From Streptomyces griseus (GTDB lineage: Bacteria > Actinomycetota > Actinomycetes > Nanopelagicales > Nanopelagicaceae): a DNA stretch of 64,000 nucleotides. The position numbers and the translations under genes are program-made. The DNA is taken from positions 62,001-126,000 of the forward strand of contig CAMCYO010000001.1 in NCBI GenBank assembly GCA_945884695.1. Direction: 5' to 3'. How positions within the stretch are numbered: position 1 is the stretch's first letter; each line of letters starts with the position of its first letter. Below the pieces are notes generated by a model. The model searched no databases, was not told where the DNA came from, and saw only the letters and a program-made list of their open reading frames with translations. Of this stretch, positions 1-64,000 are shown in pieces.

Positions 1-2
1 AT

Positions 3-1688
3 AAGATTTTGACGGGTCGGGCTGATGGCTTTGACCTGTTGCGCCAAAGAGGCGGTTTAGCTGGATATCCAAATCGCGCAGAGAGCGTTCATGATGTAGT
101 TGAAAATTCGCACGCATCCACTGCGCTTTCATGGGCAGATGGAATTTCTCGTGGATTTTCACTTACCGACCAAGAGAATCGGTGCGTTGTTGTTGTGGTT
201 GGGGATGGAGCGCTTACTGGCGGGATGTCTTGGGAGGCACTTAATAATATTTCTGCAGATAAGAGGAGAAACTTAATTATTGTCGTCAACGACAATGAGC
301 GTTCCTATTCGCCAACTATTGGTGGTATAGCAACTTACCTGTCTACCCTTCGAGTGACAAAGGAATATGAATGGATTCTCAAATGGGGCAAGAAAACTCT
401 TTTGAATATTCCGTATGTGGGTGGAATTGTTTATGACGTCGTACACGGAATTAAAAAAGGCGCAAAGGATTTCTTGGCTCCACAAGGAATGTTTGAAGAT
501 CTGGGTCTTAAGTACATGGGGCCTATTGATGGCCACGACATTTCGGCAATGGAGATTGCTCTTAGGAAAGCAAAGAATTTCGGTGGTCCAGTTCTTGTTC
601 ATGCGATAACGGAAAAAGGTCGTGGGTATCTACCTGCAATTGCCGATGAGGCTGAGAAGTTCCACGCCGTTGGAGTTGTAGATCCTGAAACAGGAATTCC
701 ACTCAAGAGTTCAGGGCCTTCATGGACATCAGTATTTGCCAATGAACTACTTGAACTTGGTAAGAAAAGAAAAGATGTCGTGGCAATTACTGCAGCGATG
801 CTCGGTCCAACGGGGTTAGACAAGTTTGCAAAGCAGTTTCCAGACCGAACAATCGATGTTGGAATTGCTGAACAGCATGCCGTAACGAGTGCGGCAGGAA
901 TGGCCTTTGCTGGACTGCATCCGGTCGTCGCCCTGTACTCAACATTTCTCAATAGAGCATTTGACCAGATGCTTTTAGATGTCGGCCTCCATAACGCAGG
1001 TGTGACATTTGTTTTAGATCGCTCTGGAATTACAGGCGATGATGGGCCTTCACATCATGGAATATGGGATTTAGCACTCAGTGGAATTGTTCCCAAGATG
1101 CATGTAAACGCCCCTCGTGATGGTGCACGATTACGTGAAGCACTACAGGAGGCGGTGAAAATTGATTCGGCCCCTTCTTTAATTCGCTTTCCAAAAGGCG
1201 CAGTTCCTGCAGATATTCCAGCTCTTGAAAGGGTTGATGGCATTGATACCCTCTTTGTTGGAAAGGGTTCGGATATTTTGCTCGTCAGTGTTGGCGCAGT
1301 GGCCGAAGTTGCTATTGAGGTTGCTCAAACTCTCCAAGAGGTAGGAATTACTGTTATTGATTTGCGATGGGTAAAACCATTGCCTGCATATCTGCTCACT
1401 TTGGTAAAAGGGTTCCAAGCAGTTGTAGTTATTGAGGATGGAATTCGACATGCAGGTATTGCAAGCAGTATCTCTGAAATGTTGAGAGATGCAGGAATTT
1501 CAACACCGATTCATTCTGTTGGAGTGCCACTTGCCTTTATTGAGCATTCAAAGCGTTCGCAAATCTTGGAAGATATCGGCATGACGCCACCACAAATTTC
1601 TGCAACGGTAGAAAAATGGTTTCACAACCTTATGGCAATGAAGCAACGCCCCGAGGATGGAAACGCTCTCCGCTCGCATCTTCGCTAA
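3..1688 (+). CDS. dxs: 1-deoxy-D-xylulose-5-phosphate synthase, 5'-truncated by window edge
   Basis: DXS condenses pyruvate with glyceraldehyde 3-phosphate using thiamine diphosphate, the first step of the non-mevalonate isoprenoid pathway in the cytosol. The frame is open to the left edge and its first residues (KILTGR) match an internal DXS segment, so the true start lies outside the window and the TTG at 9 is not a start. Visible landmarks are the ThDP motif VVGDGALTGGMSWEALNN, the central DVGIAEQHAVTSAAGMAF segment with the catalytic Glu, and the RFPKGA region near the C-terminal transketolase domain. The last 59 nt overlap antisense with the convergent beta-oxidation gene. The family call is very secure. 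Confidence 0.95.
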   Translation, partial: KILTGRADGFDLLRQRGGLAGYPNRAESVHDVVENSHASTALSWADGISRGFSLTDQENRCVVVVVGDGALTGGMSWEALNNISADKRRNLIIVVNDNERSYSPTIGGIATYLSTLRVTKEYEWILKWGKKTLLNIPYVGGIVYDVVHGIKKGAKDFLAPQGMFEDLGLKYMGPIDGHDISAMEIALRKAKNFGGPVLVHAITEKGRGYLPAIADEAEKFHAVGVVDPETGIPLKSSGPSWTSVFANELLELGKKRKDVVAITAAMLGPTGLDKFAKQFPDRTIDVGIAEQHAVTSAAGMAFAGLHPVVALYSTFLNRAFDQMLLDVGLHNAGVTFVLDRSGITGDDGPSHHGIWDLALSGIVPKMHVNAPRDGARLREALQEAVKIDSAPSLIRFPKGAVPADIPALERVDGIDTLFVGKGSDILLVSVGAVAEVAIEVAQTLQEVGITVIDLRWVKPLPAYLLTLVKGFQAVVVIEDGIRHAGIASSISEMLRDAGISTPIHSVGVPLAFIEHSKRSQILEDIGMTPPQISATVEKWFHNLMAMKQRPEDGNALRSHLR

Positions 1689-3741
1689 TTCCCTCTCGAT
1701 CCAGATACGGCAAAATTCCACCGAGCAACATTGGCCAGCCAGCACCTAAAAGCATGCAGGTATCAATTTCACTAGCGGTGGAAACAACTTTTTCATCTAA
1801 CATCATTCGTGCTTCTTCTGCGAGAGCTTTTAATGCACGCAGTCGAACCTGTTCTGATGTGGAAGGCGTATTCCCCTTTTCAATGAGTGCAACTGCTTGG
1901 GAATTAGGCGTCAATTTTCCATCTTCGCCCTTAATGTAGAAAGCTCGTATATCGTTTTCTACAAAACGTTTCATGGTGGGAGAAACACGGTATCGAGGAC
2001 CTAAATTCTTATTAAGAATTTGGGATACATGAAGGGCAACTCCTGGACCCACTAGGCCCAAAAGTTCAAATGGTGTCATTGGTAAACCAACACTGCGCAT
2101 TGCATTATCTGCAATTTCAGGCGGCGTTCCTTCATCAATTGCATCTGTTATTTCGCCCATAAAGCGGATCAAGAGGCGATTGACCACAAAACCTGGCGCA
2201 TCTTTTGTAATCACCATTGTTTTCTTGAGTTCTTTACCGATGCTGACAGCAGTTGCAGTGGTGGCATCATCTGTGTGGTCAGTTCGGGCGATTTCCAAAA
2301 GTGGCATTACTGCTACAGGGTTAAAGAAGTGGAATCCAATCACTCTCTCTGGATGCTCAAGGCCCTCACTCATTGCCCCCACACTCAAAGAGGAAGTGTT
2401 TGTCGCAAGAATACATTCAGGAGAAATAATTTTTTCCAGGCTCTTGAAAAGAGATTGTTTCAACGATAACTCTTCAAAGATTGCTTCAATGACAAAATCG
2501 GCCGTTGAGAAGGCGCTCTGATCAACTGAGCCTGAAACCAAGGAAGTAAGCCTGTGAGCGCTCTCTTTATTCATTCTGCCTTTTTCAGCCAATTTTGCAA
2601 TCTCTGTATGTACCCAAGCAACACCTTTGTTAACGCGCTCTTGATCCAAGTCAGTCATGACCACTGGGCACTTTAAATTGCGTACGAAAAGTAGCGCTAG
2701 TTGCGAAGCCATGAGACCGGCTCCGACTACTCCAACCTTTCCGACTTTTCTTGCAAGTGCAGGCTTTGGCGCACCCTCGACCTTCTTGCGCTTTTTCTGT
2801 ATCAAATTAAATGCGTAAAGCGAAGCACGTAATGGGTCGCTCATAGTTAGATCTGCTAAAGCTTGATCCTCGGCATCAAAACCTGAAGTTCGTGTTGCAG
2901 TGCGGGAGGCAGATATTAGTTCAAGTGCGCTTCGTGGCGCGTCAATATCAGCGCCACCATACTTTTTCAAGGATGCTGCTCTACCTATTGCAAGTGCCGT
3001 ATCCCAACTGGGGTCGCTGGAATAATCTTTACGTTCAATCTTTTTTGATCCAGAGAGAATTTCTGCAGCAAATAAAACTGATTTTTCAAGAAAGTCGGCT
3101 GGCGCATAAACAGCATCGACAACGCCAAGGCTCAGCGCATCTTTTGCTTTCATCATGGTGTTGTTGTTAAGGGCATTAAGCATGATCACTTGAACTGCCC
3201 GTTCTGGACCGATGAGTTGGGGAAGCAATGTCGCACCGCCCCATCCAGGAACTAGACCTAGGAATACTTCTGGCAGAGCGGTGAATGCGGTTGTTGCAAG
3301 TGTTCGGTAGGTGCAGTGGAGTCCAACTTCTAGGCCACCGCCAAGGGCTAGGCCATTAATAAATGCAAAGGTAGGAATATCCAATTCACCTAATGTGCGA
3401 AATACATCATGGCCTAATTTTCCAATTACAACTGCTTGCTCTCGAGAGGACAGGAAACTTAAAGCTGAGAGATCAGCACCAGCTGCAAAAATAAATGGTT
3501 TACCAGTAATTGCGATCGCAGATGGCTTCATGGAGATTGCCTGCCTTATTGCCGAATCTAAGCTTGCAAGCGAAGCTGGTCCAAAAGTATTTGGTCGGTT
3601 ATGGTCTTGACCGTTATCTAAAGTGATAAGAGCAAGTGTTCCCTGGTAGCCAAAGGCAAGTAAATCAATTGGGCGAACAATGGAATGAGTAATAACTTCT
3701 TCAGGTGCTCCACTTGGAAGTTGTACATCTGCAGTACTCAT
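1630..3741 (-). CDS. fadB: Fatty acid oxidation complex, enoyl-CoA hydratase/3-hydroxyacyl-CoA dehydrogenase
   Basis: A 703-residue bifunctional beta-oxidation enzyme. The N-terminal crotonase domain (about residues 20-260) shows the oxyanion segment FIFAAGADLSAL, NGLALGGGLEVGLHC and the LPEVFLGLVPGWGGA segment. The C-terminal 3-hydroxyacyl-CoA dehydrogenase part has the NAD-binding VGVVGAGLMASQ, the catalytic-His segment VIGFHFFNPVAVMPLLEI and the APGFVVNRLL motif. The ATG at 3741 is chosen: it follows the thiolase stop (3743-3745) by 1 nt, so the two genes are translationally coupled, whereas a longer frame would run back into the thiolase gene. It hydrates trans-2-enoyl-CoA and oxidises the product to 3-ketoacyl-CoA for the neighbouring thiolase. 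fadJ would be an equally valid symbol. Confidence 0.92.
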   Translation of the reverse strand: MSTADVQLPSGAPEEVITHSIVRPIDLLAFGYQGTLALITLDNGQDHNRPNTFGPASLASLDSAIRQAISMKPSAIAITGKPFIFAAGADLSALSFLSSREQAVVIGKLGHDVFRTLGELDIPTFAFINGLALGGGLEVGLHCTYRTLATTAFTALPEVFLGLVPGWGGATLLPQLIGPERAVQVIMLNALNNNTMMKAKDALSLGVVDAVYAPADFLEKSVLFAAEILSGSKKIERKDYSSDPSWDTALAIGRAASLKKYGGADIDAPRSALELISASRTATRTSGFDAEDQALADLTMSDPLRASLYAFNLIQKKRKKVEGAPKPALARKVGKVGVVGAGLMASQLALLFVRNLKCPVVMTDLDQERVNKGVAWVHTEIAKLAEKGRMNKESAHRLTSLVSGSVDQSAFSTADFVIEAIFEELSLKQSLFKSLEKIISPECILATNTSSLSVGAMSEGLEHPERVIGFHFFNPVAVMPLLEIARTDHTDDATTATAVSIGKELKKTMVITKDAPGFVVNRLLIRFMGEITDAIDEGTPPEIADNAMRSVGLPMTPFELLGLVGPGVALHVSQILNKNLGPRYRVSPTMKRFVENDIRAFYIKGEDGKLTPNSQAVALIEKGNTPSTSEQVRLRALKALAEEARMMLDEKVVSTASEIDTCMLLGAGWPMLLGGILPYLDREGISEDASGERFHPRGVASLP

Positions 3742-3742
3742 C

Positions 3743-4930
3743 CTATTTGCCCCCAGTGAAATGTGGATTTTCCCAAATAACAGTGCCGCCCATGCCAAGG
3801 CCAATACACATTGTGGTTATGCCATAGCGAACTTCTGGGTGCTCTTCAAAACTTCTGGCTAAGTTGAGCATTAAACGCACACCCGAGGATGCAAGTGGGT
3901 GGCCCACAGCGATTGCACCACCGAAAGGATTAACTCGCGGATCACCATCTGCAATACCAAAATGGTCGAGAAATGCTAGAACTTGAATTGCAAATGCTTC
4001 GTTAATTTCAAATAGCCCAATGTCTTGAATGGATAGCCCAGCTTTTGCAAGTGCTTTGATTGTTGATGGAACTGGTCCGTAACCCATGATTTCAGGCTCA
4101 ACTCCTGCAAAAGCAAAGTTCACCAATCGCGCCTTTACGCTAAGGCCCAACTCTTTGGCGCGATCCTCACTAGCAAGAAGTGCGGCGGTTGCGCCATCGT
4201 TGAGACCTGCTGCGTTTCCTGCAGTTACGCGCCCCGATGGACGAAAAGGGGCCTTCAATCCAGCTAACGCTTCAAGTGTTGTACTCGGGCGTGGCGGTTC
4301 ATCAACAGTTGCAATGCCCCAACCAAGTTCGACACTGCGCGCAGCAACGGGAATTAAATCTCGTTGGATTTTTCCATCGGCATATGCTTTTGCAGTTTTC
4401 ATCTGAGAATTAAAAGCATATGCATCTGCGCGCTCTCGTGTTAGATGCGGAAATCTGTCATGTAAGCGCTCAGCCGTTGCGCCCATGGAGAGCGCATCGG
4501 TATCTACAATTTTCTCTGCAAGATAGCGCGGATTGGGATCCATGCCATCGCCAATTGGATGATGGCCCATATGTTCAACTCCGCCTGCAATCGCAATGTC
4601 ATAAGCACCCATTGCAATGGATCCAGAAATTGTAGTAACAGCAGTGAGTGCACCTGCACACCAGCGATCTACAGAATAGCCAGGAACGCTAATGGGTAAT
4701 CCTGCAAGTAATGAAACGCTACGGCCAATGTTCATTCCTTGGTCACCAGTCTGAGTTGCTGCTGCAATTGCAACATCATCGATTTCTGCAGGGGATACTT
4801 TTGGATTTCGCTCGAGTAAGCCGCGAAGTGCTCGTACCATGAGGTCATCTGCACGAGTTTGGGCAAAGAGTGATCCGGCTTTGCCAAAGGGAGTTCTCAC
4901 TGCATCAACGAGAACTACTGAGCGAGTCAT
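3743..4930 (-). CDS. fadA: Acetyl-CoA C-acyltransferase (3-ketoacyl-CoA thiolase)
   Basis: A 395-residue thiolase that cleaves 3-ketoacyl-CoA with CoA in the last step of beta-oxidation. The nucleophilic Cys is C91 in the segment DRWCAGAL, the His base lies in GHPLASSG, and the second Cys is C375 in MCIGLGMGG. The NEAFA motif is also present. Length and motif order fit the degradative thiolase family. It is the promoter-proximal gene of a two-gene fadA-fadB operon, with a GAAGGAA ribosome site in front of the ATG at 4930. The GHPLASSG variant of the usual GHPLG(A/M)(T/S)G motif is mild sequence drift, not a lost residue. Confidence 0.93.
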   Translation of the reverse strand: MTRSVVLVDAVRTPFGKAGSLFAQTRADDLMVRALRGLLERNPKVSPAEIDDVAIAAATQTGDQGMNIGRSVSLLAGLPISVPGYSVDRWCAGALTAVTTISGSIAMGAYDIAIAGGVEHMGHHPIGDGMDPNPRYLAEKIVDTDALSMGATAERLHDRFPHLTRERADAYAFNSQMKTAKAYADGKIQRDLIPVAARSVELGWGIATVDEPPRPSTTLEALAGLKAPFRPSGRVTAGNAAGLNDGATAALLASEDRAKELGLSVKARLVNFAFAGVEPEIMGYGPVPSTIKALAKAGLSIQDIGLFEINEAFAIQVLAFLDHFGIADGDPRVNPFGGAIAVGHPLASSGVRLMLNLARSFEEHPEVRYGITTMCIGLGMGGTVIWENPHFTGGK

Positions 4931-4986
4931 AAAAGTTCCTTCACCTAGCCCACAGAGTGAACCTCGTGGGGTTTCTAGTGAGAAGG

Positions 4987-5808
4987 TTACTCGTGAGTAG
5001 TCGAAAGTGAAACTCTATGCGGACGCAGGTAGCTCCAGAGTGTCACCGCCAAGTACAAAGCCCACATGGCTAGTTGGAACCATGAGGTTGTTGTATCGAA
5101 TCCGATAGTCCCACCCAAAATTGTGGCGAGCAGGGAATCTTTCGCCATCCATGAAGTGACATCCCAAGCAAACGCATCCGCCCCGGCAAGCCATCCCAAC
5201 TCTTGAAATTCGTGGACGCCGTAAGAGAGCACTCCAGCGGCGACAACAATCAGCGCCACAGATGTGTAGGTAAAGAACTTTGAAAGATTAAGTCTGACTG
5301 ATCTCTTGTAGACCAGAGCACCTAATGTGATTGCCACTGCAAAACCTAGAATCAAACCGATCGATGAGGTAGATGTAGCTGCCACTGTTTTAAAGTTGGC
5401 ATATACAAAGAGCGCCGTTTCAAGCCCTTCTCGCGCTACGGCAAAAAAAGCGGTGGCTGCAAGTGCCAATGGACCAGTCATGAGCGCTTTTTCCATCTTG
5501 CTATTGAGTTCATCGCGTAGACCGCGCGATGCAGAGCGCATCCAGAAAACCATCCAGGTAACAAAACCCACAGCCAGCAAAGAGGTAGTACCAGCAAAGA
5601 ATTCCTCGCCTCTGGGAGTCAGCTCAGCAGATGTAAATGTCAGGAATCCACCGAGGGCAAAACTTGCCACGATTGCAATGATCACGCCCGCCCAAAGGGG
5701 AGCTAAGAGGTGCCTGCGCTGAGTCTTGGTGATGTAGGCAATCAAGATTCCCACAATGAGGCAAGCTTCTAGCCCTTCACGAAGGGCGATAGCAAAGGTG
5801 CTCAGCAT
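4987..5808 (-). CDS. efeU: FTR1-family iron permease
   Basis: A 273-residue, about seven-helix membrane protein of the FTR1/EfeU family, which moves ferric or ferrous iron across the cytoplasmic membrane. The two diagnostic REGLE motifs are present: REGLEACLIVGIL in helix 1 and AREGLETALFVY in helix 4. No EfeO or EfeB homologue lies beside it in the window, so the permease stands alone. A TAGATT hexamer ends 6 nt before the ATG, and a long palindrome (5834-5861) sits where a -35 box or operator would be, which may provide iron-responsive control (inference). Confidence 0.9.
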   Translation of the reverse strand: MLSTFAIALREGLEACLIVGILIAYITKTQRRHLLAPLWAGVIIAIVASFALGGFLTFTSAELTPRGEEFFAGTTSLLAVGFVTWMVFWMRSASRGLRDELNSKMEKALMTGPLALAATAFFAVAREGLETALFVYANFKTVAATSTSSIGLILGFAVAITLGALVYKRSVRLNLSKFFTYTSVALIVVAAGVLSYGVHEFQELGWLAGADAFAWDVTSWMAKDSLLATILGGTIGFDTTTSWFQLAMWALYLAVTLWSYLRPHRVSLSTTHE

Positions 5809-5814
5809 TTTCCT

Positions 5815-5820
5815 AATCTA
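5815..5820 (-). promoter_or_regulatory. -10 box of the FTR1 gene (probably leaderless)
   Basis: TAGATT on the minus strand ends 6 nt before the ATG at 5808, the spacing expected if transcription starts at the start codon. The spacer AGGAAA could alternatively act as a weak ribosome site if transcription starts further upstream. Confidence 0.5.
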
Positions 5821-5833
5821 TTGGGATTTTATG

Positions 5834-5861
5834 AATTACGCAACTGGATTGTTGCGTAATT
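5834..5861. repeat. 28-bp interrupted palindrome between ribonuclease D and FTR1
   Basis: Perfect 10-bp arms AATTACGCAA and TTGCGTAATT around an 8-nt centre. It starts 3 nt after the ribonuclease D stop on the minus strand, but no T-run follows, so it is a poor intrinsic terminator. It covers the -35 region of the FTR1 promoter, which fits an operator. It does not match the usual IdeR or Fur box as I know them. Confidence 0.55.
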
Positions 5862-5863
5862 GG

Positions 5864-7144
5864 TCACAGTGCTGGCTCCTCCTCATCGACGCAAATCGCC
5901 AGGGGTTCACGTTCCACAAGGGCTGCACTGAGAGTGTGGCTCACAATATCTATTTGCCACTGTCGTGCGCCCAGATCTTTAAGCGCCAACGAGACATCTT
6001 TGGGTTCATGCCAGCAAATGCGACGAACAAATTCTGGTGTAATTAAATTCTCTGGTGGCAGAGCATTGAGTTCAGCCAGAGCATCTATTCCTGCACGCGC
6101 GTGAGATAAATGAGCGAATTTTATCGGGAACTTATCGCGCCAAATTTTTATTGGAGGAAGTGCCTCACTTGGTGGTCGCAGTTGCGGCCATGCGCTCTCT
6201 GGCGTTGATACTGCTAATGCAATACTCGATAACCAAAGGGGTGCGTTTTCCAGCCATCGCGCTCGCATTCCGAGCGGATGCAATGTTTTTTCGAAACTCT
6301 TGCGATCTACCGGTGCACCGATTGCAAGTTCGCAAATTGCGTTATCGGTGAGAAGTTTGCCAGGCGCGATGTCGGCTTCTCGGGCGATTTCATCACGGGC
6401 CTTCCATAGCGCTTCAATGATGGCCAATTGATGTTGCTTCTTAATCTTGTGCATTCCAGATGTTCTGCGCCAAGGATCTTTGCGTGGTGCACTCGGGAGC
6501 TGGGCCAAAATTGCAGCGAATTCTTCCTCTGCCCAATGCAATTTTTTTCTCTCTAGAAGAAGTTGGGCAATCTTTTCCCGAAGTTCAATGAGCAGTTCAA
6601 CGTCCAACGCTGCATATGTCAGCCAATCGTGTGGAAGAGGTCTTGTTGACCAATCGACGGCGCTATGTTCTTTTGCAAGTGAAAAACCCAATTGAGTTTC
6701 AATGAGTGGACCAAGTCCCACTCGAGAAAGGCCTGCAAGACGTCCGCCAAGTTCTGTATCAAATAATCGTTCTGGATTTAACCCAATTTCACGAAGACAT
6801 GGAAGATCTTGCGTACTTGCGTGCAAAATCACTTCATCACTCTGTATGAGTTCATTAAGACGAGCAAATAGCGGATGCGGATGTGAAAAAGCAATGGGAT
6901 CGATAAGGTGCAATCCGCCCTTTGTGCGCTTAATCTGAATGAGATATGCGCGTTGGCTGTATTTATAACCGGAAGCTCGCTCAGCATCGATGGCAAATGG
7001 GCCACTTCCGCGAGAGAGTAAATCAAGAGCGTTAGCTAAATCTAGCTCCGTTGCAATTAAAGCAGGAGTCCCACCTTTTGGAGTGAGGAGTGGTGTGGCT
7101 GGAGGCGCATCTATAGAGATCTCGCTATCGCCGTCTACTTCCAT
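5864..7144 (-). CDS. rnd: Ribonuclease D-type 3'-5' exonuclease with HRDC domain
   Basis: A 426-residue DEDD exonuclease acting on RNA 3' ends (tRNA and other small RNA maturation in the family). Motif I is FAIDAERASGYKYSQRAYLI (D and E), motif II includes VILHASTQDL (D), and motif III is the YAALDV segment. An HRDC helical domain follows at about residues 220-300 (QLAIIEALWKARDEIA and CELAIGAP). The gene starts 3 nt after the DUF3000 gene stop, so the two are co-transcribed, an arrangement that is conserved in many Actinomycetota. The acidic N-terminal 30 residues look like a low-complexity extension. Confidence 0.9.
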   Translation of the reverse strand: MEVDGDSEISIDAPPATPLLTPKGGTPALIATELDLANALDLLSRGSGPFAIDAERASGYKYSQRAYLIQIKRTKGGLHLIDPIAFSHPHPLFARLNELIQSDEVILHASTQDLPCLREIGLNPERLFDTELGGRLAGLSRVGLGPLIETQLGFSLAKEHSAVDWSTRPLPHDWLTYAALDVELLIELREKIAQLLLERKKLHWAEEEFAAILAQLPSAPRKDPWRRTSGMHKIKKQHQLAIIEALWKARDEIAREADIAPGKLLTDNAICELAIGAPVDRKSFEKTLHPLGMRARWLENAPLWLSSIALAVSTPESAWPQLRPPSEALPPIKIWRDKFPIKFAHLSHARAGIDALAELNALPPENLITPEFVRRICWHEPKDVSLALKDLGARQWQIDIVSHTLSAALVEREPLAICVDEEEPAL

Positions 7145-7147
7145 CTG

Positions 7148-7723
7148 CTATTTGCGAGAACGAGGAAGTGCTGAAACGCCTTCTGGTGTTAGGGTAATTA
7201 GCGCAACTTCAGTAAGCAAATTGCACCAAGCCTGGATATGAGTGATTAAATCTTCTGAATTCTTAATAACTGGTGACCATGAAGCACGAATTTCCATTTC
7301 AGCCTCGCCACTTTTGCCTGAAAGTTTTCCAAAGGAGGCGCTCACTACGCGAGTGACAGTTCCACTGGCTGCGTTGTATGTGCAGCCAGCACTTTCCAAA
7401 GAAGCGATTAACCATTTCCAGCCATGATCGGGAAGCAGTGGGTCTTCTTGCATTGTTGGATCAACGTCGGCTCTCACAAAAGTTACGCAACGAAATTCAC
7501 CTTCCCAGGTGTCCTGTCCACCTGGCTCATGTAAGAGTACAAATCGGCCAGATGCGATTTCATCTTCGTCATCTCCGTCGAGTCCATTGCTCACATCGGC
7601 AGAAAATGCGAGAGCAAATGATGCTAATTTTTGTGGGGCAGGAACTTCTTCGAGAAGTATCTCGTTTCTGGGAGTAAAGGCACGAAAAAGTTCGCCAACG
7701 CGTGCAAACTCCTCTGGGCTCAT
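7148..7723 (-). CDS. DUF3000 family protein
   Basis: A 191-residue soluble protein recognised as DUF3000 from its sequence character and its position immediately upstream of an HRDC ribonuclease D, as in other Actinomycetota. Segments such as GGQDTWEGEFRCVTFVRADV and DHGWKWLIASLESAG are typical of the family. No catalytic motif, signal peptide or membrane segment is visible. Function is unknown; the strict linkage to the exonuclease suggests a role in RNA metabolism (inference only). A TACATT -10 ends 6 nt before the ATG. Confidence 0.82.
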   Translation of the reverse strand: MSPEEFARVGELFRAFTPRNEILLEEVPAPQKLASFALAFSADVSNGLDGDDEDEIASGRFVLLHEPGGQDTWEGEFRCVTFVRADVDPTMQEDPLLPDHGWKWLIASLESAGCTYNAASGTVTRVVSASFGKLSGKSGEAEMEIRASWSPVIKNSEDLITHIQAWCNLLTEVALITLTPEGVSALPRSRK

Positions 7724-7729
7724 GACTTA

Positions 7730-7735
7730 AATGTA
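7730..7735 (-). promoter_or_regulatory. -10 box of the DUF3000-ribonuclease D operon (leaderless)
   Basis: TACATT on the minus strand, then 6 nt (TAAGTC), then ATG at 7723. No purine-rich ribosome site is present, so a leaderless transcript is likely. Confidence 0.55.
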
Positions 7736-7771
7736 AAGAACTAGGAACCTCAAAGGTGGGAGGCAGGGCGG

Positions 7772-7777
7772 TAACCT
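7772..7777 (+). promoter_or_regulatory. -10 box of the EamA transporter gene (leaderless)
   Basis: TAACCT followed by 7 nt (AGCCCAC) and ATG at 7785, with no ribosome site. It is divergent from the DUF3000 promoter inside a 61-nt gap. Confidence 0.6.
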
Positions 7778-7784
7778 AGCCCAC

Positions 7785-8627
7785 ATGGCCATTGGATTAG
7801 CCCTCATTTCAAGTCTGCTTTGGGGGAGCGCTGATTTTCAAGGCGGAAGGATGGCAAAGAAGCATCCGGCATTTGCTGTTACTGGACTATCTCAAGCCAT
7901 AGGTTTGTTATTTGGAGTCATTGTTGTGGCGATATCGGGTGGGTGGGAAGTTCCTAGTTTTGATTCACAGGGATACTTCATTTCTGGAGTCTTTGCAGGC
8001 ATCGCGGGTTATCTGGGATTGAGTTGCCTCTATGCAGGGTTAGCCACTGGGCGGATGGGCGTGGTTTCACCGATTAGTTCACTCTCTGCAATTATCCCGG
8101 CAACATATGCGTTGATTCAAGGAGAAAAACTTTTACTTCTCCAAGGTATCGGAATTGTTGTTGCCCTTACCGGAGCATTCTGCGCAAGCGGGCCCGAAGT
8201 ATCCAAGGGGCTTTCATTAAAACCATTGGCATTGGCTCTCGGTGCTGCTTTAGGTTTTGGAGTTAGTTTAACTTTTATGGCAAGAGGATCAATAACAAGT
8301 GCGTTGATGACGATGGTCATGATGAGAGTTGCAACGTTAGTGATTTCAGTCTTACTAGCGCTGAAGCTTCGTACTATTGGCGGGTTTCGCGCAAAGGATC
8401 TTCCATTATTAGCCATCATTGGCGTAGCCGATTTTGCAGCCAATCTTCTTATTGGCGTGGCATCTACACGCGGCCTAGTTTCTGTAGTGATGGTCATTGG
8501 ATCACTTTTTCCAATCATGACCGCACTTCTAGCGTTTCAAATTTTGCATGAGCGTTTGCATCGTATTCAGTACTTAGGAATCATCTTGGCAGTTGCTGGA
8601 ATCGCTCTTATTTCTGCGTCACAGTAG
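7785..8627 (+). CDS. EamA/DMT-superfamily transporter
   Basis: A 280-residue, very hydrophobic protein with about ten predicted membrane helices arranged as two EamA repeats, typical of drug/metabolite exporters. The opening segment SSLLWGSADFQGGRMAK and the closing helices (QYLGIILAVAGIALIS) are family-typical. The substrate cannot be read from sequence. It is monocistronic; its last 20 nt overlap antisense with the convergent RibD-like gene. Confidence 0.85.
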   Translation: MAIGLALISSLLWGSADFQGGRMAKKHPAFAVTGLSQAIGLLFGVIVVAISGGWEVPSFDSQGYFISGVFAGIAGYLGLSCLYAGLATGRMGVVSPISSLSAIIPATYALIQGEKLLLLQGIGIVVALTGAFCASGPEVSKGLSLKPLALALGAALGFGVSLTFMARGSITSALMTMVMMRVATLVISVLLALKLRTIGGFRAKDLPLLAIIGVADFAANLLIGVASTRGLVSVVMVIGSLFPIMTALLAFQILHERLHRIQYLGIILAVAGIALISASQ

Positions 8628-9165
8628 GTTTCGAGCATGTATAAAAAAAGGTCTCATCCACCTGCTCTTTAACAACTTCGAAAAAATATGAAGTTAAGTC
8701 CTTGAAGGCAACTTTATGGGAGCCTTGCGTTACTGGACTAACACTGACTCTGAGTTGATCAATGCACCCTTGTTCCAGAAGTGGAATGAGGAATGCAGCA
8801 CCACCTTCTATGTGCACGCGTTCACCAAATTCGATGCGAGCCCTTATTACGGCCTGAAGTGGTGAAGCGTTCCACCAGATTGCTCGTGGATTTACGCCAA
8901 TGACATCTGGTAGCTGGTGGGAAACAATGACGACCGGTATTGGCGTTTGTGAGTAATTTTCAGCGCGAGCAGTTGCGCCTCCCACAACAATGACATCTGC
9001 GCTTCGGCGGAATTCTAGAAATCGTGCTCGATCTGCTGGCGTACTCAGAGCCCTCGAATTGCCATCTTTGGAGGTCGAGCCATCAGCGCCTAAGAGAATT
9101 GATGCCACTGTACTCACGGGGCAAAGGTAACAATGGCCACCATCGTGCATCCACTTTATTTCCAT
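8608..9165 (-). CDS. RibD C-terminal domain (pyrimidine reductase/DHFR-fold) protein
   Basis: A 185-residue protein matching the RibD_C dihydrofolate-reductase-like fold. Supporting segments are STPADRARFLEFRRSADVIV followed by the nucleotide-binding VVGGATARAENYSQTP, IEGGAAFLIPLLEQG and a substrate-side VSPVTQGS. Family members reduce the ribosylamino-pyrimidine intermediate of riboflavin synthesis or act as generic NADPH reductases. It is shorter than the usual 220-250 residues, and the N-terminal strand is atypical (CYLCPVSTVASILLGADGS), so the start at 9165 is uncertain and the specificity unknown. Confidence 0.72.
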   Translation of the reverse strand: MEIKWMHDGGHCYLCPVSTVASILLGADGSTSKDGNSRALSTPADRARFLEFRRSADVIVVGGATARAENYSQTPIPVVIVSHQLPDVIGVNPRAIWWNASPLQAVIRARIEFGERVHIEGGAAFLIPLLEQGCIDQLRVSVSPVTQGSHKVAFKDLTSYFFEVVKEQVDETFFYTCSKPTVTQK

Positions 9166-9234
9166 TCACGTGTTTCTGGCTAACTCTCAGGTCTAATTCA
9201 GGCTCAAAGTTTGAATACCGACGCTGTTGGGCGT

Positions 9235-9240
9235 TAGCCT
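9235..9240 (+). promoter_or_regulatory. -10 box of the NlpC/P60-PimB operon (leaderless)
   Basis: TAGCCT followed by exactly 6 nt (AACCAA) and ATG at 9247, with no ribosome site. Confidence 0.6.
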
Positions 9241-9246
9241 AACCAA

Positions 9247-10269
9247 ATGAGAAGTGCTCCCCAAAGAATTTCGCGCGCACTGGCGCTGGTCGGTATCGCC
9301 CTTCCGCTCGCTCTCAGCCCTTCACCGGCTCAAGGTGCACCGACGTTGGATGAAATCCAAGGCAGGGTTGCAATTTTGCAAGAAGAGGCAGCAGCTGCGG
9401 CTGAGGGCGCGCAAGCTGCCAAAGTCGAGCTGGCCAAACTCAATAAGACTCTTTCTGGCATTAGGCAAGAAGCTGCAGTGCAAGGTCAAACGGTCGATCA
9501 ACTACGTAAAGTCCTAGGCTCAATTGCTATCGAGCAATATAAATCTGGTGGATTGAGTCAAGGTTTAGAACTTCTTTTCTCATCTAATCCCACTCTTTAT
9601 TTGTCAGCGGCTGGCTCTCTTGAATCCCTCACCCGTAGAAAAGCTCACGAGCTCAATAAATTTGCCGCAGCACAACAGCGCCTGAGTGCAACAACAATGA
9701 CCGTTAACGACAAACTCACACTTGTTGCAAGTACCCAAGCACGTCTGACAAAACAAGCAGCGCAAGCTCAATCAAAACTTAAAGAGGCCGAGAGCATTTT
9801 GGCACGGCTCAAGAAAGCCGATCGCGAACGCTTAGCTGCATTAGTGCTCGCCCGCGAGAATGCCGATCAAGCCTCTTCTTTAGCTCTTGCGAGGAAAGCA
9901 AATGGTATTTCAGGTAGAGCAGGAGTTTCTCTTAAGTTTGCCTTGAAACAAATTGGAGATAAATATATTTTTGGGGCAGCTGGGATGCAGTACTGGGACT
10001 GTTCTGGGCTAACTATGAGAGCACTTCAGGTGGTTGGAGTTTCACTTCCTCACTCTGCTGCTGCTCAAGCCCAATATGGGAAATATGTTCCCCTTAACGC
10101 ACTTAAGGCCGGAGACTTAGTTTTCTTTGGCAAACCTATTTCACATGTTGGTATTTACATGGGTTCGCATCGCATGGTGCATGCCCCAAGACCAGGATCT
10201 AAAGTAAAGGTTGCTGAATTTGGAATGGCAATTGGAAGTAAACGGTTAGTGGCTGCGCGACGGTTCTAA
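9247..10269 (+). CDS. Secreted NlpC/P60 peptidoglycan endopeptidase (RipA-like)
   Basis: A 340-residue exported protein. A Sec signal peptide (residues 1-30, ending PSPAQGA) is followed by a long coiled coil (about 35-210, rich in A, E, Q and K) and a C-terminal NlpC/P60 domain (about 220-335). The catalytic Cys is in YWDCSGLTMRALQ and the His in ISHVGIYMGSHRMVHAP. Such proteins cut stem-peptide bonds of peptidoglycan during daughter-cell separation. The coiled coil probably autoinhibits or docks the enzyme, as in actinobacterial RipA/RipC. The next gene, a mannosyltransferase, begins 1 nt after the stop. Confidence 0.9.
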   Translation: MRSAPQRISRALALVGIALPLALSPSPAQGAPTLDEIQGRVAILQEEAAAAAEGAQAAKVELAKLNKTLSGIRQEAAVQGQTVDQLRKVLGSIAIEQYKSGGLSQGLELLFSSNPTLYLSAAGSLESLTRRKAHELNKFAAAQQRLSATTMTVNDKLTLVASTQARLTKQAAQAQSKLKEAESILARLKKADRERLAALVLARENADQASSLALARKANGISGRAGVSLKFALKQIGDKYIFGAAGMQYWDCSGLTMRALQVVGVSLPHSAAAQAQYGKYVPLNALKAGDLVFFGKPISHVGIYMGSHRMVHAPRPGSKVKVAEFGMAIGSKRLVAARRF

Positions 10270-10270
10270 C

Positions 10271-11413
10271 ATGGAAAAAATATTATTTGTTACAAATGAT
10301 TTCGGACCTCGCGCTGGAGGAATTGAAACTTTTATCGTAGGGCTCATTGAGCGTTTGCCCAAAAACAGCGTCCTAGTTTATGCATGCGCACAGCATGGGA
10401 GTGAGAGTTACGACGGTGCATGGCTAGAAAACTTCGGAGTCAAAGTCATTCGCGATCGTGCTCGAATCTTGCTTCCAACCCCACGAGTGGCACGTGCGAT
10501 TCGGCAAATCATTACCGAAACTGGAATAAGTATTGGGGTCTTTGGCGCAGCGGCTCCATTGGGATTACTTGCCCCGTCTCTTCGAGCATCGGGAGTAAAA
10601 CATATAGTTGCCCTCACTCATGGGCATGAAGTTTGGTGGGCAAAAGTTTTCCCTTTCTCACTGGCCCTTTCTAGAATTAGTAAAAACGTTGACGTTATGA
10701 CATATCTTGGAGATTTCACACAAGGGAAAATTTCAATCCCGCTAAATTCAGTGAGCAAGAATTCGATGCAAAAACTAGCCCCTGGTATCGATACTTCACA
10801 CTTTGCACCAGATGCAACTTCCCTTGAACTGCGCAAGGAATTGGGATTAGCAGATGCGAAAGTTATCGTAAGCGTTGGCCGACTGGTGCATCGAAAAGGG
10901 CAAGATCGGCTCATTCAAGCACTCCCGACAATTCGTAAAAAGATTCCCAACGCTCACTTACTCCTGATTGGTGAGGGCCCGTATCGGCGAAAGCTTGAAA
11001 AACTTGCACGAAAGGAAGGGATTGAAAACGCTATAACTTTTCTTGGCAGAGTTTCCTATTCCGAACTACCACGCTACATGTGCGTCGGAGATGTTTTTGC
11101 GATGCCCTGTCGCTCACGTTTTGGTGGCCTTGAAGTAGAAGGTCTTGGCATTGTTTATCTTGAAGCCAGTTCTTGCCAATTGCCAGTTGTAGTCGGCAAA
11201 TCGGGGGGAGCACCTAATGCTGTTCTTGATGGGAAAACTGGAGTAACTGTCGACGGAGAGAATCTTTTGGTAATTTCAGAGGCAATTATCGATTTGCTAT
11301 CAGATAGTAAAAAGAGGCAGAAAATGGGAGCCGCAGGTAGAGAGTGGATCATTAATGAGTGGAGCTGGGAAAAGTGGGCGAGAATCTTTAGAGATATTTT
11401 AAAAATTAAGTAA
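10271..11413 (+). CDS. GT4 glycosyltransferase, PimB-like mannosyltransferase
   Basis: A 380-residue GT-B fold enzyme. The N-terminus VTNDFGPRAGGIETFIVGL is the acceptor-side glycine loop typical of actinobacterial PimB/MgtA mannosyltransferases. The donor-side domain contains VGRLVHRKGQDRLIQAL and the E-x7-E region in GGLEVEGLGIVYLEAS. It most likely adds the second mannose to phosphatidylinositol mannoside or a related lipid at the inner face of the membrane. The 1-nt gap to the NlpC/P60 gene implies translational coupling, and ino1 elsewhere in the window supplies inositol. The last 8 nt overlap the convergent response regulator. Confidence 0.83.
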   Translation: MEKILFVTNDFGPRAGGIETFIVGLIERLPKNSVLVYACAQHGSESYDGAWLENFGVKVIRDRARILLPTPRVARAIRQIITETGISIGVFGAAAPLGLLAPSLRASGVKHIVALTHGHEVWWAKVFPFSLALSRISKNVDVMTYLGDFTQGKISIPLNSVSKNSMQKLAPGIDTSHFAPDATSLELRKELGLADAKVIVSVGRLVHRKGQDRLIQALPTIRKKIPNAHLLLIGEGPYRRKLEKLARKEGIENAITFLGRVSYSELPRYMCVGDVFAMPCRSRFGGLEVEGLGIVYLEASSCQLPVVVGKSGGAPNAVLDGKTGVTVDGENLLVISEAIIDLLSDSKKRQKMGAAGREWIINEWSWEKWARIFRDILKIK

Positions 11414-12032
11414 TGATTAAGTTCTTCAGCGCGACGTCAACTGCTTGCGCTCTGTTGGTAACGCTGAGTTTTCGATAGATTGATGCAAGATGTGTTTTAA
11501 CTGTGGCCTCTGAAAGAAAAAGATTTTTTGCAATTGCAGCCGATGTTAGGCCCTTGGGAAGAAATTCCAAGACTGTGAGTTCCCGGGCAGTTATCTGATA
11601 TCCATCTCGTTTTCGCTTAATGGCTTCGCTGAGGCCGCTACCTGTAAAACTCTGTGGAGCCAGGTATGCCTGAGAAATCGCGGCTATTACATGTGAAATT
11701 GGTGCACTCTTTGAAATGAATGCATTGGCTCCTGATTGCAAAGATGCAAGAAGTGATTTGTCATCATCACTCATTGTTAGGACGACAATTCCAAGAGTTG
11801 AAGAAATTCCTCTTGCCCACGAAATTACATCTAGGCCGCTTCCGTCGGGGAGATTTAAATCCACGAGAATCACTTTTGGGTTTGTGTGTGCAATTTGGGC
11901 AAATGCCTCATTTTTGGATGCTGCCTGACCAACAATGGAAAATCCATGGCGCGTCAGAGCGCTCTTAAGCCCTTCTCTCACGACTTGATGATCATCAATG
12001 ATAACAATGGTGATATCTGAATCTTCACTCAC
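11406..12032 (-). CDS. NarL/LuxR-family response regulator
   Basis: A 208-residue two-domain regulator. The receiver domain (about 7-125) has the acidic pair in IIDDHQVVREGL, the phospho-acceptor D58 in VILVDLNLPDGSG, and the TMSDDDKS and ISKSAP switch segments. The C-terminal LuxR-type HTH (about 145-205) is TARELTVLEFLPKGLTSAA followed by LFLSEATVKTHLASIYRKL. The GTG start at 12032 overlaps the kinase stop by 8 nt, so kinase and regulator form a translationally coupled pair. Targets are unknown. Confidence 0.92.
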   Translation of the reverse strand: MSEDSDITIVIIDDHQVVREGLKSALTRHGFSIVGQAASKNEAFAQIAHTNPKVILVDLNLPDGSGLDVISWARGISSTLGIVVLTMSDDDKSLLASLQSGANAFISKSAPISHVIAAISQAYLAPQSFTGSGLSEAIKRKRDGYQITARELTVLEFLPKGLTSAAIAKNLFLSEATVKTHLASIYRKLSVTNRAQAVDVALKNLIIT

Positions 12033-12609
12033 GTTTGATCCTTATGGTGAAACAAGTGCCAGAAGAATCTGAGGTGTAATCAATAGTGCCTCTTATGGCA
12101 GAAGTTCTTTCTAAAATTCCAACTAATCCCATTCCGTATGATGTTGGCGAAACGCCACCTCTTCCATTATCTTGAATAACTAATTGCAAATCATTTTGAG
12201 TACTCTTCAAAGTGATTCCTACATTCGTTGCTTGAGAATGCTGGACGATATTTCGCATAATTTCCCGTGAAATTTTAAGAACCTGATCCTTTCTAGAATC
12301 GCTCTCAAACCAGGGACACTCTTCTAAATTAAGCTCGATTCCGAACTGAACAAGTGCTTTTCGGCCATCGAGTTCAATTTGATTGCTAAATGCAATATGT
12401 GCGCCATTTCGAAGGTCGAACATTTCATCGCGAACCTTTTCAATTAAATTGGAGACTGCAAATCGCAGCGTCCTTATCTCCTGCCTAGATGAAGTATTGA
12501 TATCAGGGGTGGCAAGGAGTATGTCTAGGGAGTAACCAATAGCCACTAGATCCTGAGCGATTCCATCGTGAAGTTCTTGTGCTAGATGGATGCGCTCAAG
12601 GCTTGTCAT
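12025..12609 (-). CDS. Minimal sensor-less histidine kinase (HisKA_3 + HATPase)
   Basis: A 194-residue kinase that consists only of the catalytic core. The H-box RIHLAQELHDGIAQDL (phospho-acceptor H14) sits at the very N-terminus, the N-box is ISREIMRNIVQHSQATNVGI, and the G-box is QDNGRGGVSPTSYGMGLVGI. No sensor or membrane domain precedes it: an in-frame TAG lies directly before the ATG, and the acyl-CoA ligase ends only 10 nt upstream. The signal must come from a partner protein or from the core itself. It pairs with the overlapping NarL-type regulator. Confidence 0.88.
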   Translation of the reverse strand: MTSLERIHLAQELHDGIAQDLVAIGYSLDILLATPDINTSSRQEIRTLRFAVSNLIEKVRDEMFDLRNGAHIAFSNQIELDGRKALVQFGIELNLEECPWFESDSRKDQVLKISREIMRNIVQHSQATNVGITLKSTQNDLQLVIQDNGRGGVSPTSYGMGLVGILERTSAIRGTIDYTSDSSGTCFTIRIKRE

Positions 12610-12619
12610 CTACATAGCT

Positions 12620-14407
12620 CTATTGGTAGAGCGCCTCAATTTCGGATGCAAATTCTTGAGCAACAACATGGCGTTTAATCGAAAGTTTCGCTGTGAGTTG
12701 TCCACCAGCTATCGTCCAATCAACTGGAAGAATCACGAACTTACGGATGGATTCAGCCTTACTTACCGCTTTGTTTGCTTCATCGACTCCGGTCTGAATT
12801 ACCGAAATCAAGTCAGGATCTCGCACAAGTTCAGCTATTGCTTTGCCATCTTTTTTGTTAACGCTAACCCAAGACTTCAGTGCATCAGAATCAATGGTTA
12901 CAAGAGCTGCAATGAAAGGCTTGTTATCTCCTACAACTAGACATTGGCTTACGAGCGGATGCGCGCGTAAGCGATCTTCCAGAACTGCAGGAGCGACATT
13001 TTTCCCGCCCGATGTGACTATCAATTCCTTTTTTCTTCCAACGATATAGAGAAATCCTTCATCATCTAGGCGACCAAGATCTCCTGAGCGAAACCAACTA
13101 TCTGCAGTCATTACTTCTGCATTTGCACTCTCGTTCTGCCAGTACCCGCGCATAACGATTCCGCCCTTGATGAGGACTTCACCATCATCTGCGATGCGAA
13201 TAGAAGTTCCAGGAATTGGACGCCCGACGGAACCGACTCTGTGATCAGAGGTGAGATTAAGTGTTGCACCAGCGGTGGTTTCAGTTAACCCGTAGCCTTC
13301 AAGAATTCTCACGCCAGCACCGCGATAAAAATGACCTAATCTGGCACCTAATGGAGCACCACCTGAGATGGCAGCTTCAACTCGGCCACCCATTCCCGCT
13401 CTGATTTTCGAGTACACCAATTTGTCGAAGAGAGCATGCTTTATCGACAACAGCACTGGAATTCTTCTGCTGTCCATTGCTTCGCTATAGGAAATTGCAA
13501 CTTCGGCGGCTTTGCGGAAAATATTTCCTTTTCCTGCTGCTTCTGCACGGGCTTCTGCGCCGTTATAGATTTTTTCAAAAATTCTAGGGACAGCTAAGAC
13601 AAAAGTGGGCTTGAATGTTTGGAGGTCATATGGCAATCGACCTGCCGGATCACTGCAATGGGCCATATGTAAACCTGCTCCGATTGCACCAAGCTGAACC
13701 ATTCGACCAAATACATGCGCAACGGGTAAGAAGAGAAGTGTCGAGCCTCCTGGTTTGAGAAATAAATCTTTAGCACCTTGAATAACATTTTCACATTCTG
13801 AAAGAAAATTTCCGTGAGTCAGTTGCACACCTTTTGGTTTACCGGTAGTACCTGACGTGTAAATAAGCGTTGCCAAACTCTCTGGATTCAAAGAATTCCT
13901 TCTTCGCTCAATCTCTTCATCTGAAATAGAAGCACCTGCTTCGGCGAGCACATGCAATACATCATCAGTCATTGTCCAAAGTTTGCTGGTATGAGATGGA
14001 AGCACAGGTGTTGCTAACTCTTTCAAAAGTGGTGTCTCAACGATGAGAGCAGTTGCTCCTGAATCAGTAAGAATCCATTGAATCTGCTCAGCAGATGAGG
14101 TGTCGTAGATTGGAACAACGCAACCTCCCGCATACCAGATCGCAAAATCTAAAACAGTCCATTCGTAACGGGTGCGAGCCATGATTGCCACTCGATCACC
14201 AATAGAAATTCCAGAGGCAACCAGACCCTTTGCTGCTGAGCGAATTTCTAACTCAAATTCTTTAGCGCTCACACTCTGCCAGCCATCGCCAAGTGGTCGG
14301 GAAACAATGATGCGGTTGGGTTCGACTTTGGCCCGATCTGCGATAAATCTGGTGAGATTTCCAGAGGTGGCAATGGGTGCAAGGGGTGGGATTTTTATTT
14401 CGTTCAT
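12620..14407 (-). CDS. Long-chain fatty-acid-CoA ligase (FadD15-like)
   Basis: A 595-residue AMP-forming acyl-CoA synthetase. The P-loop-like motif is LATLIYTSGTTGKPKGVQLT, followed by LFLPVAHVFGRM, the EGYGLTETTAG adenylate motif and the GFLYIVGRKKELIVTSGGKN hinge with its Lys. Length and motif spacing match actinobacterial FadD15. It activates fatty acids for lipid synthesis or for the fadAB pair near the window start. A TAGCGT -10 ends 7 nt before the ATG, and a 54-nt gap separates it from the divergent SRPBCC gene, a common pairing in Actinomycetota. Confidence 0.92.
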   Translation of the reverse strand: MNEIKIPPLAPIATSGNLTRFIADRAKVEPNRIIVSRPLGDGWQSVSAKEFELEIRSAAKGLVASGISIGDRVAIMARTRYEWTVLDFAIWYAGGCVVPIYDTSSAEQIQWILTDSGATALIVETPLLKELATPVLPSHTSKLWTMTDDVLHVLAEAGASISDEEIERRRNSLNPESLATLIYTSGTTGKPKGVQLTHGNFLSECENVIQGAKDLFLKPGGSTLLFLPVAHVFGRMVQLGAIGAGLHMAHCSDPAGRLPYDLQTFKPTFVLAVPRIFEKIYNGAEARAEAAGKGNIFRKAAEVAISYSEAMDSRRIPVLLSIKHALFDKLVYSKIRAGMGGRVEAAISGGAPLGARLGHFYRGAGVRILEGYGLTETTAGATLNLTSDHRVGSVGRPIPGTSIRIADDGEVLIKGGIVMRGYWQNESANAEVMTADSWFRSGDLGRLDDEGFLYIVGRKKELIVTSGGKNVAPAVLEDRLRAHPLVSQCLVVGDNKPFIAALVTIDSDALKSWVSVNKKDGKAIAELVRDPDLISVIQTGVDEANKAVSKAESIRKFVILPVDWTIAGGQLTAKLSIKRHVVAQEFASEIEALYQ

Positions 14408-14414
14408 GGCGCCA

Positions 14415-14420
14415 ACGCTA
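14415..14420 (-). promoter_or_regulatory. -10 box of the fadD-like gene (leaderless)
   Basis: TAGCGT on the minus strand, then 7 nt and ATG at 14407, with no ribosome site. It is back-to-back with the SRPBCC promoter. Confidence 0.5.
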
Positions 14421-14448
14421 GCGTGAGAAAGTGCCAGACGGGAAGGGG

Positions 14449-14454
14449 TAACCT
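14449..14454 (+). promoter_or_regulatory. -10 box of the SRPBCC gene (leaderless)
   Basis: TAACCT followed by 7 nt (AGATGTT) and ATG at 14462, with no ribosome site. The spacing decides for this ATG over a longer reading frame that opens at 14423. Confidence 0.55.
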
Positions 14455-14461
14455 AGATGTT

Positions 14462-14899
14462 ATGAGCGACATATCTGCAGGAAGAATTTCGATCGAGGCG
14501 CCTATAGCGCGAGTCCAAGAAATTCTCTTTGATTTAGCTTCCTATCCCACATGGTCTACATCCATTAAAGCATCTGAAGTTCAAGGCACGGATGGAGAAG
14601 GTCGAGCAACAACTGTAAAGCTCTCGATTGAGGCTGGAGTTATGAAAGATCGGGTCACATTAGATTACGACTGGAGAAATGCTCCGGAACGCTTGGAATT
14701 CTCTCTTTCAGATGCCGACTTATTGACGGCGATGGATGGGGCATATGTGATTTCGGAGGAAGACGAGGACACAACGCTGGTCACATATGAACTTACCGTT
14801 GCTCTGTCAATGCCCGTTCCGGCCATGATGCGAAAGAAACAAGAACAGATGGTGATTGATTTGGCCCTGAAGGAATTGAAAAAATTTGCTGAAAGTTAA
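14462..14899 (+). CDS. SRPBCC (polyketide cyclase/dehydrase-like) protein
   Basis: A 145-residue START/Bet v1-like fold protein that binds hydrophobic ligands in a helix-grip cavity. The opening IEAPIARVQEILFDLASYPTWS is the classic SRPBCC signature. The middle has alternating strands (VTLDYDWRNAPERLEFSLSD) and the end a long amphipathic helix. Divergence from a long-chain acyl-CoA ligase suggests a lipid-related role (inference). The start at 14462 is set by the leaderless promoter. The stop overlaps the convergent membrane-protein gene by 4 nt. Confidence 0.85.
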   Translation: MSDISAGRISIEAPIARVQEILFDLASYPTWSTSIKASEVQGTDGEGRATTVKLSIEAGVMKDRVTLDYDWRNAPERLEFSLSDADLLTAMDGAYVISEEDEDTTLVTYELTVALSMPVPAMMRKKQEQMVIDLALKELKKFAES

Positions 14900-15807
14900 A
14901 CTACAGCTCCATCGTCATCGGTAAAGTCATCTCTAGTTGAGTAAAGAAAATAAGCCAGACCTCCGATAAGTGCAAGAATTCCAGGCCAAGGTTCGATACC
15001 GAAAGGATTAAATCCTGTAACCCTTGCAATGAGAGCATAAATGGGGCCACAGGTCATAAAAAAGAGTGCATTTCTCTTTGACCTATCCTTTATTGGCAAG
15101 AGCGCAGGGTCGGGAATTTCAAAATGATCTTCATCGACTGAGGATTCAAGTTGATCAAGAAATGTATTTGGAGTTGATTGATCTAGCGATAAACCACCCA
15201 CAATAGATTGAAATTCTGCGTCAATAAGTTCAGAGTCCTCTGAAGAGTCATTCGAACTCCAGTCGCTATCCTGCGTTTCCTTGATAAATGAGAGAGTTTC
15301 TTCGATGAGCAGAGGGAGTTCACTCTGTGAGCTCTTAAGAGAGTAATCCATGACGACTTCTCGAATAAATGGAGAAGAGATTTCATCAGCGATAACTAAT
15401 GAATCATCATCAGCAATGGGATAGAGAAATAACGAAGGTTGATCTATCAAATATAGGTGGTTCTTTACTTGCCTTGCAGATCGAGAGAGAGGATTACTCG
15501 AAAGTTTTGGCTCCACAAGAATTAGCCCCGCAATCTCGCTTGAGTAATTTTGAGCTAATTCCAGAGCTGGAGTAGCTCCATCAAAGAAGGAAAGAAGATA
15601 AATTTTTGAACACCGTTGCTTGAGGTGCAACAACTCGATCTCAGCAAACTCATAAGAAATCTTCTGCAGTTTATTTTGGGCAAGAACGCTAAGTCCGCCA
15701 TCATTGAGAGATTGAGCCAATTGCGATGAACTTTCAAAATTACCCACAAAAAGAATCCCTATTTCACCGCCTGAAAACTCAATTCGACGGTCATTTGGGA
15801 TATGCAT
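14896..15807 (-). CDS. Uncharacterised protein: degenerate alpha/beta-hydrolase-like domain with C-terminal membrane anchor
   Basis: A 303-residue protein that I do not recognise as a named family. Residues 10-180 have an alternating strand-helix pattern like an alpha/beta hydrolase (GILFVGNF, IYLLSFFDGATPALELA, AGLILVEPKL). The expected nucleophile elbow G-x-S-x-G reads S-F-F-D-G-A, so the serine is missing. An acidic Ser/Asp-rich linker (about 180-240) leads to two C-terminal hydrophobic helices (RNALFFMTCGPIYALIARV and GILALIGGLAYFLYS). It may be a non-catalytic scaffold. A GTG three bases upstream is an alternative start. Confidence 0.6.
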   Translation of the reverse strand: MHIPNDRRIEFSGGEIGILFVGNFESSSQLAQSLNDGGLSVLAQNKLQKISYEFAEIELLHLKQRCSKIYLLSFFDGATPALELAQNYSSEIAGLILVEPKLSSNPLSRSARQVKNHLYLIDQPSLFLYPIADDDSLVIADEISSPFIREVVMDYSLKSSQSELPLLIEETLSFIKETQDSDWSSNDSSEDSELIDAEFQSIVGGLSLDQSTPNTFLDQLESSVDEDHFEIPDPALLPIKDRSKRNALFFMTCGPIYALIARVTGFNPFGIEPWPGILALIGGLAYFLYSTRDDFTDDDGAVV

Positions 15808-15856
15808 CACTTTCCCATAGTGTCATATTGAAGGTATTGCGACTAAATTGGTCCCC

Positions 15857-15862
15857 TAGCCT
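15857..15862 (+). promoter_or_regulatory. -10 box of the acyltransferase gene at 15890
   Basis: TAGCCT lies 27 nt before the ATG, leaving a short leader that carries a strong GGGAAGGAG ribosome site at 15875-15883. It contrasts with the leaderless genes around it. Confidence 0.45.
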
Positions 15863-15889
15863 AAAGCCGAGATCGGGAAGGAGCCCTAC

Positions 15890-16579
15890 ATGAATGTTCC
15901 CTATGCATTCCTGCGCGCATTCCTTACACCGTTTTTGATGATCCTATTTCGGCCTAAAGTCAAAGGCCTTCGAAACGTACCCATCAATGGTCCTGTCATC
16001 ATCGCCTCCAACCATCTCTCCTTTAGTGATTCGATATTCATGCCTCTGGTACTCCCTCGTAAAGTGACATTTCTGGCAAAGAGTGAATACTTCACATCTC
16101 CAGGACCTAAAGGTCTATTGAAAAAACTCACTTTTCTAGCTTTAGGACAAGTTCCTGTTGATCGTTCTGGTGGCAGACGTAGCGAAGCTGCCCTCATTAC
16201 TGGTTTAAAAGTATTGGCCGAAGGTCAGTGTCTTGGAATTTACCCTGAGGGGACTCGCTCGCCCGATGGACGCCTTTATAAAGGACGTACAGGCATTGCC
16301 AGATTGGCAATGGAATCTGGTGCACCAATTATCCCGGTAGCAATGTTCAATACAGAAAAAATTCAACCAACAGGAAAAGTTATCCCTAAAGTCATGCGCG
16401 TAAAAATGGTCTTTGGTGAGCCAATTTACCTCAAGGGAGATTCGACGGATTTAAATCTTTTGCGTACCGCCACGGATGAATTAATGTCAACTCTCCAAAA
16501 ACTTTCAGGACAAGAGTATGTAGATATGTACGCGACTCGGCGAAAAAGCGAGATGAAAGATGGCTCAGAAGAGGATTAA
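15890..16579 (+). CDS. 1-acyl-sn-glycerol-3-phosphate acyltransferase (PlsC family)
   Basis: A 229-residue peripheral or single-span membrane acyltransferase that makes phosphatidic acid from lysophosphatidate. Motif I is SNHLSFSDSIF (H-x4-D), motif III is GIYPEGTRSPDGRLYKGRTG, and a proline-centred motif is APIIPVAMF. The ATG at 15890 follows a strong ribosome site. It is one of two PlsC-family genes in the window; the other (58502-59200) is more divergent in its EGTR block. Confidence 0.88.
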   Translation: MNVPYAFLRAFLTPFLMILFRPKVKGLRNVPINGPVIIASNHLSFSDSIFMPLVLPRKVTFLAKSEYFTSPGPKGLLKKLTFLALGQVPVDRSGGRRSEAALITGLKVLAEGQCLGIYPEGTRSPDGRLYKGRTGIARLAMESGAPIIPVAMFNTEKIQPTGKVIPKVMRVKMVFGEPIYLKGDSTDLNLLRTATDELMSTLQKLSGQEYVDMYATRRKSEMKDGSEED

Positions 16580-16585
16580 AAGATT

Positions 16586-17266
16586 TTAGTTTTCTAGAGC
16601 CAGTCGTTGAGTTAAGTAATTACAGGTCGAACACTCACTGCCAGCTTCAGGAAATGGTCCTTCTAGGCATGAAATGAAATCAGTGATGACTTCTTGAAAC
16701 TTTGCTCCATTTCGTGCAACAGGTATATAGCTCTGAATTACTCCAAATCCCTGCCCTCCATCGGTAGTTTCTGTCGTTCCATTAAGTTTCCACACGAGTA
16801 ACCCCATAGAAGCGACCGTAAACTCTTTGCCCGATGCTGGATTTTCAATTGCATATGCATAGGCTTCTAATTGAGGTGCATAGAATTCTCCATTATCGCG
16901 TTCAGAATCCGAAACTTTGCAATCAATGAGCCCAACGGTGCCATCTTCATTATGTGCAAGGAGATCGTAGATTCCGTTGATTCTCCACCTTGTTGGTGTT
17001 CCATTTATTTCAATAGGACGGCTCTTTACCCATTGCCCCCATTGCTTCACGACTCCTGGGCGAAGGGACGGATCAATATCTGACATGGAAGCGCGGCGAA
17101 AGAATTCTTCTTGTGATTGCGATAATGGTTTTACGAGTGGAAATTGTCCGGGCATGATTACCTTGTACCAGTATTTGATCCATAAACAACGCTTGCACGT
17201 AGAGAGCCCAAAAGTTAAATCAGAGGGCGAAATATTTTCACGTGCCGGAGATGCTGGCTTATTCAT
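16586..17266 (-). CDS. PD-(D/E)XK nuclease-superfamily protein with Cys pairs (RecB/Cas4-like)
   Basis: A 226-residue protein. The nuclease core is seen as INGIYDLLAHNEDGTVGLID followed directly by CKVSD, giving the D...DxK active-site pattern at about residues 110-130, then QLEAYAYAIENP. It begins with a Cys pair (STCKRCLWIKYW) and ends with another (GSECSTCNYLTQRL), reminiscent of the iron-sulfur-binding Cys set of Cas4/AddB-type nucleases. No CRISPR array or recB/addA partner is nearby. It lies 10 nt behind the LysE gene, so the two are co-transcribed. The ATG at 17266 is preferred over a TTG at 17308 that lies inside the LysE gene. Confidence 0.68.
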   Translation of the reverse strand: MNKPASPARENISPSDLTFGLSTCKRCLWIKYWYKVIMPGQFPLVKPLSQSQEEFFRRASMSDIDPSLRPGVVKQWGQWVKSRPIEINGTPTRWRINGIYDLLAHNEDGTVGLIDCKVSDSERDNGEFYAPQLEAYAYAIENPASGKEFTVASMGLLVWKLNGTTETTDGGQGFGVIQSYIPVARNGAKFQEVITDFISCLEGPFPEAGSECSTCNYLTQRLALEN

Positions 17267-17276
17267 GAAATAAGTA

Positions 17277-17924
17277 TTACCTAAGGGCCTGACTAACTGC
17301 GCCGACAAGGATGAACGCGCCGAGGGCGATCATTACGCCTCCACCGATTGCTCTAAGAATTACCAGACGTGAAGCATCTGTTGCGAGCCATTGACGAGCG
17401 GTGCCAGCGATGAGGCCCCAAGTGCCATCAGAGAACCAGCACAATAAAACGAAAAGTGTGCCAAGGAAAAGCAACTGTAATGTCGCGCTGCCTTTATCGC
17501 GATCAATAAATTGGGGAAGTACTGCCGCATAGAAAACAAGCGTTTTTGGATTAAGTGCCGCTACCCAAAAACCTTCTTTCATGGATTGAAGGCCTGAGGG
17601 TTGGTCAGTTCCTCTTGATCTCATATCTTCAGCATGTGCATGGCGGTGCCTTAGTGCATCTATTCCAAGATAAATAAGATATGAACCACCACCCCATTGC
17701 ACAACTGCAAATGCGAGATCAGATCGTTGCAAAATTGGACCGAGTCCAACGGCTACAAGGGCAGAAAGTATGAAAGAACCAACTGCATTTCCGGTTACGG
17801 TGTAGAGCGCAGTCTTTCTTCCCCATGAAACCGCTCTGGCGATGATAAATAGAACACTGGGGCCAGGAGCCAAAACTATTACTATCGAAGTCGCTAAATA
17901 TTCACCGAGGCGACTTGGAAACAT
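17277..17924 (-). CDS. LysE/RhtB-family amino-acid exporter
   Basis: A 215-residue membrane protein with about six helices. The N-terminal signature IVLAPGPSVLFIIARAVSWG, the segment GNAVGSFILSALVAVGL and WVAALNPKTLVFYAAVLPQF are diagnostic of the LysE/RhtB translocators that export amino acids such as homoserine, threonine or lysine. It is the first gene of a two-gene operon with the PD-(D/E)XK protein, an unusual partner. A TATAAT box lies 8 nt before the ATG. Confidence 0.88.
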   Translation of the reverse strand: MFPSRLGEYLATSIVIVLAPGPSVLFIIARAVSWGRKTALYTVTGNAVGSFILSALVAVGLGPILQRSDLAFAVVQWGGGSYLIYLGIDALRHRHAHAEDMRSRGTDQPSGLQSMKEGFWVAALNPKTLVFYAAVLPQFIDRDKGSATLQLLFLGTLFVLLCWFSDGTWGLIAGTARQWLATDASRLVILRAIGGGVMIALGAFILVGAVSQALR

Positions 17925-17932
17925 GGGCCAAT

Positions 17933-17938
17933 ATTATA
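17933..17938 (-). promoter_or_regulatory. -10 box (TATAAT) of the LysE operon
   Basis: A consensus TATAAT on the minus strand ends 8 nt before the ATG at 17924, so the transcript is leaderless or nearly so. A TTGACA further upstream (17948-17953) is only 9 nt away, too close to be its -35 box. Confidence 0.55.
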
Positions 17939-17960
17939 TGAAATAGATGTCAAGAAATAG

Positions 17961-17997
17961 AAGAGAGCGGTAGCCGTTGTTCGACTACCGCTCTCTT
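17961..17997 (-). terminator. Hairpin terminator after the uracil/xanthine permease gene
   Basis: Perfect 13-bp arms AAGAGAGCGGTAG and CTACCGCTCTCTT around an 11-nt loop, 26 nt past the permease stop on the minus strand. The T-rich tail is weak (CTATTTCTTG), so termination may be partial. Confidence 0.7.
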
Positions 17998-18022
17998 ACT
18001 TATCTTTTAAGAGGTCAGTAAC

Positions 18023-19282
18023 TTATGAGTTACCGCGTGATTTTGCAATGGAGCTCAGCACTTGATAGCCAACTACTGCTACGAGTGTTGCGTTAATGAT
18101 TCCACCGAATGAGTAGTTACCACTGGTCCATGACATATCGGCGATACCGATAATCAAAGCAGAAGCAGCGATAATCAAGTTTGTCGACTTAGAGAAATCA
18201 ACTTTGCCTTCAATCCAGATTCGCGCACCAAGTACGCCAATCATTCCAAAGAGAGCAACGCCAACGCCTCCGAGGGCTCCAACTGGAGTTGAACTTAGTA
18301 CCGCTCCAAATTTTGGAGAGAGAGAAAGCAAGATCGCGCCTGCTCCTGCTATCCAATATGCAGCGGTGGAATAGACACGGGTTGCAGCCATGACACCAAT
18401 GTTTTCTGCGTACGTTGTAGTACCAGAACCGCCGCCTACACCAGCAAGTGTTGTAGCGACGCCATCAGCAAATAGGGCCATTCCCATTTGATCATCGAGG
18501 TTTTTACCAGTCATTGCTGATACAGCTTTAACGTGTCCAACGTTTTCAGCAATCAGTACAAGAACTACCGGTAGGAAGAGCAGGATTGCGCTGATATCAA
18601 ATGTTGGGCTTGTGAAAGAAGGCATCGCAAACAATTTTGCAGATGTAATTCCATCGGTCTTAACATCGCCCATCAAAAGAGCTACAACATATCCGACAAC
18701 GAGACCAAGGAAAATGCTGATGCGACCCATGAAACCTCGCGAAAATGCTGATATCAAACCAATCGATGCCAGAGTAATAATTCCTACAAGTGGACCTTGT
18801 ACAAAATTATTCTTTGCAGCCCCTGCAAGGTTTAATCCAATGACCATAACGATCGTGCCGGTAACAAGTGGGGGAAGGAGCCAGTTGATCCAGCCGATGC
18901 CAGCAGATTTAACAATGAGGCCGATAATTGCCAAGATCACGCCAGTTGCTACTACGCCACCAAGGGCGCTTGATATTCCGCCTCCAGTTTTGGCCGCAGC
19001 GATAGGAGCTAAGAAGGCAAATGATGAGCCCAAATAACTTGGAACTCGATTTTTAGTGATGATCAGAAAGAGGAGAGTTCCAATTCCTGAAAAGAATAAG
19101 GTCGTTGTTGGTGGCAACCCAGTGATAATGGGAACCAAGAACGTTGCACCGAACATTGCCGCGATATGTTGCACGCCGACTCCGATGGTGCGGGGCCAAC
19201 TTAAGCGCTCATCTGTTGAAACAACTTCCCCTGCACCAATGGTCTTGCCGGTGCCGTGAAGTTTCCACGTGAGTAGAGACAT
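18023..19282 (-). CDS. NCS2-family uracil/xanthine permease
   Basis: A 419-residue nucleobase:cation symporter with about 14 membrane helices. The signature segments are GVQHIAAMFGATFLVPIITG at the N-terminus and TTTYAENIGVMAATRVYS in the middle, the latter typical of the UraA/PyrP uracil branch; ENVGHVKAVSAMTG is the preceding motif. It probably imports uracil. A good GGAAGGAA ribosome site precedes the ATG, and a strong hairpin terminates the gene. Confidence 0.9.
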   Translation of the reverse strand: MSLLTWKLHGTGKTIGAGEVVSTDERLSWPRTIGVGVQHIAAMFGATFLVPIITGLPPTTTLFFSGIGTLLFLIITKNRVPSYLGSSFAFLAPIAAAKTGGGISSALGGVVATGVILAIIGLIVKSAGIGWINWLLPPLVTGTIVMVIGLNLAGAAKNNFVQGPLVGIITLASIGLISAFSRGFMGRISIFLGLVVGYVVALLMGDVKTDGITSAKLFAMPSFTSPTFDISAILLFLPVVLVLIAENVGHVKAVSAMTGKNLDDQMGMALFADGVATTLAGVGGGSGTTTYAENIGVMAATRVYSTAAYWIAGAGAILLSLSPKFGAVLSSTPVGALGGVGVALFGMIGVLGARIWIEGKVDFSKSTNLIIAASALIIGIADMSWTSGNYSFGGIINATLVAVVGYQVLSSIAKSRGNS

Positions 19283-19336
19283 TAATCATTCCTTCCCAAA
19301 GCGCTGCATTCTCGGGTTGAGAGCAGCTGATGAATG

Positions 19337-19364
19337 TGCCTATTAAGGGTAGAACTTGGGTCAA
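19337..19364 (-). promoter_or_regulatory. Possible promoter of the NCS2 permease
   Basis: On the minus strand TTGACC (19359-19364) is followed after 16 nt by TAGGCA (19337-19342), giving a leader of roughly 50 nt before the ATG at 19282. The rest of the 244-nt gap to padR shows no further clear element on this strand. Confidence 0.35.
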
Positions 19365-19459
19365 TTTGCCCCACGATTACCGGGAGGTACGCCACGCCGA
19401 GGCCATTTCAACGCTCAGGTTGCCTCTTCGCCCTATATCCGATTAAATGAGCACTCGAT

Positions 19460-19474
19460 ATATCGAATCGATAT
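19460..19474. promoter_or_regulatory. Palindromic operator candidate upstream of padR-ino1
   Basis: ATATCGA-A-TCGATAT is a perfect 7-bp inverted repeat with a one-base centre, 53 nt before the PadR start. AT-rich dyads of this kind are typical PadR sites, so autoregulation of padR-ino1 is likely but unproven. Confidence 0.5.
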
Positions 19475-19526
19475 ACAAGCAGGAATATCCCCGCCTGCCA
19501 GATGGCCCGGTTGAAAAGGTGAGTAG

Positions 19527-20063
19527 ATGCGATCACGTAGTGAGTCCTTGGAGTTTGCCCTCTTAGGTCTTCTTTCGCAGAGCCCACTTCACGGTTATGA
19601 ACTACGTAAGCGTTTGATTGCTATATACGGACCTTTCCGCGCTCTCTCATTTTCAGTTCTTTATCCGCAATTACGCAGAATGCTTGATGCCGGACTTATT
19701 GAAGAATCACTCAGCGATGAGGGCGGACTTTCACGGCGCTCGCGAATTGTGTATCGCCTCTCTAAGCAAGGCTCCAATCGCTTTGCAACATTGACCGAAA
19801 CCGTGAGTCCAGATACTTGGGAAGATGAAGGATTCGAAGTTCGATTTGCATTCTTTGGCCCGACATCTCGCCCTAACCGCGTAAGAATTCTTGAAGGTCG
19901 CCATCGTCGACTGAAAGAGAAAGCAGAAATCCTCCGAGGGGAACTTGAAAAATCACCTGTGGGAATCGATAAGTACCTTGAAGAGTGGCGACGTCATTCT
20001 TTGGAATCCGCCGAGCGAGAAATCACTTGGTTGGAAGACATGATCAAAACCGAAAGGAAATAG
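19527..20063 (+). CDS. PadR-family transcriptional regulator
   Basis: A 178-residue winged-helix repressor. The N-terminal domain is recognisable as [20 protein letters not shown], then [20 protein letters not shown]. The C-terminal helical dimerisation domain follows ([19 protein letters not shown]). AAAGGTG precedes the ATG at 19527 as ribosome site. The gene ends 1 nt before ino1, matching the conserved PadR-ino1 pair of Actinomycetota, so it likely controls inositol-phosphate synthesis. A palindrome at 19460-19474 is the probable site. Confidence 0.9.
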
Positions 20064-20064
20064 C

Positions 20065-21162
20065 GTGAAGATCGCAACTGGCAAAGGTGACATTCGTGTC
20101 GCAATCGTAGGAGTCGGCAACTGCGCCAACTCTCTAGTCCAAGGTATTACTTACTACCAGGACGCGGCAACTGACCAAGAAATTCCCGGTCTTATGCATG
20201 CAGTCGTTGGTGGTTATCACGTGAGTAGCGTGAAATTTGTTGCAGCCTTCGATGTTGATGCAAAAAAGGTCGGGCTTGACTTAGCCGACGCCATCTGGGC
20301 TAGCGAGAATAACACCATTAAATTTGCCAATGTTGCTAAAACTGGCGTTGAGGTACAACGCGGGGTCACGCATGACGGTCTTGGAAAGTACTACCGAGAG
20401 ACCATCACTGAATCAACTGCGCCAGCTGTTGATGTGGTTAAAGTATTAAAAGAAGAAGCTGTAGAAGTTTTGATCTGTTACTTGCCAGTCGGATCTGAAA
20501 CTGCAGCTAAGTTTTATGCCCAATGCGCACTCGACGCAGGTTGCGCATTTGTTAACGCACTCCCAGTCTTTATCGCATCCGACCCAGTCTGGGCAGATAA
20601 ATTCACAAAGGCAGGATTGCCAATCGTGGGCGATGACATTAAGAGTCAAGTAGGCGCCACAATCACTCACCGCATCATGGCCAAACTCTTTCAAGATCGT
20701 GGTGTCCATTTAGATCGCACATACCAACTCAATGTTGGCGGAAATATGGACTTTAAGAATATGCTCGAAAGAGACCGTCTCGAATCTAAAAAAATTTCAA
20801 AGACAAATTCTGTAACTTCGCAGTTAGACCATGACCTAGGTGAACGCAACGTTCATATTGGACCCTCGGATTACATCCCTTGGCTTGATGATCGCAAGTG
20901 GGCGTATGTCCGCCTTGAAGGTCGTGCATTTGGCGATGTCCCTTTAAACCTTGAATACAAACTTGAAGTTTGGGATTCACCTAACTCTGCTGGTGTAATC
21001 ATTGATGCACTTCGTTGCGCCAAAATTGCTTTGGATCGCAAGATTGGTGGACCGTTGTTATCACCTGCAAGTTACTTTATGAAAACTCCACCTGAGCAAT
21101 ACAGTGATGAAGAAGCTCATGTTCGCACGGAGCAATTTATTGCGGGAACTATTGAACGATAG
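20065..21162 (+). CDS. ino1: Inositol-3-phosphate synthase
   Basis: A 365-residue enzyme that isomerises glucose 6-phosphate to myo-inositol 3-phosphate with bound NAD. The N-terminal Rossmann motif [17 protein letters not shown] and the segments [20 protein letters not shown] and [20 protein letters not shown] are characteristic of the actinobacterial short form. The GTG start at 20065 has AAAGGAAA in front of it and lies one base after the padR stop. The product feeds phosphatidylinositol, the acceptor for the PimB-like enzyme, and possibly mycothiol. A strong bidirectional terminator follows. Confidence 0.95.
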
Positions 21163-21202
21163 GGATTAGTTTCCTTTAGTTGTTGAAAATTGAGGCAAAA
21201 AA

Positions 21203-21230
21203 ACTCCCTCCGAGTAAACTCGGAGGGAGT
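21203..21230. terminator. Bidirectional intrinsic terminator between ino1 and a membrane-protein gene
   Basis: 12-bp arms ACTCCCTCCGAG and CTCGGAGGGAGT with a TAAA loop, flanked by an A-run on the left and a T-run on the right, so it works for both convergent genes. Confidence 0.92.
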
Positions 21231-21260
21231 TTTTTCTTCACCCTCACGGAGAGTAGAGGG

Positions 21261-21842
21261 CTAGATCGTCGCCTCTTCTGGAGTGCGACGAAGGTGTAGC
21301 CATCCGGCAAATGAAAGCAAGAGCAAAAGCAACGCTGCAATGAGTACAACGCCTGCAGATATTCTTGCAATCTGTCCTAACTCCCAAAATGCATAGGCTG
21401 TAAGCAATGTTCCGCGGAGCATTGTTCCTTTGAAGACTGTATCTACAACACCATTAGCTTTAGCCGCAGCTGCTTGCAATGCAGGATCATCAGGACTTGC
21501 TGCTAGTGCACCCGCTGCTGAACGACTTGCAGTTGTTGCATCAGCGTATGTCGGCATTGCAGATAGATGGAAGCCAAGGTAGTGATCGGCGTACATCTGT
21601 GCTTGCTTTCCAGTTGTCATCGGCTTATCGCCATTGTCTTTGAAGAACGCGGTAACAGATGCTTCTTCTTTAGAGTTTCCCGTAACAGAAGGAAGTGAAA
21701 TTTCCTGTGAAGATAACTGACTCGATACTGCTTTGTCTGCAAACCCATAACCCCAATTGAGAAGGCCAGCTGCAACGATTAGAAATAAACCAAGTCCAAA
21801 ACCTACGAGTGTGACAATTCCATCAAATGTTCGGCGTTTCAT
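21261..21842 (-). CDS. Two-span membrane protein of unknown function
   Basis: A 193-residue protein with one N-terminal helix (IVTLVGFGLGLFLIVAAGLL) and one C-terminal helix (SAGVVLIAALLLLLLSFAGW). They flank an Ala/Ser-rich, probably extracytoplasmic domain of about 120 residues (segments KQAQMYADHYLGFHL and SAAGALAASPDDPALQ). I do not recognise the family. The ATG at 21842 is chosen because GGAG lies 9 nt upstream; an in-frame TTG two codons earlier would crowd that site. It is monocistronic and shares the ino1 terminator. Confidence 0.65.
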   Translation of the reverse strand: MKRRTFDGIVTLVGFGLGLFLIVAAGLLNWGYGFADKAVSSQLSSQEISLPSVTGNSKEEASVTAFFKDNGDKPMTTGKQAQMYADHYLGFHLSAMPTYADATTASRSAAGALAASPDDPALQAAAAKANGVVDTVFKGTMLRGTLLTAYAFWELGQIARISAGVVLIAALLLLLLSFAGWLHLRRTPEEATI

Positions 21843-22009
21843 AGTCAATCTCTCCTTTATTGCTCCCGAATTGAGAACGGTTCAAGGGTAAGTGATTACA
21901 AAGAACGCAGAAAGATTATTGCAGGGGGCTACCACTCGATGAACTGTGATTTAGGTTAAGGAGTTGTACGTCGATACTTTTTCTCGGTAAAGATTTTGCA
22001 AAAACGCTA

Positions 22010-22327
22010 TTAAATATGACGTGCGCAGAGAGATTGCCCATCAGGGCCAAGCTCAAAGTGAGAGCACGCAACCCCTAGGCGATCGAAGGCCTTATCTCCA
22101 AAATGAGTTCTATATGCCAGTGCCAGAAGGACTCGTAAATTAGTGTCACCGTCGGCCTTGATGCCAAATGCTTTAGCAGTGCGACTCACGGTATTTTCAA
22201 TTACTTTTTCCGTGTGCGCAGTTTCGCGTGCTATTGAGCCATTAGATTTTCCTTCACAGAGAAGGTCCATGACTAAGCGCTCAAAAGGAGTTAACTCACG
22301 CGTGGCGATTGTTATATCTGTTGCCAT
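22010..22327 (-). CDS. Small stand-alone LuxR-type HTH protein
   Basis: A 105-residue protein that is essentially one LuxR/GerE-type helix-turn-helix: LTPFERLVMDLLCEGKSNGS, then ARETAHTEKVIENTVSRTAK. A short Cys-containing C-terminal tail follows (VACSHFELGPDGQSLCARHI). No receiver domain is present. The frame continues upstream past the ATG at 22327, but the extra 46 codons would overlap the divergent crotonase gene and have no HTH-like content, so the short form is preferred. The start context is weak. Its divergence from the crotonase operon makes that operon a possible target. Confidence 0.65.
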   Translation of the reverse strand: MATDITIATRELTPFERLVMDLLCEGKSNGSIARETAHTEKVIENTVSRTAKAFGIKADGDTNLRVLLALAYRTHFGDKAFDRLGVACSHFELGPDGQSLCARHI

Positions 22328-22429
22328 AATACTTTCAGGGCCTCTCCACTGCTTTCCTGAATTACCTGTCTCACTTGCCAATCTGACTACCCGCCTATTG
22401 TGCCTCTTTGTTCCCCCTTTAACCAGCAT

Positions 22430-22435
22430 TAGGAT
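22430..22435 (+). promoter_or_regulatory. -10 box of the crotonase-SDR-KGSADH-FAH operon (leaderless)
   Basis: TAGGAT followed by exactly 6 nt (TGCTCT) and ATG at 22442, with no ribosome site. Confidence 0.6.
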
Positions 22436-22441
22436 TGCTCT

Positions 22442-23188
22442 ATGAGTGAAATTTCTCTCAGCCAAGATGCTGAGGTGTTAAACCTTGAAATTAATCGTCC
22501 CGCGAAGATGAATTCCCTCACCCGGGCCATGTACGCAGAACTTGCCTCGCACCTCAGAGATGCATCTGGAGACTTCTCTATTGGCACCTTGGTTATCTCA
22601 GGGGCTGGAGAAAATTTTTGCGCAGGTAATGACATCTTTGAGTTTATGAATGACCCACCAACTGACGCCGATTCAGAAGTTTTTCAGTTCTTAACAGAGC
22701 TTCAAAATTTCCCCAAACCCATCATCGCAGTTGTGCAAGGCAATGCTGTGGGTATTGGAACAACCATGTTGTTTCACTGCGATCTAGTTTACGCGACACC
22801 CACAGCAAAATTCTCGATGCCTTTTGTGACTTTGGGTTTGGTGCCTGAAGCCGGTTCCAGCTATCTGTTTCCACTCCTTGTCGGATATCAAAGAGCAGCG
22901 AAAACTTTTCTATCGGGGGAGAGTTTTGATTCCAGCCAAGCCAAAGAAATGGGGCTCGTACTTGAAGTAAGTGAAAGTGCCCGTGATCTAGCACTAGCAA
23001 TGGCCAAGAAAATTGCAGGGCAACCTCCGACTTCGGTGATAAATACAAAAGCACTGATGAAAAGCAGAACTCATGATGCAGTTTCTGCCGTTATGAGGGC
23101 AGAGGGAGAATTATTTAGAATAGCTTTGCAATCCGAAGAAGCCATGGGGGCGTTCATGAAATTTGCAGCGAATAGAGAGCAGAAATGA
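22442..23188 (+). CDS. Enoyl-CoA hydratase/isomerase-family protein
   Basis: A 248-residue crotonase-fold enzyme. The oxyanion-hole segments are ISGAGENFCAGNDIFEF and VQGNAVGIGTTMLFHCDLVY, followed by MPFVTLGLVPEAGSSYLFP with the Glu region. The FCAGND variant and the M-P-F-V-x-L-G-L block resemble the Eci/peroxisomal delta-isomerase-like branch more than classic hydratases. It opens an operon with an SDR (ATGA overlap), an aldehyde dehydrogenase and an FAH protein. The substrate is not evident. Confidence 0.8.
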   Translation: MSEISLSQDAEVLNLEINRPAKMNSLTRAMYAELASHLRDASGDFSIGTLVISGAGENFCAGNDIFEFMNDPPTDADSEVFQFLTELQNFPKPIIAVVQGNAVGIGTTMLFHCDLVYATPTAKFSMPFVTLGLVPEAGSSYLFPLLVGYQRAAKTFLSGESFDSSQAKEMGLVLEVSESARDLALAMAKKIAGQPPTSVINTKALMKSRTHDAVSAVMRAEGELFRIALQSEEAMGAFMKFAANREQK

Positions 23189-24015
23189 GTCTTAGCGGAA
23201 AGAAGTTATTCATTACGGGAGGCTCACGTGGTATTGGCTTAGCGATTGCTTTAAGGGCTGCACGCGATGGAGCCAGTGTGGCAATCGCTGCTAAAACAGT
23301 TGAAACTAATCCGAAGTTGCCTGGCACCATTTTTACAGCAGCTGAGGAGATTCGAAATGCTGGTGGAGTAGCGCTACCCATCCAGTGCGATTTACGTGAT
23401 GAAACCCAAATAGCCATGGCGGTAGAAAAGGCTGCCGAAGCTTTTGGGGGAATAGATATTTTGATAAATAACGCTAGTGCAATTAATTTGACCAAGACTT
23501 TAGAAACCCCCGCAAAGCGTTTTGATTTGATGTTTGATGTCAATGTTCGAGGAACTTTCCTCACCTCCCAAGCAGTGTTGCCTCATCTGATCGCTTCGGC
23601 TCAAGCGGGCCGAAATCCACATATTCTCAATCTCTCACCGCCACTGTCCATGAAACCTCATTGGTTTAAGAATCATGTGGCCTACACAATGGCCAAATAT
23701 GGAATGAGTATGTGCGTGCTGGGAATGTCTGCCGAATTTAAGCGCGATGGCATTGCAGTGAACGCGCTCTGGCCACGAACAGCCATAGATACAGCCGCTC
23801 TTGCAATGATTCCCGGTGTTGATACACATGCGTGCCGCAAACCTGAAATCCTCTCCGACTCTGCCTACATTATTCTCAATCGCCCATCTACCGAATGCAC
23901 CGGGAATTTCTTCATTGACGATGAATTGCTGGCATCAGAGGGAATAACTGATCTTGATAAGTACGCAGTAGTGCCAGGCACGACTGATTTTTTGTTGGAC
24001 TTCTTCTTAGATTAG
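23185..24015 (+). CDS. Short-chain dehydrogenase (HSDL2/citronellol-dehydrogenase-like)
   Basis: A 276-residue SDR. The cofactor motif is FITGGSRGIGLAIALRAARD, with NNASAINL at strand 4 and the catalytic Y-x3-K in AYTMAKYGMSMCVLGMSAEF. The segment HILNLSPPLSMKPHWFKNHV is typical of the HSDL2-like group found in long-chain or terpenoid alcohol and acyl metabolism. The gene overlaps the crotonase stop by 4 nt. The physiological substrate is unknown. Confidence 0.82.
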   Translation: MSLSGKKLFITGGSRGIGLAIALRAARDGASVAIAAKTVETNPKLPGTIFTAAEEIRNAGGVALPIQCDLRDETQIAMAVEKAAEAFGGIDILINNASAINLTKTLETPAKRFDLMFDVNVRGTFLTSQAVLPHLIASAQAGRNPHILNLSPPLSMKPHWFKNHVAYTMAKYGMSMCVLGMSAEFKRDGIAVNALWPRTAIDTAALAMIPGVDTHACRKPEILSDSAYIILNRPSTECTGNFFIDDELLASEGITDLDKYAVVPGTTDFLLDFFLD

Positions 24016-24056
24016 AATCCCTGCATAACTCTCCGATGCTTAGTGAAAAGGTAGAA

Positions 24057-25529
24057 ATGTCTATTCAATCTGTAAATCCACGAACCGGGGAGTCCTTCGG
24101 CCCAATAATTGCTCCGACAACATCGGCCCAAGTTGATTCAATGATTGCTAGTGCCGTAACTGCTTTTGAGAAGTGGTCTCTCACTTCGGCAACTAGTCGG
24201 GCCAAAGTACTTTTCGCATTAGCTGATGCTCTAGACGCTAACACTGAGAAATTGGTGGAAATCGCTGATGCTGAAACTGCACTTGGGATACCTCGGCTAA
24301 CGGGTGAAGTAGGACGTACCACTTTTCAATTGAGAACTTTTGCGCAAGCACTTGAGAAGGGTGAGTTCGTAGCGCCATCGATTGATTCGGCAGTCGATGC
24401 TCCTCTTCCACAAGGTCACCCTAAGTTTTTGAAAACTCTGCGTGCAATTGGGCCTGTTGCAGTTTTTGGCGCAAGCAATTTTCCTTTTGCTTTTAGCGTT
24501 CTAGGCGGAGACACTGCTTCGGCACTTGCTGCAGGATGTTCGGTTGTCATCAAAGCGCATCCCGCGCACCCTCAAACTTCTCAATTGAGTTTTGATATCG
24601 CAAAGAAAGCGTTGACAGATGCGGGAGCGCCGGAGGGAATAATTTCTTTGGGCCATGGTTTTGATTTCGGAAAGAGTGTGATCACGGATCCACGCATCAG
24701 CGCAGGTGCATTTACTGGCTCTAAAGCTGGTGGCCGAGCACTTTTTGATTTAGCACAAGATCGCGAATGTCCGATTCCCTTTTACGGAGAACTAGGAAGC
24801 GTCAATCCAGTTGTTGTTACGTCGACGGCCTTGAGCGATGTAAATGCTTTTGCTGGTGCTTATTTAGATTCACTTCTCATGGGTAATGGGCAATTTTGCA
24901 CGAACCCAAGTGTTCTCTTCGTTCCAGATAATGCAGAATTTATCAACGCGGTCCAAGAGCAATTGTCACACCGAGAGCCTGCGCCATTTTTGAGCGAGGC
25001 AACTAAGTCACTCCACGACAAAAATCGCGCAGATGTTATTTCCAAAACAAGTGCACGCTTATTGCAAGGAAAGAGTGCGCCGACTCAAGGATTTTTCTCC
25101 TCACCCGCCGTGCTGGTTGTATCTGCTCAGAGTGTTCTGACACACCCTGAGTATTTGGCCACGGAATGTTTTGGTCCAACTGGATTAGTTGTGACATATT
25201 CTCATTCGGACGAACTGCATGCCGTTCTGTCCAAACTTGAAGGCGCACTTGTCGGATGCCTTTTTTCACAAAATATCTCAACTGCTGAAGAACTAATCCT
25301 CAATGCTTTAGCCTCAAAGGCTGGTCGAGTTGCATTTAATGCGTGGCCCACGGGAGTGGCAGTTACTGCTGGCCAAAACCATGGTGGTCCGTACCCTGCC
25401 TCAACGTCATCCCTGCATACCTCCGTTGGAACAAGTGCAATCACACGCTTCTTGCGACCTGTAGCATTCCAAGGTCTACCCGATGAGTCATACAGAGCAG
25501 TTACTGCCGATACCGTGAAAGGAAAATAA
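24057..25529 (+). CDS. Alpha-ketoglutaric semialdehyde dehydrogenase (2,5-dioxovalerate dehydrogenase)
   Basis: A 490-residue aldehyde dehydrogenase of the KGSADH branch, oxidising 2,5-dioxopentanoate to 2-oxoglutarate with NAD(P)+. The branch is recognised from FGASNFPFAFSVLGGDTASA, VVIKAHPAHPQTS and the catalytic Cys in GNGQFCTNPSVLFV; the C-terminal GVAVTAGQNHGGPYPASTS is also typical. The ATG at 24057 is chosen because AAAGG lies about 8 nt upstream; an ATG at 24036 has no site. The product is the terminal step of Weimberg-type pentose and oxidative uronate pathways, which fits the surrounding genes. A TAGAAT at 24013-24018 may be an internal promoter. Confidence 0.85.
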   Translation: MSIQSVNPRTGESFGPIIAPTTSAQVDSMIASAVTAFEKWSLTSATSRAKVLFALADALDANTEKLVEIADAETALGIPRLTGEVGRTTFQLRTFAQALEKGEFVAPSIDSAVDAPLPQGHPKFLKTLRAIGPVAVFGASNFPFAFSVLGGDTASALAAGCSVVIKAHPAHPQTSQLSFDIAKKALTDAGAPEGIISLGHGFDFGKSVITDPRISAGAFTGSKAGGRALFDLAQDRECPIPFYGELGSVNPVVVTSTALSDVNAFAGAYLDSLLMGNGQFCTNPSVLFVPDNAEFINAVQEQLSHREPAPFLSEATKSLHDKNRADVISKTSARLLQGKSAPTQGFFSSPAVLVVSAQSVLTHPEYLATECFGPTGLVVTYSHSDELHAVLSKLEGALVGCLFSQNISTAEELILNALASKAGRVAFNAWPTGVAVTAGQNHGGPYPASTSSLHTSVGTSAITRFLRPVAFQGLPDESYRAVTADTVKGK

Positions 25530-25533
25530 ACAG

Positions 25534-26388
25534 ATGCGTATAGCCCGACTTGGAGAATTCGAAAAAGAAAGAGCGGCTGTAATCGTTAGCGATACGGAGG
25601 CAGTGTTTGTTGATGATGTTATTGGGGATTGGAATCGCGTAGCACTTGAAAATGGCGCACTTGCAAAAGTACAAGCGCTAGACCTTTCATCTCGCCCGCG
25701 CGTTAAGTTCGCAGATTATCGTTTGGGATCACCGGTTGCCCGCCCTACAAAGGCAATTTGCGTTGGCCTTAACTACACCCAACATGCCATTGAAACTGGT
25801 GCAACAATTCCGACTGAACCTATTGTGTTCATGAAGGCTCCAGATACTGTCGTTGGCGGATTCGACCACATCATCGTTCCGCCAGGATCGAAGAAAACAG
25901 ATTACGAAGTTGAAATCTGTGTTGTTATCGGAAAGAATGCTCTTTATCTAGACTCGCCTGCACAAGCGCGCGAGCACATACTTGGATACACAATCTCCCA
26001 AGATGTTTCAGAGCGTCATTGGCAGGTAGAGCGTTTAGGTCAGTGGATGAAGGGAAAGTCTTTCCCATCTTTTAACCCAATTGGTCCTTGGATTGTTACC
26101 GCAGACTCTTTTGACCCTACCGATGTTCGCCTTTGGTGCACTGTTGATGGAGAAAAGCGTCAGGATTCCCGCACGAGTGACATGATTTTCGGTATCGAAC
26201 ATTGCATTTGGTACATCACTCAATTCATGGAACTCAAAGCAGGAGACATCATTAATACCGGAACGCCCCAAGGCGTCGGAATGGGTTTCAAGCCAGAGAA
26301 ATACATTCATGGTGGAGAAGTTGTTGAAACGGGCATCGAAGGTATTGGAACAATTAAGTCCAACGTCTTGGCGTACAAGAAGCCTTAA
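25534..26388 (+). CDS. Fumarylacetoacetate hydrolase-family protein (possible 2-keto-3-deoxy acid dehydratase/hydrolase)
   Basis: A 284-residue FAH-fold enzyme with the metal ligands in DYEVEICVVIGKN (E-x-E) and TISQDVSERHWQ (D), plus GINTGTPQGVGMG-like sequence seen here as IINTGTPQGVGMGFKPEKY. Family members hydrolyse, decarboxylate or dehydrate beta- or alpha-keto acids. Directly following a KGSADH gene, it may be a 2-keto-3-deoxypentonate dehydratase (XylX-like) supplying 2,5-dioxovalerate, or a 2,4-diketo-3-deoxy acid hydrolase; both are inference. The stop overlaps the convergent enolase paralogue by 4 nt. Confidence 0.82.
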   Translation: MRIARLGEFEKERAAVIVSDTEAVFVDDVIGDWNRVALENGALAKVQALDLSSRPRVKFADYRLGSPVARPTKAICVGLNYTQHAIETGATIPTEPIVFMKAPDTVVGGFDHIIVPPGSKKTDYEVEICVVIGKNALYLDSPAQAREHILGYTISQDVSERHWQVERLGQWMKGKSFPSFNPIGPWIVTADSFDPTDVRLWCTVDGEKRQDSRTSDMIFGIEHCIWYITQFMELKAGDIINTGTPQGVGMGFKPEKYIHGGEVVETGIEGIGTIKSNVLAYKKP

Positions 26389-27659
26389 AAAGGTTTACTA
26401 AAAACGCATTCTTGAGTTGCTTCTAACTCAAGAAGTCGGTTCCACTTTGCCGTTCTATCAGAGCCATGAGTGGATCCAACTTTGATTTGACCAGCGCTCC
26501 AACCAGTTGCGATATCTGAAAGCCAGCTATCTTCGGTCTCACCTGAGCGCGCTGAGACAATTGTTTTAAAGCCATTGTTTTGTGCTTCCTTGATTACTTG
26601 GTGCGTGTGCGTAATTAGGCCGTTCTGATTTGCTTTAATCAAAATCGAATTGGCGCTTTTTTCAGCGATTCCTTTACGCAAGCGTTCTAAATTGGTAGTG
26701 AAAAGGTCATCTCCTACAACTTGCAAAGTAGACGGCACCTGATTCATGAATGAATTCCAAGAATCCCAATCATCCTCCGCGAAAGGATCTTCGATGGAAA
26801 TAATTGGATGTGAATGTACGAGTTCGACCAATTGGTCGTTCCACTGTTGGCTTGAATAGATCTTTCCAGAGTTTCTCGATGTGTATTTTCCATCGGAGTA
26901 AAACTGCGTAGATGCAATGTCGAGTGCAATTGAAACGTCTTTGCCTGGATTCAGGCCCACCGTTTCTATGCATTCAGTAACAAATGCGCAAGCTGTATTA
27001 GATGATTCAAAGCCAATCCCTAGTCCGCCTTCATCTGCAACGAGATTGGTGACGTATCCTCTTTTGGCACCCAATTTTGCTGCCATTTCACGAATTGCCA
27101 CAACCCAAGAAAGGGCTTGAGCAAAATTCTCGGCGCCGTGTGGCAGTACCAATACATCTTGGATATCAAGTGCTCCGTTGGCGTGTGCGCCTCCAGAGAG
27201 GATGTTGACCATTGGCATCGGAATAAGAAGTGGGCCATGCCCTTGATAAAACTGAGCAAGAGAAAGACCTGCAAGATGCGCACATGCTTTGGCAGTTGCA
27301 ATTGAAACCGCAAGAGTTGCGTTTGCACCTATCCGTTCATGCCTGGAAGTAGCATCAAGTTCAACCATAGTTTCATCACTTGCATGCGTTGACGGTTGAC
27401 TGCCAACAAGTCGAGGAGCAATTTCGTTTTTGATGTGGCTGACTGCTTGATACACACTTGTTCCAGCATAGAATTTTTCAGCTTGTGGGGAGTTGTGGTC
27501 TCTTAGCTCTGATGCTTCATGTGCGCCGGTGGACGCACCAGAAGGAACACTGGCTTTGTGAATCGATCCATCACTTAATTCGATGATTGCACATACTGTT
27601 GGACGGCCCCGAGAATCTAAAACTTGCAATCCCTGAATCTTGGTAATCAGCGTTGTCAT
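26385..27659 (-). CDS. Divergent enolase paralogue with altered active site
   Basis: A 424-residue member of the enolase family proper. Conserved are the LDSRGRPTV start, the mobile loop PSGASTGAHEASELRD, H159 (SGGAHANG), E210 (ADEGG), metal ligands D247, E290 and D317, K342 (IKANQNG) and K393 (GQIKVG). Two positions invariant in glycolytic enolase differ: the QEF glutamate (yeast E168) is D168, and SHRSGE reads SARSGE, so the His (yeast H373) is A370. It is the last gene of the lactonase/U32-like/SDR/kinase operon, not a glycolytic context, and probably acts on a different phospho-acid. The ATGA overlap with the kinase implies coupled translation. Confidence 0.85.
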   Translation of the reverse strand: MTTLITKIQGLQVLDSRGRPTVCAIIELSDGSIHKASVPSGASTGAHEASELRDHNSPQAEKFYAGTSVYQAVSHIKNEIAPRLVGSQPSTHASDETMVELDATSRHERIGANATLAVSIATAKACAHLAGLSLAQFYQGHGPLLIPMPMVNILSGGAHANGALDIQDVLVLPHGAENFAQALSWVVAIREMAAKLGAKRGYVTNLVADEGGLGIGFESSNTACAFVTECIETVGLNPGKDVSIALDIASTQFYSDGKYTSRNSGKIYSSQQWNDQLVELVHSHPIISIEDPFAEDDWDSWNSFMNQVPSTLQVVGDDLFTTNLERLRKGIAEKSANSILIKANQNGLITHTHQVIKEAQNNGFKTIVSARSGETEDSWLSDIATGWSAGQIKVGSTHGSDRTAKWNRLLELEATQECVFSKPF

Positions 27660-28645
27660 GGAATCAAGAATACTTCAGAAAGAGTGGGTGGAGTTGCGCG
27701 AGAGAGTAGGCTAATTGCGCGGTTACGAAGTGATTCTTGGGCTTGGGTATTCAAGTAATGCACCAGTGACACACCATCAACCCGAGCTAAGGCAATAGTT
27801 GCTGCATGCCAAGTAAAGGTGTGTGGTGCTTTTCGTCCAAGGACGCTCTCATAACTTTCTATGAACTCCTTGGCGCAGACAGCAAGAGAACTCTTTTGCT
27901 GTGGGTCGGTGAAAAATTCCTGCTTGCACATTAAATGACCAAGGATGAATGCCAAATCGAAGACTGGATTTCCAGTGTGAGCCACTTCGAAATCGAGAAC
28001 TATTGCTTTTCTATCATCTTCAACAAGAATATTTTTTGGAGAAAAATCGCCATGAACTAAAGCGCTTTTATCGCTTTCTAGCTCGTCGATGAGCCCTTTA
28101 ATTCTTTCTGCTAGTGCGAGATGTTTTTCAATCAGGGATCGGTAAAAAGGCGTAATTCGGAGTTGTTCGAAAAGTGAATCTTCGATGAATTCGTTAAGTA
28201 TCTCGGGGAGCTGTGACGTTTGTGTATGCCAGATACCTAGAATCCTTCCAAGATCTTGCGCTACCTCATGGCGAATATTTCCTGCCAGCAAATCTTCTTT
28301 CCAATTTGTTACCCCTTGCGGGGCCCTTTCGATTAGCAGAGAAAATCTCTCGGGATCAACGTCATACAGCGTGGGGACATGTAGGGGAGTCAACTCATGG
28401 AGAACTTCTATCGCTCTGGCTTCAACGAGTGCTCTGCGTTGCTCGACACTCCATTTGGAGGCAACTTTTAATTCAGGCAAAGCTTGCTTGAAGACTAAGT
28501 TTTTACCTTCACCACTGACTGCAAGGACAACGTTTGACACTCCTCCACCGAGTACTTCTACATCTACTTGTGCACCAGCAGAAAAAATCTTGCGCGATTG
28601 TAAATACTCTACGACTGTTGATTCATTCAGAAGTTCGACAGCCAT
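27656..28645 (-). CDS. APH/choline-kinase-fold small-molecule kinase
   Basis: A 329-residue protein kinase-like phosphotransferase. The glycine-rich N-lobe is LGGGVSNVVLAVSGEGKNLV followed by FKQALPEL (ATP-binding Lys). The catalytic Brenner motif is LVHGDFSPKNILV, and the metal-binding Asp follows in VLDFEVAHTGNPVFDLAFIL. Family members phosphorylate hydroxyls of aminoglycosides, choline, methylthioribose, hydroxylysine and sugars. Overlap with an enolase paralogue suggests it makes the phosphorylated acid that the enolase-like enzyme uses (inference). No resistance-specific features are seen. Confidence 0.8.
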   Translation of the reverse strand: MAVELLNESTVVEYLQSRKIFSAGAQVDVEVLGGGVSNVVLAVSGEGKNLVFKQALPELKVASKWSVEQRRALVEARAIEVLHELTPLHVPTLYDVDPERFSLLIERAPQGVTNWKEDLLAGNIRHEVAQDLGRILGIWHTQTSQLPEILNEFIEDSLFEQLRITPFYRSLIEKHLALAERIKGLIDELESDKSALVHGDFSPKNILVEDDRKAIVLDFEVAHTGNPVFDLAFILGHLMCKQEFFTDPQQKSSLAVCAKEFIESYESVLGRKAPHTFTWHAATIALARVDGVSLVHYLNTQAQESLRNRAISLLSRATPPTLSEVFLIP

Positions 28646-28654
28646 AAGAAACTT

Positions 28655-29359
28655 TTATGGAAGAAAAGTTACAGAGAAGGCATTATCGACGAGTAAACTT
28701 TGCCCCGAGATTCCTGTATTGAGATCACTTCCGAGTAGATAGACGGAATTGCCAACATCGGCTGGCACGACAAGAGACCCAACCGGCGTTGCCTCCAGAA
28801 CATTAGCCATTTGATCAGAAGTTAAACCTTTGCGCGACATTGGCGTATCGACTACTCCAGGCAAGATGCCATTAACAAGAATTTGATGTGATCTGCCAAG
28901 GTCCACAGAGAGCGAGCGAACAAGCCCGCCAACAGCTGCCTTAGTAACAGAGTATGCCAGCTTCTCTTTTCGAGTGAAAACTTCGGCTAGGGAAGACATA
29001 ATGACAATCTTGCCCTTTTTAGGAATTAACTCTCTACCCATCAAAAACTGAACATGTTCAATAACAAAGCCAACGTTTGCTTGGAAGAGACGGTCCATGT
29101 CGGCGGCCGTAGTGGTCATTACAGTGCCGTTCATGTTTATGCCTTGAGCAAAGACAACAGATTCAAATCCACCTTGCGCGCTAATTTCTGCAAACTTTTT
29201 CGACTCAGCCAGTGGAAGAACTATTTCATCTGCGGCGTTTGTGGCAGTGCGAACCACGGTAAATACTTTCCAACCATGTGAACGAAATGCGTCAGCCGTT
29301 GGCGCACCGAGTGCTCCGTTAGAGCCGAATAGTAAAAGTCGCTTGCTTGATGAACTCAT
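28655..29359 (-). CDS. Short-chain dehydrogenase/reductase
   Basis: A 234-residue SDR. The cofactor loop is LLLFGSNGALGAPTADAF, a slightly unusual G-x3-G-x-G, and VVFAQGINMNG replaces the usual NNAG. The catalytic Ser and Y-x3-K are in IVIMSSLAEVFTRKEKLAYS followed by VTKAA; PGVVDTPMSRKGL follows. It overlaps the U32-like gene by 4 nt and precedes the kinase by 9 nt. In this operon it may oxidise a sugar or sugar acid; the substrate is unknown. Confidence 0.82.
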   Translation of the reverse strand: MSSSSKRLLLFGSNGALGAPTADAFRSHGWKVFTVVRTATNAADEIVLPLAESKKFAEISAQGGFESVVFAQGINMNGTVMTTTAADMDRLFQANVGFVIEHVQFLMGRELIPKKGKIVIMSSLAEVFTRKEKLAYSVTKAAVGGLVRSLSVDLGRSHQILVNGILPGVVDTPMSRKGLTSDQMANVLEATPVGSLVVPADVGNSVYLLGSDLNTGISGQSLLVDNAFSVTFLP

Positions 29360-30285
29360 TTTTCGTATCCGTATCTGGTTAACATCGCATGCCCGATTGA
29401 TGCGCGACGAACGCGTTCGCGTCCGGTTGCTTCTATTACTGCCTGAATATGACCACCTGCTGGATATAGACCGGGGGAGTTTCGCACAGTGAACTTGAGA
29501 TAAATTGGCGAAGCTACTCGAACTAGATCAGGTACTTCGTAGTGACGCACAACGCCACCAAAATCATCTGGACCTTCGACGTATACATCTACAGGGACAT
29601 CCACTTGCGCTCTGATAGCGGCAATCTGTTGGAGTGAAAGATCAGTGGCTAAATTCAATGTGGATGCGCCAAGGTTGACGAGGGCTTGAGCCGTCGCTGC
29701 GTTGGTGCATGGCATTGCAACTGATGTTTTTAGAATGAAATCAGAAGGTAAATCGCCTAACTTTTTTGCTTCGCCTAAAACGCTCAGAAGGCCGACATCT
29801 CCAACCAGAACGGAGCGGACACCGAGGGAAGCCCCATGCAACACATCTTCTACTGCATAACGCAGTTGATCTGTACCTCGCAGGGTTGGTGATGCGACCC
29901 CGCCCGCCGATGAAAGTGGTTGTTTACCGATATCCCATGCTGCGCGTGGTCCTACGAATAGACAAACCTCTAAATCATTTGCTTTGCCAAGTGCAACCAT
30001 CTCTTTAATCTCGTCATCAGTTTGCATCATGATGCCAGACCCTTGTGAGATGCGATGAAATTTAACAGAACGTTTTTTAGCTTCATCGAGTATTGCTTTG
30101 AAAGCTAAAGGACCCTCAACAGATGGAATCTCAATCTTCCAGCGTGCGCCGTCAGAAAATCGTTTAGAAGATTCTGGAATACCGTCAGCATCTTGGGATT
30201 GAATACCCTGATGAGAAAGGAGTGAAATTGATTTAGCCATTGGGCCGTTTGCATCGCGAGTAGAGGGCCAATTCTTTTCTGACAT
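29356..30285 (-). CDS. U32-peptidase-like/TIM-barrel protein of unknown function
   Basis: A 309-residue protein with repeating beta-alpha units: FKAILDEAKKRSVKFHRI, KANDLEVCLFVGPRA, LRYAVEDVLHGASLGVRSVL, TSVAMPCTNAATAQALVNLG and VDVPVDVYVEGPDDFGGVVR. The pattern resembles the barrel of U32-type proteins, which are often misnamed peptidases, or an aldolase-like enzyme. No protease or Schiff-base Lys motif can be assigned confidently. The ATG at 30285 is supported by AAGGAG five bases upstream, so the longer frame that opens at 30342 is rejected. It sits between the lactonase and SDR genes, so a catabolic enzyme role is more likely than proteolysis. Confidence 0.6.
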   Translation of the reverse strand: MSEKNWPSTRDANGPMAKSISLLSHQGIQSQDADGIPESSKRFSDGARWKIEIPSVEGPLAFKAILDEAKKRSVKFHRISQGSGIMMQTDDEIKEMVALGKANDLEVCLFVGPRAAWDIGKQPLSSAGGVASPTLRGTDQLRYAVEDVLHGASLGVRSVLVGDVGLLSVLGEAKKLGDLPSDFILKTSVAMPCTNAATAQALVNLGASTLNLATDLSLQQIAAIRAQVDVPVDVYVEGPDDFGGVVRHYEVPDLVRVASPIYLKFTVRNSPGLYPAGGHIQAVIEATGRERVRRASIGHAMLTRYGYEK

Positions 30286-30310
30286 AGAGACTCCTTGAGG
30301 TGGTGAATAG

Positions 30311-31183
30311 TTACAAAGGATAGAGGGTTGTCGTCCTACCACGGACTCCTGGTGTTGCGATACAGGTCATACCTGCTTCATTCTTTCCATCAGGATCGCC
30401 ATTATGTGCCGACGTGATAATCAACTGGTCAAGATTGGGCCCTGCGAAAACGCAGGAAGTGACAAACTTTGATGGCATTTCGATAATCTCAGTGACATTA
30501 AATTTCTCATCAAAGCGTCGAACTTGACCGCTTCCCCAGAAAGCAACCCAGAGTCCACCTTCGGCATCCATACAAATTCCATCGGGGTATCCATCATCTT
30601 CTGGGATAGAGACCATTGCTCGACGGTTTGAAATGTCATTTCCGTCGTAATCGAATGCATCTATATTCCCAGTCATGGTGTCGACGTAGTACATAGTTTT
30701 TCCGTCATCTGTCCAGTCGATACCGTTACTGCAGGTTACTCCATCGAGAATTCTGGTTAATGATTTTCCATGACGGTCCATTTTGTAAAGTGCAGATAAG
30801 CCAGGCTCATTGTTATATGCCAATGTTCCAAGCCATAGATCTCCCGTTGGTGAAATCTTTGCATCATTCCATCGGGTAGGAACCGGATCGGGTTTTCCAT
30901 CGGCACTCAATCGATGCGGAAGTGAATGCAATGTTCCATTTTCGTCAAGCAGTGAGGGCCCTGAATTCGTACCGACTACGTGGCCACCTTTTGTGCGCGG
31001 GATCGCAAAACCAACGTCTTCACCTAATACATGTTCGGATGTTTTATCGGTGGAAAGATTCTTAAACAGAATTTTTCCATTAAGAATGTCTACCCATGTG
31101 ACATCATTATTATCAATCCCAGTTGCAGCAGGACCTTCGCCCACCCAGCAACGACGGCTGTCCCATACTTGGGCTTTAATCAT
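30311..31183 (-). CDS. SMP-30/gluconolactonase/LRE-family sugar lactonase
   Basis: A 290-residue six-bladed propeller that hydrolyses sugar-acid lactones with one divalent metal. The metal ligands are recognisable as E in CWVGEGPA, N in TRWNDAKISPTGDLWLGTL, N in TCSNGIDWTDDGKTMYYVDT and D in DDGYPDGICMDAEGGLWVAF. It is the first gene of the reverse operon and is divergent from the sugar-acid dehydratase at 31411. A lactonase placed between a sugar dehydrogenase step and a dehydratase is exactly what an oxidative sugar pathway needs. Confidence 0.88.
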   Translation of the reverse strand: MIKAQVWDSRRCWVGEGPAATGIDNNDVTWVDILNGKILFKNLSTDKTSEHVLGEDVGFAIPRTKGGHVVGTNSGPSLLDENGTLHSLPHRLSADGKPDPVPTRWNDAKISPTGDLWLGTLAYNNEPGLSALYKMDRHGKSLTRILDGVTCSNGIDWTDDGKTMYYVDTMTGNIDAFDYDGNDISNRRAMVSIPEDDGYPDGICMDAEGGLWVAFWGSGQVRRFDEKFNVTEIIEMPSKFVTSCVFAGPNLDQLIITSAHNGDPDGKNEAGMTCIATPGVRGRTTTLYPL

Positions 31184-31242
31184 GGCAACTCAATTCCTTT
31201 TTGATGGCAGATGCTTGAATCTAGGGCTCCATTCTGCGGAGT

Positions 31243-31266
31243 TGAGACCAGAAAATCAAGGTCTCA
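31243..31266. promoter_or_regulatory. Inverted repeat in the divergent lactonase-dehydratase region
   Basis: TGAGACC and GGTCTCA are perfect 7-bp arms 10 nt apart, in the middle of the 227-nt gap between the divergent starts at 31183 and 31411. The dyad suits a dimeric regulator controlling both operons. A second motif, AGGTTCGG at 31277-31284, matches the operator-like region at 33546-33553 on the opposite strand. Confidence 0.45.
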
Positions 31267-31410
31267 CACCTCCTACAGGTTCGGGTATGCCTAATAGTTT
31301 CATCAGAACAGCCAACTTTAATGAAGAATGAATCGTCGTTCGCATTTTCCAAAGAGTTCAATACACTATGGATAATTACTGTCTCGAACGAACGGATGCG
31401 AGGAATTTTC

Positions 31411-32592
31411 GTGAAAATCACTGGTTTCGAAATCATTGTTGTCGGTGCACCATGGCGTGAATTAACGATCGTGGAAGTCCAAACAGATGAGGGCATCACT
31501 GGTGTTGGCGAAGTTCGCATGGTCAATAAGACAGACACTCTAGTTTCAGCAATCCAAGAATTGGGCGATCGCTATTTAATTGGTAGTGATCCTGCCGACC
31601 TTTCAATATTGGCATGGAATATTCAAGTTGCCGAATATGGCTTGCCAGGAGAAGTTGGCCAGAGCGCTTTAGCCGCTTTTGATATTGCTTGCTGGGATAT
31701 TTTAGGAAAATCCCTAGGTGTCCCTATCTATAAATTGCTTGGTGGGATTTTTACAGAACGCGTAGAGGCTTATGCCAATGGCTGGTACCAAGGCGATCGC
31801 GATCCAAAAATCATTGCAGAGTATGCAAGCAAAGTTGTTGAACGAGGGTACCGAGGATTGAAGATGGATCCATTCGGTCATGCATCTGCAGAGATGACAA
31901 CTGCAGATTTGCGTCGTTCAGTAGGAATATTGGAAGCAGTGCGCGACACAGTCGGTCCTGATATTCAAATTTATGTGGAGATGCACGGACGGTTTACTTC
32001 CCATACCGCAAGGCGTGTTGCTAAAGCGATTGAACATATAGAACCGGGCTGGATTGAAGAGCCAGTTTTGCCCATGGATGTCAGCGGTTTGCGTTCAGTG
32101 CGCAATCACACGCACTTACCGATAGCGCTAGGGGAGCGAATTCACGAACCTAGTGCGTTGATTCCATTCCTTGAAGAAGGCCTGGTAGACATCTTGCAAG
32201 TAGACACAACGCATCATGCAGGAATCACTGGTTTGCAACGACTTGTCGGATGGTCTGATGCCTACAACGTTCGACTAGCTCCTCACAATGTATGCGGGCC
32301 AATTGGAACAGCCGCCGCACTCCATGTCGCAATTGCCGCCTCCAACACGAAGGTCCTCGAACATTTCAACGATTTTGCCGATCCATGGGTTCATGAAATT
32401 GTCGAAGGCGCACCATATGTCAATCCAAAAGATGGCGCTTTTGACCTGCCAACAGCGCCAGGCCTGGGCCTGACTTTGAATAAGGAGATATGCGCAAAGC
32501 ATCCCCGAACAGGTGGCAGACTTGCCCTCTATGCAGCAGGTTGGGAAAAGCGACAGGATGCTAAGAACTACGACGCTCATGGTAAGAAGTAA
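31411..32592 (+). CDS. Mandelate-racemase-type enolase-superfamily sugar-acid dehydratase
   Basis: A 393-residue barrel enzyme. The capping domain and barrel are seen as EVQTDEGITGVGEVR, AAFDIACWDILGKSLGVPIY, the Lys strand YRGLKMDPFG, ligand strands IQIYVEMHGRFTSH, WIEEPVLP and ALGERIHEPSAL, and the His strand LAPHNVCGPIG. The first ligand motif is E-M-H where DgoD-like enzymes have D-F-H, so specificity probably differs from the second dehydratase at 38988. It likely removes water from an aldonic or aldaric acid to give a 2-keto-3-deoxy acid. The GTG at 31411 is chosen because GAGGA lies just upstream; earlier codons have no homology. Confidence 0.85.
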   Translation: MKITGFEIIVVGAPWRELTIVEVQTDEGITGVGEVRMVNKTDTLVSAIQELGDRYLIGSDPADLSILAWNIQVAEYGLPGEVGQSALAAFDIACWDILGKSLGVPIYKLLGGIFTERVEAYANGWYQGDRDPKIIAEYASKVVERGYRGLKMDPFGHASAEMTTADLRRSVGILEAVRDTVGPDIQIYVEMHGRFTSHTARRVAKAIEHIEPGWIEEPVLPMDVSGLRSVRNHTHLPIALGERIHEPSALIPFLEEGLVDILQVDTTHHAGITGLQRLVGWSDAYNVRLAPHNVCGPIGTAAALHVAIAASNTKVLEHFNDFADPWVHEIVEGAPYVNPKDGAFDLPTAPGLGLTLNKEICAKHPRTGGRLALYAAGWEKRQDAKNYDAHGKK

Positions 32593-32620
32593 CTCGAATT
32601 ATTAATTAAAGGAGTAAGCG

Positions 32621-33376
32621 ATGACTAACAATACCGATTTCACGGGGCAAGTAGTTGTATTCGTTGGTGCTGGCAACGGAATCGGACGTGCAAGTCTTAA
32701 GCTAGTTGCTGACAGAGGCGGTCGAGTGATTGCGTTGGATAACAACAAGGATGCGCTCACAACCCTTGCTAAGGATTGTAATTTGAATGCTGATCAGGTT
32801 TTCACTCTCGATGTTTCACAAGAGGAGAACGTTCGCGCTGCAATCGCAACTATTTTTGCTCAAGAGAAAAGAATTGATGCACTCGTAAACTCGGCAGGAA
32901 TGACGGGCCCAACAAATCGCAAGTTGGAAGAGATCACATGGGCAGAATACGAACTCACTCTTCGAGTTAATCTCTTCGGAACGATTTGGCTAACACAACA
33001 AGTTGTCCCAATTATGAAAGCTCAGAAGTATGGTCGCATTGTTCATGTTGCATCCATTGCTGGTAAAGAAGGTAACCCAGGAATGGCTCCTTACAACACT
33101 TCCAAAGCTGGAATGATTGGATTTGTCAAAGGAATTGCAAAAGAAGTCGCACCAGATGGGGTAATCATCAATGCTGTTGCACCTGCTGTAATTCGAACTC
33201 CAATGAATGCAACAACAAGTGAAGAAACGCTGAAATATATGATCGCCCGAATTCCACTTGGTCGCGTGGGAGAAGCCGAAGAAGTGGCCGAAACTATCGC
33301 CTTTATGGCCTCCCGTGCCTGCTCATTCACAACCGGATTTACTTTCGATACTTCAGGGGGCCGGGCTACCTATTAG
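32621..33376 (+). CDS. Short-chain sugar dehydrogenase (SDR)
   Basis: A 251-residue classical SDR. The cofactor motif is VVFVGAGNGIGRASLKLVAD, then NSAGMTGPTN, the catalytic Ser in VHVASIAGKEGNPGMAPY and Y-N-T-S-K, and a DTSGGRATY C-terminus. AAGGAG lies before the ATG. Its place after a sugar-acid dehydratase and ahead of a sugar ABC importer suggests it oxidises the imported sugar or sugar acid (for example a pentose or uronate 1-dehydrogenase). The exact substrate cannot be read. Confidence 0.83.
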   Translation: MTNNTDFTGQVVVFVGAGNGIGRASLKLVADRGGRVIALDNNKDALTTLAKDCNLNADQVFTLDVSQEENVRAAIATIFAQEKRIDALVNSAGMTGPTNRKLEEITWAEYELTLRVNLFGTIWLTQQVVPIMKAQKYGRIVHVASIAGKEGNPGMAPYNTSKAGMIGFVKGIAKEVAPDGVIINAVAPAVIRTPMNATTSEETLKYMIARIPLGRVGEAEEVAETIAFMASRACSFTTGFTFDTSGGRATY

Positions 33377-33450
33377 TCTTATTTATTGCCCACTTTTAGC
33401 GTAAGAATTAGGGGGTTACCCTATTAAAAAAACCTTTCCAGCCCTGCCTC

Positions 33451-33478
33451 GGTTCTATAACGATTATGTAATAGAGCC
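33451..33478. repeat. Inverted repeat upstream of the sugar-importer promoter
   Basis: GGTTCTAT and ATAGAGCC form 8-bp arms with one mismatch (G-U in RNA), 12 nt apart, just upstream of the proposed -35 box. It could be a regulator site, or an RNA hairpin if the upstream operon reads through. Confidence 0.35.
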
Positions 33479-33494
33479 AAAACGCCTGCAACTA

Positions 33495-33524
33495 TTGTGT
33501 TAGCCATTAAATATGAACTATACA
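33495..33524 (+). promoter_or_regulatory. Promoter of the sugar ABC importer
   Basis: TTGTGT (33495-33500) and TATACA (33519-33524) are separated by 18 nt, placing the start of transcription near 33531 inside the palindrome that follows. The leader carries a strong AGGAGG ribosome site at 33557-33562. Confidence 0.5.
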
Positions 33525-33528
33525 TAGC

Positions 33529-33545
33529 CCTAGGTCGAACCTAGG
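33529..33545. promoter_or_regulatory. Operator candidate: 17-bp palindrome at the importer start site
   Basis: CCTAGGT-CGA-ACCTAGG is a perfect 7-bp dyad with a 3-nt centre. It is also part of a direct repeat, TAGGTCGAACC followed by TAGGCCGAACC (33531-33552). Its position at the predicted transcription start fits a repressor that responds to the imported sugar. Confidence 0.6.
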
Positions 33546-33568
33546 CCGAACCTACTAGGAGGAAATAT

Positions 33569-34588
33569 ATGAAAGCACGTCGAATTAAGGCTGGCGTAAC
33601 TGCGCTAGCACTTGCCGCATCTGTTGGATTAGCAACTGTTGGTACAGCTGCTTCTTCATCTGCTGCAGGCGGATGGTGTACAGGAGTAAAGATCGCTGCA
33701 TTCCCAGGCGGTCCACAAGGTGGAGTTTTCGCCATTAACGTTTACAACGGTCAAGTACAAGCCGCAAAAGACCTAGGTGCAACAGTAAAGTACTACTGGT
33801 CAAACTGGGATCCAAGCGTTATGACAACACAACTTAAAGAAGCTGTTGCTTCTAAGCCTAACGGTATTGCCGGAATCGTTGGACTTGTTGGTGATGCATC
33901 TGCTGGTCCAATCATTGCTGACGCATTCAAAAAGGGAATCATTGTTGCAAACGCTAACTCAGGTTTGCCAATAGTTACTCCAAAATATGCAGCTGCAGGC
34001 ATGGGCTACGTTGGAGCAACTAACTACAAAGCTGGCGTAGATCTTGCTAACGAAGCTATCAGCCGTGGCAAGCTCGCAAAGGGTGGAACATCATTCGTGT
34101 GGGGTCTTAAGGGCGCTGCAGGAGATCGTGCACAACGTACAATCGGAATCATCGATGCTCTAGAGAAGGCCGGAATCAAGGTTGTGTATCAAGAAATTGA
34201 TCAAGCAACAAATACAACTCCAGCCTCAGGCGTACCAACATTCGTTGGCGTCATGTCAAAGAATCCTGAAATCAAATCAGTATTCCTAGATCACGGTGGA
34301 CTCACTGCAACTGCTGAGGCCTACCTCAAGGGTGCAAGCATCAAGGCTGGCGGAGTTTATGTCGCTGGTTTTGATATGTCTCCTGCAGTTGGTACTGCTA
34401 TTAAATCAGGCTACTTAAGCTTGATTATTGATCAGCAAGAGTGGCTACAAGGCTACCTACCAATCCTTCAGGTCTGCCTAACCACGAAGTTTAAGTTCTC
34501 TGGTTTGGACATTAACACTGCAGGTGGATTTGTTGATAAGGCTAACGTTGACGCTATTATCCCACTAGCGGCAAAGCTCATTCGCTAA
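33569..34588 (+). CDS. Sugar ABC transporter substrate-binding protein (ribose/fructose type)
   Basis: A 339-residue periplasmic-binding-protein-like family 4 (RbsB-like) protein. A Sec signal peptide (residues 1-33, AASVGLATVGTAASSSAA) lacks a lipobox Cys at the cleavage site; a Cys a few residues later (GGWCTG) is probably not lipidated. The fold signatures are VQAAKDLGATVKYYW, VASKPNGIAGIVGLVGDASA and SVFLDHGGLTATAEAYL. It has the best ribosome site in the window and is followed by a strong hairpin that probably keeps its mRNA in excess over the ATPase and permease. The sugar bound is unknown. Confidence 0.9.
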   Translation: MKARRIKAGVTALALAASVGLATVGTAASSSAAGGWCTGVKIAAFPGGPQGGVFAINVYNGQVQAAKDLGATVKYYWSNWDPSVMTTQLKEAVASKPNGIAGIVGLVGDASAGPIIADAFKKGIIVANANSGLPIVTPKYAAAGMGYVGATNYKAGVDLANEAISRGKLAKGGTSFVWGLKGAAGDRAQRTIGIIDALEKAGIKVVYQEIDQATNTTPASGVPTFVGVMSKNPEIKSVFLDHGGLTATAEAYLKGASIKAGGVYVAGFDMSPAVGTAIKSGYLSLIIDQQEWLQGYLPILQVCLTTKFKFSGLDINTAGGFVDKANVDAIIPLAAKLIR

Positions 34589-34629
34589 TTTAGGTAAATC
34601 CAAATAAACTAGCGTAAAGATGTTGAATA

Positions 34630-34663
34630 GAAACAACTGGGGGCGAAAGCCCCCAGTTGTTTC
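34630..34663 (+). terminator. Intercistronic hairpin between binding protein and ABC ATPase genes
   Basis: A perfect 15-bp stem (GAAACAACTGGGGGC with its complement) closed by a GAAA tetraloop and followed by TTTAACA. It lies 41 nt past the binding-protein stop and 48 nt before the ATPase start. It is best read as a partial terminator or 3'-end stabiliser. Confidence 0.8.
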
Positions 34664-34711
34664 TTTAACAAGGCCAGTAAATCGTGTTGAAGATTTAACG
34701 AAAGGCAAGAA

Positions 34712-35488
34712 ATGAATAGCCAGACTCCTGTAATTGCACTGAAGAATGTTTCAAAAACTTTTGGTGAAGTGCGCTCCCTATCGGGTATTGATTTAGAAAT
34801 CTACCCTGGTGAAATTGTTGGGTTATTGGGTGATAACGGTGCCGGTAAATCCACATTGGTTAAAACCATCATGGGTTTTCATAAGCCAGATGCAGGTGGC
34901 GAGATTTGGTTTAAGGGTGAACAGATCTCAGACTGGAGCGTTGCGAAAGCCCGCGGCCTCGGAATCGAAACGATTTATCAAGAACGAGCACTCTGTGAGC
35001 AACAGCCAATCTGGCGAAATATGTTCATGGGACGCGAAATTGTTAATAGATTTGGAAAATTAGATGTTAAGGGAATGCGCAAAGAAGCCTCTCGCCTAAT
35101 GAGTGAGCACATGGGCTTTACTTCAACTGCAGTTCACCCTGATAACACTGTCTTAACCATGTCGGGTGGAGAAAAGCAGGGAGTAGCTATTACTCGTGCC
35201 CTTCACTTTGAGGCAGAGCTAGTGATTTTGGATGAGCCAACTGTTGGACTTTCACTTTCAGAGACTAGGAAAACCCTTGATTTTATTCAGAACATTAAGG
35301 CCTCTGGCCGTTCTGCAATCTTTATCGATCACAATATCTTCCATATTTATCCTGCAGTGGATCGAATGATTGTCCTCGATCGAGGAAAAGTTGCTGGAAA
35401 TTATAAGAAGAGTGAAATAACCATGGATGAGCTCATCGAGAGCATGTACCGCGTAGCACGCACTGGAAATATGAAGGAGCAAAAATAA
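34712..35488 (+). CDS. Sugar ABC transporter ATP-binding protein (single-domain)
   Basis: A 258-residue ATPase. The Walker A is GLLGDNGAGKSTLVKTIMGF, the signature reads MSGGEKQGVAITRAL, the Walker B is LVILDEPTVGLSLSE, and the H-switch is FIDHNIFH. It corresponds to one half of RbsA-type proteins, as in FrcA-type fructose importers, so a homodimer would energise the permease. GAAAGGCAAG precedes the ATG. The stop overlaps the permease start by one base (TAATG). Confidence 0.92.
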   Translation: MNSQTPVIALKNVSKTFGEVRSLSGIDLEIYPGEIVGLLGDNGAGKSTLVKTIMGFHKPDAGGEIWFKGEQISDWSVAKARGLGIETIYQERALCEQQPIWRNMFMGREIVNRFGKLDVKGMRKEASRLMSEHMGFTSTAVHPDNTVLTMSGGEKQGVAITRALHFEAELVILDEPTVGLSLSETRKTLDFIQNIKASGRSAIFIDHNIFHIYPAVDRMIVLDRGKVAGNYKKSEITMDELIESMYRVARTGNMKEQK

Positions 35489-36495
35489 TGACCGAAAAGA
35501 GCACAGCAACAGCACCTAAGAACAACGCTGCGCGCCCACCTTCCGTGTGGCGTCGTTTCGGTATGCAACTTGGTATTTGGTCCGTTGGAATCGTTATGTG
35601 GCTGGCGTTCGTAGTGCTTGCACCGAGTGCGTTTACTCAGCCTGAAATGTATTTAGCCTTTGCATCTTCCACTCCAATTTTTGCACTGATGGCAATTCCA
35701 CTAACGTTGGTAGTTATTACTGGGGAAATTGATCTCTCTTTTCCATCCATTATGGCTTTATCAACATGCGCTTTTACAAAAGTTGTTGCTGGCGGCGCGC
35801 CAATTATCGTTGGAGTTCTTGCAGGATTTTTGATGGGCATCTCATGCGGTTTAATTAACGGGTACTTGGTAACTAAATTCAATATTCCATCCTTGGTTAT
35901 CACGATTGGAACTCAGTTCTTGTTCTTAGGTTTAGAGCTAGCTTGGACAAATGGTTCCGGCGTAGATCTAACTACAACCAATTACGCCACGATTAGCAAG
36001 ATTTTTGTTGGGCGTACGTTCTTTGGAGTTGCTAACCAGTTCTGGTGGACGATTCTTGCCACACTCTTGCTCTGGTACATCTTGAACAGAACAAGATTTG
36101 GTTCCCATGTGTTCCTTACAGGTGATAACAAGATTTCCGCCCAACTTATGGGTGTGAATATCAGCAGAGTTAAGCAAGGGACCTTTGCACTTGTTGGTTT
36201 TTTCGCAGCACTTGCCGGAATGATTGGTTCATTTGAGGTTAACTACTTCTGGCCAACCATGGGTGGAGGCTTACTCCTCAACTCAATTGCTGCAGTGTTC
36301 TTGGGCGGTACAAGTGTGTTCGGAGGTTCAGGCACAGTAACTGGAACATTTGTTGGTGCATTCATTATTGGTGCCATTAATGCTGGAATTGTTGCTGTAG
36401 GAATCAACGCTTTCTATACGCAAGTTTTCTTCGGTCTTGTGATTATTGCATCGGTACTTTTGCAAGCTATTATCAGTAAGAGAGTTAAGAGCTAA
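35488..36495 (+). CDS. Sugar ABC transporter permease (RbsC/FrcC-like)
   Basis: A 335-residue membrane protein with about 9-10 helices. Family marks are VVITGEIDLSFPSIMALSTC, GLINGYLVTKFNIPSLVITI and GGGLLLNSIAAVFLGGTSVF, all typical of the ribose/fructose/xylose permease family. The N-terminal 20 residues are hydrophilic. Its start overlaps the ATPase stop, so the subunits are made together. Confidence 0.92.
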   Translation: MTEKSTATAPKNNAARPPSVWRRFGMQLGIWSVGIVMWLAFVVLAPSAFTQPEMYLAFASSTPIFALMAIPLTLVVITGEIDLSFPSIMALSTCAFTKVVAGGAPIIVGVLAGFLMGISCGLINGYLVTKFNIPSLVITIGTQFLFLGLELAWTNGSGVDLTTTNYATISKIFVGRTFFGVANQFWWTILATLLLWYILNRTRFGSHVFLTGDNKISAQLMGVNISRVKQGTFALVGFFAALAGMIGSFEVNYFWPTMGGGLLLNSIAAVFLGGTSVFGGSGTVTGTFVGAFIIGAINAGIVAVGINAFYTQVFFGLVIIASVLLQAIISKRVKS

Positions 36496-36519
36496 TTAGG
36501 CGAGGGCGGTACCACGGAG

Positions 36520-37434
36520 ATGGGCGTTACGCAGCAAATCCGTGGTGTCTGCCCCGTTCTAGCAGTTCCTTTTAACTCAATTGGGGACGTTGATTACGAG
36601 AGTTTTAGAAATTTAGTTCAATTTAACGCTCGCAATGGCGTTGAATCGGTCATGATGTTTGGCGTTGCTAGTGAGAACGCGAAATTAACTGATACTGAGC
36701 GCGAAAAGCTTTTGACTATCTTGATTAAAGAAAAACATGCATCAGGGCTGATTGTCATAGCTACCGTGGCCGATCATTCGCTGGAGCTGGCAAGTAAAAA
36801 GGCTCGGAAGTTTGAAGAAATCGGCGCGGATTTTATCAATATTCTTCCTCCTACCTTCCTTTCTCCTACGCGCGAGCAAATTCTTGAACATATTCGCGGT
36901 ATTTTGGAAAGTGTTTCGATTCCAGTAATCATTCAACATCTTCCGCAAGCTGGGGGGATGGAGGACGTTGCAGTGCTAGCCGAGCTTTGCCACCAATTTC
37001 CCAATCTTTCGATGATCAAGTGCGAAGCAAATCCACCATTTGATTCGATAGCACGAGTGCGGGAAATCTCTGACGGAAAAGTTGGGACTCTCATTGGTTG
37101 GGGAGGCATCGCTTGGGGCGCAGGCACTGCAGCTGGCGCATTAGGCGTTCAACCGGGTTCGGCTGTTGTTGATCTTTATAAATGGGCCCAACGTGCTTTA
37201 GATCGTGGCGAAGTTGCAGAATTCGATAAGCGCCTTGCCACATTTATTCCATGGATTACATTGTGGATTGCCAACGTTGAATTATTGGTTGCAATTGAAA
37301 AGGAAATTCTCTTTCGAAGGGGAGTCATAGCAACAAGTTATTGTCGACGACCAACGACGGGCTGGGATGCCTCACTCGAGAAATCTATTGACGACGCGAT
37401 GGCTTTCATTAATGCGGGAGATTTTAGTGGCTGA
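36520..37434 (+). CDS. DapA-superfamily aldolase/dehydratase
   Basis: A 304-residue class I aldolase-fold enzyme of the DHDPS/NAL superfamily. The Schiff-base lysine is K167 in NLSMIKCEANPP. The usual active-site Tyr-Asn pair of Y-N-x-P reads Q139-H140 in VIIQHLPQAGG, and the GTTGE loop is GVASE, so it is not dihydrodipicolinate synthase. In this neighbourhood it may cleave a 2-keto-3-deoxy sugar acid, or dehydrate and decarboxylate 5-keto-4-deoxyglucarate to 2,5-dioxovalerate (KdgD-like), which the KGSADH at 24057 would oxidise. GGAG abuts the ATG, an unusually short spacing. Confidence 0.82.
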   Translation: MGVTQQIRGVCPVLAVPFNSIGDVDYESFRNLVQFNARNGVESVMMFGVASENAKLTDTEREKLLTILIKEKHASGLIVIATVADHSLELASKKARKFEEIGADFINILPPTFLSPTREQILEHIRGILESVSIPVIIQHLPQAGGMEDVAVLAELCHQFPNLSMIKCEANPPFDSIARVREISDGKVGTLIGWGGIAWGAGTAAGALGVQPGSAVVDLYKWAQRALDRGEVAEFDKRLATFIPWITLWIANVELLVAIEKEILFRRGVIATSYCRRPTTGWDASLEKSIDDAMAFINAGDFSG

Positions 37435-38380
37435 TCTTTTCACCTTTGGCGAGATTTTGGCGCTGTTCTTGGCGAGCGATACGGATGATGTAAAAAGCGC
37501 TCGGGCATACGATCTTTCCTCTGCTGGTGCTGAGGCAAATGTTGCAGTCGCAGTTAAACGCCTAGGTTTAGACGTTTCTTTTATGTCTCGAGTTGGTAAA
37601 GACGAATTGGGCGATGTAGTGATGTTGGAATTGCAGAAGGAAGATCTTTCAACCCAATTCGTGAAGCGAGTGGATGACTACACGTGCGCTCTTATTCGAA
37701 ATCGTGGAACAACAAGGCCGGTGAATGTTACGTATCTCCGAAAATCTAGCGCTGGTTCAACTATGTGTGTCGAGGACCTGCAAGAGTCAGATATCGCGAA
37801 TGCGCGATGGGTCCATGCCACCGGTATTACTGCTGCAATTTCTCTGACAGCACGGGAGGCAGTGATCCATGCACTAAACATTGCGCGAGCAAACTCCTCT
37901 AAAATCAGTTTTGATCTCAACATACGTCGAAAAATTTGGAGTGAAGAGCAAGCTCGGGAAGTTTTGTACGAAATCGCACAGAACGTCGACGTTCTTTTTG
38001 GGGGAGAAGACGAGTATCAGGTTGTTTTCGGCTCGCAGGATCCTCATCAGAACTTGAAGAAAGCAATTGAACGAGGCAATAAGATTGCAGTTATGACTGC
38101 AGGCCCTGGATTAGTCCGCGTTCAAGATGGAGCGACTTATTTTGAAATTTCACCGCCAGTAGTAAAAGCCGTTGACCCAGTCGGTTCCGGAGATGCTTTC
38201 GTTGGTGGAACGATCGCAGGACTTCTTGCAGGGATTTCCTTAAAGGATGCAATTGTTCAAGGAAGCAAATCGGGGGCATCAGTTGCATCCCAGTTTGGTG
38301 ATTGGGCTGGTCTGCCTTTTGGCGTAAAGGGAATTTCCTCCCTCACGGAAGCAATAACAAGGGAGCGCGCCACCTCATGA
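37427..38380 (+). CDS. PfkB-family sugar kinase, probable 2-keto-3-deoxygluconate kinase
   Basis: A 317-residue ribokinase-fold kinase. The N-terminal FTFGEILALFLA and SSAGAEANVAVAVKRLGLDV, the segment MSRVGKDELGDVV and the C-terminal signature VDPVGSGDAFVGGTIAGLLA are typical, the last containing the catalytic Asp. Immediate linkage to a KDPG aldolase indicates phosphorylation of 2-keto-3-deoxygluconate or -galactonate at O6. The GTG at 37427 is chosen: GGGAG lies 6 nt upstream and the overlap with the preceding stop is 8 nt; an ATG 15 bases earlier lacks a site. Confidence 0.85.
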   Translation: MADLFTFGEILALFLASDTDDVKSARAYDLSSAGAEANVAVAVKRLGLDVSFMSRVGKDELGDVVMLELQKEDLSTQFVKRVDDYTCALIRNRGTTRPVNVTYLRKSSAGSTMCVEDLQESDIANARWVHATGITAAISLTAREAVIHALNIARANSSKISFDLNIRRKIWSEEQAREVLYEIAQNVDVLFGGEDEYQVVFGSQDPHQNLKKAIERGNKIAVMTAGPGLVRVQDGATYFEISPPVVKAVDPVGSGDAFVGGTIAGLLAGISLKDAIVQGSKSGASVASQFGDWAGLPFGVKGISSLTEAITRERATS

Positions 38381-38991
38381 TCAATCAACTGCGTGAAACC
38401 GCAATCATGGCCATCGTACGCACCAAGAGCGCAGAATCTGCCAGAGACTTAGCGAACGCACTTCTTGAAGCACAAGTGAGCGTCCTTGAATTTACAACAA
38501 CAACTCCTGATGTATTTGATTTGATACAAGAGTTCTCTTCAAGGCCAGGTGTGCGAATTGGAGTAGGTACTGCACTCACAACCGAACATGTTGCCGCGGG
38601 AAAGCGCGCCGGTGCACAGTTCGTTGTTTCCCCGGGTACAGATGTTGAAGTTATAGAGGCCACAAAAAAGGCCGGAATGATTTCACTTCCTGGAGTAATG
38701 ACTCCTACTGATGTTGCAACGGCACTTAACGCTGGATGCGATGGATTAAAACTATTCCCGGCCTCAGCATTTGGACCAGCGCTTCTCAAAGCGATGCGAG
38801 ATCCATTTCCCAATCAATTTTGGGTTCCAACTGGTGGCATTACGATAGACAGCATCGAAGCATGGACACTTGCCGGAGCAAGTGCCTTTGGCTTAGGAGG
38901 GCCATTAACCGCTGGTGGTTTGGATCAAGCTCCAAAGCGAGCTCAAGATTTTAGAAACGAAATCGCACGAACGAGAGGGTTAGTAAAATGA
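38377..38991 (+). CDS. eda: 2-dehydro-3-deoxy-phosphogluconate aldolase (KDPG/KDPGal aldolase)
   Basis: A 204-residue class I aldolase that splits KDPG (or KDPGal) into pyruvate and glyceraldehyde 3-phosphate. The active-site residues are visible: Glu in VSVLEFTTTTPD, the phosphate-site segment IGVGTALTTEHV, and the Schiff-base Lys in GCDGLKLFPASAFGP. It overlaps the kinase stop (ATGA) and the DgoD-like start (ATGA), giving a tightly coupled kinase-aldolase-dehydratase unit. Confidence 0.92.
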   Translation: MINQLRETAIMAIVRTKSAESARDLANALLEAQVSVLEFTTTTPDVFDLIQEFSSRPGVRIGVGTALTTEHVAAGKRAGAQFVVSPGTDVEVIEATKKAGMISLPGVMTPTDVATALNAGCDGLKLFPASAFGPALLKAMRDPFPNQFWVPTGGITIDSIEAWTLAGASAFGLGGPLTAGGLDQAPKRAQDFRNEIARTRGLVK

Positions 38992-40151
38992 AAATAACAA
39001 AGATCACGACAACCATAGTTAACGCCAATATGCGCAATTGGGTAATCGTTCGCGTGTATACAGATGTGCCCGGACTTATCGGAATTGGCGAAGCCACTGT
39101 TGAGTTTCATGCCCAAGGTGTTGCTGGAGCAATAGCTGACCTATCTCCGCTCATTATCGGCAAAGATCCACGAGAGATTGAAAGATTGTGGCAGATTATT
39201 TATCGTCATCCATTCTTTAAAGGTGGCGTTGTGACGATGTCTGCGCTTTCTGGAATCGATCAAGCGCTCTGGGATATTTCCGCAAAAGATTTGGGTGTGC
39301 CTCTTTGGAGAATTCTTGGTGGTTTAGCCCGCGATCGCGTAAGAATGTATGACCATCTTGGTGGTGGCGATTCTGATGCTGTTTACAATTCAGATACCGC
39401 GCAATCATTTGCTGCAAAGATGAAGAAATCTATTGACGATGGATTTACTGCGGTAAAGATTCTTGCAGTTCCACAATCAGCGCCATTGGGTGGCCACGCA
39501 GGCTTGCGTCATGCAGAGGAATTAATGGGCGCAGCCCGCGATGCCGCCGGTCCTGACGTTGACATCATGATCGATTTCCACGGGCGCACCACTGCTGCAA
39601 TGGCAATTCAGTATGCACGTGTACTTGAGCCATTTAACCCACTCTTCCTAGAAGAAGTTGTTCAACCAGATCAACACGAAGCGCTAGTGCGCGCACGAAA
39701 AGGAATCAACGTTCCGCTGGCAACAGGGGAGCGTCTACTTACTCGCGCAGAATTTCTACCCATTCTCAAAGATGGTCTTATCGATGTGGCCCAGCCTGAT
39801 GTCTGTCATGCAGGAGGAATTACCGAACTTCGCAAAATTTCTAATCTCTGCGAAACCTTTGGAGTGCTTATGGCCCCACATAACCCGCTGGGCCCCATTG
39901 CCACCATGGTGAACGTCCACATGGCCCTAACAACCCCTAATTTCCTTATTCAAGAGGTCATGAGGGCTGATGTGCCGTGGCGCACGGAAGTATTCCAAGG
40001 TGTGCCTGAAATTAAAGATGGGCACCTTCTGCCTCCTACGGCTCTTGGCATTGGCGTGGAAATCGACGAGAATGCAGCCAGTAGGCATCCATTTAAAGCC
40101 GTTACCCCTGTCCAGTGGTATCACAACGACGGCTCAGTAGCAGATTGGTGA
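38988..40151 (+). CDS. DgoD-like galactonate dehydratase family protein
   Basis: A 387-residue mandelate-racemase-subgroup enolase-superfamily enzyme very like E. coli DgoD in layout. It has MKITKITTTIVNANMRNWV at the start, ALSGIDQALWDISAKDLGVP, the metal strands VDIMIDFHGRTTAAMA, FLEEVVQPDQ and LATGERLLTRAEF, the catalytic His in LMAPHNPLGPIA, and the C-terminal NDGSVADW ending. It dehydrates D-galactonate or a close aldonate to a 2-keto-3-deoxy acid, which the adjacent kinase and aldolase then use. FLEEVV is a small change from the usual FIEEPV. Confidence 0.87.
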   Translation: MKITKITTTIVNANMRNWVIVRVYTDVPGLIGIGEATVEFHAQGVAGAIADLSPLIIGKDPREIERLWQIIYRHPFFKGGVVTMSALSGIDQALWDISAKDLGVPLWRILGGLARDRVRMYDHLGGGDSDAVYNSDTAQSFAAKMKKSIDDGFTAVKILAVPQSAPLGGHAGLRHAEELMGAARDAAGPDVDIMIDFHGRTTAAMAIQYARVLEPFNPLFLEEVVQPDQHEALVRARKGINVPLATGERLLTRAEFLPILKDGLIDVAQPDVCHAGGITELRKISNLCETFGVLMAPHNPLGPIATMVNVHMALTTPNFLIQEVMRADVPWRTEVFQGVPEIKDGHLLPPTALGIGVEIDENAASRHPFKAVTPVQWYHNDGSVADW

Positions 40152-40156
40152 TCGCA

Positions 40157-40915
40157 ATGAAACTCAAAGACCAACACATTTTTGTAACAGGTGGCGCAGA
40201 TGGAATTGGCGCTGCAATTGTTTTAGATGTCGCTCAAGAGGGAGCAAAGGTTTCTTTCTGCGATATCAATGTTGAAAAAGCTCAGGCCTATGTAAAAGCT
40301 TTAACAGCGAAAGGTTTTTCGGTTTTTTTCCACCAGGCTGACGTTGGAAATTTCGAGAGCATTAAAACAGCCCACACCGCGATGGTGAAACATTTCGGGC
40401 CGGTTAATGGCGTGGTAAATAATGCTGGGGTCAATGCAAATTATGATCCTGCAGAGATGACAAATGAAGAGTGGGAAAGATTTTTTAACGTGGACCTTAA
40501 GAGTGTTTGGCATACCGCTAAGGCATGTTTGCCAGACATGCGCAAAGCGAAAAAGGGTTCAATTGTTAACATCGCATCGATTCATGCACGTATGACCTAC
40601 CAGGGATATTTTCCATATGGCGCAGCCAAATCTGGAATTATTGGTTTAACTCGCAGTTTGGGACTTGATGAGGGAATTAACGGAATCCGTACCAACGCAG
40701 TCTCACCCGGCTACACGTTAACGCCACTTCTTGAGTCCTGGTTTGTTTTGGAACCCACCAAGCGAAAAGAGTCGATGGCGGTACAGCCTTTGGGACGCAT
40801 GGCTCAACCATCAGAGATTGCAAAGGTTGTCACATTCCTATTGAGTGATGATTCATCCTTTGTAAACGGTGCTGACTGGATCGTTGATGGTGGACTCTCA
40901 GCCCGCTTTGCCTAA
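40157..40915 (+). CDS. Short-chain dehydrogenase/reductase
   Basis: A 252-residue classical SDR: IFVTGGADGIGAAIVLDVAQ at the cofactor site, VNNAGVNANYDPAEM, the catalytic Ser in VNIASIHARMTYQGYFPY, and Y-G-A-A-K. The ATG at 40157 lies 5 nt after the dehydratase stop; the frame opening at 40115 would overlap that gene for no gain. It probably generates the lactone or keto form that feeds the dehydratase, for example as a galactose or fucose-type dehydrogenase (inference). Confidence 0.82.
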   Translation: MKLKDQHIFVTGGADGIGAAIVLDVAQEGAKVSFCDINVEKAQAYVKALTAKGFSVFFHQADVGNFESIKTAHTAMVKHFGPVNGVVNNAGVNANYDPAEMTNEEWERFFNVDLKSVWHTAKACLPDMRKAKKGSIVNIASIHARMTYQGYFPYGAAKSGIIGLTRSLGLDEGINGIRTNAVSPGYTLTPLLESWFVLEPTKRKESMAVQPLGRMAQPSEIAKVVTFLLSDDSSFVNGADWIVDGGLSARFA

Positions 40916-40954
40916 TATCTAGATTCAAAACGCTGATCTTCCAAGAGTAAAAGG

Positions 40955-40990
40955 GTTGACTTTCTATTCTTCATACGAAAGTATCAATCT
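40955..40990 (+). promoter_or_regulatory. Possible promoter/operator ahead of the CoA-transferase gene
   Basis: TTGACT, then after 17 nt AAGTAT, then the ATG at 40991. The same stretch holds ACTTTC and GAAAGT arms 12 nt apart. This is the only gap of more than 60 nt between 35.5 and 46.5 kb, so a separate promoter for the CaiB block is plausible. Confidence 0.35.
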
Positions 40991-42196
40991 ATGACTCATG
41001 GAGCCCTTGAAAAATTACGCGTAATTGATGCCACACAAATGCTTGCAGGACCCATTGCTGGAGTGCGACTCGGAGATCTTGGAGCTGATGTAATAAAAGT
41101 TGAGCCTCCAAATCTTGGAGAGTTCAATAGAACGCGCGGATTTGAAGATAAGCAGAGCAATGGCGAGATGACTACTTTTCTTGCCGTCAATCGCAATAAA
41201 CGATCCCTTGCTATCGATCTTAAACATCCTGACGGAAAGGCAACTATTCATGAGTTGGTAAAAAACTCTGATGTTTTCTTGCAAAATTTTCGCTACGGTA
41301 CAGCAGATCGTTTAGGAATTGGTTACGAAGAACTTCACAAAATAAATCCTCGCTTAATTTACTGTTCGATTTCAGGCTATGGCTCCTTTGGTCCCTATCG
41401 TGATCGCCCAGGACAAGATCTCATTGTGCAGGGATATAGCGGTTCAATGTTTAGTGTTGGAGCCGAAGGTGATGCTCCAACCCCAAGTGCACTTTGGGGA
41501 GCCGATGTCATGACTGGTTACCAAGCCGTCATTGGAATTTTGGCAGCTGTTGAATCACGACACCAAACAGGAATTGGTCAACATGTGGAAGTGGATATGT
41601 TGTCAGTGGTTATGGATTGTCAATTACAGGAGATGGTCACATTTTTAAATGCGGGTGCAATGCCTCGCCGATTAGTGGAACGCAGTGCACATGGATCAAT
41701 CCCAGCGCCATATGGAGTGTACAAAACTAAAGATGGTTGGCTCACTCTTGCCATGGTCCCACTGCCCTTGCTTGGTGAGATTTTCAACGATGATTGGTTG
41801 AAAACTCTTACACACTACAACTCTGGGCACTTGCATCGCGACAAAGTTTACGCGCTTATCCGCAATAAATTTGTAGACAAGACCACGCAAGAGTGGATCG
41901 ATATCTGCGATGAAATAGGTGCGTGGTGTGGCCCGGTTTATAACTATGAAGATTTAGTGAATGACCCACATATCAAAGAAACTAACTACATCGTTGAACA
42001 ACCACAATTGCGTGGCGGATCCGCGCGCACGGTAAGACCACCACTTCGGCTTTCAGAAACACCACCAACAATTCGCCGTGGAGCCCCAGCACTGGGTGAG
42101 CACTCACGAGAAGTTCTAAGTGGCGTTCTTGGGTTCTCTGATTCACATATTGATGCACTGGTGGCTGCCGGTGCAATCGGACTAGTAAAGGAGTAA
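40991..42196 (+). CDS. CaiB/BaiF-family (class III) CoA-transferase
   Basis: A 401-residue enzyme of the family that moves CoA between carboxylic acids via an aspartyl-CoA intermediate. Marks are VIDATQMLAGPIAGVRLGDL, GADVIKVEPPNLGE, NRNKRSLAIDLKHPDGKATI, and the catalytic Asp in RPGQDLIVQGYSGSMFSVG. C-terminal sequences (RTVRPPLRLSETPP, GAPALGEHSREVL) are also typical. It heads a block with two crotonases and a GH88/GH105 protein, so it probably charges a sugar-derived carboxylic acid with CoA; donor and acceptor are unknown. Confidence 0.88.
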   Translation: MTHGALEKLRVIDATQMLAGPIAGVRLGDLGADVIKVEPPNLGEFNRTRGFEDKQSNGEMTTFLAVNRNKRSLAIDLKHPDGKATIHELVKNSDVFLQNFRYGTADRLGIGYEELHKINPRLIYCSISGYGSFGPYRDRPGQDLIVQGYSGSMFSVGAEGDAPTPSALWGADVMTGYQAVIGILAAVESRHQTGIGQHVEVDMLSVVMDCQLQEMVTFLNAGAMPRRLVERSAHGSIPAPYGVYKTKDGWLTLAMVPLPLLGEIFNDDWLKTLTHYNSGHLHRDKVYALIRNKFVDKTTQEWIDICDEIGAWCGPVYNYEDLVNDPHIKETNYIVEQPQLRGGSARTVRPPLRLSETPPTIRRGAPALGEHSREVLSGVLGFSDSHIDALVAAGAIGLVKE

Positions 42197-42198
42197 TG

Positions 42199-42993
42199 AT
42201 GGTCGTAGGTAACCCAGGTAACGTCAGATTCGAGCGTCACGGAAATACTGCGCACTTGATTCTTGATCGCCCAGAGAAAATCAATGCCATGACAGTAGTT
42301 ATGGATAAGCAGATGAACTCCTATATTTACGAGATCAATAACAACATGGATATCCGCTCCGTTGTTCTCTACGGTAAAGGTGAAAAGGGATTTTGTGCAG
42401 GGAGCGATTTAACCGAACTCGATGAATACGGAAATAACTGGGAGTACCGTAATCGTTTTGATCGTGGCCTTGATTACGCGCGCGCTATTTGGTTGATTAA
42501 AAAACCAACTGTTGCATCCCTTCATGGCTGGTGCATCGGTGGTGGCCTCGAAATGGCTTGTGCATCCGATATTCGGGTGGCATCTCCTGATACTAAATTT
42601 CAAGCCGGCGAAATTCGTTGGGGTTGGCACGGGGGTTCTGGGCAAACACAACTTCTCACACATGCAGTAGGGCCAGGTAACGCATCACTATTTTTGCTTC
42701 ATGGTGAAGCTGTTGAAGCGGATGCTGCTTTGCGAATGGGTCTTGTGCAAGAAGTTGTTCCTCGCGATCAAGTGCTTAACCGAGCAATTGCTATTGCTGA
42801 ATCCATTGCAGCAAAAGCTCCAATTGCTGCACAAATGACTAAGCACATGGTGCGCATGGCACAGAGCATGCCTCTTGAAGTCGCATTGCTATATGAGAAC
42901 GATTCATTCTCTTATTGCATGACGACAGAAGATGCCGCAGAGGGCCAGAAAGCATTCCAAGAAAAGCGTCCACCGAATTTCCAAGGAAGGTAA
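42199..42993 (+). CDS. Crotonase-fold enzyme (first of a paralogous pair)
   Basis: A 264-residue enoyl-CoA hydratase/isomerase relative. Oxyanion-hole segments are GEKGFCAGSDLTELDEYGNN and HGWCIGGGLEMACASDIR. The usual PGAGG-T-Q block reads GEIRWGWHGGSGQTQLL, with an unusual Trp-His. It aligns throughout with the product of 44801-45592 (shared GSD-x5-D-x-YG-x-NWE-x-RNR, WHGG-x-G-x-TQLL, YEND-x-FSYC-x-TTED), showing duplication. The second ATG (42199) is preferred because GGAG sits 5 nt before it; the first overlaps the CaiB stop. Confidence 0.85.
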   Translation: MVVGNPGNVRFERHGNTAHLILDRPEKINAMTVVMDKQMNSYIYEINNNMDIRSVVLYGKGEKGFCAGSDLTELDEYGNNWEYRNRFDRGLDYARAIWLIKKPTVASLHGWCIGGGLEMACASDIRVASPDTKFQAGEIRWGWHGGSGQTQLLTHAVGPGNASLFLLHGEAVEADAALRMGLVQEVVPRDQVLNRAIAIAESIAAKAPIAAQMTKHMVRMAQSMPLEVALLYENDSFSYCMTTEDAAEGQKAFQEKRPPNFQGR

Positions 42994-42997
42994 TTAC

Positions 42998-44086
42998 ATG
43001 TCATCTGCTCCAGCACTTGGCTCCCGCCAAGAACGATTAGATGTTTTAGCAAAAGTTGCTTCATCCATTCCGACGATGCGCTTTAGTACGTGGAACTTTG
43101 GAGATTCAACCGGTTTTGAAGGAATGCTTGAGTCAGGCAAACTACTTAAGGATCCAAAATATTTTGCTTTCGCACATGGCTGGATGCGTGCATGGGCTAC
43201 ACGACCAACCCCATATTCACGCATGGATGCAACTGCGCCAGGAATGGCGATGGTAGAAGTAGCGCACGAAGCAAATGATTCAATCTTGCTAGAAGCACTA
43301 ATCGGTCTTGCCCGATATTTGATGTCTCGCCCAAAAGATCGTGGAATTTTTGATATGTGGGAGAGCATGTGTTTGATTCCGCCTTATGGTGGCGAAACTT
43401 TGCCACCTAAAGAAGCGGCACTTCTAGCTGAACCACCCGGGGGTTCTTGCGTTGACTGTTTGCATTTTGATCCGCCATTTTTTACTGCACTTGGAAAAGA
43501 GTTAGAAAGTGCAGAATTTACAGAAGTGGGCGTGGAGCAAGCACTTGCTTACATCGAAAATTTCCAGCAAGAAAGCGGAATCTTCGACCACTTCTTTATG
43601 CACGGTGTGCCAGGAAACTTCGGACAAGGTTGGGGCCGAGGTCAAGGTTGGTCAATGCTTGGAATGCTTGATGTTTTAAAGAACATTAGCGCCAAGCACC
43701 CCGCCCGCAAAACAATTGAAGAAGCAGTTGTTAAACAAATTAATGGCATGATCAAATTGCAACGACCTGATGGTCGCTGGTGGTGTGTAGTCGATGTACC
43801 GGCCTCCGGCGAAGAAGGATCAACTGCTGCATTTATGGCAACTGGTTTTGCCCGCGCAATTAAAATGGGACTCGTTGATAAGAAAACTGTCCTGCCTCAC
43901 GCTATCGATGCTCTCGCTGGGGCAATTGCGGACACCGATGAAAATGGACATCTCAAAAATGTCACAGCTGCCGTAATGGCATCAACTCGTGTTTCACATT
44001 ACGTGCATACACCCCGTGGATTTTTAGTTCCGTGGGGACAAGGACCACTTGCAATGGCTATTTGTGAAATGGATGATTTAGTGTGA
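42998..44086 (+). CDS. Glycoside hydrolase family 88/105-like unsaturated uronyl hydrolase
   Basis: A 362-residue (alpha/alpha)6-barrel-type protein. Segments STWNFGDSTGFEGMLESG, DATAPGMAMVEVAHEANDS, SCVDCLHFDPPFFTALGKEL (holding the Asp equivalent to the catalytic residue of YteR-type enzymes), SGIFDHFFMHG, and GWGRGQGWSMLGMLDVL match the GH88/105 pattern. Family members hydrate the C4-C5 double bond of unsaturated uronyl or rhamnogalacturonyl residues to release the sugar. There is no signal peptide, so it is cytoplasmic and acts on imported oligosaccharides or glycosides. GGAAGG precedes the ATG at 42998. No polysaccharide lyase is in the window. Confidence 0.8.
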   Translation: MSSAPALGSRQERLDVLAKVASSIPTMRFSTWNFGDSTGFEGMLESGKLLKDPKYFAFAHGWMRAWATRPTPYSRMDATAPGMAMVEVAHEANDSILLEALIGLARYLMSRPKDRGIFDMWESMCLIPPYGGETLPPKEAALLAEPPGGSCVDCLHFDPPFFTALGKELESAEFTEVGVEQALAYIENFQQESGIFDHFFMHGVPGNFGQGWGRGQGWSMLGMLDVLKNISAKHPARKTIEEAVVKQINGMIKLQRPDGRWWCVVDVPASGEEGSTAAFMATGFARAIKMGLVDKKTVLPHAIDALAGAIADTDENGHLKNVTAAVMASTRVSHYVHTPRGFLVPWGQGPLAMAICEMDDLV

Positions 44087-44820
44087 AAACTCTGATGGCG
44101 CGTAACTTGCCAACGCAACTTGTGATCGAATTAGGGGCACAAATAGTTTCTGGTAAATTGGCACCTGGAACTATTCTGACTTCGGATACTTTAGAGTCAC
44201 AGTTTGGCGTAAGTCGCACAGTTGTCCGTGAAGCGCTGAAAGTTCTACACGATAAGGGGTTAACTAGACCACGCACTAAAACAGGAACAATTGTCTTGTT
44301 GCGTGAAGAGTGGAATTTGTTGGATCCAGATGTCATCGGCTGGCTGCGTTCTTCAGGGCTTGCACCGGAGCTTTTAAAGGATCTCGAGGAGGTGCGAGCG
44401 AGTTTCGAACCTTGGGTTGCTCGAATTGCAGCTAAACGTAGAGGATCGAAAGATATAGCTAATTTATCGTCCGCACTCAAGAAGATGACCGATGCTTATT
44501 ACGCAGAAGGACTGAAGTCTTCAATCATCGGTGAAGCGGATATGGAATTTCATGAGGCCATTTTGGAGGCGACTCAAAACGAATTAATGAAACGAATTGG
44601 TTCTCTATTGATTCCACTTCTTGGAATTCGCGATGAAATGGTTCGAGATGTAATTTCTGATGGTGACCCATTAGTCGCCCAACACAAAGCGGTGTTGGAC
44701 GCAATTATCGATGAAGATCCCGATGCGGCAGAGAACGCAATGAAATTCCTACTTGAACAGGCTGCAGAAGCATCTGATTCGATTCGAAGGAGAGTAAAAA
44801 GTGACGCTTTCATTACCTAA
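44083..44820 (+). CDS. GntR-family (FadR/FCD subfamily) transcriptional regulator
   Basis: A 245-residue repressor. The winged helix is LVIELGAQIVSGKLAPGTIL, then LESQFGVSRTVVREALKVLH, ending with RTKTGTIVL; the FCD effector domain starts at WNLLDPDVIGWLRSSG, a phrase typical of DgoR-like regulators of aldonate catabolism. Ligand-site residues are expected in DMEFHEAILEATQNE and AQHKAVLDAIID. It is embedded in the block it probably controls, overlapping the hydrolase stop by 4 nt (GTGA) and the next crotonase by 20 nt. The operators at 31243-31266, 33529-33545 and the 40.9-kb gap are candidate targets. Confidence 0.88.
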   Translation: MKTLMARNLPTQLVIELGAQIVSGKLAPGTILTSDTLESQFGVSRTVVREALKVLHDKGLTRPRTKTGTIVLLREEWNLLDPDVIGWLRSSGLAPELLKDLEEVRASFEPWVARIAAKRRGSKDIANLSSALKKMTDAYYAEGLKSSIIGEADMEFHEAILEATQNELMKRIGSLLIPLLGIRDEMVRDVISDGDPLVAQHKAVLDAIIDEDPDAAENAMKFLLEQAAEASDSIRRRVKSDAFIT

Positions 44821-45592
44821 TCTGCCAGAGGAGCTTAGGTTTGAAGTTGCCGGCGCAGTTGCGACCATCACACTCAACCGCCCAGCAAAACTCAACACGA
44901 TGACTCCTGCTATGGGCAAAGCTCTTGTCGAACTTGTCTACTACGTCAATAACACCAGCGATGTGCGAGTGGTTGTTTTAACTGGCACGGGTACCAAAGC
45001 ATTCTCGGCTGGTAGCGATATTAAGGTTCTAGATGATTACGGTTCCAATTGGGAACTTCGCAACCGTGTGGATTATGCGCGAGTACTCTGGCAAATCCGC
45101 AAACCAATGATTGCCAAAATTCGAGGCTATTGCATTGGTGGGGGATTGGAAATGGCGCTGATGTGCGACATTCGCTACTCAACTCCTGATGCACGCTTTG
45201 GCGCTGGAGAAATCAAATTAGGTTGGCATGGAGGAGCTGGCAACACCCAACTTCTCCCACGTCACATGAGCACAGGCAAAGCTCTTGAAATGTTACTTAC
45301 AGGGGACATGATTTCGGCAACAGAGGCAGAAAAAACTGGCTTAGTTGATCGAATTTGCGAAGAGACAGAGTTAGACGCCAAAGTGGCTGACCTTGCTCAT
45401 CGCATTGCAAGTAATGCACCAATCGCTTCCGAACTCGCCAAACATTTGGTTCGGATATCAATGTCAACTTCACCTGATGTTGGACTGATGTATGAAAACG
45501 ATACCTTCTCGTACTGCTTTACAACCGAGGACAGCAAAGAGGGTCGCGCTGCCTTTGTAGAAAAACGCGCCCCACAATTCAAAGGAAGATAG
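44801..45592 (+). CDS. Crotonase-fold enzyme (second of a paralogous pair)
   Basis: A 263-residue crotonase relative closely related to the product of 42199-42993. Oxyanion segments are TKAFSAGSDIKVLDDYGSNW and GYCIGGGLEMALMCDIR, and the altered active-site block is GEIKLGWHGGAGNTQLLP. Retaining both copies in one operon suggests two successive or alternative CoA-thioester substrates. The GTG at 44801 has GGAGAG upstream within the end of the gntR gene. Confidence 0.85.
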   Translation: MTLSLPNLPEELRFEVAGAVATITLNRPAKLNTMTPAMGKALVELVYYVNNTSDVRVVVLTGTGTKAFSAGSDIKVLDDYGSNWELRNRVDYARVLWQIRKPMIAKIRGYCIGGGLEMALMCDIRYSTPDARFGAGEIKLGWHGGAGNTQLLPRHMSTGKALEMLLTGDMISATEAEKTGLVDRICEETELDAKVADLAHRIASNAPIASELAKHLVRISMSTSPDVGLMYENDTFSYCFTTEDSKEGRAAFVEKRAPQFKGR

Positions 45593-45594
45593 AC

Positions 45595-46554
45595 ATGGAA
45601 ATTCTGCCAGGCATACATCGCATTGAATGTCCTATCGCAACTCGTTATGTAGCAATTTATGCAATCGTCGGCTCTGCTTCAACACTCATTATCGATACTG
45701 GGTTCGATGGCTCTATTCGCGAAACCGTAATCCCATATTTCAAAGAGAAGAAGCTTTCGCTAGAAGCAGTCAAATATGCATTTAACACCCACTCAGATTT
45801 TGACCATACTGGTGGAAATAAAGCCGTCAAGGAATTCATGCCCAATGCCTTGATTTGTTGTGGCGAAAGAGACCGCGCAATGATTGAAGATCTACAAATA
45901 ATGATTGATGATCGCTACGGTGAATTCAATCATGACCACGGATTCCCTGACGATCCAGATACGGGAGCATTTGTACGTGCTGTAGCTTTTGAAACGCGTA
46001 TTGACATTGGCTTCACAGGCGGTGAGCGCATCGACTTAGGCGATCGCATAGTTGAAGTTCTACATACTCCAGGTCACTCATGGGGCCATCTTTCTTTCTT
46101 GGACGAGAAAACTGGCGCCGTAATTATTGGTGATGCAGTTCTGGGAGATAGCGTGTTGCATGCTGATGGCGCACCTGCTTTCCCTCCTACCTATCGATTC
46201 GTTGAGGCATACCGAGCTTCAATTCGCTTGCTTAAGGGAATGAATCCAACTGAAGTTCTGACCTCTCACTACCCACGCTATAAAGGACAAGACGGTATTG
46301 ATTTCCTTGATACATCACTTGCCTATACCGACTTAGCAGAGCGCGTGGCACTTGAAACAATTACTCAAGCAGGTGGGCCAATAACCCTTGCTGAGATTAT
46401 TGAAAAATGTCACGATCGACTTGGTCCTTGGGAAAATCCTGCTTATACCTACTTGTCATATCCGCTTCTTGGCCACCTTGAAGTTCTTGAAGGCTATAAA
46501 AAAATCAAGCGTGGTAAAAATGCACAGGCAATTCCAACGTGGAGTGTTGCCTAA
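45595..46554 (+). CDS. Metallo-beta-lactamase-fold hydrolase
   Basis: A 319-residue MBL-fold protein, last of the block. The opening IHRIECPIATRYVAIYAIVG and STLIIDTGFDGS are standard. The metal motif H-x-H-x-D-H reads H-S-D-F-D-H (in NTHSDFDHTGGNKA), so the second His is Asp; later ligands in VLHTPGHSWGHLSFLDEK, IIGDAVLGDSV and TSHYPRY are intact. A C-terminal helical extension (about 225-319) resembles that of thioesterase- or lactonase-like relatives. A CoA-thioester hydrolase or lactonase role would suit the operon (inference). The gene starts 2 nt after the crotonase stop and overlaps the convergent gene by 4 nt. Confidence 0.82.
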   Translation: MEILPGIHRIECPIATRYVAIYAIVGSASTLIIDTGFDGSIRETVIPYFKEKKLSLEAVKYAFNTHSDFDHTGGNKAVKEFMPNALICCGERDRAMIEDLQIMIDDRYGEFNHDHGFPDDPDTGAFVRAVAFETRIDIGFTGGERIDLGDRIVEVLHTPGHSWGHLSFLDEKTGAVIIGDAVLGDSVLHADGAPAFPPTYRFVEAYRASIRLLKGMNPTEVLTSHYPRYKGQDGIDFLDTSLAYTDLAERVALETITQAGGPITLAEIIEKCHDRLGPWENPAYTYLSYPLLGHLEVLEGYKKIKRGKNAQAIPTWSVA

Positions 46555-47336
46555 ATCTGATTGATGAATTGGGAAAGCGCGCTGACAACTTTTTCACATC
46601 CGGGGCTGAACGTTAAGTCTGGATTGAGAAAGGTGTCAGCGCGAATTTCTGCCATGATCGAAGAAACTGCGCGATCTTTCTGGTAGTACTCCAGTGGCAC
46701 GTAAGTGCCTGCATAGGGTTCATTTTTTACGCTCTCACCAACGCCTTCAAATGCCTGACTCATTGCTTTGATGAGCAGGGCTGGTGTGTGAAAATTATCG
46801 GTTCCAATACATAGTGGTGGGCGTTGTTGCATCTTATTGATGCCATTTGAATGTGCAAGGGGTCTGTAGGAATGCACATCCACAATTGTCACCGCACCTA
46901 AGGCTTTTAATCGTTGCCCTATGAGGCTCGAAAGTGCAAAAGCATAGGGATGAAAATACTTCTCGAGTAGGTCCCTATCGCGGTTTTTATCAAGAGCGCG
47001 TAAATCTTTCCCAGAGGAGGTTTTCGTGTAGACAGCGCCCATTCCAACAGCGCTCATTTTCTCTCGCTCGTCGGGAAATCTCTCTGGGTCAATGACTAAT
47101 CGTGAAAGAGAATTGATGAAGAGCCATGGTCTTGCATTCGAAAGTTTGGCCGATTCGGTAGCGAGATATTCGGTAGCGGAATCGGTCATTTCATCTAACT
47201 CTTGTTGCAGCTGGTTATCATCTAGAAGTATGCGCGCTCGTACCTCTTCTGGAATCACTCGTGATGAATGTGGAACATGGAGCACTACATGCGATTGAGC
47301 ATCGCCCGGAATAATCAGAAAATTCGGATTGCCCAC
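46551..47336 (-). CDS. N-formylglutamate amidohydrolase-family protein
   Basis: A 261-residue FGase-superfamily (PF05013-type) zinc amidohydrolase. Marks are HVVLHVPHSSRVIPEEV, LFINSLSRLVIDPERFPDE, the metal and acid region TIVDVHSYRPLAH and GTYVPLEYYQKDRAVSSIMA followed by EIRAD. Family members hydrolyse N-formylglutamate in histidine breakdown. No hut genes are present, and the gene is the last of an amino-acid ABC operon under a SAM-IV riboswitch, so it may act on another N-acylated amino acid such as formyl- or acetyl-methionine (inference). The GTG start lies 2 nt after the ATPase stop. Confidence 0.82.
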   Translation of the reverse strand: MGNPNFLIIPGDAQSHVVLHVPHSSRVIPEEVRARILLDDNQLQQELDEMTDSATEYLATESAKLSNARPWLFINSLSRLVIDPERFPDEREKMSAVGMGAVYTKTSSGKDLRALDKNRDRDLLEKYFHPYAFALSSLIGQRLKALGAVTIVDVHSYRPLAHSNGINKMQQRPPLCIGTDNFHTPALLIKAMSQAFEGVGESVKNEPYAGTYVPLEYYQKDRAVSSIMAEIRADTFLNPDLTFSPGCEKVVSALSQFINQI

Positions 47337-47338
47337 AA

Positions 47339-48088
47339 TTACAATCGGCCTGCTTCGTGGACACGCTTAAGAAAATCCTTGGTGCGTGGATCACTTGGAT
47401 TTTCAAGCACTTTACTGGGAGGGCCATATTCAACAATTCGACCCTGATGCAAAAAACAGACTTCGTCGGCTACTTGTTTAGCAAAACCCATCTCATGTGT
47501 TGCAATCACCATTGTCATGCCCTCGTGTTTTAAATCGCGCACGGTGCTGAGCACTTCATTAACTAACACTGGATCTAGGGCTGATGTGACTTCATCTAAA
47601 AGTAGAAGTCGTGGCTTTAGGGCTAAAGATCGAATAATGGCAACTCTTTGCTGCTGGCCTCCACTGAGACGATCAGGATATTGATCAGCCTTTTCCAAAA
47701 GATCAAAGCGTGAGAGCAATGCTTGCGCGGCGCTCCTCGCTTCCTCTTTGTCGATACCTTGCACGCGAATGGGGGAAAGGGTGATGTTCTCTATAACGCT
47801 CATATGAGGAAAAAGATTAAAAGATTGAAATACCATGCCAAGTTTTCTGCGCACTTCATCAGCGTTGATGCGCGGATCGCTGATCTCTTCTCCATCTAAG
47901 TTGATAACTCCATCATCGATTCCATCGAGTAAGTTGATACAACGCAGAAGAGTTGATTTACCAGAGCCTGATGACCCGATAAAAACTGTTGCCGTGTGCA
48001 CGGGCACTTCAAATGAAATCTCTTGTAGTACAACGTCTGGCCCAAAAGATTTACGAAGCCCAGATACGTCCAAAACAGGGGAGCTCAT
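47339..48088 (-). CDS. Polar amino-acid ABC transporter ATP-binding protein
   Basis: A 249-residue HisP/GlnQ-type ATPase. The Walker A is FIGSSGSGKSTLLRCINLLD, the Q-loop VFQSFNLFPHMSVIENI, the signature LSGGQQQRVAIIRSLALKP, the Walker B LLLLDEVTSALDPVLVNEVL, and the H-loop ATHEMGFA. It overlaps the permease stop by 4 nt. The SAM-IV element at the head of the operon points to sulfur amino acids as cargo, although the ATPase alone cannot tell. Confidence 0.93.
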   Translation of the reverse strand: MSSPVLDVSGLRKSFGPDVVLQEISFEVPVHTATVFIGSSGSGKSTLLRCINLLDGIDDGVINLDGEEISDPRINADEVRRKLGMVFQSFNLFPHMSVIENITLSPIRVQGIDKEEARSAAQALLSRFDLLEKADQYPDRLSGGQQQRVAIIRSLALKPRLLLLDEVTSALDPVLVNEVLSTVRDLKHEGMTMVIATHEMGFAKQVADEVCFLHQGRIVEYGPPSKVLENPSDPRTKDFLKRVHEAGRL

Positions 48089-49002
48089 GCCAAGCCCTGC
48101 GCATTCTGTCGCTCAATGGCGCGTCGCATGGTTCTGTCAGTGAAGCGTGTGAGTGGAACGGTAACGATGAGAAACAAAATAGCTGCCATAACATAAGGCG
48201 TGTAATTGAAGCTGCGACTGCTTGAAATCTGTGCAGCTCTCACAGCATCAGTCACTCCAAGAATGGAAACAAGGCCTGTGTCCTTGATGAGAGCAACTAA
48301 ATCATTAAGAAGTGGTGGAGTAACGCGACGAAGCGCCTGCGGCAAAACAACATGGCGAAGAGTTTGAAAATTCGAAAGCCCAAGGGACCTTGCTGCAGCT
48401 CTTTGACTCGGATGTACTGTAAGAATTCCACTGCGTAAAACTTCTGCGACGTAGGCCGAGTACGTGATGATTACTGCGGTAGTTCCCAGGATTAAGACAT
48501 TTTTCGTAAACCCAGGTAAACGCAGAGCAGGAATTCCAAAACCAACAAGCAAGATAATGAGGAGCATAGGAACTCCACGGAAAACATCTACATAAATTGT
48601 TGCCAAAATCCGAAAAGGTGTGAGAGCGGGGGATCGAGATGTTCTCGTGAGAGCCAGGATTAAACCAAAAATCGAAACACAGGTACCGGCAATAATGGTG
48701 AGCATGATGTTGGTCGTAAATCCTAAAATAACTTTCGGTAATATTTCCACGCCATAAGCCCAGGCAAAAAAAGTATCTGAAAGACTTTCAAAACCAGGTG
48801 ATGTCACGAGAATAGTGAGAAGAGTTCCAAGCACTAGAACGCTTGAAGCGGTCGCAATCAAGATATTTTTGCGGTTTTGCTCACTGCGAATCTTTCTCCG
48901 CGATTGTTCCAACGCGCTCGGTTGCCAGTGAACGCTCTCTTGAGAATGTGAAGAAGCACGGCTCCCAGGTTCAGGAGCCGTGCTATTCACAGGATTATTC
49001 AC
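48085..49002 (-). CDS. Polar amino-acid ABC transporter permease
   Basis: A 305-residue HisM/GlnP-type permease with a hydrophilic N-terminal extension of about 48 residues and then about 5-6 helices. The EAA loop is EVLRSGILTVHPSQRAAARS followed by LGLSNFQTLRHVVLPQALRR. The first codons contain a perfect 11-bp hairpin (48955-48984), which may reduce expression relative to the binding protein. The start at 49002 is 20 nt after the binding-protein stop. Confidence 0.9.
   Translation of the reverse strand: MNNPVNSTAPEPGSRASSHSQESVHWQPSALEQSRRKIRSEQNRKNILIATASSVLVLGTLLTILVTSPGFESLSDTFFAWAYGVEILPKVILGFTTNIMLTIIAGTCVSIFGLILALTRTSRSPALTPFRILATIYVDVFRGVPMLLIILLVGFGIPALRLPGFTKNVLILGTTAVIITYSAYVAEVLRSGILTVHPSQRAAARSLGLSNFQTLRHVVLPQALRRVTPPLLNDLVALIKDTGLVSILGVTDAVRAAQISSSRSFNYTPYVMAAILFLIVTVPLTRFTDRTMRRAIERQNAQGLA
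48955..48984 (-). repeat. Strong hairpin inside the first codons of the permease gene
   Basis: AGCACGGCTCC and GGAGCCGTGCT are perfect 11-bp arms with an 8-nt loop, on the minus strand followed by TCTTCACA. It lies 39-68 nt past the binding-protein stop but within permease codons 7-16. It would act like the intercistronic hairpin of the sugar importer, but encoded within coding sequence. Confidence 0.75.
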
Positions 49003-49022
49003 TTTGCGTGAACGTTATTCGA

Positions 49023-49880
49023 TTACTTCAGTACCGGAGCTCCAGCGCCGACGGTTAACCACTTATCTTGGATAGCTTTGAGCTCTCCACTTGCAGTGAT
49101 TGCATCAACGGCTCCAGTAACACATGCTGTTAGTGGGCTGTCTTTGGCTAGAAGTAAACCTGCACCCTGATCGTTCGAATCACGGTTTTCAATTTGGCCA
49201 ACAATGATTCCATCGGTTACTTCAGCAGCTGACAGATAAAAGGCAGTGGGAAGATCAACTACCAGCCCATCGATTTGGCCATTCTTTAGCGCAGCCACAG
49301 CAGCAGCATTGTCATTGAATACCTGCGGCTTAAGACCTAGTTGCATTTCAATGGTATCTAGCGATGTTGAACCAACTGCTGCTCCAAGCCTGGCACCCTT
49401 TAGCCCTGCAATTGTTGTAACCCCAGCGATCTTGCTTGCCTTTGACGAGACGATTGCTTGATTAGAGAAGTAGTAGGCACTTGAAAAATCCACAACTGCT
49501 TTGCGCTCATCTGTGATGGAGTATTGCTGGATATTGAAATCAAATGTTTTCTCGCCAGGTGTAATTGCTGAGTCAAATGTGGTTCGAACCCACTTCACGG
49601 CAGCGTTTTCATAACCAAGTTGCTTAGCAACAGCGTATGCAACTGCTGCTTCAAAACCTTCGCCAGATTCTGGCTTGTCATTGAGCACCCAAGGCTCATA
49701 TGCAGGCTCTCCTGTTGCAATTGTTAATGTTGCAGGCGTCAATGTTTTCAATGAATCTGGAGCACATGATGCTGATTCGCTAGATGGCGAAGCACTTTCG
49801 CTATCTTGCCCAGCACATGATGTAAGTCCGACCGCAAATAAAATTGCTGCTATTGCTGTAAGTGGCTTATTGATTTTCAT
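49023..49880 (-). CDS. Amino-acid ABC transporter substrate-binding lipoprotein
   Basis: A 285-residue family 3 solute-binding protein. A lipoprotein signal peptide ends in the lipobox LTSC (Cys22), then an acidic Ser-rich linker. The bilobal domain is visible as TLTIATGEPAYEPWVLND, FDFNIQQYSITDERKAVVDF, ARLGAAVGSTSLDTIEMQLG and GQIDGLVVDLPTAFYLS. The specificity cannot be read directly; control by a SAM-IV riboswitch implies methionine or another sulfur compound. GAGGAAGG precedes the ATG. Longer linker polymorphism is normal for surface lipoproteins. Confidence 0.9.
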   Translation of the reverse strand: MKINKPLTAIAAILFAVGLTSCAGQDSESASPSSESASCAPDSLKTLTPATLTIATGEPAYEPWVLNDKPESGEGFEAAVAYAVAKQLGYENAAVKWVRTTFDSAITPGEKTFDFNIQQYSITDERKAVVDFSSAYYFSNQAIVSSKASKIAGVTTIAGLKGARLGAAVGSTSLDTIEMQLGLKPQVFNDNAAAVAALKNGQIDGLVVDLPTAFYLSAAEVTDGIIVGQIENRDSNDQGAGLLLAKDSPLTACVTGAVDAITASGELKAIQDKWLTVGAGAPVLK

Positions 49881-49896
49881 GGTTAACCTTCCTCGT

Positions 49897-50001
49897 CGCT
49901 TGTCATAACTTCTGTTATGACCTGGTCTTCACCCGGAGCACCCCACCGCGGTGGAGGGTTGCCGACCAGCAAGCCGGGGCTTCATGCTGATACTCGTGAC
50001 C
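49897..50001 (-). promoter_or_regulatory. SAM-IV-type S-adenosylmethionine riboswitch
   Basis: Minus-strand leader of the amino-acid ABC operon. P1 is GGTCA (50001-49997) with GACC (49927-49924). Inside it lie CAGC...GCTG enclosing AAGCC and GGCTT, the conserved CGGCAACCCTCC segment, a CCACCGCGGTGG hairpin and GGGGTGCTCCGGGTGA. A 3' hairpin, GTCATAAC-AGAA-GTTATGAC (49921-49902), then AAGCG follow, just as in actinobacterial SAM-IV RNAs. The GAGGAAGG ribosome site begins 2 nt further on, so SAM binding probably blocks translation. The match is from memory of the family consensus; a covariance search would settle it. Confidence 0.88.
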
Positions 50002-50087
50002 TGAGGCAAACCTTATCAATTCAACTTGGCGACGCGAAATCTGCCGTCCAATGGAGTTGATTCGTGCGGAAGTAGACTGCCTCCTAT

Positions 50088-50618
50088 ATGAAGATGAGCC
50101 GACGTTTCTGGGGGGCAATATTCTGCGGGGCAATTCTCTTATGCCTGCAGACTCCTCAAGCGCAAGCCCACGGTGATTTAGTTAGCGCAACGCCCGCGCC
50201 TAATGAAATCCTTTCAATATTTCCAACCTCAATATCGTTGGTGTTTACCGAGAAATTGCAGGAAATTGGATCTAACAAAATAAACGTAATTCTTGTTCTA
50301 CATGCAAATGGTTCTCAAGTAGCAACCAAAAACACCACTGTTGCAAATGAAAAACTGACAACTGAATTAGAACCTCAAACCGAACCCGGAACCTACACGG
50401 TCATGTGGCGAAATGTTTCTGTTGATGGACATGCGAGTGAAGGTAAATACGATTTCACCTACCAGTCAACTTCAGCTGCGCCTTCAACGAAGACGGATGT
50501 AGTTTCAGAAGAACCTTCTGGTAAAAAGACTAATTCCACCTATATTTTTCTTGGATTATTCTTTCTGATTGCTGTAGGAATATCTCTGTTTTTCAAATTT
50601 CAAAAAAGCAATCCGTGA
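50088..50618 (+). CDS. CopC-domain copper-binding protein with C-terminal membrane anchor
   Basis: A 176-residue exported protein. The signal peptide (about 1-27) ends at AQA, so the mature protein starts with HGD, the His-first copper ligand typical of CopC. A beta-sandwich follows (SATPAPNEILSIFPTSISLV, then MWRNVSVDGHASEGKYDFTY with the second His), then a Ser/Thr-rich linker and one membrane helix (YIFLGLFFLIAVGISLFF). No CopD is adjacent. A TAGACT hexamer 9 nt before the ATG may be the -10 box. A second in-frame ATG lies two codons later. Confidence 0.87.
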   Translation: MKMSRRFWGAIFCGAILLCLQTPQAQAHGDLVSATPAPNEILSIFPTSISLVFTEKLQEIGSNKINVILVLHANGSQVATKNTTVANEKLTTELEPQTEPGTYTVMWRNVSVDGHASEGKYDFTYQSTSAAPSTKTDVVSEEPSGKKTNSTYIFLGLFFLIAVGISLFFKFQKSNP

Positions 50619-51877
50619 CAAGATTACGAAATATCTTTGGCAAGGATTTTGATTTCAGAAAAGAAGTGTTAGGCAAGGACCTTATAGCCGGAATAAGTGT
50701 GGCCGTAGTTGCTCTTCCGCTGGCTCTAGGTTTTGGTGTCACATCCGGAATGTCTGCTGCGTCAGGTCTTACAACAGCAATTATTGCTGGCTTTCTTGCC
50801 GCCCTTTTTGGTGGTTCGCGATACCAGGTAAGTGGTCCAACGGGCGCAATGACAGTAATACTTATTCCTATCATTCATCAATATGGTCCAACAGCAATTC
50901 CATATCTGGGTTTGATTGCCGGGCTCATTGTGATTGCAATGGCCTTTTTGCGAATTGGAAACATAATCAATCGAGTTCCGTGGTCAGTCATTGAAGGTTT
51001 CACCGTAGGAATCGCATTTGTGATTGCTCTGCAGCAACTTCCACTGGCGCTAGGAGTTCCCAGGGCCGAAGGTGACCGAACGCTGCCTGTTGCCTATGCA
51101 ACCGTAAAGAACGCATTCGTAACTGGAGTTGATTGGCACGTGATTTTAATACTTGCCATAACCCTTGTAGTTAAGTTCTCTTATCCAAAGGTTTCACATC
51201 GTTTCAAGTTTAAGATTCACATCCCAGCAAGTTTTTTGGCCATTGTGGCCTCCCTGCTGGTTGTACAAATATTCTCCCTTGATGTCATGAGCATTGGTGA
51301 TATTCCTCGAAGCATTGGTCAATGGCAAGGAGATCAGATTAGCTTTGGGGATTTAGCGCATTTACTCTGGCCAGCGTTCCTGATTGCGCTTTTGTGCGCT
51401 ATCGAATCCCTACTCTCTGCTCGAGTTGCAGATGGAATGGTGCACGCGAAAGTGGAGGACAGATATCATCCAAATCGCGAACTATTCGGCCAAGGTTTAG
51501 GAACGCTCGTAGCATCACTATTTGGTGGAATGCCGGCAACGGGTGCCATTGCTCGAACAAGTGTCAATGTTCGATCCCATGCCCGTACTCGTTTGGCATC
51601 TATGTTCCATGCCGCTGTTTTGCTCTTCGTAGCGTTAGTAGCAGCACCTTGGGTAAGCCATATCCCGGCGGCCGCAATCGCTGCTGTTTTGATAGGGACT
51701 AGCTACCGAATACTGAATCCTGGAGCTATTCGTGAATCACTGAGAACAACAAAGACTGAAGCTAGCGTCATTTTTATTACTGCTGTTGCCACGTTGGCAA
51801 TTGACTTGATCTGGGGAATAGCGATTGGTATTTGTCTATATACGGTTCTCAACCGCAAGAATTCAATTACGCGCTAA
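50615..51877 (+). CDS. SulP-family anion transporter lacking a STAS domain
   Basis: A 420-residue SLC26/SulP protein with about 10-12 helices. Marks are DLIAGISVAVVALPLALGFG, GGSRYQVSGPTGAMTVILIP, and GGMPATGAIARTSVNVRSHA. The protein stops after the last helix (GIAIGICLYTVL), so the C-terminal STAS regulatory domain normally seen is absent. The substrate may be sulfate, bicarbonate or another anion; no carbonic anhydrase is fused or adjacent. The GTG start overlaps the CopC stop by 4 nt. Confidence 0.88.
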   Translation: MTRLRNIFGKDFDFRKEVLGKDLIAGISVAVVALPLALGFGVTSGMSAASGLTTAIIAGFLAALFGGSRYQVSGPTGAMTVILIPIIHQYGPTAIPYLGLIAGLIVIAMAFLRIGNIINRVPWSVIEGFTVGIAFVIALQQLPLALGVPRAEGDRTLPVAYATVKNAFVTGVDWHVILILAITLVVKFSYPKVSHRFKFKIHIPASFLAIVASLLVVQIFSLDVMSIGDIPRSIGQWQGDQISFGDLAHLLWPAFLIALLCAIESLLSARVADGMVHAKVEDRYHPNRELFGQGLGTLVASLFGGMPATGAIARTSVNVRSHARTRLASMFHAAVLLFVALVAAPWVSHIPAAAIAAVLIGTSYRILNPGAIRESLRTTKTEASVIFITAVATLAIDLIWGIAIGICLYTVLNRKNSITR

Positions 51878-51880
51878 AAT
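51875..51880 (+). promoter_or_regulatory. -10 box of the NCS1 permease gene
   Basis: TAAAAT overlaps the SulP stop codon and ends 5 nt before the ATG at 51886, which has no ribosome site. Confidence 0.4.
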
Positions 51881-51885
51881 TTGCT

Positions 51886-53310
51886 ATGACTTTCTTTACC
51901 GTTGAGTCCAACTCCATAAACGTTATCTCAGAGGGTGAACGTACTGGCTTGGCACGTACTCTATTTTGGCCATGGTGCGGTGCCAACGTTTCTTTACTCG
52001 CTCTTTCTTATGGGGCTTTCTTTCTTGGATTTGGAATTTCTCTCTGGCAAGCCACGATTGCAGCAATAGTGGGAGTTGTCCTTTCTTTTGCACTCGTTGG
52101 TATTAGTTCACTGGCAGGAAAGAAATCGAATGCTCCGACTATGACTTTATCTCGCGCCGCATTCGGTGTAAGGGGCAATGTCGTGCCGGGTTTCTTGTCA
52201 TATTTAATATTTGTTGGGTGGGAGACCGTGCTCGTTTCTTTAGCGACGTTGGCGACAGGAACTATCTTTACGCGTCTTGGAGGAATAGAACCAAATGTGG
52301 CCAGAGTATTGGGTTTCACAGTTGCCGTAGGGCTAACCGTCGTTGGAGGGGTGCTTGGTTTTGGTGTCATCATGAAGATTCAAAAATGGTTAACAATTGC
52401 AACATTGGTCATGAGTGTTGGTTACATAGTTTTAACAATCGATAATATCAATTGGACATCAATCACTAAAATTCCATCTGGTAGCGCCGAAGGATTTATT
52501 GGTGCCACAATATTTGCAATCACCGGTATTGGTCTGGGCTGGGTTAATTCAGCCGCAGATTATTCGCGATACCTTCCTCGCACCGTTTCGGGCAAGAGCG
52601 TAGTTTTCTGGACAGTATTTGGCGCATCCATTGTTCCAATCATGCTTGTAATTTATGGTTCTCTTTTAGCTGGAAGTAGCAAATTGTTGAGTGATTCAAT
52701 TTCTATGGATCCAATAGGTGCGCTAACAACGCTATTACCAACGTGGTACCTGATTCCATTTGCGTTGGTAGCGATTCTAGGACTTGTAGGCGGGGCAATT
52801 CTCGACCTTTACTCTTCTGGGCTGGCGCTTGTTTCAATTGGCTTACCAGTTCGACGACATGTGGCAGCAATTATTGACGCATGCATTATGTTGACCGGGA
52901 CTGTTTACATCGTGTGGTTTGCTGGCAATTTTTCAATCCCATTTCAAGGATTTCTCATCACCCTTGGCGTTCCTATCGCTGTTTGGTCTGCAATATTTGT
53001 GGCCGATGTTCTTATGCGAAAGAAGGATTACTTAGAGCCTCACCTTTTCGACGCTCAGGGGATTTACGGTGCCTGGAATACCAAATCTTTGACTTTACTT
53101 GTTGTCGGTTCAATTATCGGATGGGGCTTTGTGACAAATTCTTTTGCTCCCTGGCTTGCGTGGCAAGGTTATTTTCTTGGAATCATCGGGGGTAAAAGTG
53201 GACCTTGGGCATATGCAAATGTTGGCGTAATTCTTGCTTTGGTGGTGGGTTTTTTCGGGCACATAGCATTAGCGCGTGGCTCGATTAAAAAGCAGGAGAT
53301 CTCTTCTTAA
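51886..53310 (+). CDS. NCS1-family cytosine/purine permease
   Basis: A 474-residue nucleobase:cation symporter with about 12 helices. The N-terminal FWPWCGANVSLLALSYGAFF, the segment MTLSRAAFGVRGNVVPGFLS, and GLGWVNSAADYSRYLPRTVS are typical of the CodB-like NCS1 group. The ATG at 51886 is chosen: the frame opening at 51832 would overlap the SulP gene. With the NCS2 permease at 18023, the cell has two nucleobase importers in this window. The stop overlaps the convergent nhaA by 4 nt. Confidence 0.88.
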   Translation: MTFFTVESNSINVISEGERTGLARTLFWPWCGANVSLLALSYGAFFLGFGISLWQATIAAIVGVVLSFALVGISSLAGKKSNAPTMTLSRAAFGVRGNVVPGFLSYLIFVGWETVLVSLATLATGTIFTRLGGIEPNVARVLGFTVAVGLTVVGGVLGFGVIMKIQKWLTIATLVMSVGYIVLTIDNINWTSITKIPSGSAEGFIGATIFAITGIGLGWVNSAADYSRYLPRTVSGKSVVFWTVFGASIVPIMLVIYGSLLAGSSKLLSDSISMDPIGALTTLLPTWYLIPFALVAILGLVGGAILDLYSSGLALVSIGLPVRRHVAAIIDACIMLTGTVYIVWFAGNFSIPFQGFLITLGVPIAVWSAIFVADVLMRKKDYLEPHLFDAQGIYGAWNTKSLTLLVVGSIIGWGFVTNSFAPWLAWQGYFLGIIGGKSGPWAYANVGVILALVVGFFGHIALARGSIKKQEISS

Positions 53311-54308
53311 TCTTGAGGAACGGAATATTTTCTCAATATCGTTAACCCGAGGACTGCCGAAATAATTGCAGATATAAGAAGTCCGATTTTAACTTCGCTC
53401 AACAAGGCCGCATCCTTGAACGCTAAATTTGCAATAAAGAGTGAAACAGTTAGGCCCATTCCTGCAAGTGCCCCTGCTCCTGCGATCTCTTTAAAGGAGA
53501 GAGATTCGGGCAATTTAGCTATACCAATTTTAACTGCGATATATGCAAACAGGGTTATACCCAAAAGTTTTCCAATAATGCGCCCTACGATGATTCCAGT
53601 TGTTACAGGTGAGGAAATAACCGAGCTAAGAGATGAGAAATCAATTGCTATACCAACATTGGTCAATGCATAGAGGGGAACAATGAACAAAGTTGTCCAG
53701 GGGTGAAGCAGATCGATTATTTTCGTTAAGGATATTTTCTCTCCAAAAGGTATGACCCAGGCAAGGGCAACCGCGCCAACCGTTGAGGCAATTCCTATTA
53801 GGTTGATGCTTCCAGAGTAGAAGAATGCAAGAACGATGATGGAACCCAAATCATCGGCAATAGCCAATGTCAGTAAAAATATTTTCAAAGATGTATCAAT
53901 TCGAGAACCGAGTAAGGCAAGTGCACCAAGGGAGAGTGCGATATCTGTGGGCATTGGTATGGCCCAACCATTACTGCTGGCACCGCCATTGTTAAAGAGA
54001 AAATAAAGAAGGGCCGGGGTGAGCATGCCACCTATTGCAGCAATAACAGGCAACAAAGCGGTACGAGGGTTACGCAGTTCCCCATCTTTGAATTCTCTTC
54101 GAATTTCAAGCCCGACAACGAAAAAGAAGATGCTCATGAGTCCTTCGCTAATAAAAGAATGCAAAGGTTGAAAGAAGTGTTCGTAATTTTGACTCAAAGG
54201 GGAATTTGTAAAGCCAAGGGCGAGAGCACAGGCTATGACAAGTACGAATCCGCCTGCAACTTCTGTTGAAAGAAATGCACGAATTGATCGATGGATTCTT
54301 CTACGCAT
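53307..54308 (-). CDS. nhaA: Na+/H+ antiporter NhaA
   Basis: A 333-residue antiporter with about 11-12 helices exchanging sodium for protons at the cytoplasmic membrane. The ion-binding aspartate pair is in LTLAIADDLGSIIVLAFFYS, with IPMPTDIALSLGALALLG and FVVGLEIRREFKDGELRNPR also diagnostic. It is shorter than E. coli NhaA (388) but complete in its core motifs. A TACCCT -10 ends 6 nt before the ATG (leaderless), and an unexplained hairpin lies just upstream. Confidence 0.92.
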   Translation of the reverse strand: MRRRIHRSIRAFLSTEVAGGFVLVIACALALGFTNSPLSQNYEHFFQPLHSFISEGLMSIFFFVVGLEIRREFKDGELRNPRTALLPVIAAIGGMLTPALLYFLFNNGGASSNGWAIPMPTDIALSLGALALLGSRIDTSLKIFLLTLAIADDLGSIIVLAFFYSGSINLIGIASTVGAVALAWVIPFGEKISLTKIIDLLHPWTTLFIVPLYALTNVGIAIDFSSLSSVISSPVTTGIIVGRIIGKLLGITLFAYIAVKIGIAKLPESLSFKEIAGAGALAGMGLTVSLFIANLAFKDAALLSEVKIGLLISAIISAVLGLTILRKYSVPQD

Positions 54309-54314
54309 TTGCTA

Positions 54315-54320
54315 AGGGTA
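54315..54320 (-). promoter_or_regulatory. -10 box of nhaA (leaderless)
   Basis: TACCCT on the minus strand, then 6 nt (TAGCAA) and ATG at 54308, with no ribosome site. Confidence 0.55.
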
Positions 54321-54331
54321 TAGGAAACACA

Positions 54332-54363
54332 AAACCCCGACCTCATAGGGTAGGCCGGGGTTT
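54332..54363. terminator. Terminator-like hairpin between divergent nhaA and cyclopropane synthase genes
   Basis: AAACCCCG and CGGGGTTT arms, extended by CCT/AGG after one mismatch, with A and T runs outside. No gene ends here: nhaA starts at 54308 on the minus strand and the next plus-strand gene starts near 54506. The remaining 140 nt up to that gene show no other clear element. Confidence 0.6.
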
Positions 54364-54505
54364 GCGCAACTTTCCTGGCAAGAATGGCATAACGCTGAGG
54401 ATATTGCGCTCTGAAATCTGGAGGCACCCTCTAGATTTCCTAGTCAACATATTTTATTATCTTTCTCATGTGTTTCTACTTAAATCAGGGTATTGGGTTG
54501 ATGCC

Positions 54506-55756
54506 GTGAGCGCTCAGGCAACAATTGCTCACAACGTTGCAGCTCTTTTTGATGAAGAGATCAACGTTAAATTCAGTGCTTATGATTTAAGTACTGCAGG
54601 CAACTTGCGTTCTGCAAATATTTTTCACATTAAGAGCCCTCAAGCCCTGCATTACATTCTAGGAGCACCCGGAGATCTGGGCCTCGCTCGCGCATACATC
54701 ACGGGTGCACTGGAGATATCTGGAGATTTTTACAGAACTTTGTTAGAACTTTATCGACACATTAAAGAGCCCGTACCGAAATTAGCAACTTTAGCTCTCT
54801 TGAAATCAGTAGGTCCTGCAATCCTGACACGACCACCTATCCCAGTAGAGGAGGCCCTGCCTCGATACAAAAGAGGTGTATTGCATTCTCTGGCTAGAGA
54901 TAAATCTGCGATTCAACATCATTACGATGTATCTAACGAATTCTACTCAATGATTTTGGGGCCGACATTTGTTTATTCATGTGCAGTATTTACAAAGGAA
55001 AAGGATTCTTTAGAGAAGGCTCAGACTGAAAAGATTGATTTGATCTGTCGCAAATTAGATCTACGCCCTGGCATGCGTTTGCTCGATATCGGATGTGGTT
55101 GGGGATCTCTAGTTTTGCATGCGGCGAAGGAGTACGGAGTTAAAGCCGTGGGTGTAACGCTGAGCATCAATCAAGCAGCCCTTGCCAGTGAGCGCATAGT
55201 TAAAGCAAAGCTGACAAAATTGGTAGAGGTTCGTATACAGGATTACCGAGAGATCCCTGAAAACAATTTTCATGCAATTTCATCTGTCGGTATGAGTGAG
55301 CATGTGGGTAGCGAGAAGATGGATGCATACTTTGAGCAATTACGAAATCGAGTCATGTCAGAAGGACGCCTTCTCAACCACTGTATTGTGCGTCCGCATT
55401 CACGAGTTAAGGAACGGACTGGTAAATTCTTTGATCGATATATTTTCCCCGATGGGGAGCTAATTGCGCCTAGCAAAGTTGCTCAATCTATGATTGATGC
55501 TGGATTTGAACTTCGCCACAGCGAGAACTTGAGAGAGCATTATTCGCGCACGCTAACAAAATGGTGTGAAAACCTAGTTGAAAACTGGGATGATGCAGTC
55601 GACGAAGTAGGTTTAACTAGAGCGCGTATCTGGCACCTATATATGACTCTTAGCCGTATCGGATTTGAAACTAGCAACATTCAAATCCATCAATTTTTGG
55701 GAGTAGTAAATAACGAATTGGGAGCTAACCCCATGCCGTTGCGACCAGCCTGGTAG
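54506..55756 (+). CDS. Cyclopropane-fatty-acid-phospholipid synthase family methyltransferase
   Basis: A 416-residue SAM-dependent lipid methyltransferase. The N-terminal domain (FSAYDLSTAG, IKSPQALHYILGAPGDLGLA, YITGALEISGDFYRTLLE) is the actinobacterial CFA type. The catalytic part has QHHYDVSNEFYSMILGPTFV, the SAM motif MRLLDIGCGWGSLVLHAAKE, and SVGMSEHVG. The frame opens at 54266, but homology begins at the GTG at 54506; upstream codons run through the hairpin and the nhaA promoter. No good ribosome site precedes that GTG, so the exact start is uncertain. It shares a bidirectional terminator with glnA. Confidence 0.85.
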   Translation: MSAQATIAHNVAALFDEEINVKFSAYDLSTAGNLRSANIFHIKSPQALHYILGAPGDLGLARAYITGALEISGDFYRTLLELYRHIKEPVPKLATLALLKSVGPAILTRPPIPVEEALPRYKRGVLHSLARDKSAIQHHYDVSNEFYSMILGPTFVYSCAVFTKEKDSLEKAQTEKIDLICRKLDLRPGMRLLDIGCGWGSLVLHAAKEYGVKAVGVTLSINQAALASERIVKAKLTKLVEVRIQDYREIPENNFHAISSVGMSEHVGSEKMDAYFEQLRNRVMSEGRLLNHCIVRPHSRVKERTGKFFDRYIFPDGELIAPSKVAQSMIDAGFELRHSENLREHYSRTLTKWCENLVENWDDAVDEVGLTRARIWHLYMTLSRIGFETSNIQIHQFLGVVNNELGANPMPLRPAW

Positions 55757-55789
55757 GAAGTGCTTGGCTCGGTCGCTATAGGCAAGAGA

Positions 55790-55819
55790 AAACCCCCGCC
55801 AATTCTCTGACGGGGGTTT
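55790..55819. terminator. Bidirectional terminator between cyclopropane synthase gene and glnA
   Basis: AAACCCCCG and CGGGGGTTT arms around a 12-nt loop, with flanking A and T runs, 33 nt after one stop and 15 nt after the other. Confidence 0.85.
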
Positions 55820-55834
55820 GCACGTGAATCTATT

Positions 55835-57265
55835 TTAGAGATCGAAGTAAAGTTCGAACTCTGCTGGGTGTGGACGCAAACGAACGTAATCCACTTCTGA
55901 TTCGCGCTTAAATGCAATCCATGTGTCGATGAGATCTTTTGTAAAGACGCCACCGCGAGTTAAGAACTCGTTGTCGCGCTCAAGGTTATTAAGAACTGCG
56001 TCGAGTGAACCTGGTACCTGTTGAATGGATTTAGCCTCTTCCGCATCTAGCTCGTAGAGATCCTTATCAACTGGTAGAGGTGGCTCAATCTTGTTTGTAA
56101 TTCCATCAAGGCCAGCCATCAACATTGCCGCAAATGCTAGATAAGGGTTTGATGATGGATCAGGGCAACGGAACTCGATGCGCTTTGCCTTTGGATTAGT
56201 TCCTGTAATTGGAATACGGATACATGCAGAGCGGTTACGGGCTGAGTACACGAGATTAACTGGAGCTTCATATCCTGGAACTAGTCGGCGGTACGAGTTA
56301 ACCGTTGGGTTTGTAAATGCAAGAAGTGATGGTGCGTGCTTAAGTAAACCGCCGACATACCAACGAGCCATGTCAGAAAGATCTCCATACCCTTCGCCCC
56401 AGAAGAGTGGTTTGCCAGCTTTCCAGAGTGATTGATGAACGTGCATACCTGAACCATTGTCACCAAAGAGTGGCTTTGGCATAAAGGTTGCAGTTTTGCC
56501 ACCTTGCCATGCAGTGTTTTTGACGATGTATTTAAACTTCATCAAATCATCTCCTGCTTGCAAGATGTCACTGAAGCGATAATTAATTTCCATCTGCCCT
56601 GCAGTTCCTACTTCGTGGTGAGAGCGCTCAACTAAAAGACCAGCTTTTCCTAAATTCATCACCATTTCATCTCGAAGATCGGCGTATTGATCTGTTGGCG
56701 AAACAGGGAAGTATCCACCCTTTACGCGAGTGCGATATCCGCGGTTAGGAGTTCCATCGGCATCTTTTTCGATACCTGTATTCCAAGCACCTTCATAAGA
56801 ATCAATGTGATGGAAGGCTTCGTTGATTCCAGTTGAGAAACGCACTGCATCAAAAACATAAAATTCTGCCTCTGGTGCAAAGAATGCCGTGTCAGCAATT
56901 CCTGTCGAGCGCATGTAGTCAACAGCTTTTGCAACAATGCCACGAGGATCGCGGCTGTATGGGGTGTTATCGATTGGATTATGAACTGAGAAGTTAATGA
57001 TGAGAGTTTTTTCTTTGCGGAATGGATCGATAAATGCAGATCCTGGCACTGGCAGCAACTTCATATCGGATTCGTGAATTGCTTGAAAACCACGAATAGA
57101 TGAACCATCGAACATGAGGCCCTCAGTGAAGACTGCTTCATCAAATGATTCAATAGGAACATTAAAGTGATGTTGGATACCGGGTAAATCAATGAAGCGA
57201 ACGTCAACTAATTTGACATCTTCTTTCTTGATGTAAGCGAAAATCTCTGCTGAGTTCTTAAACAT
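55835..57265 (-). CDS. glnA: Glutamine synthetase type I
   Basis: A 476-residue enzyme that makes glutamine from glutamate, ammonia and ATP. Signatures are [19 protein letters not shown], the catalytic region [11 protein letters not shown], the metal-binding [34 protein letters not shown], and [20 protein letters not shown]. The adenylylation-site Tyr is present in [14 protein letters not shown], so GlnE-type control is likely. The ATG at 57265 is chosen because GGGAG lies 5 nt upstream; a frame opening at 57277 is unsupported. The leader can fold into a three-helix structure (57276-57345). Confidence 0.96.
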
Positions 57266-57275
57266 ATTTACTCCC

Positions 57276-57345
57276 ATTGCCAGATGACGCCCGCAAGATG
57301 CGGAACCCCTAGTGGCTCGCCATTGAGCTTTACACCATTGGCAAT
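57276..57345 (-). other. Possible structured leader of glnA
   Basis: On the minus strand ATTGCCA (57345-57339) can pair with TGGCAAT (57282-57276), enclosing two hairpins, GCTC/GAGC (57315-57328) and CCGCA/TGCGG (57291-57303). The 3' strand of the closing stem abuts the GGGAG ribosome site. A TACGCT -10-like hexamer directly upstream (57346-57351) would start transcription inside the closing stem, which argues against the fold. Confidence 0.3.
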
Positions 57346-57433
57346 AGCGTAGGAGTTAGGGGCACAAAAGTGATAACTGGCGTGTTACGGCAATGTTAAG
57401 AATTTCTAGGTTTCCATTCACTACGCGCGGGAT

Positions 57434-57439
57434 TAGGCT
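57434..57439 (+). promoter_or_regulatory. -10 box of the RDD gene (leaderless)
   Basis: TAGGCT followed by 6 nt (CGGTCC) and ATG at 57446, with no ribosome site. Confidence 0.6.
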
Positions 57440-57445
57440 CGGTCC

Positions 57446-57826
57446 ATGAATTTCATCAGAGTGGGGCTAGGAAGGCGTCTAATCGCCCTCATGATCGACT
57501 GGCTGATGTGCTATGCCATCATTACGGCAAGTGTTGGGGGATTGGGCCGTAGGACCCACCTCGATGGGTTTGCGGTTTTGGCCCTGTTCTTCTTTGAAGT
57601 TTTTCTGCTCGTTTCCCTGACAGGTGCATCAGCTGGTCATCGAATTCTTGGGATTTCTGTAATCAGATTTAGCGATGGCAGAGCCCCAACTATTGTCCAA
57701 TCTCTCATAAGGACGCTACTTCTTTGTCTGGTGATTACAGCTATAACTTTCGATGAGAATGGTCGAGGATTGCACGATCGTTTAAGTGGCACCGTACTTA
57801 CACTAAGAAGAAAAATTAGCGCTTAG
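57446..57826 (+). CDS. RDD-family membrane protein
   Basis: A 126-residue protein with three hydrophobic segments. The RDD family marks are GRRLIALMIDWLMCYAIITA near the start, SAGHRILGISVIRFSDGRAP in the middle and GRGLHDRLSGTVLTLR at the end. Transport or ion-exchange roles have been proposed for the family, but the function here is unknown. Its position beside glnA and the lipA operon is common in Actinomycetota. Its last 11 nt overlap the convergent DUF4191 gene. Confidence 0.85.
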   Translation: MNFIRVGLGRRLIALMIDWLMCYAIITASVGGLGRRTHLDGFAVLALFFFEVFLLVSLTGASAGHRILGISVIRFSDGRAPTIVQSLIRTLLLCLVITAITFDENGRGLHDRLSGTVLTLRRKISA

Positions 57827-58502
57827 GAATCTTCACACCTTTAGGCAATGGACCTTTTGGAATTGGCATAGATAAACCACCCACTGCTTTGAGGCGATTT
57901 CTCACTTCGCGCATCTGGCTTGTACTCAATTTTTTCGGAAGCTTTCGCATCTTCTTCTGTAAATGTCGAAGTGCTACTTGTCCTTCACCATCACCAACAA
58001 TGAATTCTGTAATCGGAACACCTGGCGCAAAACGTTCTGTCTTTCTGCGCTCGTCTACGAGTAGCCCTCTAGCCCCCGGCCCACCTTCACCAACAAGCAC
58101 AATTCCTGGGCGTCCAACTGATCTGTGCACCATCTCTTGATTACGAGTTACTGCAACAGCAGGAGTAGTTGTCCAGCCTTTACGAATTGCCATAAGCACG
58201 CTTGCACCGGCTCCAATTTGGCCTTCAATGGATTCATACGCAGCACTACCCGCAACTCGAGTAAAGAAGAAAAGCGAGGCAAGTACAGCAATAGGCATAC
58301 CAACGAATGCTGCATAAATTGGATGACCGGCGATTGCTCCGATAAGAATTGTGATTGCCCAAATGACTATAAAGATAGCGGCAAGTGCTGCCCCAATCCA
58401 TGGCTTAACGCCTTTAGTAATTGAGTAGGCCTCACGGATAGTTTTAAAACGTTTCTCTTTAGGAGCCCCTGGAGTTTTCTTTTTTCTCTTGAACATGGGC
58501 AT
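57816..58502 (-). CDS. DUF4191 family membrane protein
   Basis: A 228-residue protein with a basic N-terminus ([12 protein letters not shown]), two membrane helices (IGAALAAIFIVIWAITILIG and PIYAAFVGMPIAVLASLFFF) and a soluble C-terminal domain (GRPGIVLVGEGGPGARGLLV, VPITEFIVGDGEGQVALRHL). It is recognised as DUF4191, which is regularly linked to lipA in Actinomycetota; its function is unknown. The start at 58502 overlaps the acyltransferase stop by one base (TGATG). Confidence 0.85.
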   Translation of the reverse strand: MPMFKRKKKTPGAPKEKRFKTIREAYSITKGVKPWIGAALAAIFIVIWAITILIGAIAGHPIYAAFVGMPIAVLASLFFFTRVAGSAAYESIEGQIGAGASVLMAIRKGWTTTPAVAVTRNQEMVHRSVGRPGIVLVGEGGPGARGLLVDERRKTERFAPGVPITEFIVGDGEGQVALRHLQKKMRKLPKKLSTSQMREVRNRLKAVGGLSMPIPKGPLPKGVKIPKR

Positions 58503-59200
58503 CAGTTTAGTGGGGCCGGTGCGGTACCACCAAGACGCAAGGGCGCCCATCGTTGACCGATATGGCTGTCTGGATAGTTGTTCTGAGCTTCACGGAGCAT
58601 CTGCGTCATTATTTCTCTCAATTTCATTTCAGCGCTAGCAGTGTCATCGCCTTTTTCAAAAAGCAATGGTTTGCCGACCGTAATCGTAATTGGAACATGC
58701 TTCCTGCGAAGATTTTTCGCAACACCCTTTGTCCAAACCCGCTGAGAGCCCCAAATAATTGTGGGAATAATTGGTACACCAGCACCGGTAGAAAGTCGTA
58801 CCACGCCCGTTTTCAATTCCTTGATTTCAAAACTCTTTGAAATAGTTGCCTCGGGAAAGATACCTACGATTTCACCGGCGCGCAGCGCGCGAAGGGCGAC
58901 AACAAATGAAGCTGAGCCGCTAGAGCGATCCACGTTGATGTGATGCATTCCGCGCATCAAAGGTCCGGCGATTTTGTTATCAAAGATTTCTTTCTTAGCC
59001 ATAAAGCGCACATACCGCTTAGCCGGAACAACGGCTGTTCCCGCAAGTGCAAAATCCAAATAACCAATGTGATTAATGGCCAAGATTGCTCCACCTTGCC
59101 GAGGGATATTTTCACTTCCAGTAATTGTGAGTTTAAGTCCTAGATATTTCCAAAAAGTTTTTGCAAGAACAATGACCGGAGGGTAAACAAAATCAGCCAC
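58502..59200 (-). CDS. 1-acyl-sn-glycerol-3-phosphate acyltransferase (PlsC family)
   Basis: A 232-residue membrane-associated acyltransferase. Motif I is [14 protein letters not shown] (H-x4-D), followed by [20 protein letters not shown] and motif III in [20 protein letters not shown], where the usual E-G-T is [19 protein letters not shown] follows. The GTG at 59200 is preferred because it gives a family-like N-terminus ([20 protein letters not shown]) and an 8-nt overlap with lipA; the longer frame would bury 92 nt inside lipA. It is part of the lipB-lipA-plsC-DUF4191 operon. Confidence 0.82.
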
Positions 59201-60137
59201 GCGTGACACCGCGAGAGGATTTTGCATCCATTGCTTGCTTGTAGAGGCGCCCAGCTCGGTAGCTAGATCTGACAAGGGGTCCACTCATAACCCCAAGGAA
59301 TCCAATAGCAGTGGCCTCAGCTGCAAGTTCAACAAATTCTTGAGGCTTAACCCAACGCTCCACTGGGTGATGCTTATTTGTTGGTCGCAGATATTGAGTA
59401 ATGGTAATAAGGTCGCATCCTGCATTGTGTAAATCGGTGAGTGCTTGACTTACTTCTTCTCGGGTTTCTCCTAAACCAAGAATTAAATTGGATTTAGTGA
59501 TTAATCCAAAATCCCTCGCCATGGAAATTACAGACAGGGAGCGCTCATAGGTGAATGCAGGACGTATTCGCTTGAAAATACGGGGAACTGTTTCAACATT
59601 GTGGGCAAATACCTCAGGACGAGTTTCAAATACTTGATTCAGCAAGTGTGCATGCCCACTGAAATCTGGAGCTAACATCTCAACTCCAGTACCTGGGTTA
59701 AGTTCATGTACTTTTCTAATTGTCTCGGCATAAAGCCATGCGCCTTCATCGTCAAGATCATCCCGAGCTACTCCGGTGATAGTTGCATAACGCAAATCCA
59801 TTTTTTGGATAGATTCTGCAACGCGCCTTGGTTCATCTCGATCAAGAGGTTCTGGTTTGCCTGTGTCGATATTGCAAAAATCGCAACGCCTAGTACACGC
59901 TTCACCACCTATGAGAAAGGTGGCTTCTCGATCTTCCCAACATTCAAAAATATTTGGACAAGCTGCTTCTTGGCAGACGGTGTGTAAACCCTCTGATTTA
60001 ACAAGGCTTCGAAGTTGGGTGTATTCAGGTCCCATGACCGCACGAGTCTTTATCCACTCGGGCTTTCTTTCTATAGGCGTTTGCGCATTTCGTGCTTCAA
60101 CGCGCAGAAGCTTGCGTCCTTCAGGTGCGATTGTCAT
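59193..60137 (-). CDS. lipA: Lipoyl synthase
   Basis: A 314-residue radical-SAM enzyme that inserts two sulfurs into octanoyl-protein to make lipoyl groups. Both iron-sulfur clusters are recognisable: the auxiliary-cluster cysteines in [20 protein letters not shown] and the radical-SAM C-x3-C-x2-C in [19 protein letters not shown]. The C-terminal auxiliary serine is in LVRSSYRAG. The ATG overlaps the lipB stop by 4 nt, so octanoyl transfer and sulfur insertion are co-expressed. Confidence 0.96.
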
Positions 60138-60784
60138 GCGCCCACTCTTTCAAGCGCATTGGTAATGTGGAGTTCGATTGTTGGCATTACCTCGTTAACA
60201 CTGATGTCGCGACCGAGCTCTTTTGCTAAAGATGTCACTTCAACATTATTCAAACCACAAGGAACGATGCGGTCAAACCATGACAAATCTGGATTCACAT
60301 TGATAGCAAAACCGTGCATGGTAATTCCTTTCGCAAAACGAATTCCAATTGCAGCAAGCTTGCGATCTCCGCGATCGTCGCGAATCCAAACACCTGATCT
60401 TTCGCAGTACTGTTTGGCCTCTAATCCAAATTCTCTGCACGCATCTATGAGCGCCCTTTCAATCTCGCGCACAAAACCCACAACATCGTGACGTTTTGCC
60501 AAACGCACAATCGGGTAGCCCACAATTTGTCCTGGGCCATGCCATGTGATTTTGCCTCCGCGGTCGACATCTATAACTGGTGTTCCATCGGTTGGGCGTT
60601 CGAAATCTTGAGTCCGCCGTCCTGCTGTGAATACGGATGGATGTTCTAATAGGAGCAAGGTATTTGGAGATGAACCCAGTGCAATCTCTTCATGAATTTT
60701 GCGTTGCATGGCTAGGGCCTGTGGGTATTCAACAATCCCAGCATGGATTACAGAGATCGCTACGGCATGGGCTAAAAGTGGCAC
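60134..60784 (-). CDS. lipB: Lipoyl(octanoyl) transferase
   Basis: A 216-residue enzyme that moves octanoyl groups from acyl carrier protein to lipoyl domains. Family marks are [14 protein letters not shown], the [18 protein letters not shown] block, the catalytic Lys region [20 protein letters not shown] and the catalytic Cys in [16 protein letters not shown]. An ATG at 60790 is in frame, but the TAGGCT -10 box abuts it; the GTG at 60784 is exactly 6 nt from that box, so a leaderless GTG start is preferred. The difference is two residues. Confidence 0.92.
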
Positions 60785-60790
60785 TCCCAT

Positions 60791-60796
60791 AGCCTA
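60791..60796 (-). promoter_or_regulatory. -10 box of the lipB-lipA-plsC-DUF4191 operon
   Basis: TAGGCT on the minus strand, followed by 6 nt (ATGGGA) and GTG at 60784. The same hexamer and spacing are used by the RDD gene. Confidence 0.5.
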
Positions 60797-60872
60797 AAGG
60801 TAGAATCGGCATATCAGCTCCACGGGAACGGCTCTCTAGCTCCTCCCGGCGGATAATTCGAAAGGTTCGTTC

Positions 60873-63077
60873 ATGTCTGAAATCTCAACGGTCATTCCTG
60901 TGGCAGAACGAAGAAAACCTAGTCGTCGCCGATTTTGGGCCGCCATTGTTGTCATCTTCATTTGGTTTGGGGCAAGCGGTGTATTCGGGCCACTTTTTGG
61001 GAAACTGAGTTCCGTACAAGAGAACGATAATTCTGCATTCTTACCAGATAGCGCGGAATCAACAAAAGCTTCAAAAATCATTGCTAATTTTTCCAAGGAT
61101 GCCAATACTCAAATTCCAACCTTGGTTTTATTTGAAGGCACAGTTGATGTAGCAAAAATTGCTTCTATTAATGCGCACTTGCAAACTTTGCCAAGCAAGC
61201 ACATCCAATACTTAAGTGAATACAAAGGAACCCTTGATTCTGGGATTCCAATGTCTGACTATTTTGTTCCTGGTCAACCGCTCTTTGCCTTCCCATCTCA
61301 AGATGGAGAAGCATTACTGATTAATTTACCGGTAAGAGCAGATGTTGCGGGGGCGCAACTTGCAAATGATAAACCGGTCTTGACTGCGATGATTAAAACA
61401 ATTCGCACAGATATGGCCGCTTGGGGAGCCAGCAACGGATTTGTAAGTCATGTCACAGGCATTGGCGCGCTCTTTAGCGATCTCTTTGGAGCATTTGGCG
61501 GAATTGATTCTACGCTTCTTCTTGCAACGCTAGGAGTAGTTTCTTTTATTCTTATTCTTGTATATCGCTCACCCGTTCTGTGGGTCCTACCTTTGATCTC
61601 GGCAATATTTGCGCTCTCAACTGCTGGTGGAATTGTTTATATTCTTGCTAAAAATGACGTTATTGCTCTTAACGGGCAATCTCAAGGAATTCTTTCTGTA
61701 CTCGTGTTGGGAGCGGCAACAGATTATGCACTCTTATTGATTGCTCGCTATCGAGAAGAGCTACATCACTACGCTTCGCGTTTTGATGCAATGAAGAGTG
61801 CATATAAAGGAATCTTTGAACCGATTATTGCCTCAGGGTCTACCGTGGCAATAAGTTTGCTGGTGCTATTGCTGAGCGATCTTTCAAGTAACCGGGGCCT
61901 TGGCCCTGTGGGTGCAATCGGAATTGTGGCAGCAATGCTTACAATCTTGACTTTGCTGCCAGCACTTCTTGTTGTATTTGGTCGTTGGATCTTCTGGCCA
62001 CGTATTCCGCGATTTGATGATCGCGACGCCAATTTGCATGGCCTTTGGTCCAAAGTCGGAGGTGCTGTTGCACGTCGTCCTCGCCAGATTTGGATTGCCA
62101 CTGCAACTGGTTTATTAATTCTGGCCGGTTTTGCCACGACCCTTCAGGCCGATGGTCTTTCTACCTCTCAATCATTTACTACCCGTCCCGAATCTGTCGT
62201 TGGGCAGGAGCTCCTACTTAAGCATTTTCCTGGCGGACAAGGGCAACCAACAGAGGTAATTGTCAAAGAATCCCAAGTTCAGGCAGTTACAACTGCGCTC
62301 TTAGAAGTTGAAGGTGTTTCCAGCGTTGATCCGATGCGCGTAGAGATTCCAATTCCTGGAGGGCCATTGCCGGAAGTAAAAGTTGTTGACGGGCTTGTAG
62401 TTCTCAATGCGACTCTTAACCAAGCACCGGATTCAGTTGAAGCACGCAACTTAGTTCCTGCTATTCGTGAAGCGGTGCACGCGATTGATCCAGCAATTCT
62501 CGTCGGAGGAGGAAGCGCGGTTTCCTTTGACGTCGATCAAGCCTCACGTCACGATAATCGTTTGATTATTCCTGTCGTGCTCATTTTGATTGGAATAATT
62601 CTTTCACTGCTCTTGCGCTCACTGTTATCTGCGGTAATTTTGTTGGCAACAGTAGTTCTCTCATACTTTGCAACACTTGGTGTTTGCCAGCTGGTCTTCC
62701 ATAATATTTTCCATTTCCCTGGAGCAGATACGTCATTCCCACTCTTTGCTTTTGTCTTCCTCGTCGCATTGGGTATTGATTACAACATCTTTCTCATGAC
62801 GCGCGTGAGAGAAGAGAGTGCCAAGATTGGAACTCGTGCAGGTGTCATCAAGGGACTCACAGTTACAGGTGGCGTCATTACATCTGCCGGGATAGTCCTG
62901 GCAGCGACATTTGCGGTGCTTGGAATTTTGCCACTGGTATTCTTGGCAGAACTTGGCTTTGCAGTGGGATTCGGAGTTCTGCTCGATACGATAATTGTTA
63001 GATCTCTCTTGGTTCCATCGCTAGTTCACGATATTGGTGGCAAGATTTGGTGGCCTTCAAAACTCCAGAATAAGTAG
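60873..63077 (+). CDS. MMPL-family RND transporter
   Basis: A 734-residue membrane protein with about 12 helices in two RND halves. Each half has a soluble loop after the first helix (about 35-190 and 415-540). The charged proton-relay-type segments are LGAATDYALLLIARYREELH in half one and LVALGIDYNIFLMTRVREES in half two, both typical of MmpL proteins, which export lipids or hydrophobic compounds. AAAGG precedes the ATG at 60873, and a GATAAT lies just before it. The exported substrate is unknown. No TetR regulator or MmpS partner is adjacent. Confidence 0.88.
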   Translation: MSEISTVIPVAERRKPSRRRFWAAIVVIFIWFGASGVFGPLFGKLSSVQENDNSAFLPDSAESTKASKIIANFSKDANTQIPTLVLFEGTVDVAKIASINAHLQTLPSKHIQYLSEYKGTLDSGIPMSDYFVPGQPLFAFPSQDGEALLINLPVRADVAGAQLANDKPVLTAMIKTIRTDMAAWGASNGFVSHVTGIGALFSDLFGAFGGIDSTLLLATLGVVSFILILVYRSPVLWVLPLISAIFALSTAGGIVYILAKNDVIALNGQSQGILSVLVLGAATDYALLLIARYREELHHYASRFDAMKSAYKGIFEPIIASGSTVAISLLVLLLSDLSSNRGLGPVGAIGIVAAMLTILTLLPALLVVFGRWIFWPRIPRFDDRDANLHGLWSKVGGAVARRPRQIWIATATGLLILAGFATTLQADGLSTSQSFTTRPESVVGQELLLKHFPGGQGQPTEVIVKESQVQAVTTALLEVEGVSSVDPMRVEIPIPGGPLPEVKVVDGLVVLNATLNQAPDSVEARNLVPAIREAVHAIDPAILVGGGSAVSFDVDQASRHDNRLIIPVVLILIGIILSLLLRSLLSAVILLATVVLSYFATLGVCQLVFHNIFHFPGADTSFPLFAFVFLVALGIDYNIFLMTRVREESAKIGTRAGVIKGLTVTGGVITSAGIVLAATFAVLGILPLVFLAELGFAVGFGVLLDTIIVRSLLVPSLVHDIGGKIWWPSKLQNK

Positions 63078-63079
63078 AG

Positions 63080-63973
63080 TTAGCTTTGTGCGTCTACAAG
63101 GGCGCTAAGGGCACCACTTAAATGCGGGTAATCAAAGGTAAAACCAGAAGCGAGTAACCCTTCTGGTAGAACTTTTTTTGACCCAAGCATTTCATCAGAA
63201 AATCCACCAAATGCGATCTTCAAGGCAATAGCCGGGACAGGAAACAACGCAGGTCTGTGCATTGCACGAGCTAGGGCAGCAGTGAATTCTTGGTTTGTAG
63301 AGGGATTTGGCGTTGTCAGATTGATTGGGCCTGCAATGGGATTTTGCATTGCAAAAGTAATTGCACGGACAACGTCATGCAAAGTAATCCACGACCACCA
63401 TTGCTTGCCGGAACCAAGTTTTCCGCCTAAGCCAAATCTAAAGAGCGGAATCATCTTTCCTAGCGCTCCACCAGTTGGGTCAAGTACAAGTCCTGTACGC
63501 AATTTAACTGTGCGAATATCTCCAGCCAAGTCTGCCGCCGATTCCCATTCACGGCAAACGGCAGAGAGAAAATCATCTCCTGCTCTATCGTTTTCAGTTA
63601 CGGCGCGATTTCCAGTTTCTCCGTACCAGCCCATTGCACTTGCTGATATAAATACTTTTGGCTTTACAGTGGCCACGGCTTTTGCAATTGTGGTGGTTCC
63701 TAGTAAACGTGAATTGAGAATCTCTGCTCGGTATTTTTTTGTCCATCGTTTGTCACCCACACCAGCACCGGCTAAATGAATTACCGCATCGATGCCCTCA
63801 AGGGCTGACAAATCTACTGTTCCATCTTTTGGATTCCACGCTATTTCATCGGGTGCAACAGTTGAACGACGTACGAGCTTTTGAACGGTATGTCCTTCAG
63901 ACTTGAGATGTGCGACCAATGCGCCACCTATAAGGCCTGATGCGCCTGATACGGCAACTCGTTGTAATGGCAT
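63080..63973 (-). CDS. TIGR01777-family NAD-dependent epimerase/dehydratase-like protein
   Basis: A 297-residue extended-SDR protein. The N-terminal VAVSGASGLIGGALVAHL, then VIHLAGAGVGDKRWTKKYRA, ISASAMGWYGETGNR and the DUF1731-like C-terminal part (FPVPAIALKIAFGGFSDEML followed by GSKKVLPEGLLASGF) identify the TIGR01777 group. Its biochemical role is not established; relatives are sometimes annotated as cell-division inhibitor SulA-like. It is convergent with the MMPL gene, with stops 2 nt apart. The last 27 nt of the window hold its upstream region. Confidence 0.9.
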   Translation of the reverse strand: MPLQRVAVSGASGLIGGALVAHLKSEGHTVQKLVRRSTVAPDEIAWNPKDGTVDLSALEGIDAVIHLAGAGVGDKRWTKKYRAEILNSRLLGTTTIAKAVATVKPKVFISASAMGWYGETGNRAVTENDRAGDDFLSAVCREWESAADLAGDIRTVKLRTGLVLDPTGGALGKMIPLFRFGLGGKLGSGKQWWSWITLHDVVRAITFAMQNPIAGPINLTTPNPSTNQEFTAALARAMHRPALFPVPAIALKIAFGGFSDEMLGSKKVLPEGLLASGFTFDYPHLSGALSALVDAQS

Positions 63974-64000
63974 TAAAGCCCTAAGTCCGCTTCGAACGCA

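Follow-up and report, generated by a model that had tools for sequence, protein, structure and literature searches.

A conserved kinase-enolase gene pair with an altered enolase active site in Actinomycetota: a predicted step in the breakdown of a small hydroxy acid

True enolases have been treated as a family with a single function, and annotation gives all of them as phosphopyruvate hydratase. In the serine cycle of methylotrophs, an established pathway, HprA, GckA and Eno convert hydroxypyruvate via glycerate and 2-phosphoglycerate to PEP, and in the catabolism of 4-hydroxyacyl-CoA an APH-fold kinase makes a hydroxyl a leaving group. The non-phosphorylative 'Route III' (PMC6336799) and the L-rhamnose diketo route, as described, end in pyruvate and glycolate or lactate, and FAH hydrolases with an H..E dyad release pyruvate and a hydroxy acid (PMC6336799). 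Two residues of ordinary enolase, E168 and H373 in yeast, hold the C3 hydroxyl/water according to a PEP complex (PMC8996150), and the M. tuberculosis enolase is non-functional as the E163A variant, altered at the E168 equivalent (PMC10619443). Here we describe an operon in a 64,000-nucleotide stretch of DNA (the window) encoding an enolase that passes the cut-off of the phosphopyruvate hydratase model and differs at both of these positions (Table 1).

Table 1. Features of the kinase-enolase locus, with positions and strand in the window
Feature	Position	Strand	Evidence
Aldehyde dehydrogenase, part of same island	24036..25529	+	ALDH models matched below cut-offs
FAH-superfamily hydrolase	25534..26388	+	NF053535 (2,4-didehydro-3-deoxy-L-rhamnonate hydrolase) 252.7 bits, below cut-off 500; motif in translation
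Kinase-coupled enolase paralogue, 424 aa	26385..27659	-	Enolase_N/Enolase_C; TIGR01060 'eno' 421.8 bits (curated cut-off 300); clade 100/100
A370 codon (yeast H373, S. elongatus H367)	26550..26552	-	A 93/93 kinase-linked, H 15/15 canonical-type (groups sorted by this position)
D168 codon (yeast E168, M. tuberculosis E163)	27156..27158	-	D 93/93 kinase-linked, E 15/15 canonical-type
APH-fold kinase, 329 aa	27656..28645	-	PF01636 59.9 bits (cut-off 23.2)
SDR oxidoreductase (SDRa), immediately 5' of kinase gene	28655..29359	-	PF13561 100.8 bits
U32-like barrel protein	29356..30342	-	PF01136 39.4 bits
SMP-30/gluconolactonase-type lactonase (SGL)	30311..31183	-	PF08450 219.8 bits
Mandelate-racemase-type sugar-acid dehydratase, divergent from operon	31321..32592	+	NF040790 (gluconate/galactonate dehydratase) 294.7 bits (cut-off 750)
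SDR (SDRb), probable sugar dehydrogenase	32621..33376	+	Pfam; 40/77 near loci

The first-pass annotation had described a reverse operon of five genes, and all five minus-strand ORFs (lactonase, U32-like protein, SDR, APH-fold kinase and enolase) are present in the ORF list and the Pfam search. It had also pointed to two changed enolase positions with the metal ligands and both lysines kept, which alignment bears out: the window protein (Enolase_N, 131.4 bits; Enolase_C, 261.1 bits) has IQ-D168-V where canonical enolases have Q-E-F and S-A370-RSGE where they have S-H-RSGE, and retains the metal ligands D247/E290/D317 together with H159, E210 (yeast E211), K342 (K345), R371, S372 and K393 (K396). 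At ~40-46% identity to glycolytic enolases (TIGR01060; 4z17/4yws of Chloroflexus, 7cll of M. tuberculosis and 4rop of S. elongatus), it shares their fold, both domains, the metal ligands, the catalytic lysines and the E211, H159 and R374/S375 equivalents, but besides the changes of E168 to D and H373 to A it has N to S before GGAHA, G to A in GDEGG, A to S after K396 and an extra residue at 206; unlike them, it is paired with a kinase and coexists with a canonical enolase. Structure prediction (pLDDT 88.2, pTM 0.89) gave a model sharing its fold with solved enolases (TM 0.92-0.95), confirming the enolase fold at the level of the model, in which the differing segments 201-210, 371-380 and 391-400 are among the least confident parts.

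D168 and A370 are each found in all 93 enolases of the kinase-linked type, from Actinomycetota and one Chloroflexota MAG, whereas the 15 canonical-type enolases compared have the E168 and H373 equivalents without exception, neither change and no kinase, the two groups having been sorted by the A370/H position itself. The possibility that D168/A370 is common in ordinary enolases was therefore rejected (0/15 canonical-type). A tree, one of the checks named in the first pass, separates the kinase-linked from the canonical-type enolases with 100/100 support and places the E. coli enolase with the canonical set. The metal ligands and the equivalents of K345, K396, E211, H159, R374 and S375 are likewise invariant (93/93 kinase-linked enolases), and because the catalytic Lys, Glu and His and the metal ligands are thus conserved, the kinase-linked enolase looks like an active enolase-type catalyst. 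Fixation of D168/A370 in this clade and a dN/dS of ~0.05 (0.094/1.79) between the window enolase and its orthologue in G001 argue that the changes are not due to chance. Of 11 positions specific to the clade, 7 are no more than 4 residues away from a catalytic one (p = 0.004); leaving out the two residues that led to this analysis, the figure is 5 of 9 (p = 0.03). With the two holders of the C3 hydroxyl/water both replaced, the pocket appears to be rebuilt on its C3 side, while recognition of the C2 phosphate and the carboxylate is, judging by the residues, kept. This placement of both changes on the C3-hydroxyl side (PMC8996150) is in keeping with the earlier suggestion of a bulkier or different acid.

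A second eno gene, also sought on the advice of the first pass, was found in the source genome (1.48 Mb; completeness 100%, contamination 0.3%) at G000:C11:2287-3486; its product is canonical (QEF, SHRSGE) and 45% identical to the window copy, so that the paralogue does not substitute for a missing enolase. Both types coexist in the single-contig genomes G021, G028, G037 and G046, and a canonical enolase is present in every complete genome checked. The canonical enolase is nearly universal, whereas the kinase-linked enolase is patchily distributed.

Kinase and enolase are closely linked. The kinase is in the same locus for 90 of the 93 D168/A370 enolases, and the other three were rejected as true exceptions: in L129 a contig edge leaves a kinase fragment of 169 aa, and for L103 and L104 the kinase is found elsewhere in the respective genomes, G055 and G053, on a different contig. 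With the enolase as bait against 100 relatives, the kinase was found for the close set (28 genomes including the source) and for divergent kinase-type members; four second enolases keeping QEF/SHRSGE (L099-L102) have none, so not every second enolase of the class is of the kinase-linked type. With the kinase as bait against 84,980 species genomes, about nine-tenths of 80 loci have an enolase directly downstream, and all of these enolases with both motif regions readable show QD and SARSG. The two genes overlap by 4 nt in the window, and by exactly 4 nt in 71/80 pairs. This adjacency across many genera, together with the invariant signature, supports the first-pass view that the paralogue is non-glycolytic and has a functional tie to a kinase.

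The kinase motifs HGDxSPKN and LDxE are invariant, as are H198, G199, D200, N205, D218 and E220 in 13 aligned sequences. Its nearest solved relatives are methylthioribose kinase and 4-hydroxytryptamine kinase (2pyw, 2olc, 9eto; E ~1e-16 to 1e-17), with which it has the HGDxxPxN and D motifs in common, but the window kinase falls far below the cut-off of the methylthioribose kinase model (TIGR01767, 86.6 bits against 275) and has other genomic partners. The kinase profile also reaches the kinase domain of ACAD11 (E 7e-6). The window kinase has neither the PF02595 (GlxK/GarK) nor the MOFRL PF05161 (GckA) glycerate kinase domain, and a search of the source genome for glycerate kinases of these two classes found none. 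Judged by their families, the two proteins of this small pair are likely to be soluble.

The gene partners of the pair are varied and do not single out one substrate. Among 77 near loci, SDRa occurs in 46, the U32-like gene in 45, SDRb in 40 and FAH in 36; an FAH hydrolase is present in about half of the far loci, which were read by tblastn as six-frame ORF picking was unreliable in GC-rich loci (spurious long ORFs). The window FAH hydrolase carries GLNYTQHAIE, which fits the GLNYxxHxxE dyad motif of acylpyruvate-type hydrolases; this motif is shared by 16/22 of the FAH members beside the pair. Genes for a D-2-hydroxyacid dehydrogenase, the kinase and the enolase are consecutive and overlapping in L182, L196 and L199, and FAH, dehydrogenase, enolase and kinase genes are consecutive in L244, which recalls HprA-GckA-Eno; such rows match the serine cycle order, in which hydroxypyruvate becomes glycerate, then 2-phosphoglycerate and finally PEP. 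In contrast to that system, the kinase is APH-fold and not GckA/MOFRL, the enolase is of the modified type and the surrounding genes form catabolic clusters, not C1 genes. GlcDF is encoded in L095/L096, and LldD with a 2-hydroxyacid dehydrogenase in L105. The sugar dehydrogenase, lactonase, dehydratase, second dehydrogenase and FAH types of 'Route III' and the L-rhamnose diketo route recur beside the pair, and the pair itself was not found in described routes of this type. An L-arabinose isomerase gene lies near the pair in L087 and one for a GH51-like arabinofuranosidase near that in L195 (both read by eye), and the dehydratase of the Nanopelagicales clusters has L-arabinonate dehydratase as its closest match (841.7 bits against a cut-off of 882). 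No glyoxylate carboligase above cut-off was found in the source genome. A sugar-derived acid, as first proposed, accounts for no more than part of these contexts, since other loci (L196, L199, L237, L240, L242, L247) combine the pair with genes for extradiol dioxygenases and for FAD monooxygenases.

We propose, with a probability of roughly 0.55, that kinase and enolase form one catabolic step pair. The data show that the pair exists, is conserved, has an invariant signature and stands apart from glycolytic enolase; which position is phosphorylated, that water is lost and what class of substrate is used are inferred. The kinase would act on a short 2,3-dihydroxy acid, phosphorylating its 2-hydroxyl. 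The enolase would grip the C2 phosphate and the carboxylate as ordinary enolase does and take off the C2 proton and the C3 hydroxyl; the resulting enol-phosphate, which for glycerate is PEP, would pass into central metabolism. The acid would most likely be a small fragment, released by a C-C hydrolase of the FAH type or formed by a 2-hydroxyacid dehydrogenase.

As these two enzyme types are frequent partners, glycerate to PEP is the simplest case of such chemistry and one that the first pass had named. Glycerate as the substrate, in the D form or as its L mirror image with the changed residues tuning or inverting the geometry, is a tentative possibility that accords with the FAH partner, the serine-cycle-like gene order, the GlcDF and LldD loci and the genome's lack of a PF02595/MOFRL glycerate kinase, and which, with D-2-phosphoglycerate as the product, would also be workable for genomes that have kinase, FAH and just a canonical enolase. 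The altered pocket argues otherwise, the two residues that ordinary enolase needs for D-2-phosphoglycerate being lost in 93/93, and every complete genome checked already holds the canonical enzyme. For plain D-glycerate, that canonical enolase would suffice, and an enolase that has lost E168 is reported to be inactive (PMC10619443). A C3-substituted or mirror-image acid would be a better fit to the rebuilt pocket. Slightly more doubtful as a specific assignment is an acid of C4 or longer (erythronate, threonate or an aldonate) converted to a 2-keto-3-deoxy acid in its enol-phosphate form, which would be an ATP-primed alternative to the use of sugar-acid dehydratases: E to D and H to A both shrink side chains at the C3-hydroxyl site (PMC8996150), clade-specific positions cluster near catalytic ones, and lactonase, acid-sugar dehydratase, arabinose isomerase and arabinofuranosidase genes are nearby, yet the same clusters contain dedicated dehydratases for these acids and the aromatic contexts are not an obvious aldonate source. 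Another reaction on the phosphorylated product, such as loss of some other leaving group or addition of water to an enol-phosphate, with a kinase acting as in 4-hydroxyacyl-CoA catabolism, is improbable; the ACAD11 match and the altered acid residue that would assist C3-OH loss speak for it, but E210 and both lysines, the dehydration machinery, are kept in 93/93, and R371/S372 with the loop-1 serine/glycine still make up a C2-phosphate site. Least probable is a mere second glycolytic isoenzyme, as the TIGR01060 score, the predicted fold and automatic annotation would have it, given the invariable loss of the E168 and H373 equivalents, the inactivity of E163A (PMC10619443), the near-obligatory kinase neighbour, the separate clade and a patchy spread beside a nearly universal canonical enolase.

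The joint loss of two active-site residues in a clade tied to one kinase suggests functional divergence within the enolase family and makes this clade a natural mutant series for how enolase positions a leaving group. Because the enolase is encoded beside one kinase and has the same two catalytic residues replaced, the pair points to a dedicated, apparently undescribed two-enzyme step for small hydroxy acid breakdown that would operate both in abundant actinobacteria of fresh water and in genera from soil, among them Streptomyces and Microbacterium; a literature search, mostly outside subscription journals, found no description of the kinase-linked enolase. We would go further only at somewhat less than even odds, to the first subfamily of true enolases without activity on D-2-phosphoglycerate. 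Together with its kinase, such an enzyme would dehydrate a larger or mirror-image acid of the 2,3-dihydroxy type in an ATP-primed manner, via a 2-phospho acid and an enol-phosphate, as a common outlet of sugar-acid and aromatic clusters in Actinomycetota and Chloroflexota.

Some observations go against the step pair: an L-arabinonate-type dehydratase in a pentose route would yield glycolate, which the proposed chemistry could not use, and in G020, G434 and G435 the kinase is kept adjoining FAH genes with the D168/A370 enolase missing. In the window, the FAH gene is convergent with the enolase gene and their 3' ends share 4 nt. The U32-like protein had no NCBIfam match and no PDB sequence match; its GTG start at 30342 is probably placed ~20 codons too far 5', since relatives align only from about residue 15-23.

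We found all five genes of the reverse operon described in the first-pass annotation, with a mandelate-racemase-type dehydratase gene and an SDR gene lying divergently beside it and a 4-nt overlap between the kinase and enolase genes. The host genome (1.48 Mb, complete, low contamination) belongs, with Candidatus Planktophila versatilis, to the family Nanopelagicaceae in the order Nanopelagicales; one compared locus, G200:C1:1043528, corresponds exactly to NZ_CP016774.1:1043528 of that species. The U32-like protein matches nothing in NCBIfam or, by sequence, in the PDB, and is conserved next to the kinase-enolase pair in 45 of the 77 near loci compared for neighbours. Elsewhere in the window, a ribose-type sugar ABC transporter (33569-36495) has an ATPase with a single 258-aa domain, the usual form being a tandem protein, and the sugar-acid island includes, at 40991-45592 and by reading of the sequences, one gene resembling CaiB-type CoA transferases and two resembling enoyl-CoA hydratases.

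Genes of the kinase-enolase operon and its convergent neighbour
Gene	Position	Strand	Arrangement
SGL lactonase	30311-31183	minus	operon gene
U32-like barrel	29356-30342	minus	operon gene
SDR	28655-29359	minus	operon gene
APH-fold kinase	27656-28645	minus	operon gene
Enolase	26385-27659	minus	operon gene
FAH-superfamily hydrolase	25534-26388		convergent, end to end with enolase

The window enolase is not the glycolytic enolase of its host. A second, canonical eno, for which the first-pass annotation had proposed a search, is present in the same genome (G000:C11:2287-3486), carries NGGAHAD, QEF and SHRSGE, and shares 45% identity with the window protein. The two substitutions noted earlier are borne out, in the motifs IQ-D168-V and SARSGE (A370), as is retention of the metal ligands and both lysines; all remaining catalytic residues are kept (D247, E290, D317, E210, H159, K342, R371, S372 and K393). 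Comparison with the copy in genome G001 gives a dN/dS of ~0.05, and the predicted model (pLDDT 88, pTM 0.89) has an enolase fold with TM scores of 0.92-0.95 to solved enolases.

Using the enolase as bait against 100 related genomes, we recovered a close copy (57-100% identity) in 28, window genome counted, together with more distant kinase-type enolases at 36-46% identity; a kinase search of the same genomes found the kinase wherever a window-type enolase occurs, mostly directly adjacent. None of four second enolases with QEF/SHRSGE (genomes G065, G071, G083, G098; loci L099, L100, L101, L102) has a kinase neighbour; they are another kind of actinobacterial second enolase. Kinase bait against the species-genome collection returned 80 loci, from Nanopelagicales, Streptomyces, Micromonospora, Microbacterium, Nocardioides, Actinomadura, Jiangella, Acidimicrobiaceae and one Chloroflexota MAG, the only non-actinobacterial example. 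Three Nanopelagicales-like loci (L138, L140, L155) come from public MAG records titled Bifidobacterium breve, titles that look wrong. The enolase directly follows the kinase in all but eight of the 80 loci, and every enolase readable across both motifs has QD and SARSG. Of 80 kinase-enolase pairs compared for gene overlap, 71 overlap by exactly 4 nt. Five of the eight absences fall at contig ends or on short contigs (L148, L152, L171, L177, L189); the other three, L127, L198 and L201, are taken up at the end. Among A370 enolases, D168, A208 and S396 occur in 93/93 distinct sequences, many of them near relatives, and the kinase shares the locus in 90/93, being on a contig edge or another contig for the other three. 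Canonical-type enolases, a small and mostly actinobacterial set, have E, H and G in 15/15 and A in 14/15 at the matching positions, and the kinase in 0/15; residue 370 was used to define the two groups, so that the independent observations are D168, linkage to the kinase and the phylogeny. In the maximum-likelihood phylogeny, 27 spread kinase-linked representatives are split from 16 canonical rows, including E. coli, by a 100/100 branch, which sets the family apart from glycolytic enolases in the comparison that the first-pass annotation had suggested. One locus (L239, G263:C8:133500-152000) encodes two A370-type enolases, one of which belongs to a divergent subtype (GGGAHA, VADEGGFWP) that also occurs at L098.

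The PEP complex of S. elongatus enolase has a water 3.5 A from C3 that is held by His367 and Glu168, which correspond to the two substituted positions (PMC8996150), and the M. tuberculosis E163A enolase, changed at the position of E168, is reported as non-functional (PMC10619443). These correspondences suggest that the side of the pocket that removes the C3 hydroxyl has been rebuilt with smaller side chains, while the base lysine is unchanged and recognition of the carboxylate and C2-phosphate would be kept. Seven of the 11 group-separating positions are at most 4 residues away from a catalytic one (p = 0.004), or 5/9 (p = 0.03) without D168 and A370, which prompted the search.

In Nanopelagicales the neighbours of the pair include SDRs, the U32-like protein, FAH hydrolase, aldehyde dehydrogenase, lactonase, mandelate-racemase-type dehydratases, KDG kinase, KDPG aldolase and an IlvD/EDD dehydratase that most resembles L-arabinonate dehydratase (841.7 bits against a cut-off of 882). 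Other contexts comprise a sugar ABC transporter with L-arabinose isomerase, identified by sequence reading (L087), GlcD/GlcF with an RraA-like aldolase (L095, L096), an LldD-type oxidase with a D-2-hydroxyacid dehydrogenase (L105) and a DgaE-type PLP enzyme (L083, L241). In soil genera, 14 loci have a D-2-hydroxyacid dehydrogenase next to the pair, the genes often overlapping in a single series (L182, L196, L199; L244 likewise with FAH), and several such clusters also encode extradiol dioxygenase and FAD monooxygenase. About half of the far loci have FAH-family genes near the pair; for the far loci, contexts were established by tblastn using a set list of queries, and several gene names at GC-rich loci were assigned by eye. 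Most FAH-family proteins near the pair have the GxNYxxHxxE dyad of hydrolases that cleave 2,4-dioxo acids to pyruvate and a hydroxy acid (PMC6336799).

A pair recurring in such different clusters should use a small common intermediate. Because enolase chemistry requires a 2-phospho acid bearing a C3 hydroxyl, the pair most plausibly acts on a short 2,3-dihydroxy acid, which the kinase would convert to its 2-phosphate and the enolase to an enol-phosphate. If the substrate were L-glycerate or an acid substituted at C3, there would be a reason to retain a dedicated enolase alongside the canonical one. The simplest case is glycerate, giving PEP: the dehydrogenase-kinase-enolase set would then run from hydroxypyruvate through glycerate and 2-phosphoglycerate to PEP, the window genome has neither PF02595 nor MOFRL glycerate kinases and no glyoxylate carboligase over cut-off, and a hexose form of the diketo route, which yields glycolate and lactate from other sugars (PMC6336799), would by extension give pyruvate and glycerate. 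However, every member has lost residues that the D-2-phosphoglycerate reaction requires, which argues against plain D-glycerate.

Three genomes (G020, G434, G435) retain the kinase and FAH genes and have canonical enolases only; here the kinase product could enter glycolysis, or the pathway could be decaying. At the G020 locus (L120, G020:C1:30000-45000), otherwise collinear, the kinase, SDR and FAH genes are retained and the enolase and U32 genes lost, making it a natural test of kinase function without the window-type enolase.

Follow-up and report, generated by a model that had tools for sequence, protein, structure and literature searches.

The window, by which we mean the whole stretch of 64,000 nucleotides that was analyzed, carries at 40991-46554 six tightly packed genes, all on the + strand, with intergenic gaps in order of -1, +4, -4, -20, and +2 bases. 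These encode a CaiB-type class III CoA-transferase of 401 aa (40991..42196; Pfam CoA_transf_3, PF02515, E 1.3e-103, 347.4 bits); a crotonase of 265 aa, ECH1 (42196..42993); a GH88/105-like protein of 362 aa (42998..44086; Glyco_hydro_88, PF07470, E 2.4e-34, 119.3 bits against a cut-off of 26.6); a transcriptional regulator with Pfam GntR and FCD domains (44083..44820); a second crotonase of 263 aa, ECH2 (44801..45592); and an MBL-fold hydrolase of 319 aa (45595..46554; Pfam Lactamase_B, E 2.5e-22). Both crotonases match Pfam ECH_1, with E values of 1.4e-50 and 4e-57. For the GH88-like gene the ATG at 42998 makes the best start, while the mechanical ORF starts earlier, at 42932. All six genes listed by a first-pass annotation of this DNA are present, on one strand and with matching Pfam domains; its “DgoR-type” label for the regulator is not supported, as this protein can be placed only as GntR/FCD, with no equivalog assignment and NanR as the best match (85.7 bits versus a cut-off of 260). 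A regulator homologue is present in 14 of 16 other loci of the kind described below, being absent from L035 and L068.

Upstream on the same strand, the galactonate-type Entner-Doudoroff set mentioned in that annotation was also found. Separated from the CaiB-type gene by a 75-base gap is a short-chain dehydrogenase/reductase gene (SDRd; 40157..40915; Pfam), which lies immediately 5′ of the transferase gene in 11 of 12 loci of the organism's own-family type; this and other SDRs resemble many SDR families, none over its cut-off among the matches listed. Before it come ORFs for a galactonate dehydratase-like protein (DgoD; 38988..40151; NF010624, 348.9 bits, above the NCBIfam equivalog cut-off of 311), a KDPG/KDPGal aldolase-like protein (38377..38991; TIGR01182, 153.8 bits, slightly under the cut-off of 156.05), a PfkB-type KDG/KDGal kinase-like protein (37418..38380; NF040938, 175.5 bits, under the cut-off of 400), and a DHDPS-family protein (36520..37434; PF00701, E 2.2e-21). 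Putative transport genes precede these: a sugar ABC permease nearest to the ribose type (35488..36495; NF007067, 159.7 bits, under the cut-off of 398), an ABC transporter ATPase (34712..35488; PF00005), and a sugar ABC substrate-binding protein-like ORF (33569..34588; NF052284, 75.3 bits, under the cut-off of 420). Further sugar-acid genes are found at 22442-33376.

The block is not peculiar to this genome. Orthologues of the CaiB-type transferase and of the GH88-like protein occur in an identical set of 11/151 genomes of the order, and close ECH1 orthologues and the GH88 subfamily in an identical set of 8/394 genomes of the class; if the genes spread independently, the chances of such identity would be ~6e-17 and ~7e-17, respectively, figures that ignore shared ancestry and come from overlapping samples. 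In 17/17 distinct loci of this GH88 subfamily, representing at least two classes, CaiB, crotonase, and MBL genes lie near the GH88 gene, and among control GH88/GH105 loci a CaiB or crotonase gene was seen in 0/9. The association of the block genes is far beyond chance, and the first-pass annotation's linkage of CoA-thioester enzymes with a GH88/105-type enzyme came through the refuting condition it had set, that homologues never co-occur outside this genome: the data support the six-gene block as a conserved module joining the two. In 8/17 loci the module has genes for KDG kinase and KDPG aldolase close by (the contig of L030 stops before that place), and in L069 and L073 they accompany the core; an SDR gene directly adjoins the GH88 gene in L063, L069, and L073.

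The CaiB-type protein is a full-length CoA_transf_3 member whose D172 aligns with the Asp of solved class III transferases, presumably the active-site residue, and is kept in 17/17 loci, placing it in class III (CaiB/BaiF); it is not a carnitine CaiB by the equivalog model (NF002914, 139.9 bits versus a cut-off of 413). ECH1 keeps the pair of Glu residues expected of a crotonase/enoyl-CoA hydratase, at positions 119 and 139 within its GGG-x-E and G-E-I segments, both of which we take to be catalytic; it also has the motifs W-x-x-R-N-R and W-H-G-G. ECH2, ~50% identical to it, also keeps both Glu, and the two Glu and W-x-x-R-N-R are present in 28/28 crotonases from the 17 loci. Six of these loci have a single crotonase of the ECH1/ECH2 group, which goes against an earlier proposal that the substrate is “hydrated or rearranged twice”: ECH1 in L004, L035, L063, L069, and L073, and ECH2 in L068, whose contig stops 444 bases past the MBL gene, so that a second could lie beyond. 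ECH1 and ECH2 look like alternative crotonases rather than two consecutive steps, and probably come from two versions of the module.

In the GH88-like protein the conserved residues are F35, D78, D154, H199, W213, R215, and W219, all seven present in 17/17 loci. D78 and F35 align with Asp75 and Tyr25 of CA_C0359, and D154, H199, W213, R215, and W219 with YteR D143, H189, W211, R213, and W217; the catalytic Asp of YteR, D143, its second Asp, D88, and Tyr41/Phe46, His189, Trp211, and Trp217 have their counterparts in D154, D78, F35, H199, W213, and W219, in a protein with a Glyco_hydro_88 profile match and an (alpha/alpha)6 barrel. PMC4528949 describes two Asp, a His, and a Tyr/Phe as the likely vinyl-hydration residues in GH88/105, two Trp and one Arg as conserved pocket residues, and Met147 of YteR as conserved in the GH105 set. 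This last position, a GH105 pocket residue outside the catalytic pair, is Phe158 here and Phe in 17/17 loci, and the protein is therefore not filed as GH105 proper. The YteR Trp141 position (residue 152, placed by extension since the alignment starts at D154) is Cys in 14/17 and Phe in 3/17. The predicted model (mean pLDDT 71.8) has GH105/GH88-type hydrolases, or putative ones, as its best ten matches, with Z 31.3-35.0; against UGL it gives Z 25.5-26.6, with cellobiose 2-epimerases barely lower at 25.1, and the GH105 group is clearly separated from both. Fold and main vinyl-hydration residues are thus shared with UGL and YteR, but structural alignment gives only 14-19% identity to solved GH88/105 chains, some YteR pocket residues are lost, and the CaiB and crotonase neighbors set the protein apart. 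A signal peptide is not obvious by eye.

The MBL-fold protein has the motif H-x-D-x-D-H in 17/17 loci, with Asp replacing the second His of the usual motif; since this is not the HxHxDH of MBL-fold acyl-CoA thioesterases, it is not filed as one. Its model resembles the solved structure 2zo4, an MBL-family protein (Z 24.8), and, with a lower score, PqsE (Z 19.4), which we take to be a thioesterase.

According to PMC8511951, GH88/105 enzymes require an already unsaturated uronide, making it more plausible that CoA charging and elimination precede the GH88 step; the order given in the first-pass annotation, in which an acid released from a glycoside is then charged with CoA, is probably inverted. 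The model we favor, giving it about an even chance, is that the block encodes a CoA-dependent, carnitine-like route by which uronates in glycosidic linkage become open to cleavage. The ABC transporter would bring in a small acidic glycoside, and the CaiB-type enzyme, judging from its family, would make a CoA thioester from the free carboxylate of the non-reducing-end hexuronate, the CoA being exchanged with product as in the carnitine system. The thioester would acidify C5-H, allowing the two-glutamate crotonase to take off C5-H and the C4 hydroxyl to give a 4,5-unsaturated uronyl-CoA. In a D-glucuronide these two groups are on one face, which suits the syn elimination carried out by enoyl-CoA hydratases. 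The free acid might be regained by CaiB exchange or by a thioesterase-like action of the MBL protein; this is the weakest step. The GH88/105-like enzyme, apparently cytoplasmic by eye, would then hydrate the vinyl ether to aglycone and 5-keto-4-deoxyuronate, an SDR, whose gene is present, could reduce the latter to KDG, and the KDG kinase and KDPG aldolase, likewise represented by genes, could yield pyruvate and glyceraldehyde 3-phosphate. Genes for these last enzymes, found close to the module in some of the loci, are shared with the Kdu/Kdg pathway, but KduI is absent from the window's own genome, so that direct SDR reduction must be assumed, and DHDPS-family and DgoD genes are extra; in this genome a DgoD branch could serve a released aldose or aldonate, e.g., galactonate. 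A uronate alone does not account for the galactonate dehydratase. No CoA ligase to prime a CoA cycle is found in the block; an acyl-CoA-ligase-like ORF, recognized by eye, lies ~27 kb off at 12620-14407.

The same CoA chemistry could instead act on a glycosyl-glycerate or a similar alpha-glycosyloxy, beta-hydroxy acid, which we think unlikely: the CaiB-type enzyme would charge the glycerate, loss of the beta hydroxyl through the crotonase would leave an enolpyruvyl glycoside, and hydrolysis of this enol ether by the GH88-like enzyme would yield pyruvate and a free sugar, which might be processed by a sugar dehydrogenase and then by DgoD, KDG kinase, and aldolase. This would account for the DgoD/SDR pair in 11/12 own-family-type loci and for the ribose-like ABC permease, and aldose-epimerase-like proteins lie near the module in L004, L063, L069, and L073 (both Pfam matches under cut-off), but the equivalent of UGL/YteR Asp88, which presumably contacts hydroxyls of the uronate ring, is kept in 17/17 loci, and L069 has KDG kinase and aldolase with no DgoD- or MLE-like match in its 20 kb, these being the dehydratase families sought. 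The original order, with GH88 acting first on an imported unsaturated glycoside and the released acid then CoA-charged, passed through two crotonases, and freed by the MBL protein, now appears distinctly unlikely. Every gene product for it is present, and imported lyase products would make a polysaccharide lyase of the organism's own unnecessary; the lyase search of this genome covered two families, the control for one of which matched nothing, and so leaves room for such import. The known GH88 product, however, goes via reduction and KDG kinase/aldolase, near the core in 8/17 loci, leaving CoA without a role, and both the six loci with one crotonase and the 0/9 control loci with CaiB or crotonase tell against it.

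It seems quite improbable that CaiB, crotonase, and MBL proteins break down a carboxylic aglycone, such as a hydroxy acid, freed by GH88, in a short beta-oxidation-like path. CaiB and crotonase relatives do act on hydroxy acids (PMC2131755), the MBL model has its likeness to PqsE, and a FadB-like and a thiolase-like ORF lie elsewhere in the window at 1630-4930 (by eye; the crotonase part was matched), but no acyl-CoA dehydrogenase, 3-hydroxyacyl-CoA dehydrogenase, or thiolase was seen among the genes read for the block and for seven further loci (L004, L027, L035, L063, L068, part of L069, and L073), the remaining loci being compared with window proteins only, and GH88 would still require an unsaturated uronide. 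A chance neighborhood of unrelated catabolic genes has next to no probability: catabolic islands are mosaic, and the additional sugar-acid genes upstream would fit one, but we reject it, since the presence sets coincide in both genome samples and 17/17 loci have the same core.

Uronide dehydration that primes GH88/GH105 has already been published, for the uronate dehydratases P29_PDnc in ulvan breakdown (PMC8511951), described there as seemingly cofactor-independent, and BcGDH, formerly GH154, in chondroitin breakdown (PMC12269599). As in the proposed CoA-dependent route, dehydration turns a saturated uronate at the non-reducing end into its 4,5-unsaturated form, which GH105/GH88 then releases; these dehydratases are, however, single proteins of other families, whereas the dehydratase proposed here would be a CoA-transferase and a crotonase acting on a thioester. 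In the carnitine system, where CaiB and CaiD operate with cycling of CoA (PMC2131755), a class III CoA-transferase and a crotonase jointly dehydrate a beta-hydroxy acid while CoA passes back and forth between substrate and product, as the proposed route would also have it; but the block transferase is under the carnitine model cut-off, a CaiC-like ligase is absent from the block, and the block is tied to sugar transporters, GH88, and enzymes of KDG metabolism. The literature searched showed no CoA use of this kind in the breakdown of sugars, and the CoA-dependent version appears to be new. In our estimate the probability is just short of even that glycosyl uronyl-CoA thioesters serve as intermediates of catabolism in bacteria from at least two classes of one phylum, the CaiB-type transferase and the sugar-adapted W-x-x-R-N-R crotonase forming a CoA-dependent uronide dehydratase and so a third, unrelated, lyase-free way to feed GH88/105.

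Coenzyme A is known for its part in the metabolism of fatty, amino, and aromatic acids; if the proposal is true, it would also serve to activate sugar acids that are still intact, so that they can be cleaved. The group to which the block's crotonases and CaiB belong, for which profile libraries offer no closer label than generic enoyl-CoA hydratase and CoA-transferase, would then gain a function. The route would also show how bacteria with small genomes (1.48 Mb in this case), with no lyase or glucuronidase in the cluster, could nonetheless use acidic glycosides.

The first-pass annotation's six ORFs, on the + strand of the window at 40991-46554, were borne out as a nearly gapless series with the domains it had named (Pfam): a class III CoA-transferase (CaiB), a first crotonase (ECH1), a GH88-like protein (best start, read from the sequence, the ATG at 42998), a GntR/FCD regulator, a second crotonase (ECH2) and an MBL-fold protein. 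Its description of a sugar-acid set 5' of the block on the same strand also held (DHDPS-family, KDG kinase-like and KDPG aldolase-like genes, a galactonate dehydratase and an SDR oxidoreductase), and an ABC transporter most similar to ribose-type ones is likewise upstream on that strand; the label “DgoR-type” for the regulator was not borne out by comparison with NCBIfam. Just upstream is a second sugar-acid island (22442-33376), with a crotonase-like gene, SDRs, an aldehyde dehydrogenase, a gluconolactonase, a second MLE-type dehydratase, a U32-like protein, an FAH-like gene (by eye), an extra enolase and an APH-type kinase. The enolase paralogue (Pfam Enolase_C and Enolase_N) adjoins the APH-type phosphotransferase at 26385-28645, amid sugar-acid genes, and the pair is found again beside CaiB in one compared locus, L035. 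Downstream, the - strand (46551-49880) carries a gene resembling N-formylglutamate amidohydrolase and, judged by eye, an ABC transporter of the polar amino-acid type; the first two genes of this stretch are present at the same place in locus L026. The genome itself is 1.48 Mb in 31 contigs.

A CaiB orthologue (at least 76% identity) was found in 11 of 151 genomes of the order, and a GH88-like orthologue (at least 63%) in exactly those 11 of the same 151; another 19 have CaiB relatives at 35-39% only, and seven more have remote GH88 proteins at 26-28% only. The positive genomes belong to four genera and include 4 of the 17 listed from the window's own genus, so that the two genes are patchy yet travel together. 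In the class, the GH88 subfamily profile matched 8 of 394 genomes, and an ECH1 search of the same 394 gave close orthologues (at least 65%) in the same 8, plus genome G273 at 48%. Further samples overlapping these gave 3/199 (family of genome G413) and 2/396 (its order), and an overlapping phylum sample gave 2/296, one being the window's own genome: the module is rare but scattered widely.

After removal of duplicate contigs, 17 distinct GH88-subfamily loci could be compared: the window, ten from other order genomes, and L005, L004, L063, L068, L069 and L073. CaiB, a crotonase and an MBL gene are near GH88 in all of them. A chance neighborhood, the possibility that the first-pass annotation had set against its own proposal, is ruled out by this co-occurrence in the order and class genomes and across loci; the neighborhood search it had suggested shows the block recurring outside its own genome. 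Neither CaiB nor a crotonase, judged against the window proteins, was present in any of nine control loci with remote GH88 proteins (seven from the same order, two from rhizobial plasmids), a modest control since three of the stretches cover just 7-9 kb and both rhizobial loci come from strains of one species. At one of the rhizobial loci a GH28 gene adjoins the GH88 match, and at the second the gene table is gapped there. A plasmid search with the GH88 query returned 92 records, 86 of them Rhizobium and all below 60% identity; the matches among the 30 listed are at about 22%.

Some loci have peculiarities of their own. In L027 of genome G007 (14182-17341), an opposite-strand carbohydrate ABC transporter between ECH2 and MBL splits an otherwise compact operon, and in L004, from a Bifidobacteriaceae MAG, the module is followed by an ORF (11804-12502) that by eye resembles a damaged sugar kinase, with no Pfam match. 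Glycosidase-like genes flanking the module differ: GH2 in L073 (4055-6229), a GH123-like gene in L063 (5562-7583) and, in L069 (14408-16789), a weak GH31-like match below cut-off. Such differences may point to different parent glycans.

The GH88-like protein has the main vinyl-hydration residues of GH88/GH105 enzymes. D154, H199, W213, R215 and W219 align with YteR D143, H189, W211, R213 and W217, and D78 and F35 with CA_C0359 Asp75 and Tyr25. PMC4528949 names four positions as the probable agents of vinyl hydration in YteR/CA_C0359/UGL: Asp143/Asp130/Asp149, His189/His176/His193, Asp88/Asp75/Asp88 and Tyr41/Tyr25/Phe46. All seven positions of the GH88-like protein are kept in 17/17 loci; YteR Met147 is not kept, being Phe in all 17. 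In structure comparisons with its predicted model (mean pLDDT 71.8), the first ten rows are of GH105/GH88 type (Z 31-35), and the match to UGL (Z 25.5-26.6) is hardly above that to cellobiose 2-epimerases (25.1). A finer family assignment was rejected: the sole NCBIfam match is a beta-galactosidase BglB model, at 91.7 bits against a cut-off of 420, and nothing was found in open-licence literature on this BglB-type match.

The partner proteins are similarly constant across the 17 loci: the CaiB aspartate (D172) is kept in all of them, and all 28 crotonases keep two Glu and share a W-x-x-R-N-R motif, ECH1 and ECH2 also having a W-H-G-G turn. The MBL motif is H-x-D-x-D-H in 17/17; the predicted model of this protein is nearest 2zo4 (Z 24.8), then PqsE (Z 19.4), and it may act as a thioesterase or lactonase.

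A hexuronide is a beta-hydroxy acid, with its carboxylate at C6, C5 as the alpha carbon and a hydroxyl on C4. By analogy, CaiB and crotonase would form a CoA-dependent uronide dehydratase feeding the GH88-like enzyme, a proposal drawn from this chemistry and from published precedents: GH88 and GH105 activity requires an unsaturated sugar (PMC8511951); P29_PDnc, with a GH105, turns saturated ends unsaturated by removing water (PMC8511951), and BcGDH, formerly GH154, makes unsaturated ends by water removal with a GH88 (PMC12269599); and the carnitine system pairs a CaiB-type transferase with a crotonase, with CoA cycling (PMC2131755). Dehydration before GH88 is thus already known from the P29_PDnc/GH105 and BcGDH/GH88 pairs, and it is the CoA-dependent way that would differ here. 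Uronyl-CoA names had no match in open-licence literature, and among the matches listed there for GH88/GH105 priming none was a CoA-dependent version; CoA-dependent dehydration ahead of GH88 appears to be new. In D-glucuronides the C4-OH and C5-H share the same face, and enoyl-CoA hydratases carry out syn elimination, so a glucuronide would fit better than a galacturonide.

Neighboring genes suit the proposed route: an SDR adjoins GH88 in L063, L069 and L073, and KDG kinase and KDPG aldolase are near the module in L069, L073 and six of the window-like (own-family-type) loci. KduI was sought in the window's own genome and not found, so a direct reductase is assumed; a search there for polysaccharide lyase PF07940 was also negative, and PF02278 gave no match in a search whose control matched nowhere either. 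In own-family-type loci, a released aldose would be taken by the galactonate dehydratase-like DgoD and a sugar dehydrogenase.

The first-pass annotation had an acid, released from a glycoside and charged with CoA, being hydrated or rearranged twice. Both crotonases are present in the 12 own-family-type loci except L035, which has ECH1 alone; the sole crotonase of type A (L004, L063, L069, L073) is ECH1-like, and that of type B (L068, whose contig stops 444 bases past the MBL gene) is ECH2-like. Because loci with a single crotonase of either type exist, two sequential steps are not required: one crotonase can suffice.

One reading of the twin crotonases is a merger of two modules, and identities fit this. 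In six of the 12 own-family-type loci (two for crotonases), CaiB is closer to type A (62-67% vs 48-51% to type B), as is ECH1 (57-66% to type A), while GH88 (53-63% vs 41-52% to type A) and MBL (56-59% vs 35-39%) are closer to type B, and window ECH2 is 64% identical to the type B crotonase. In the GH88 and MBL trees, type A stands apart from the remaining 13 rows (support 100/99 and 100/100, respectively); in the crotonase tree, which lacks L039, one of its intended outgroups, ECH1 joins type A at 80/92 and ECH2 joins type B at 93/97. However, the type B row is nested within the own-family ECH2 rows (89/92), a placement also compatible with derivation of type B from the own-family cluster. 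In the CaiB tree, types A and B and the rhizobial rows are not resolved from one another, and each of the four trees carries a warning of converging long branches. A simple merger story is weakened accordingly. As to the substrate, another possibility is that it could be a glycosyl-glycerate, the same CoA-assisted water loss then giving an enolpyruvyl ether.

The proposed pairing of CaiB with a crotonase also has a sister set, reached by plasmid searches with ECH1 and CaiB and found without a GH88 match on rhizobial plasmids and in G273 (L074 12001-15130, L075 5642-10762, L076 7528-10750, L098 9218-13971). Its CaiB is 44-47% and its W-x-x-R-N-R crotonase 46-49% identical. In L075 the two are separated by a weakly solute-binding-like protein, L074 and L098 having a protein with a similar start, and the L075 and L098 sets also hold an SDR and a DUF4432 protein. 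Near the set in G273 are a kinase resembling OiaK (below cut-off), a GH95 and a protein that, judged by eye, is RuBisCO-like. The occurrence of this set without a GH88 match hints that CoA-linked chemistry on sugar acids extends beyond the GH88 module.
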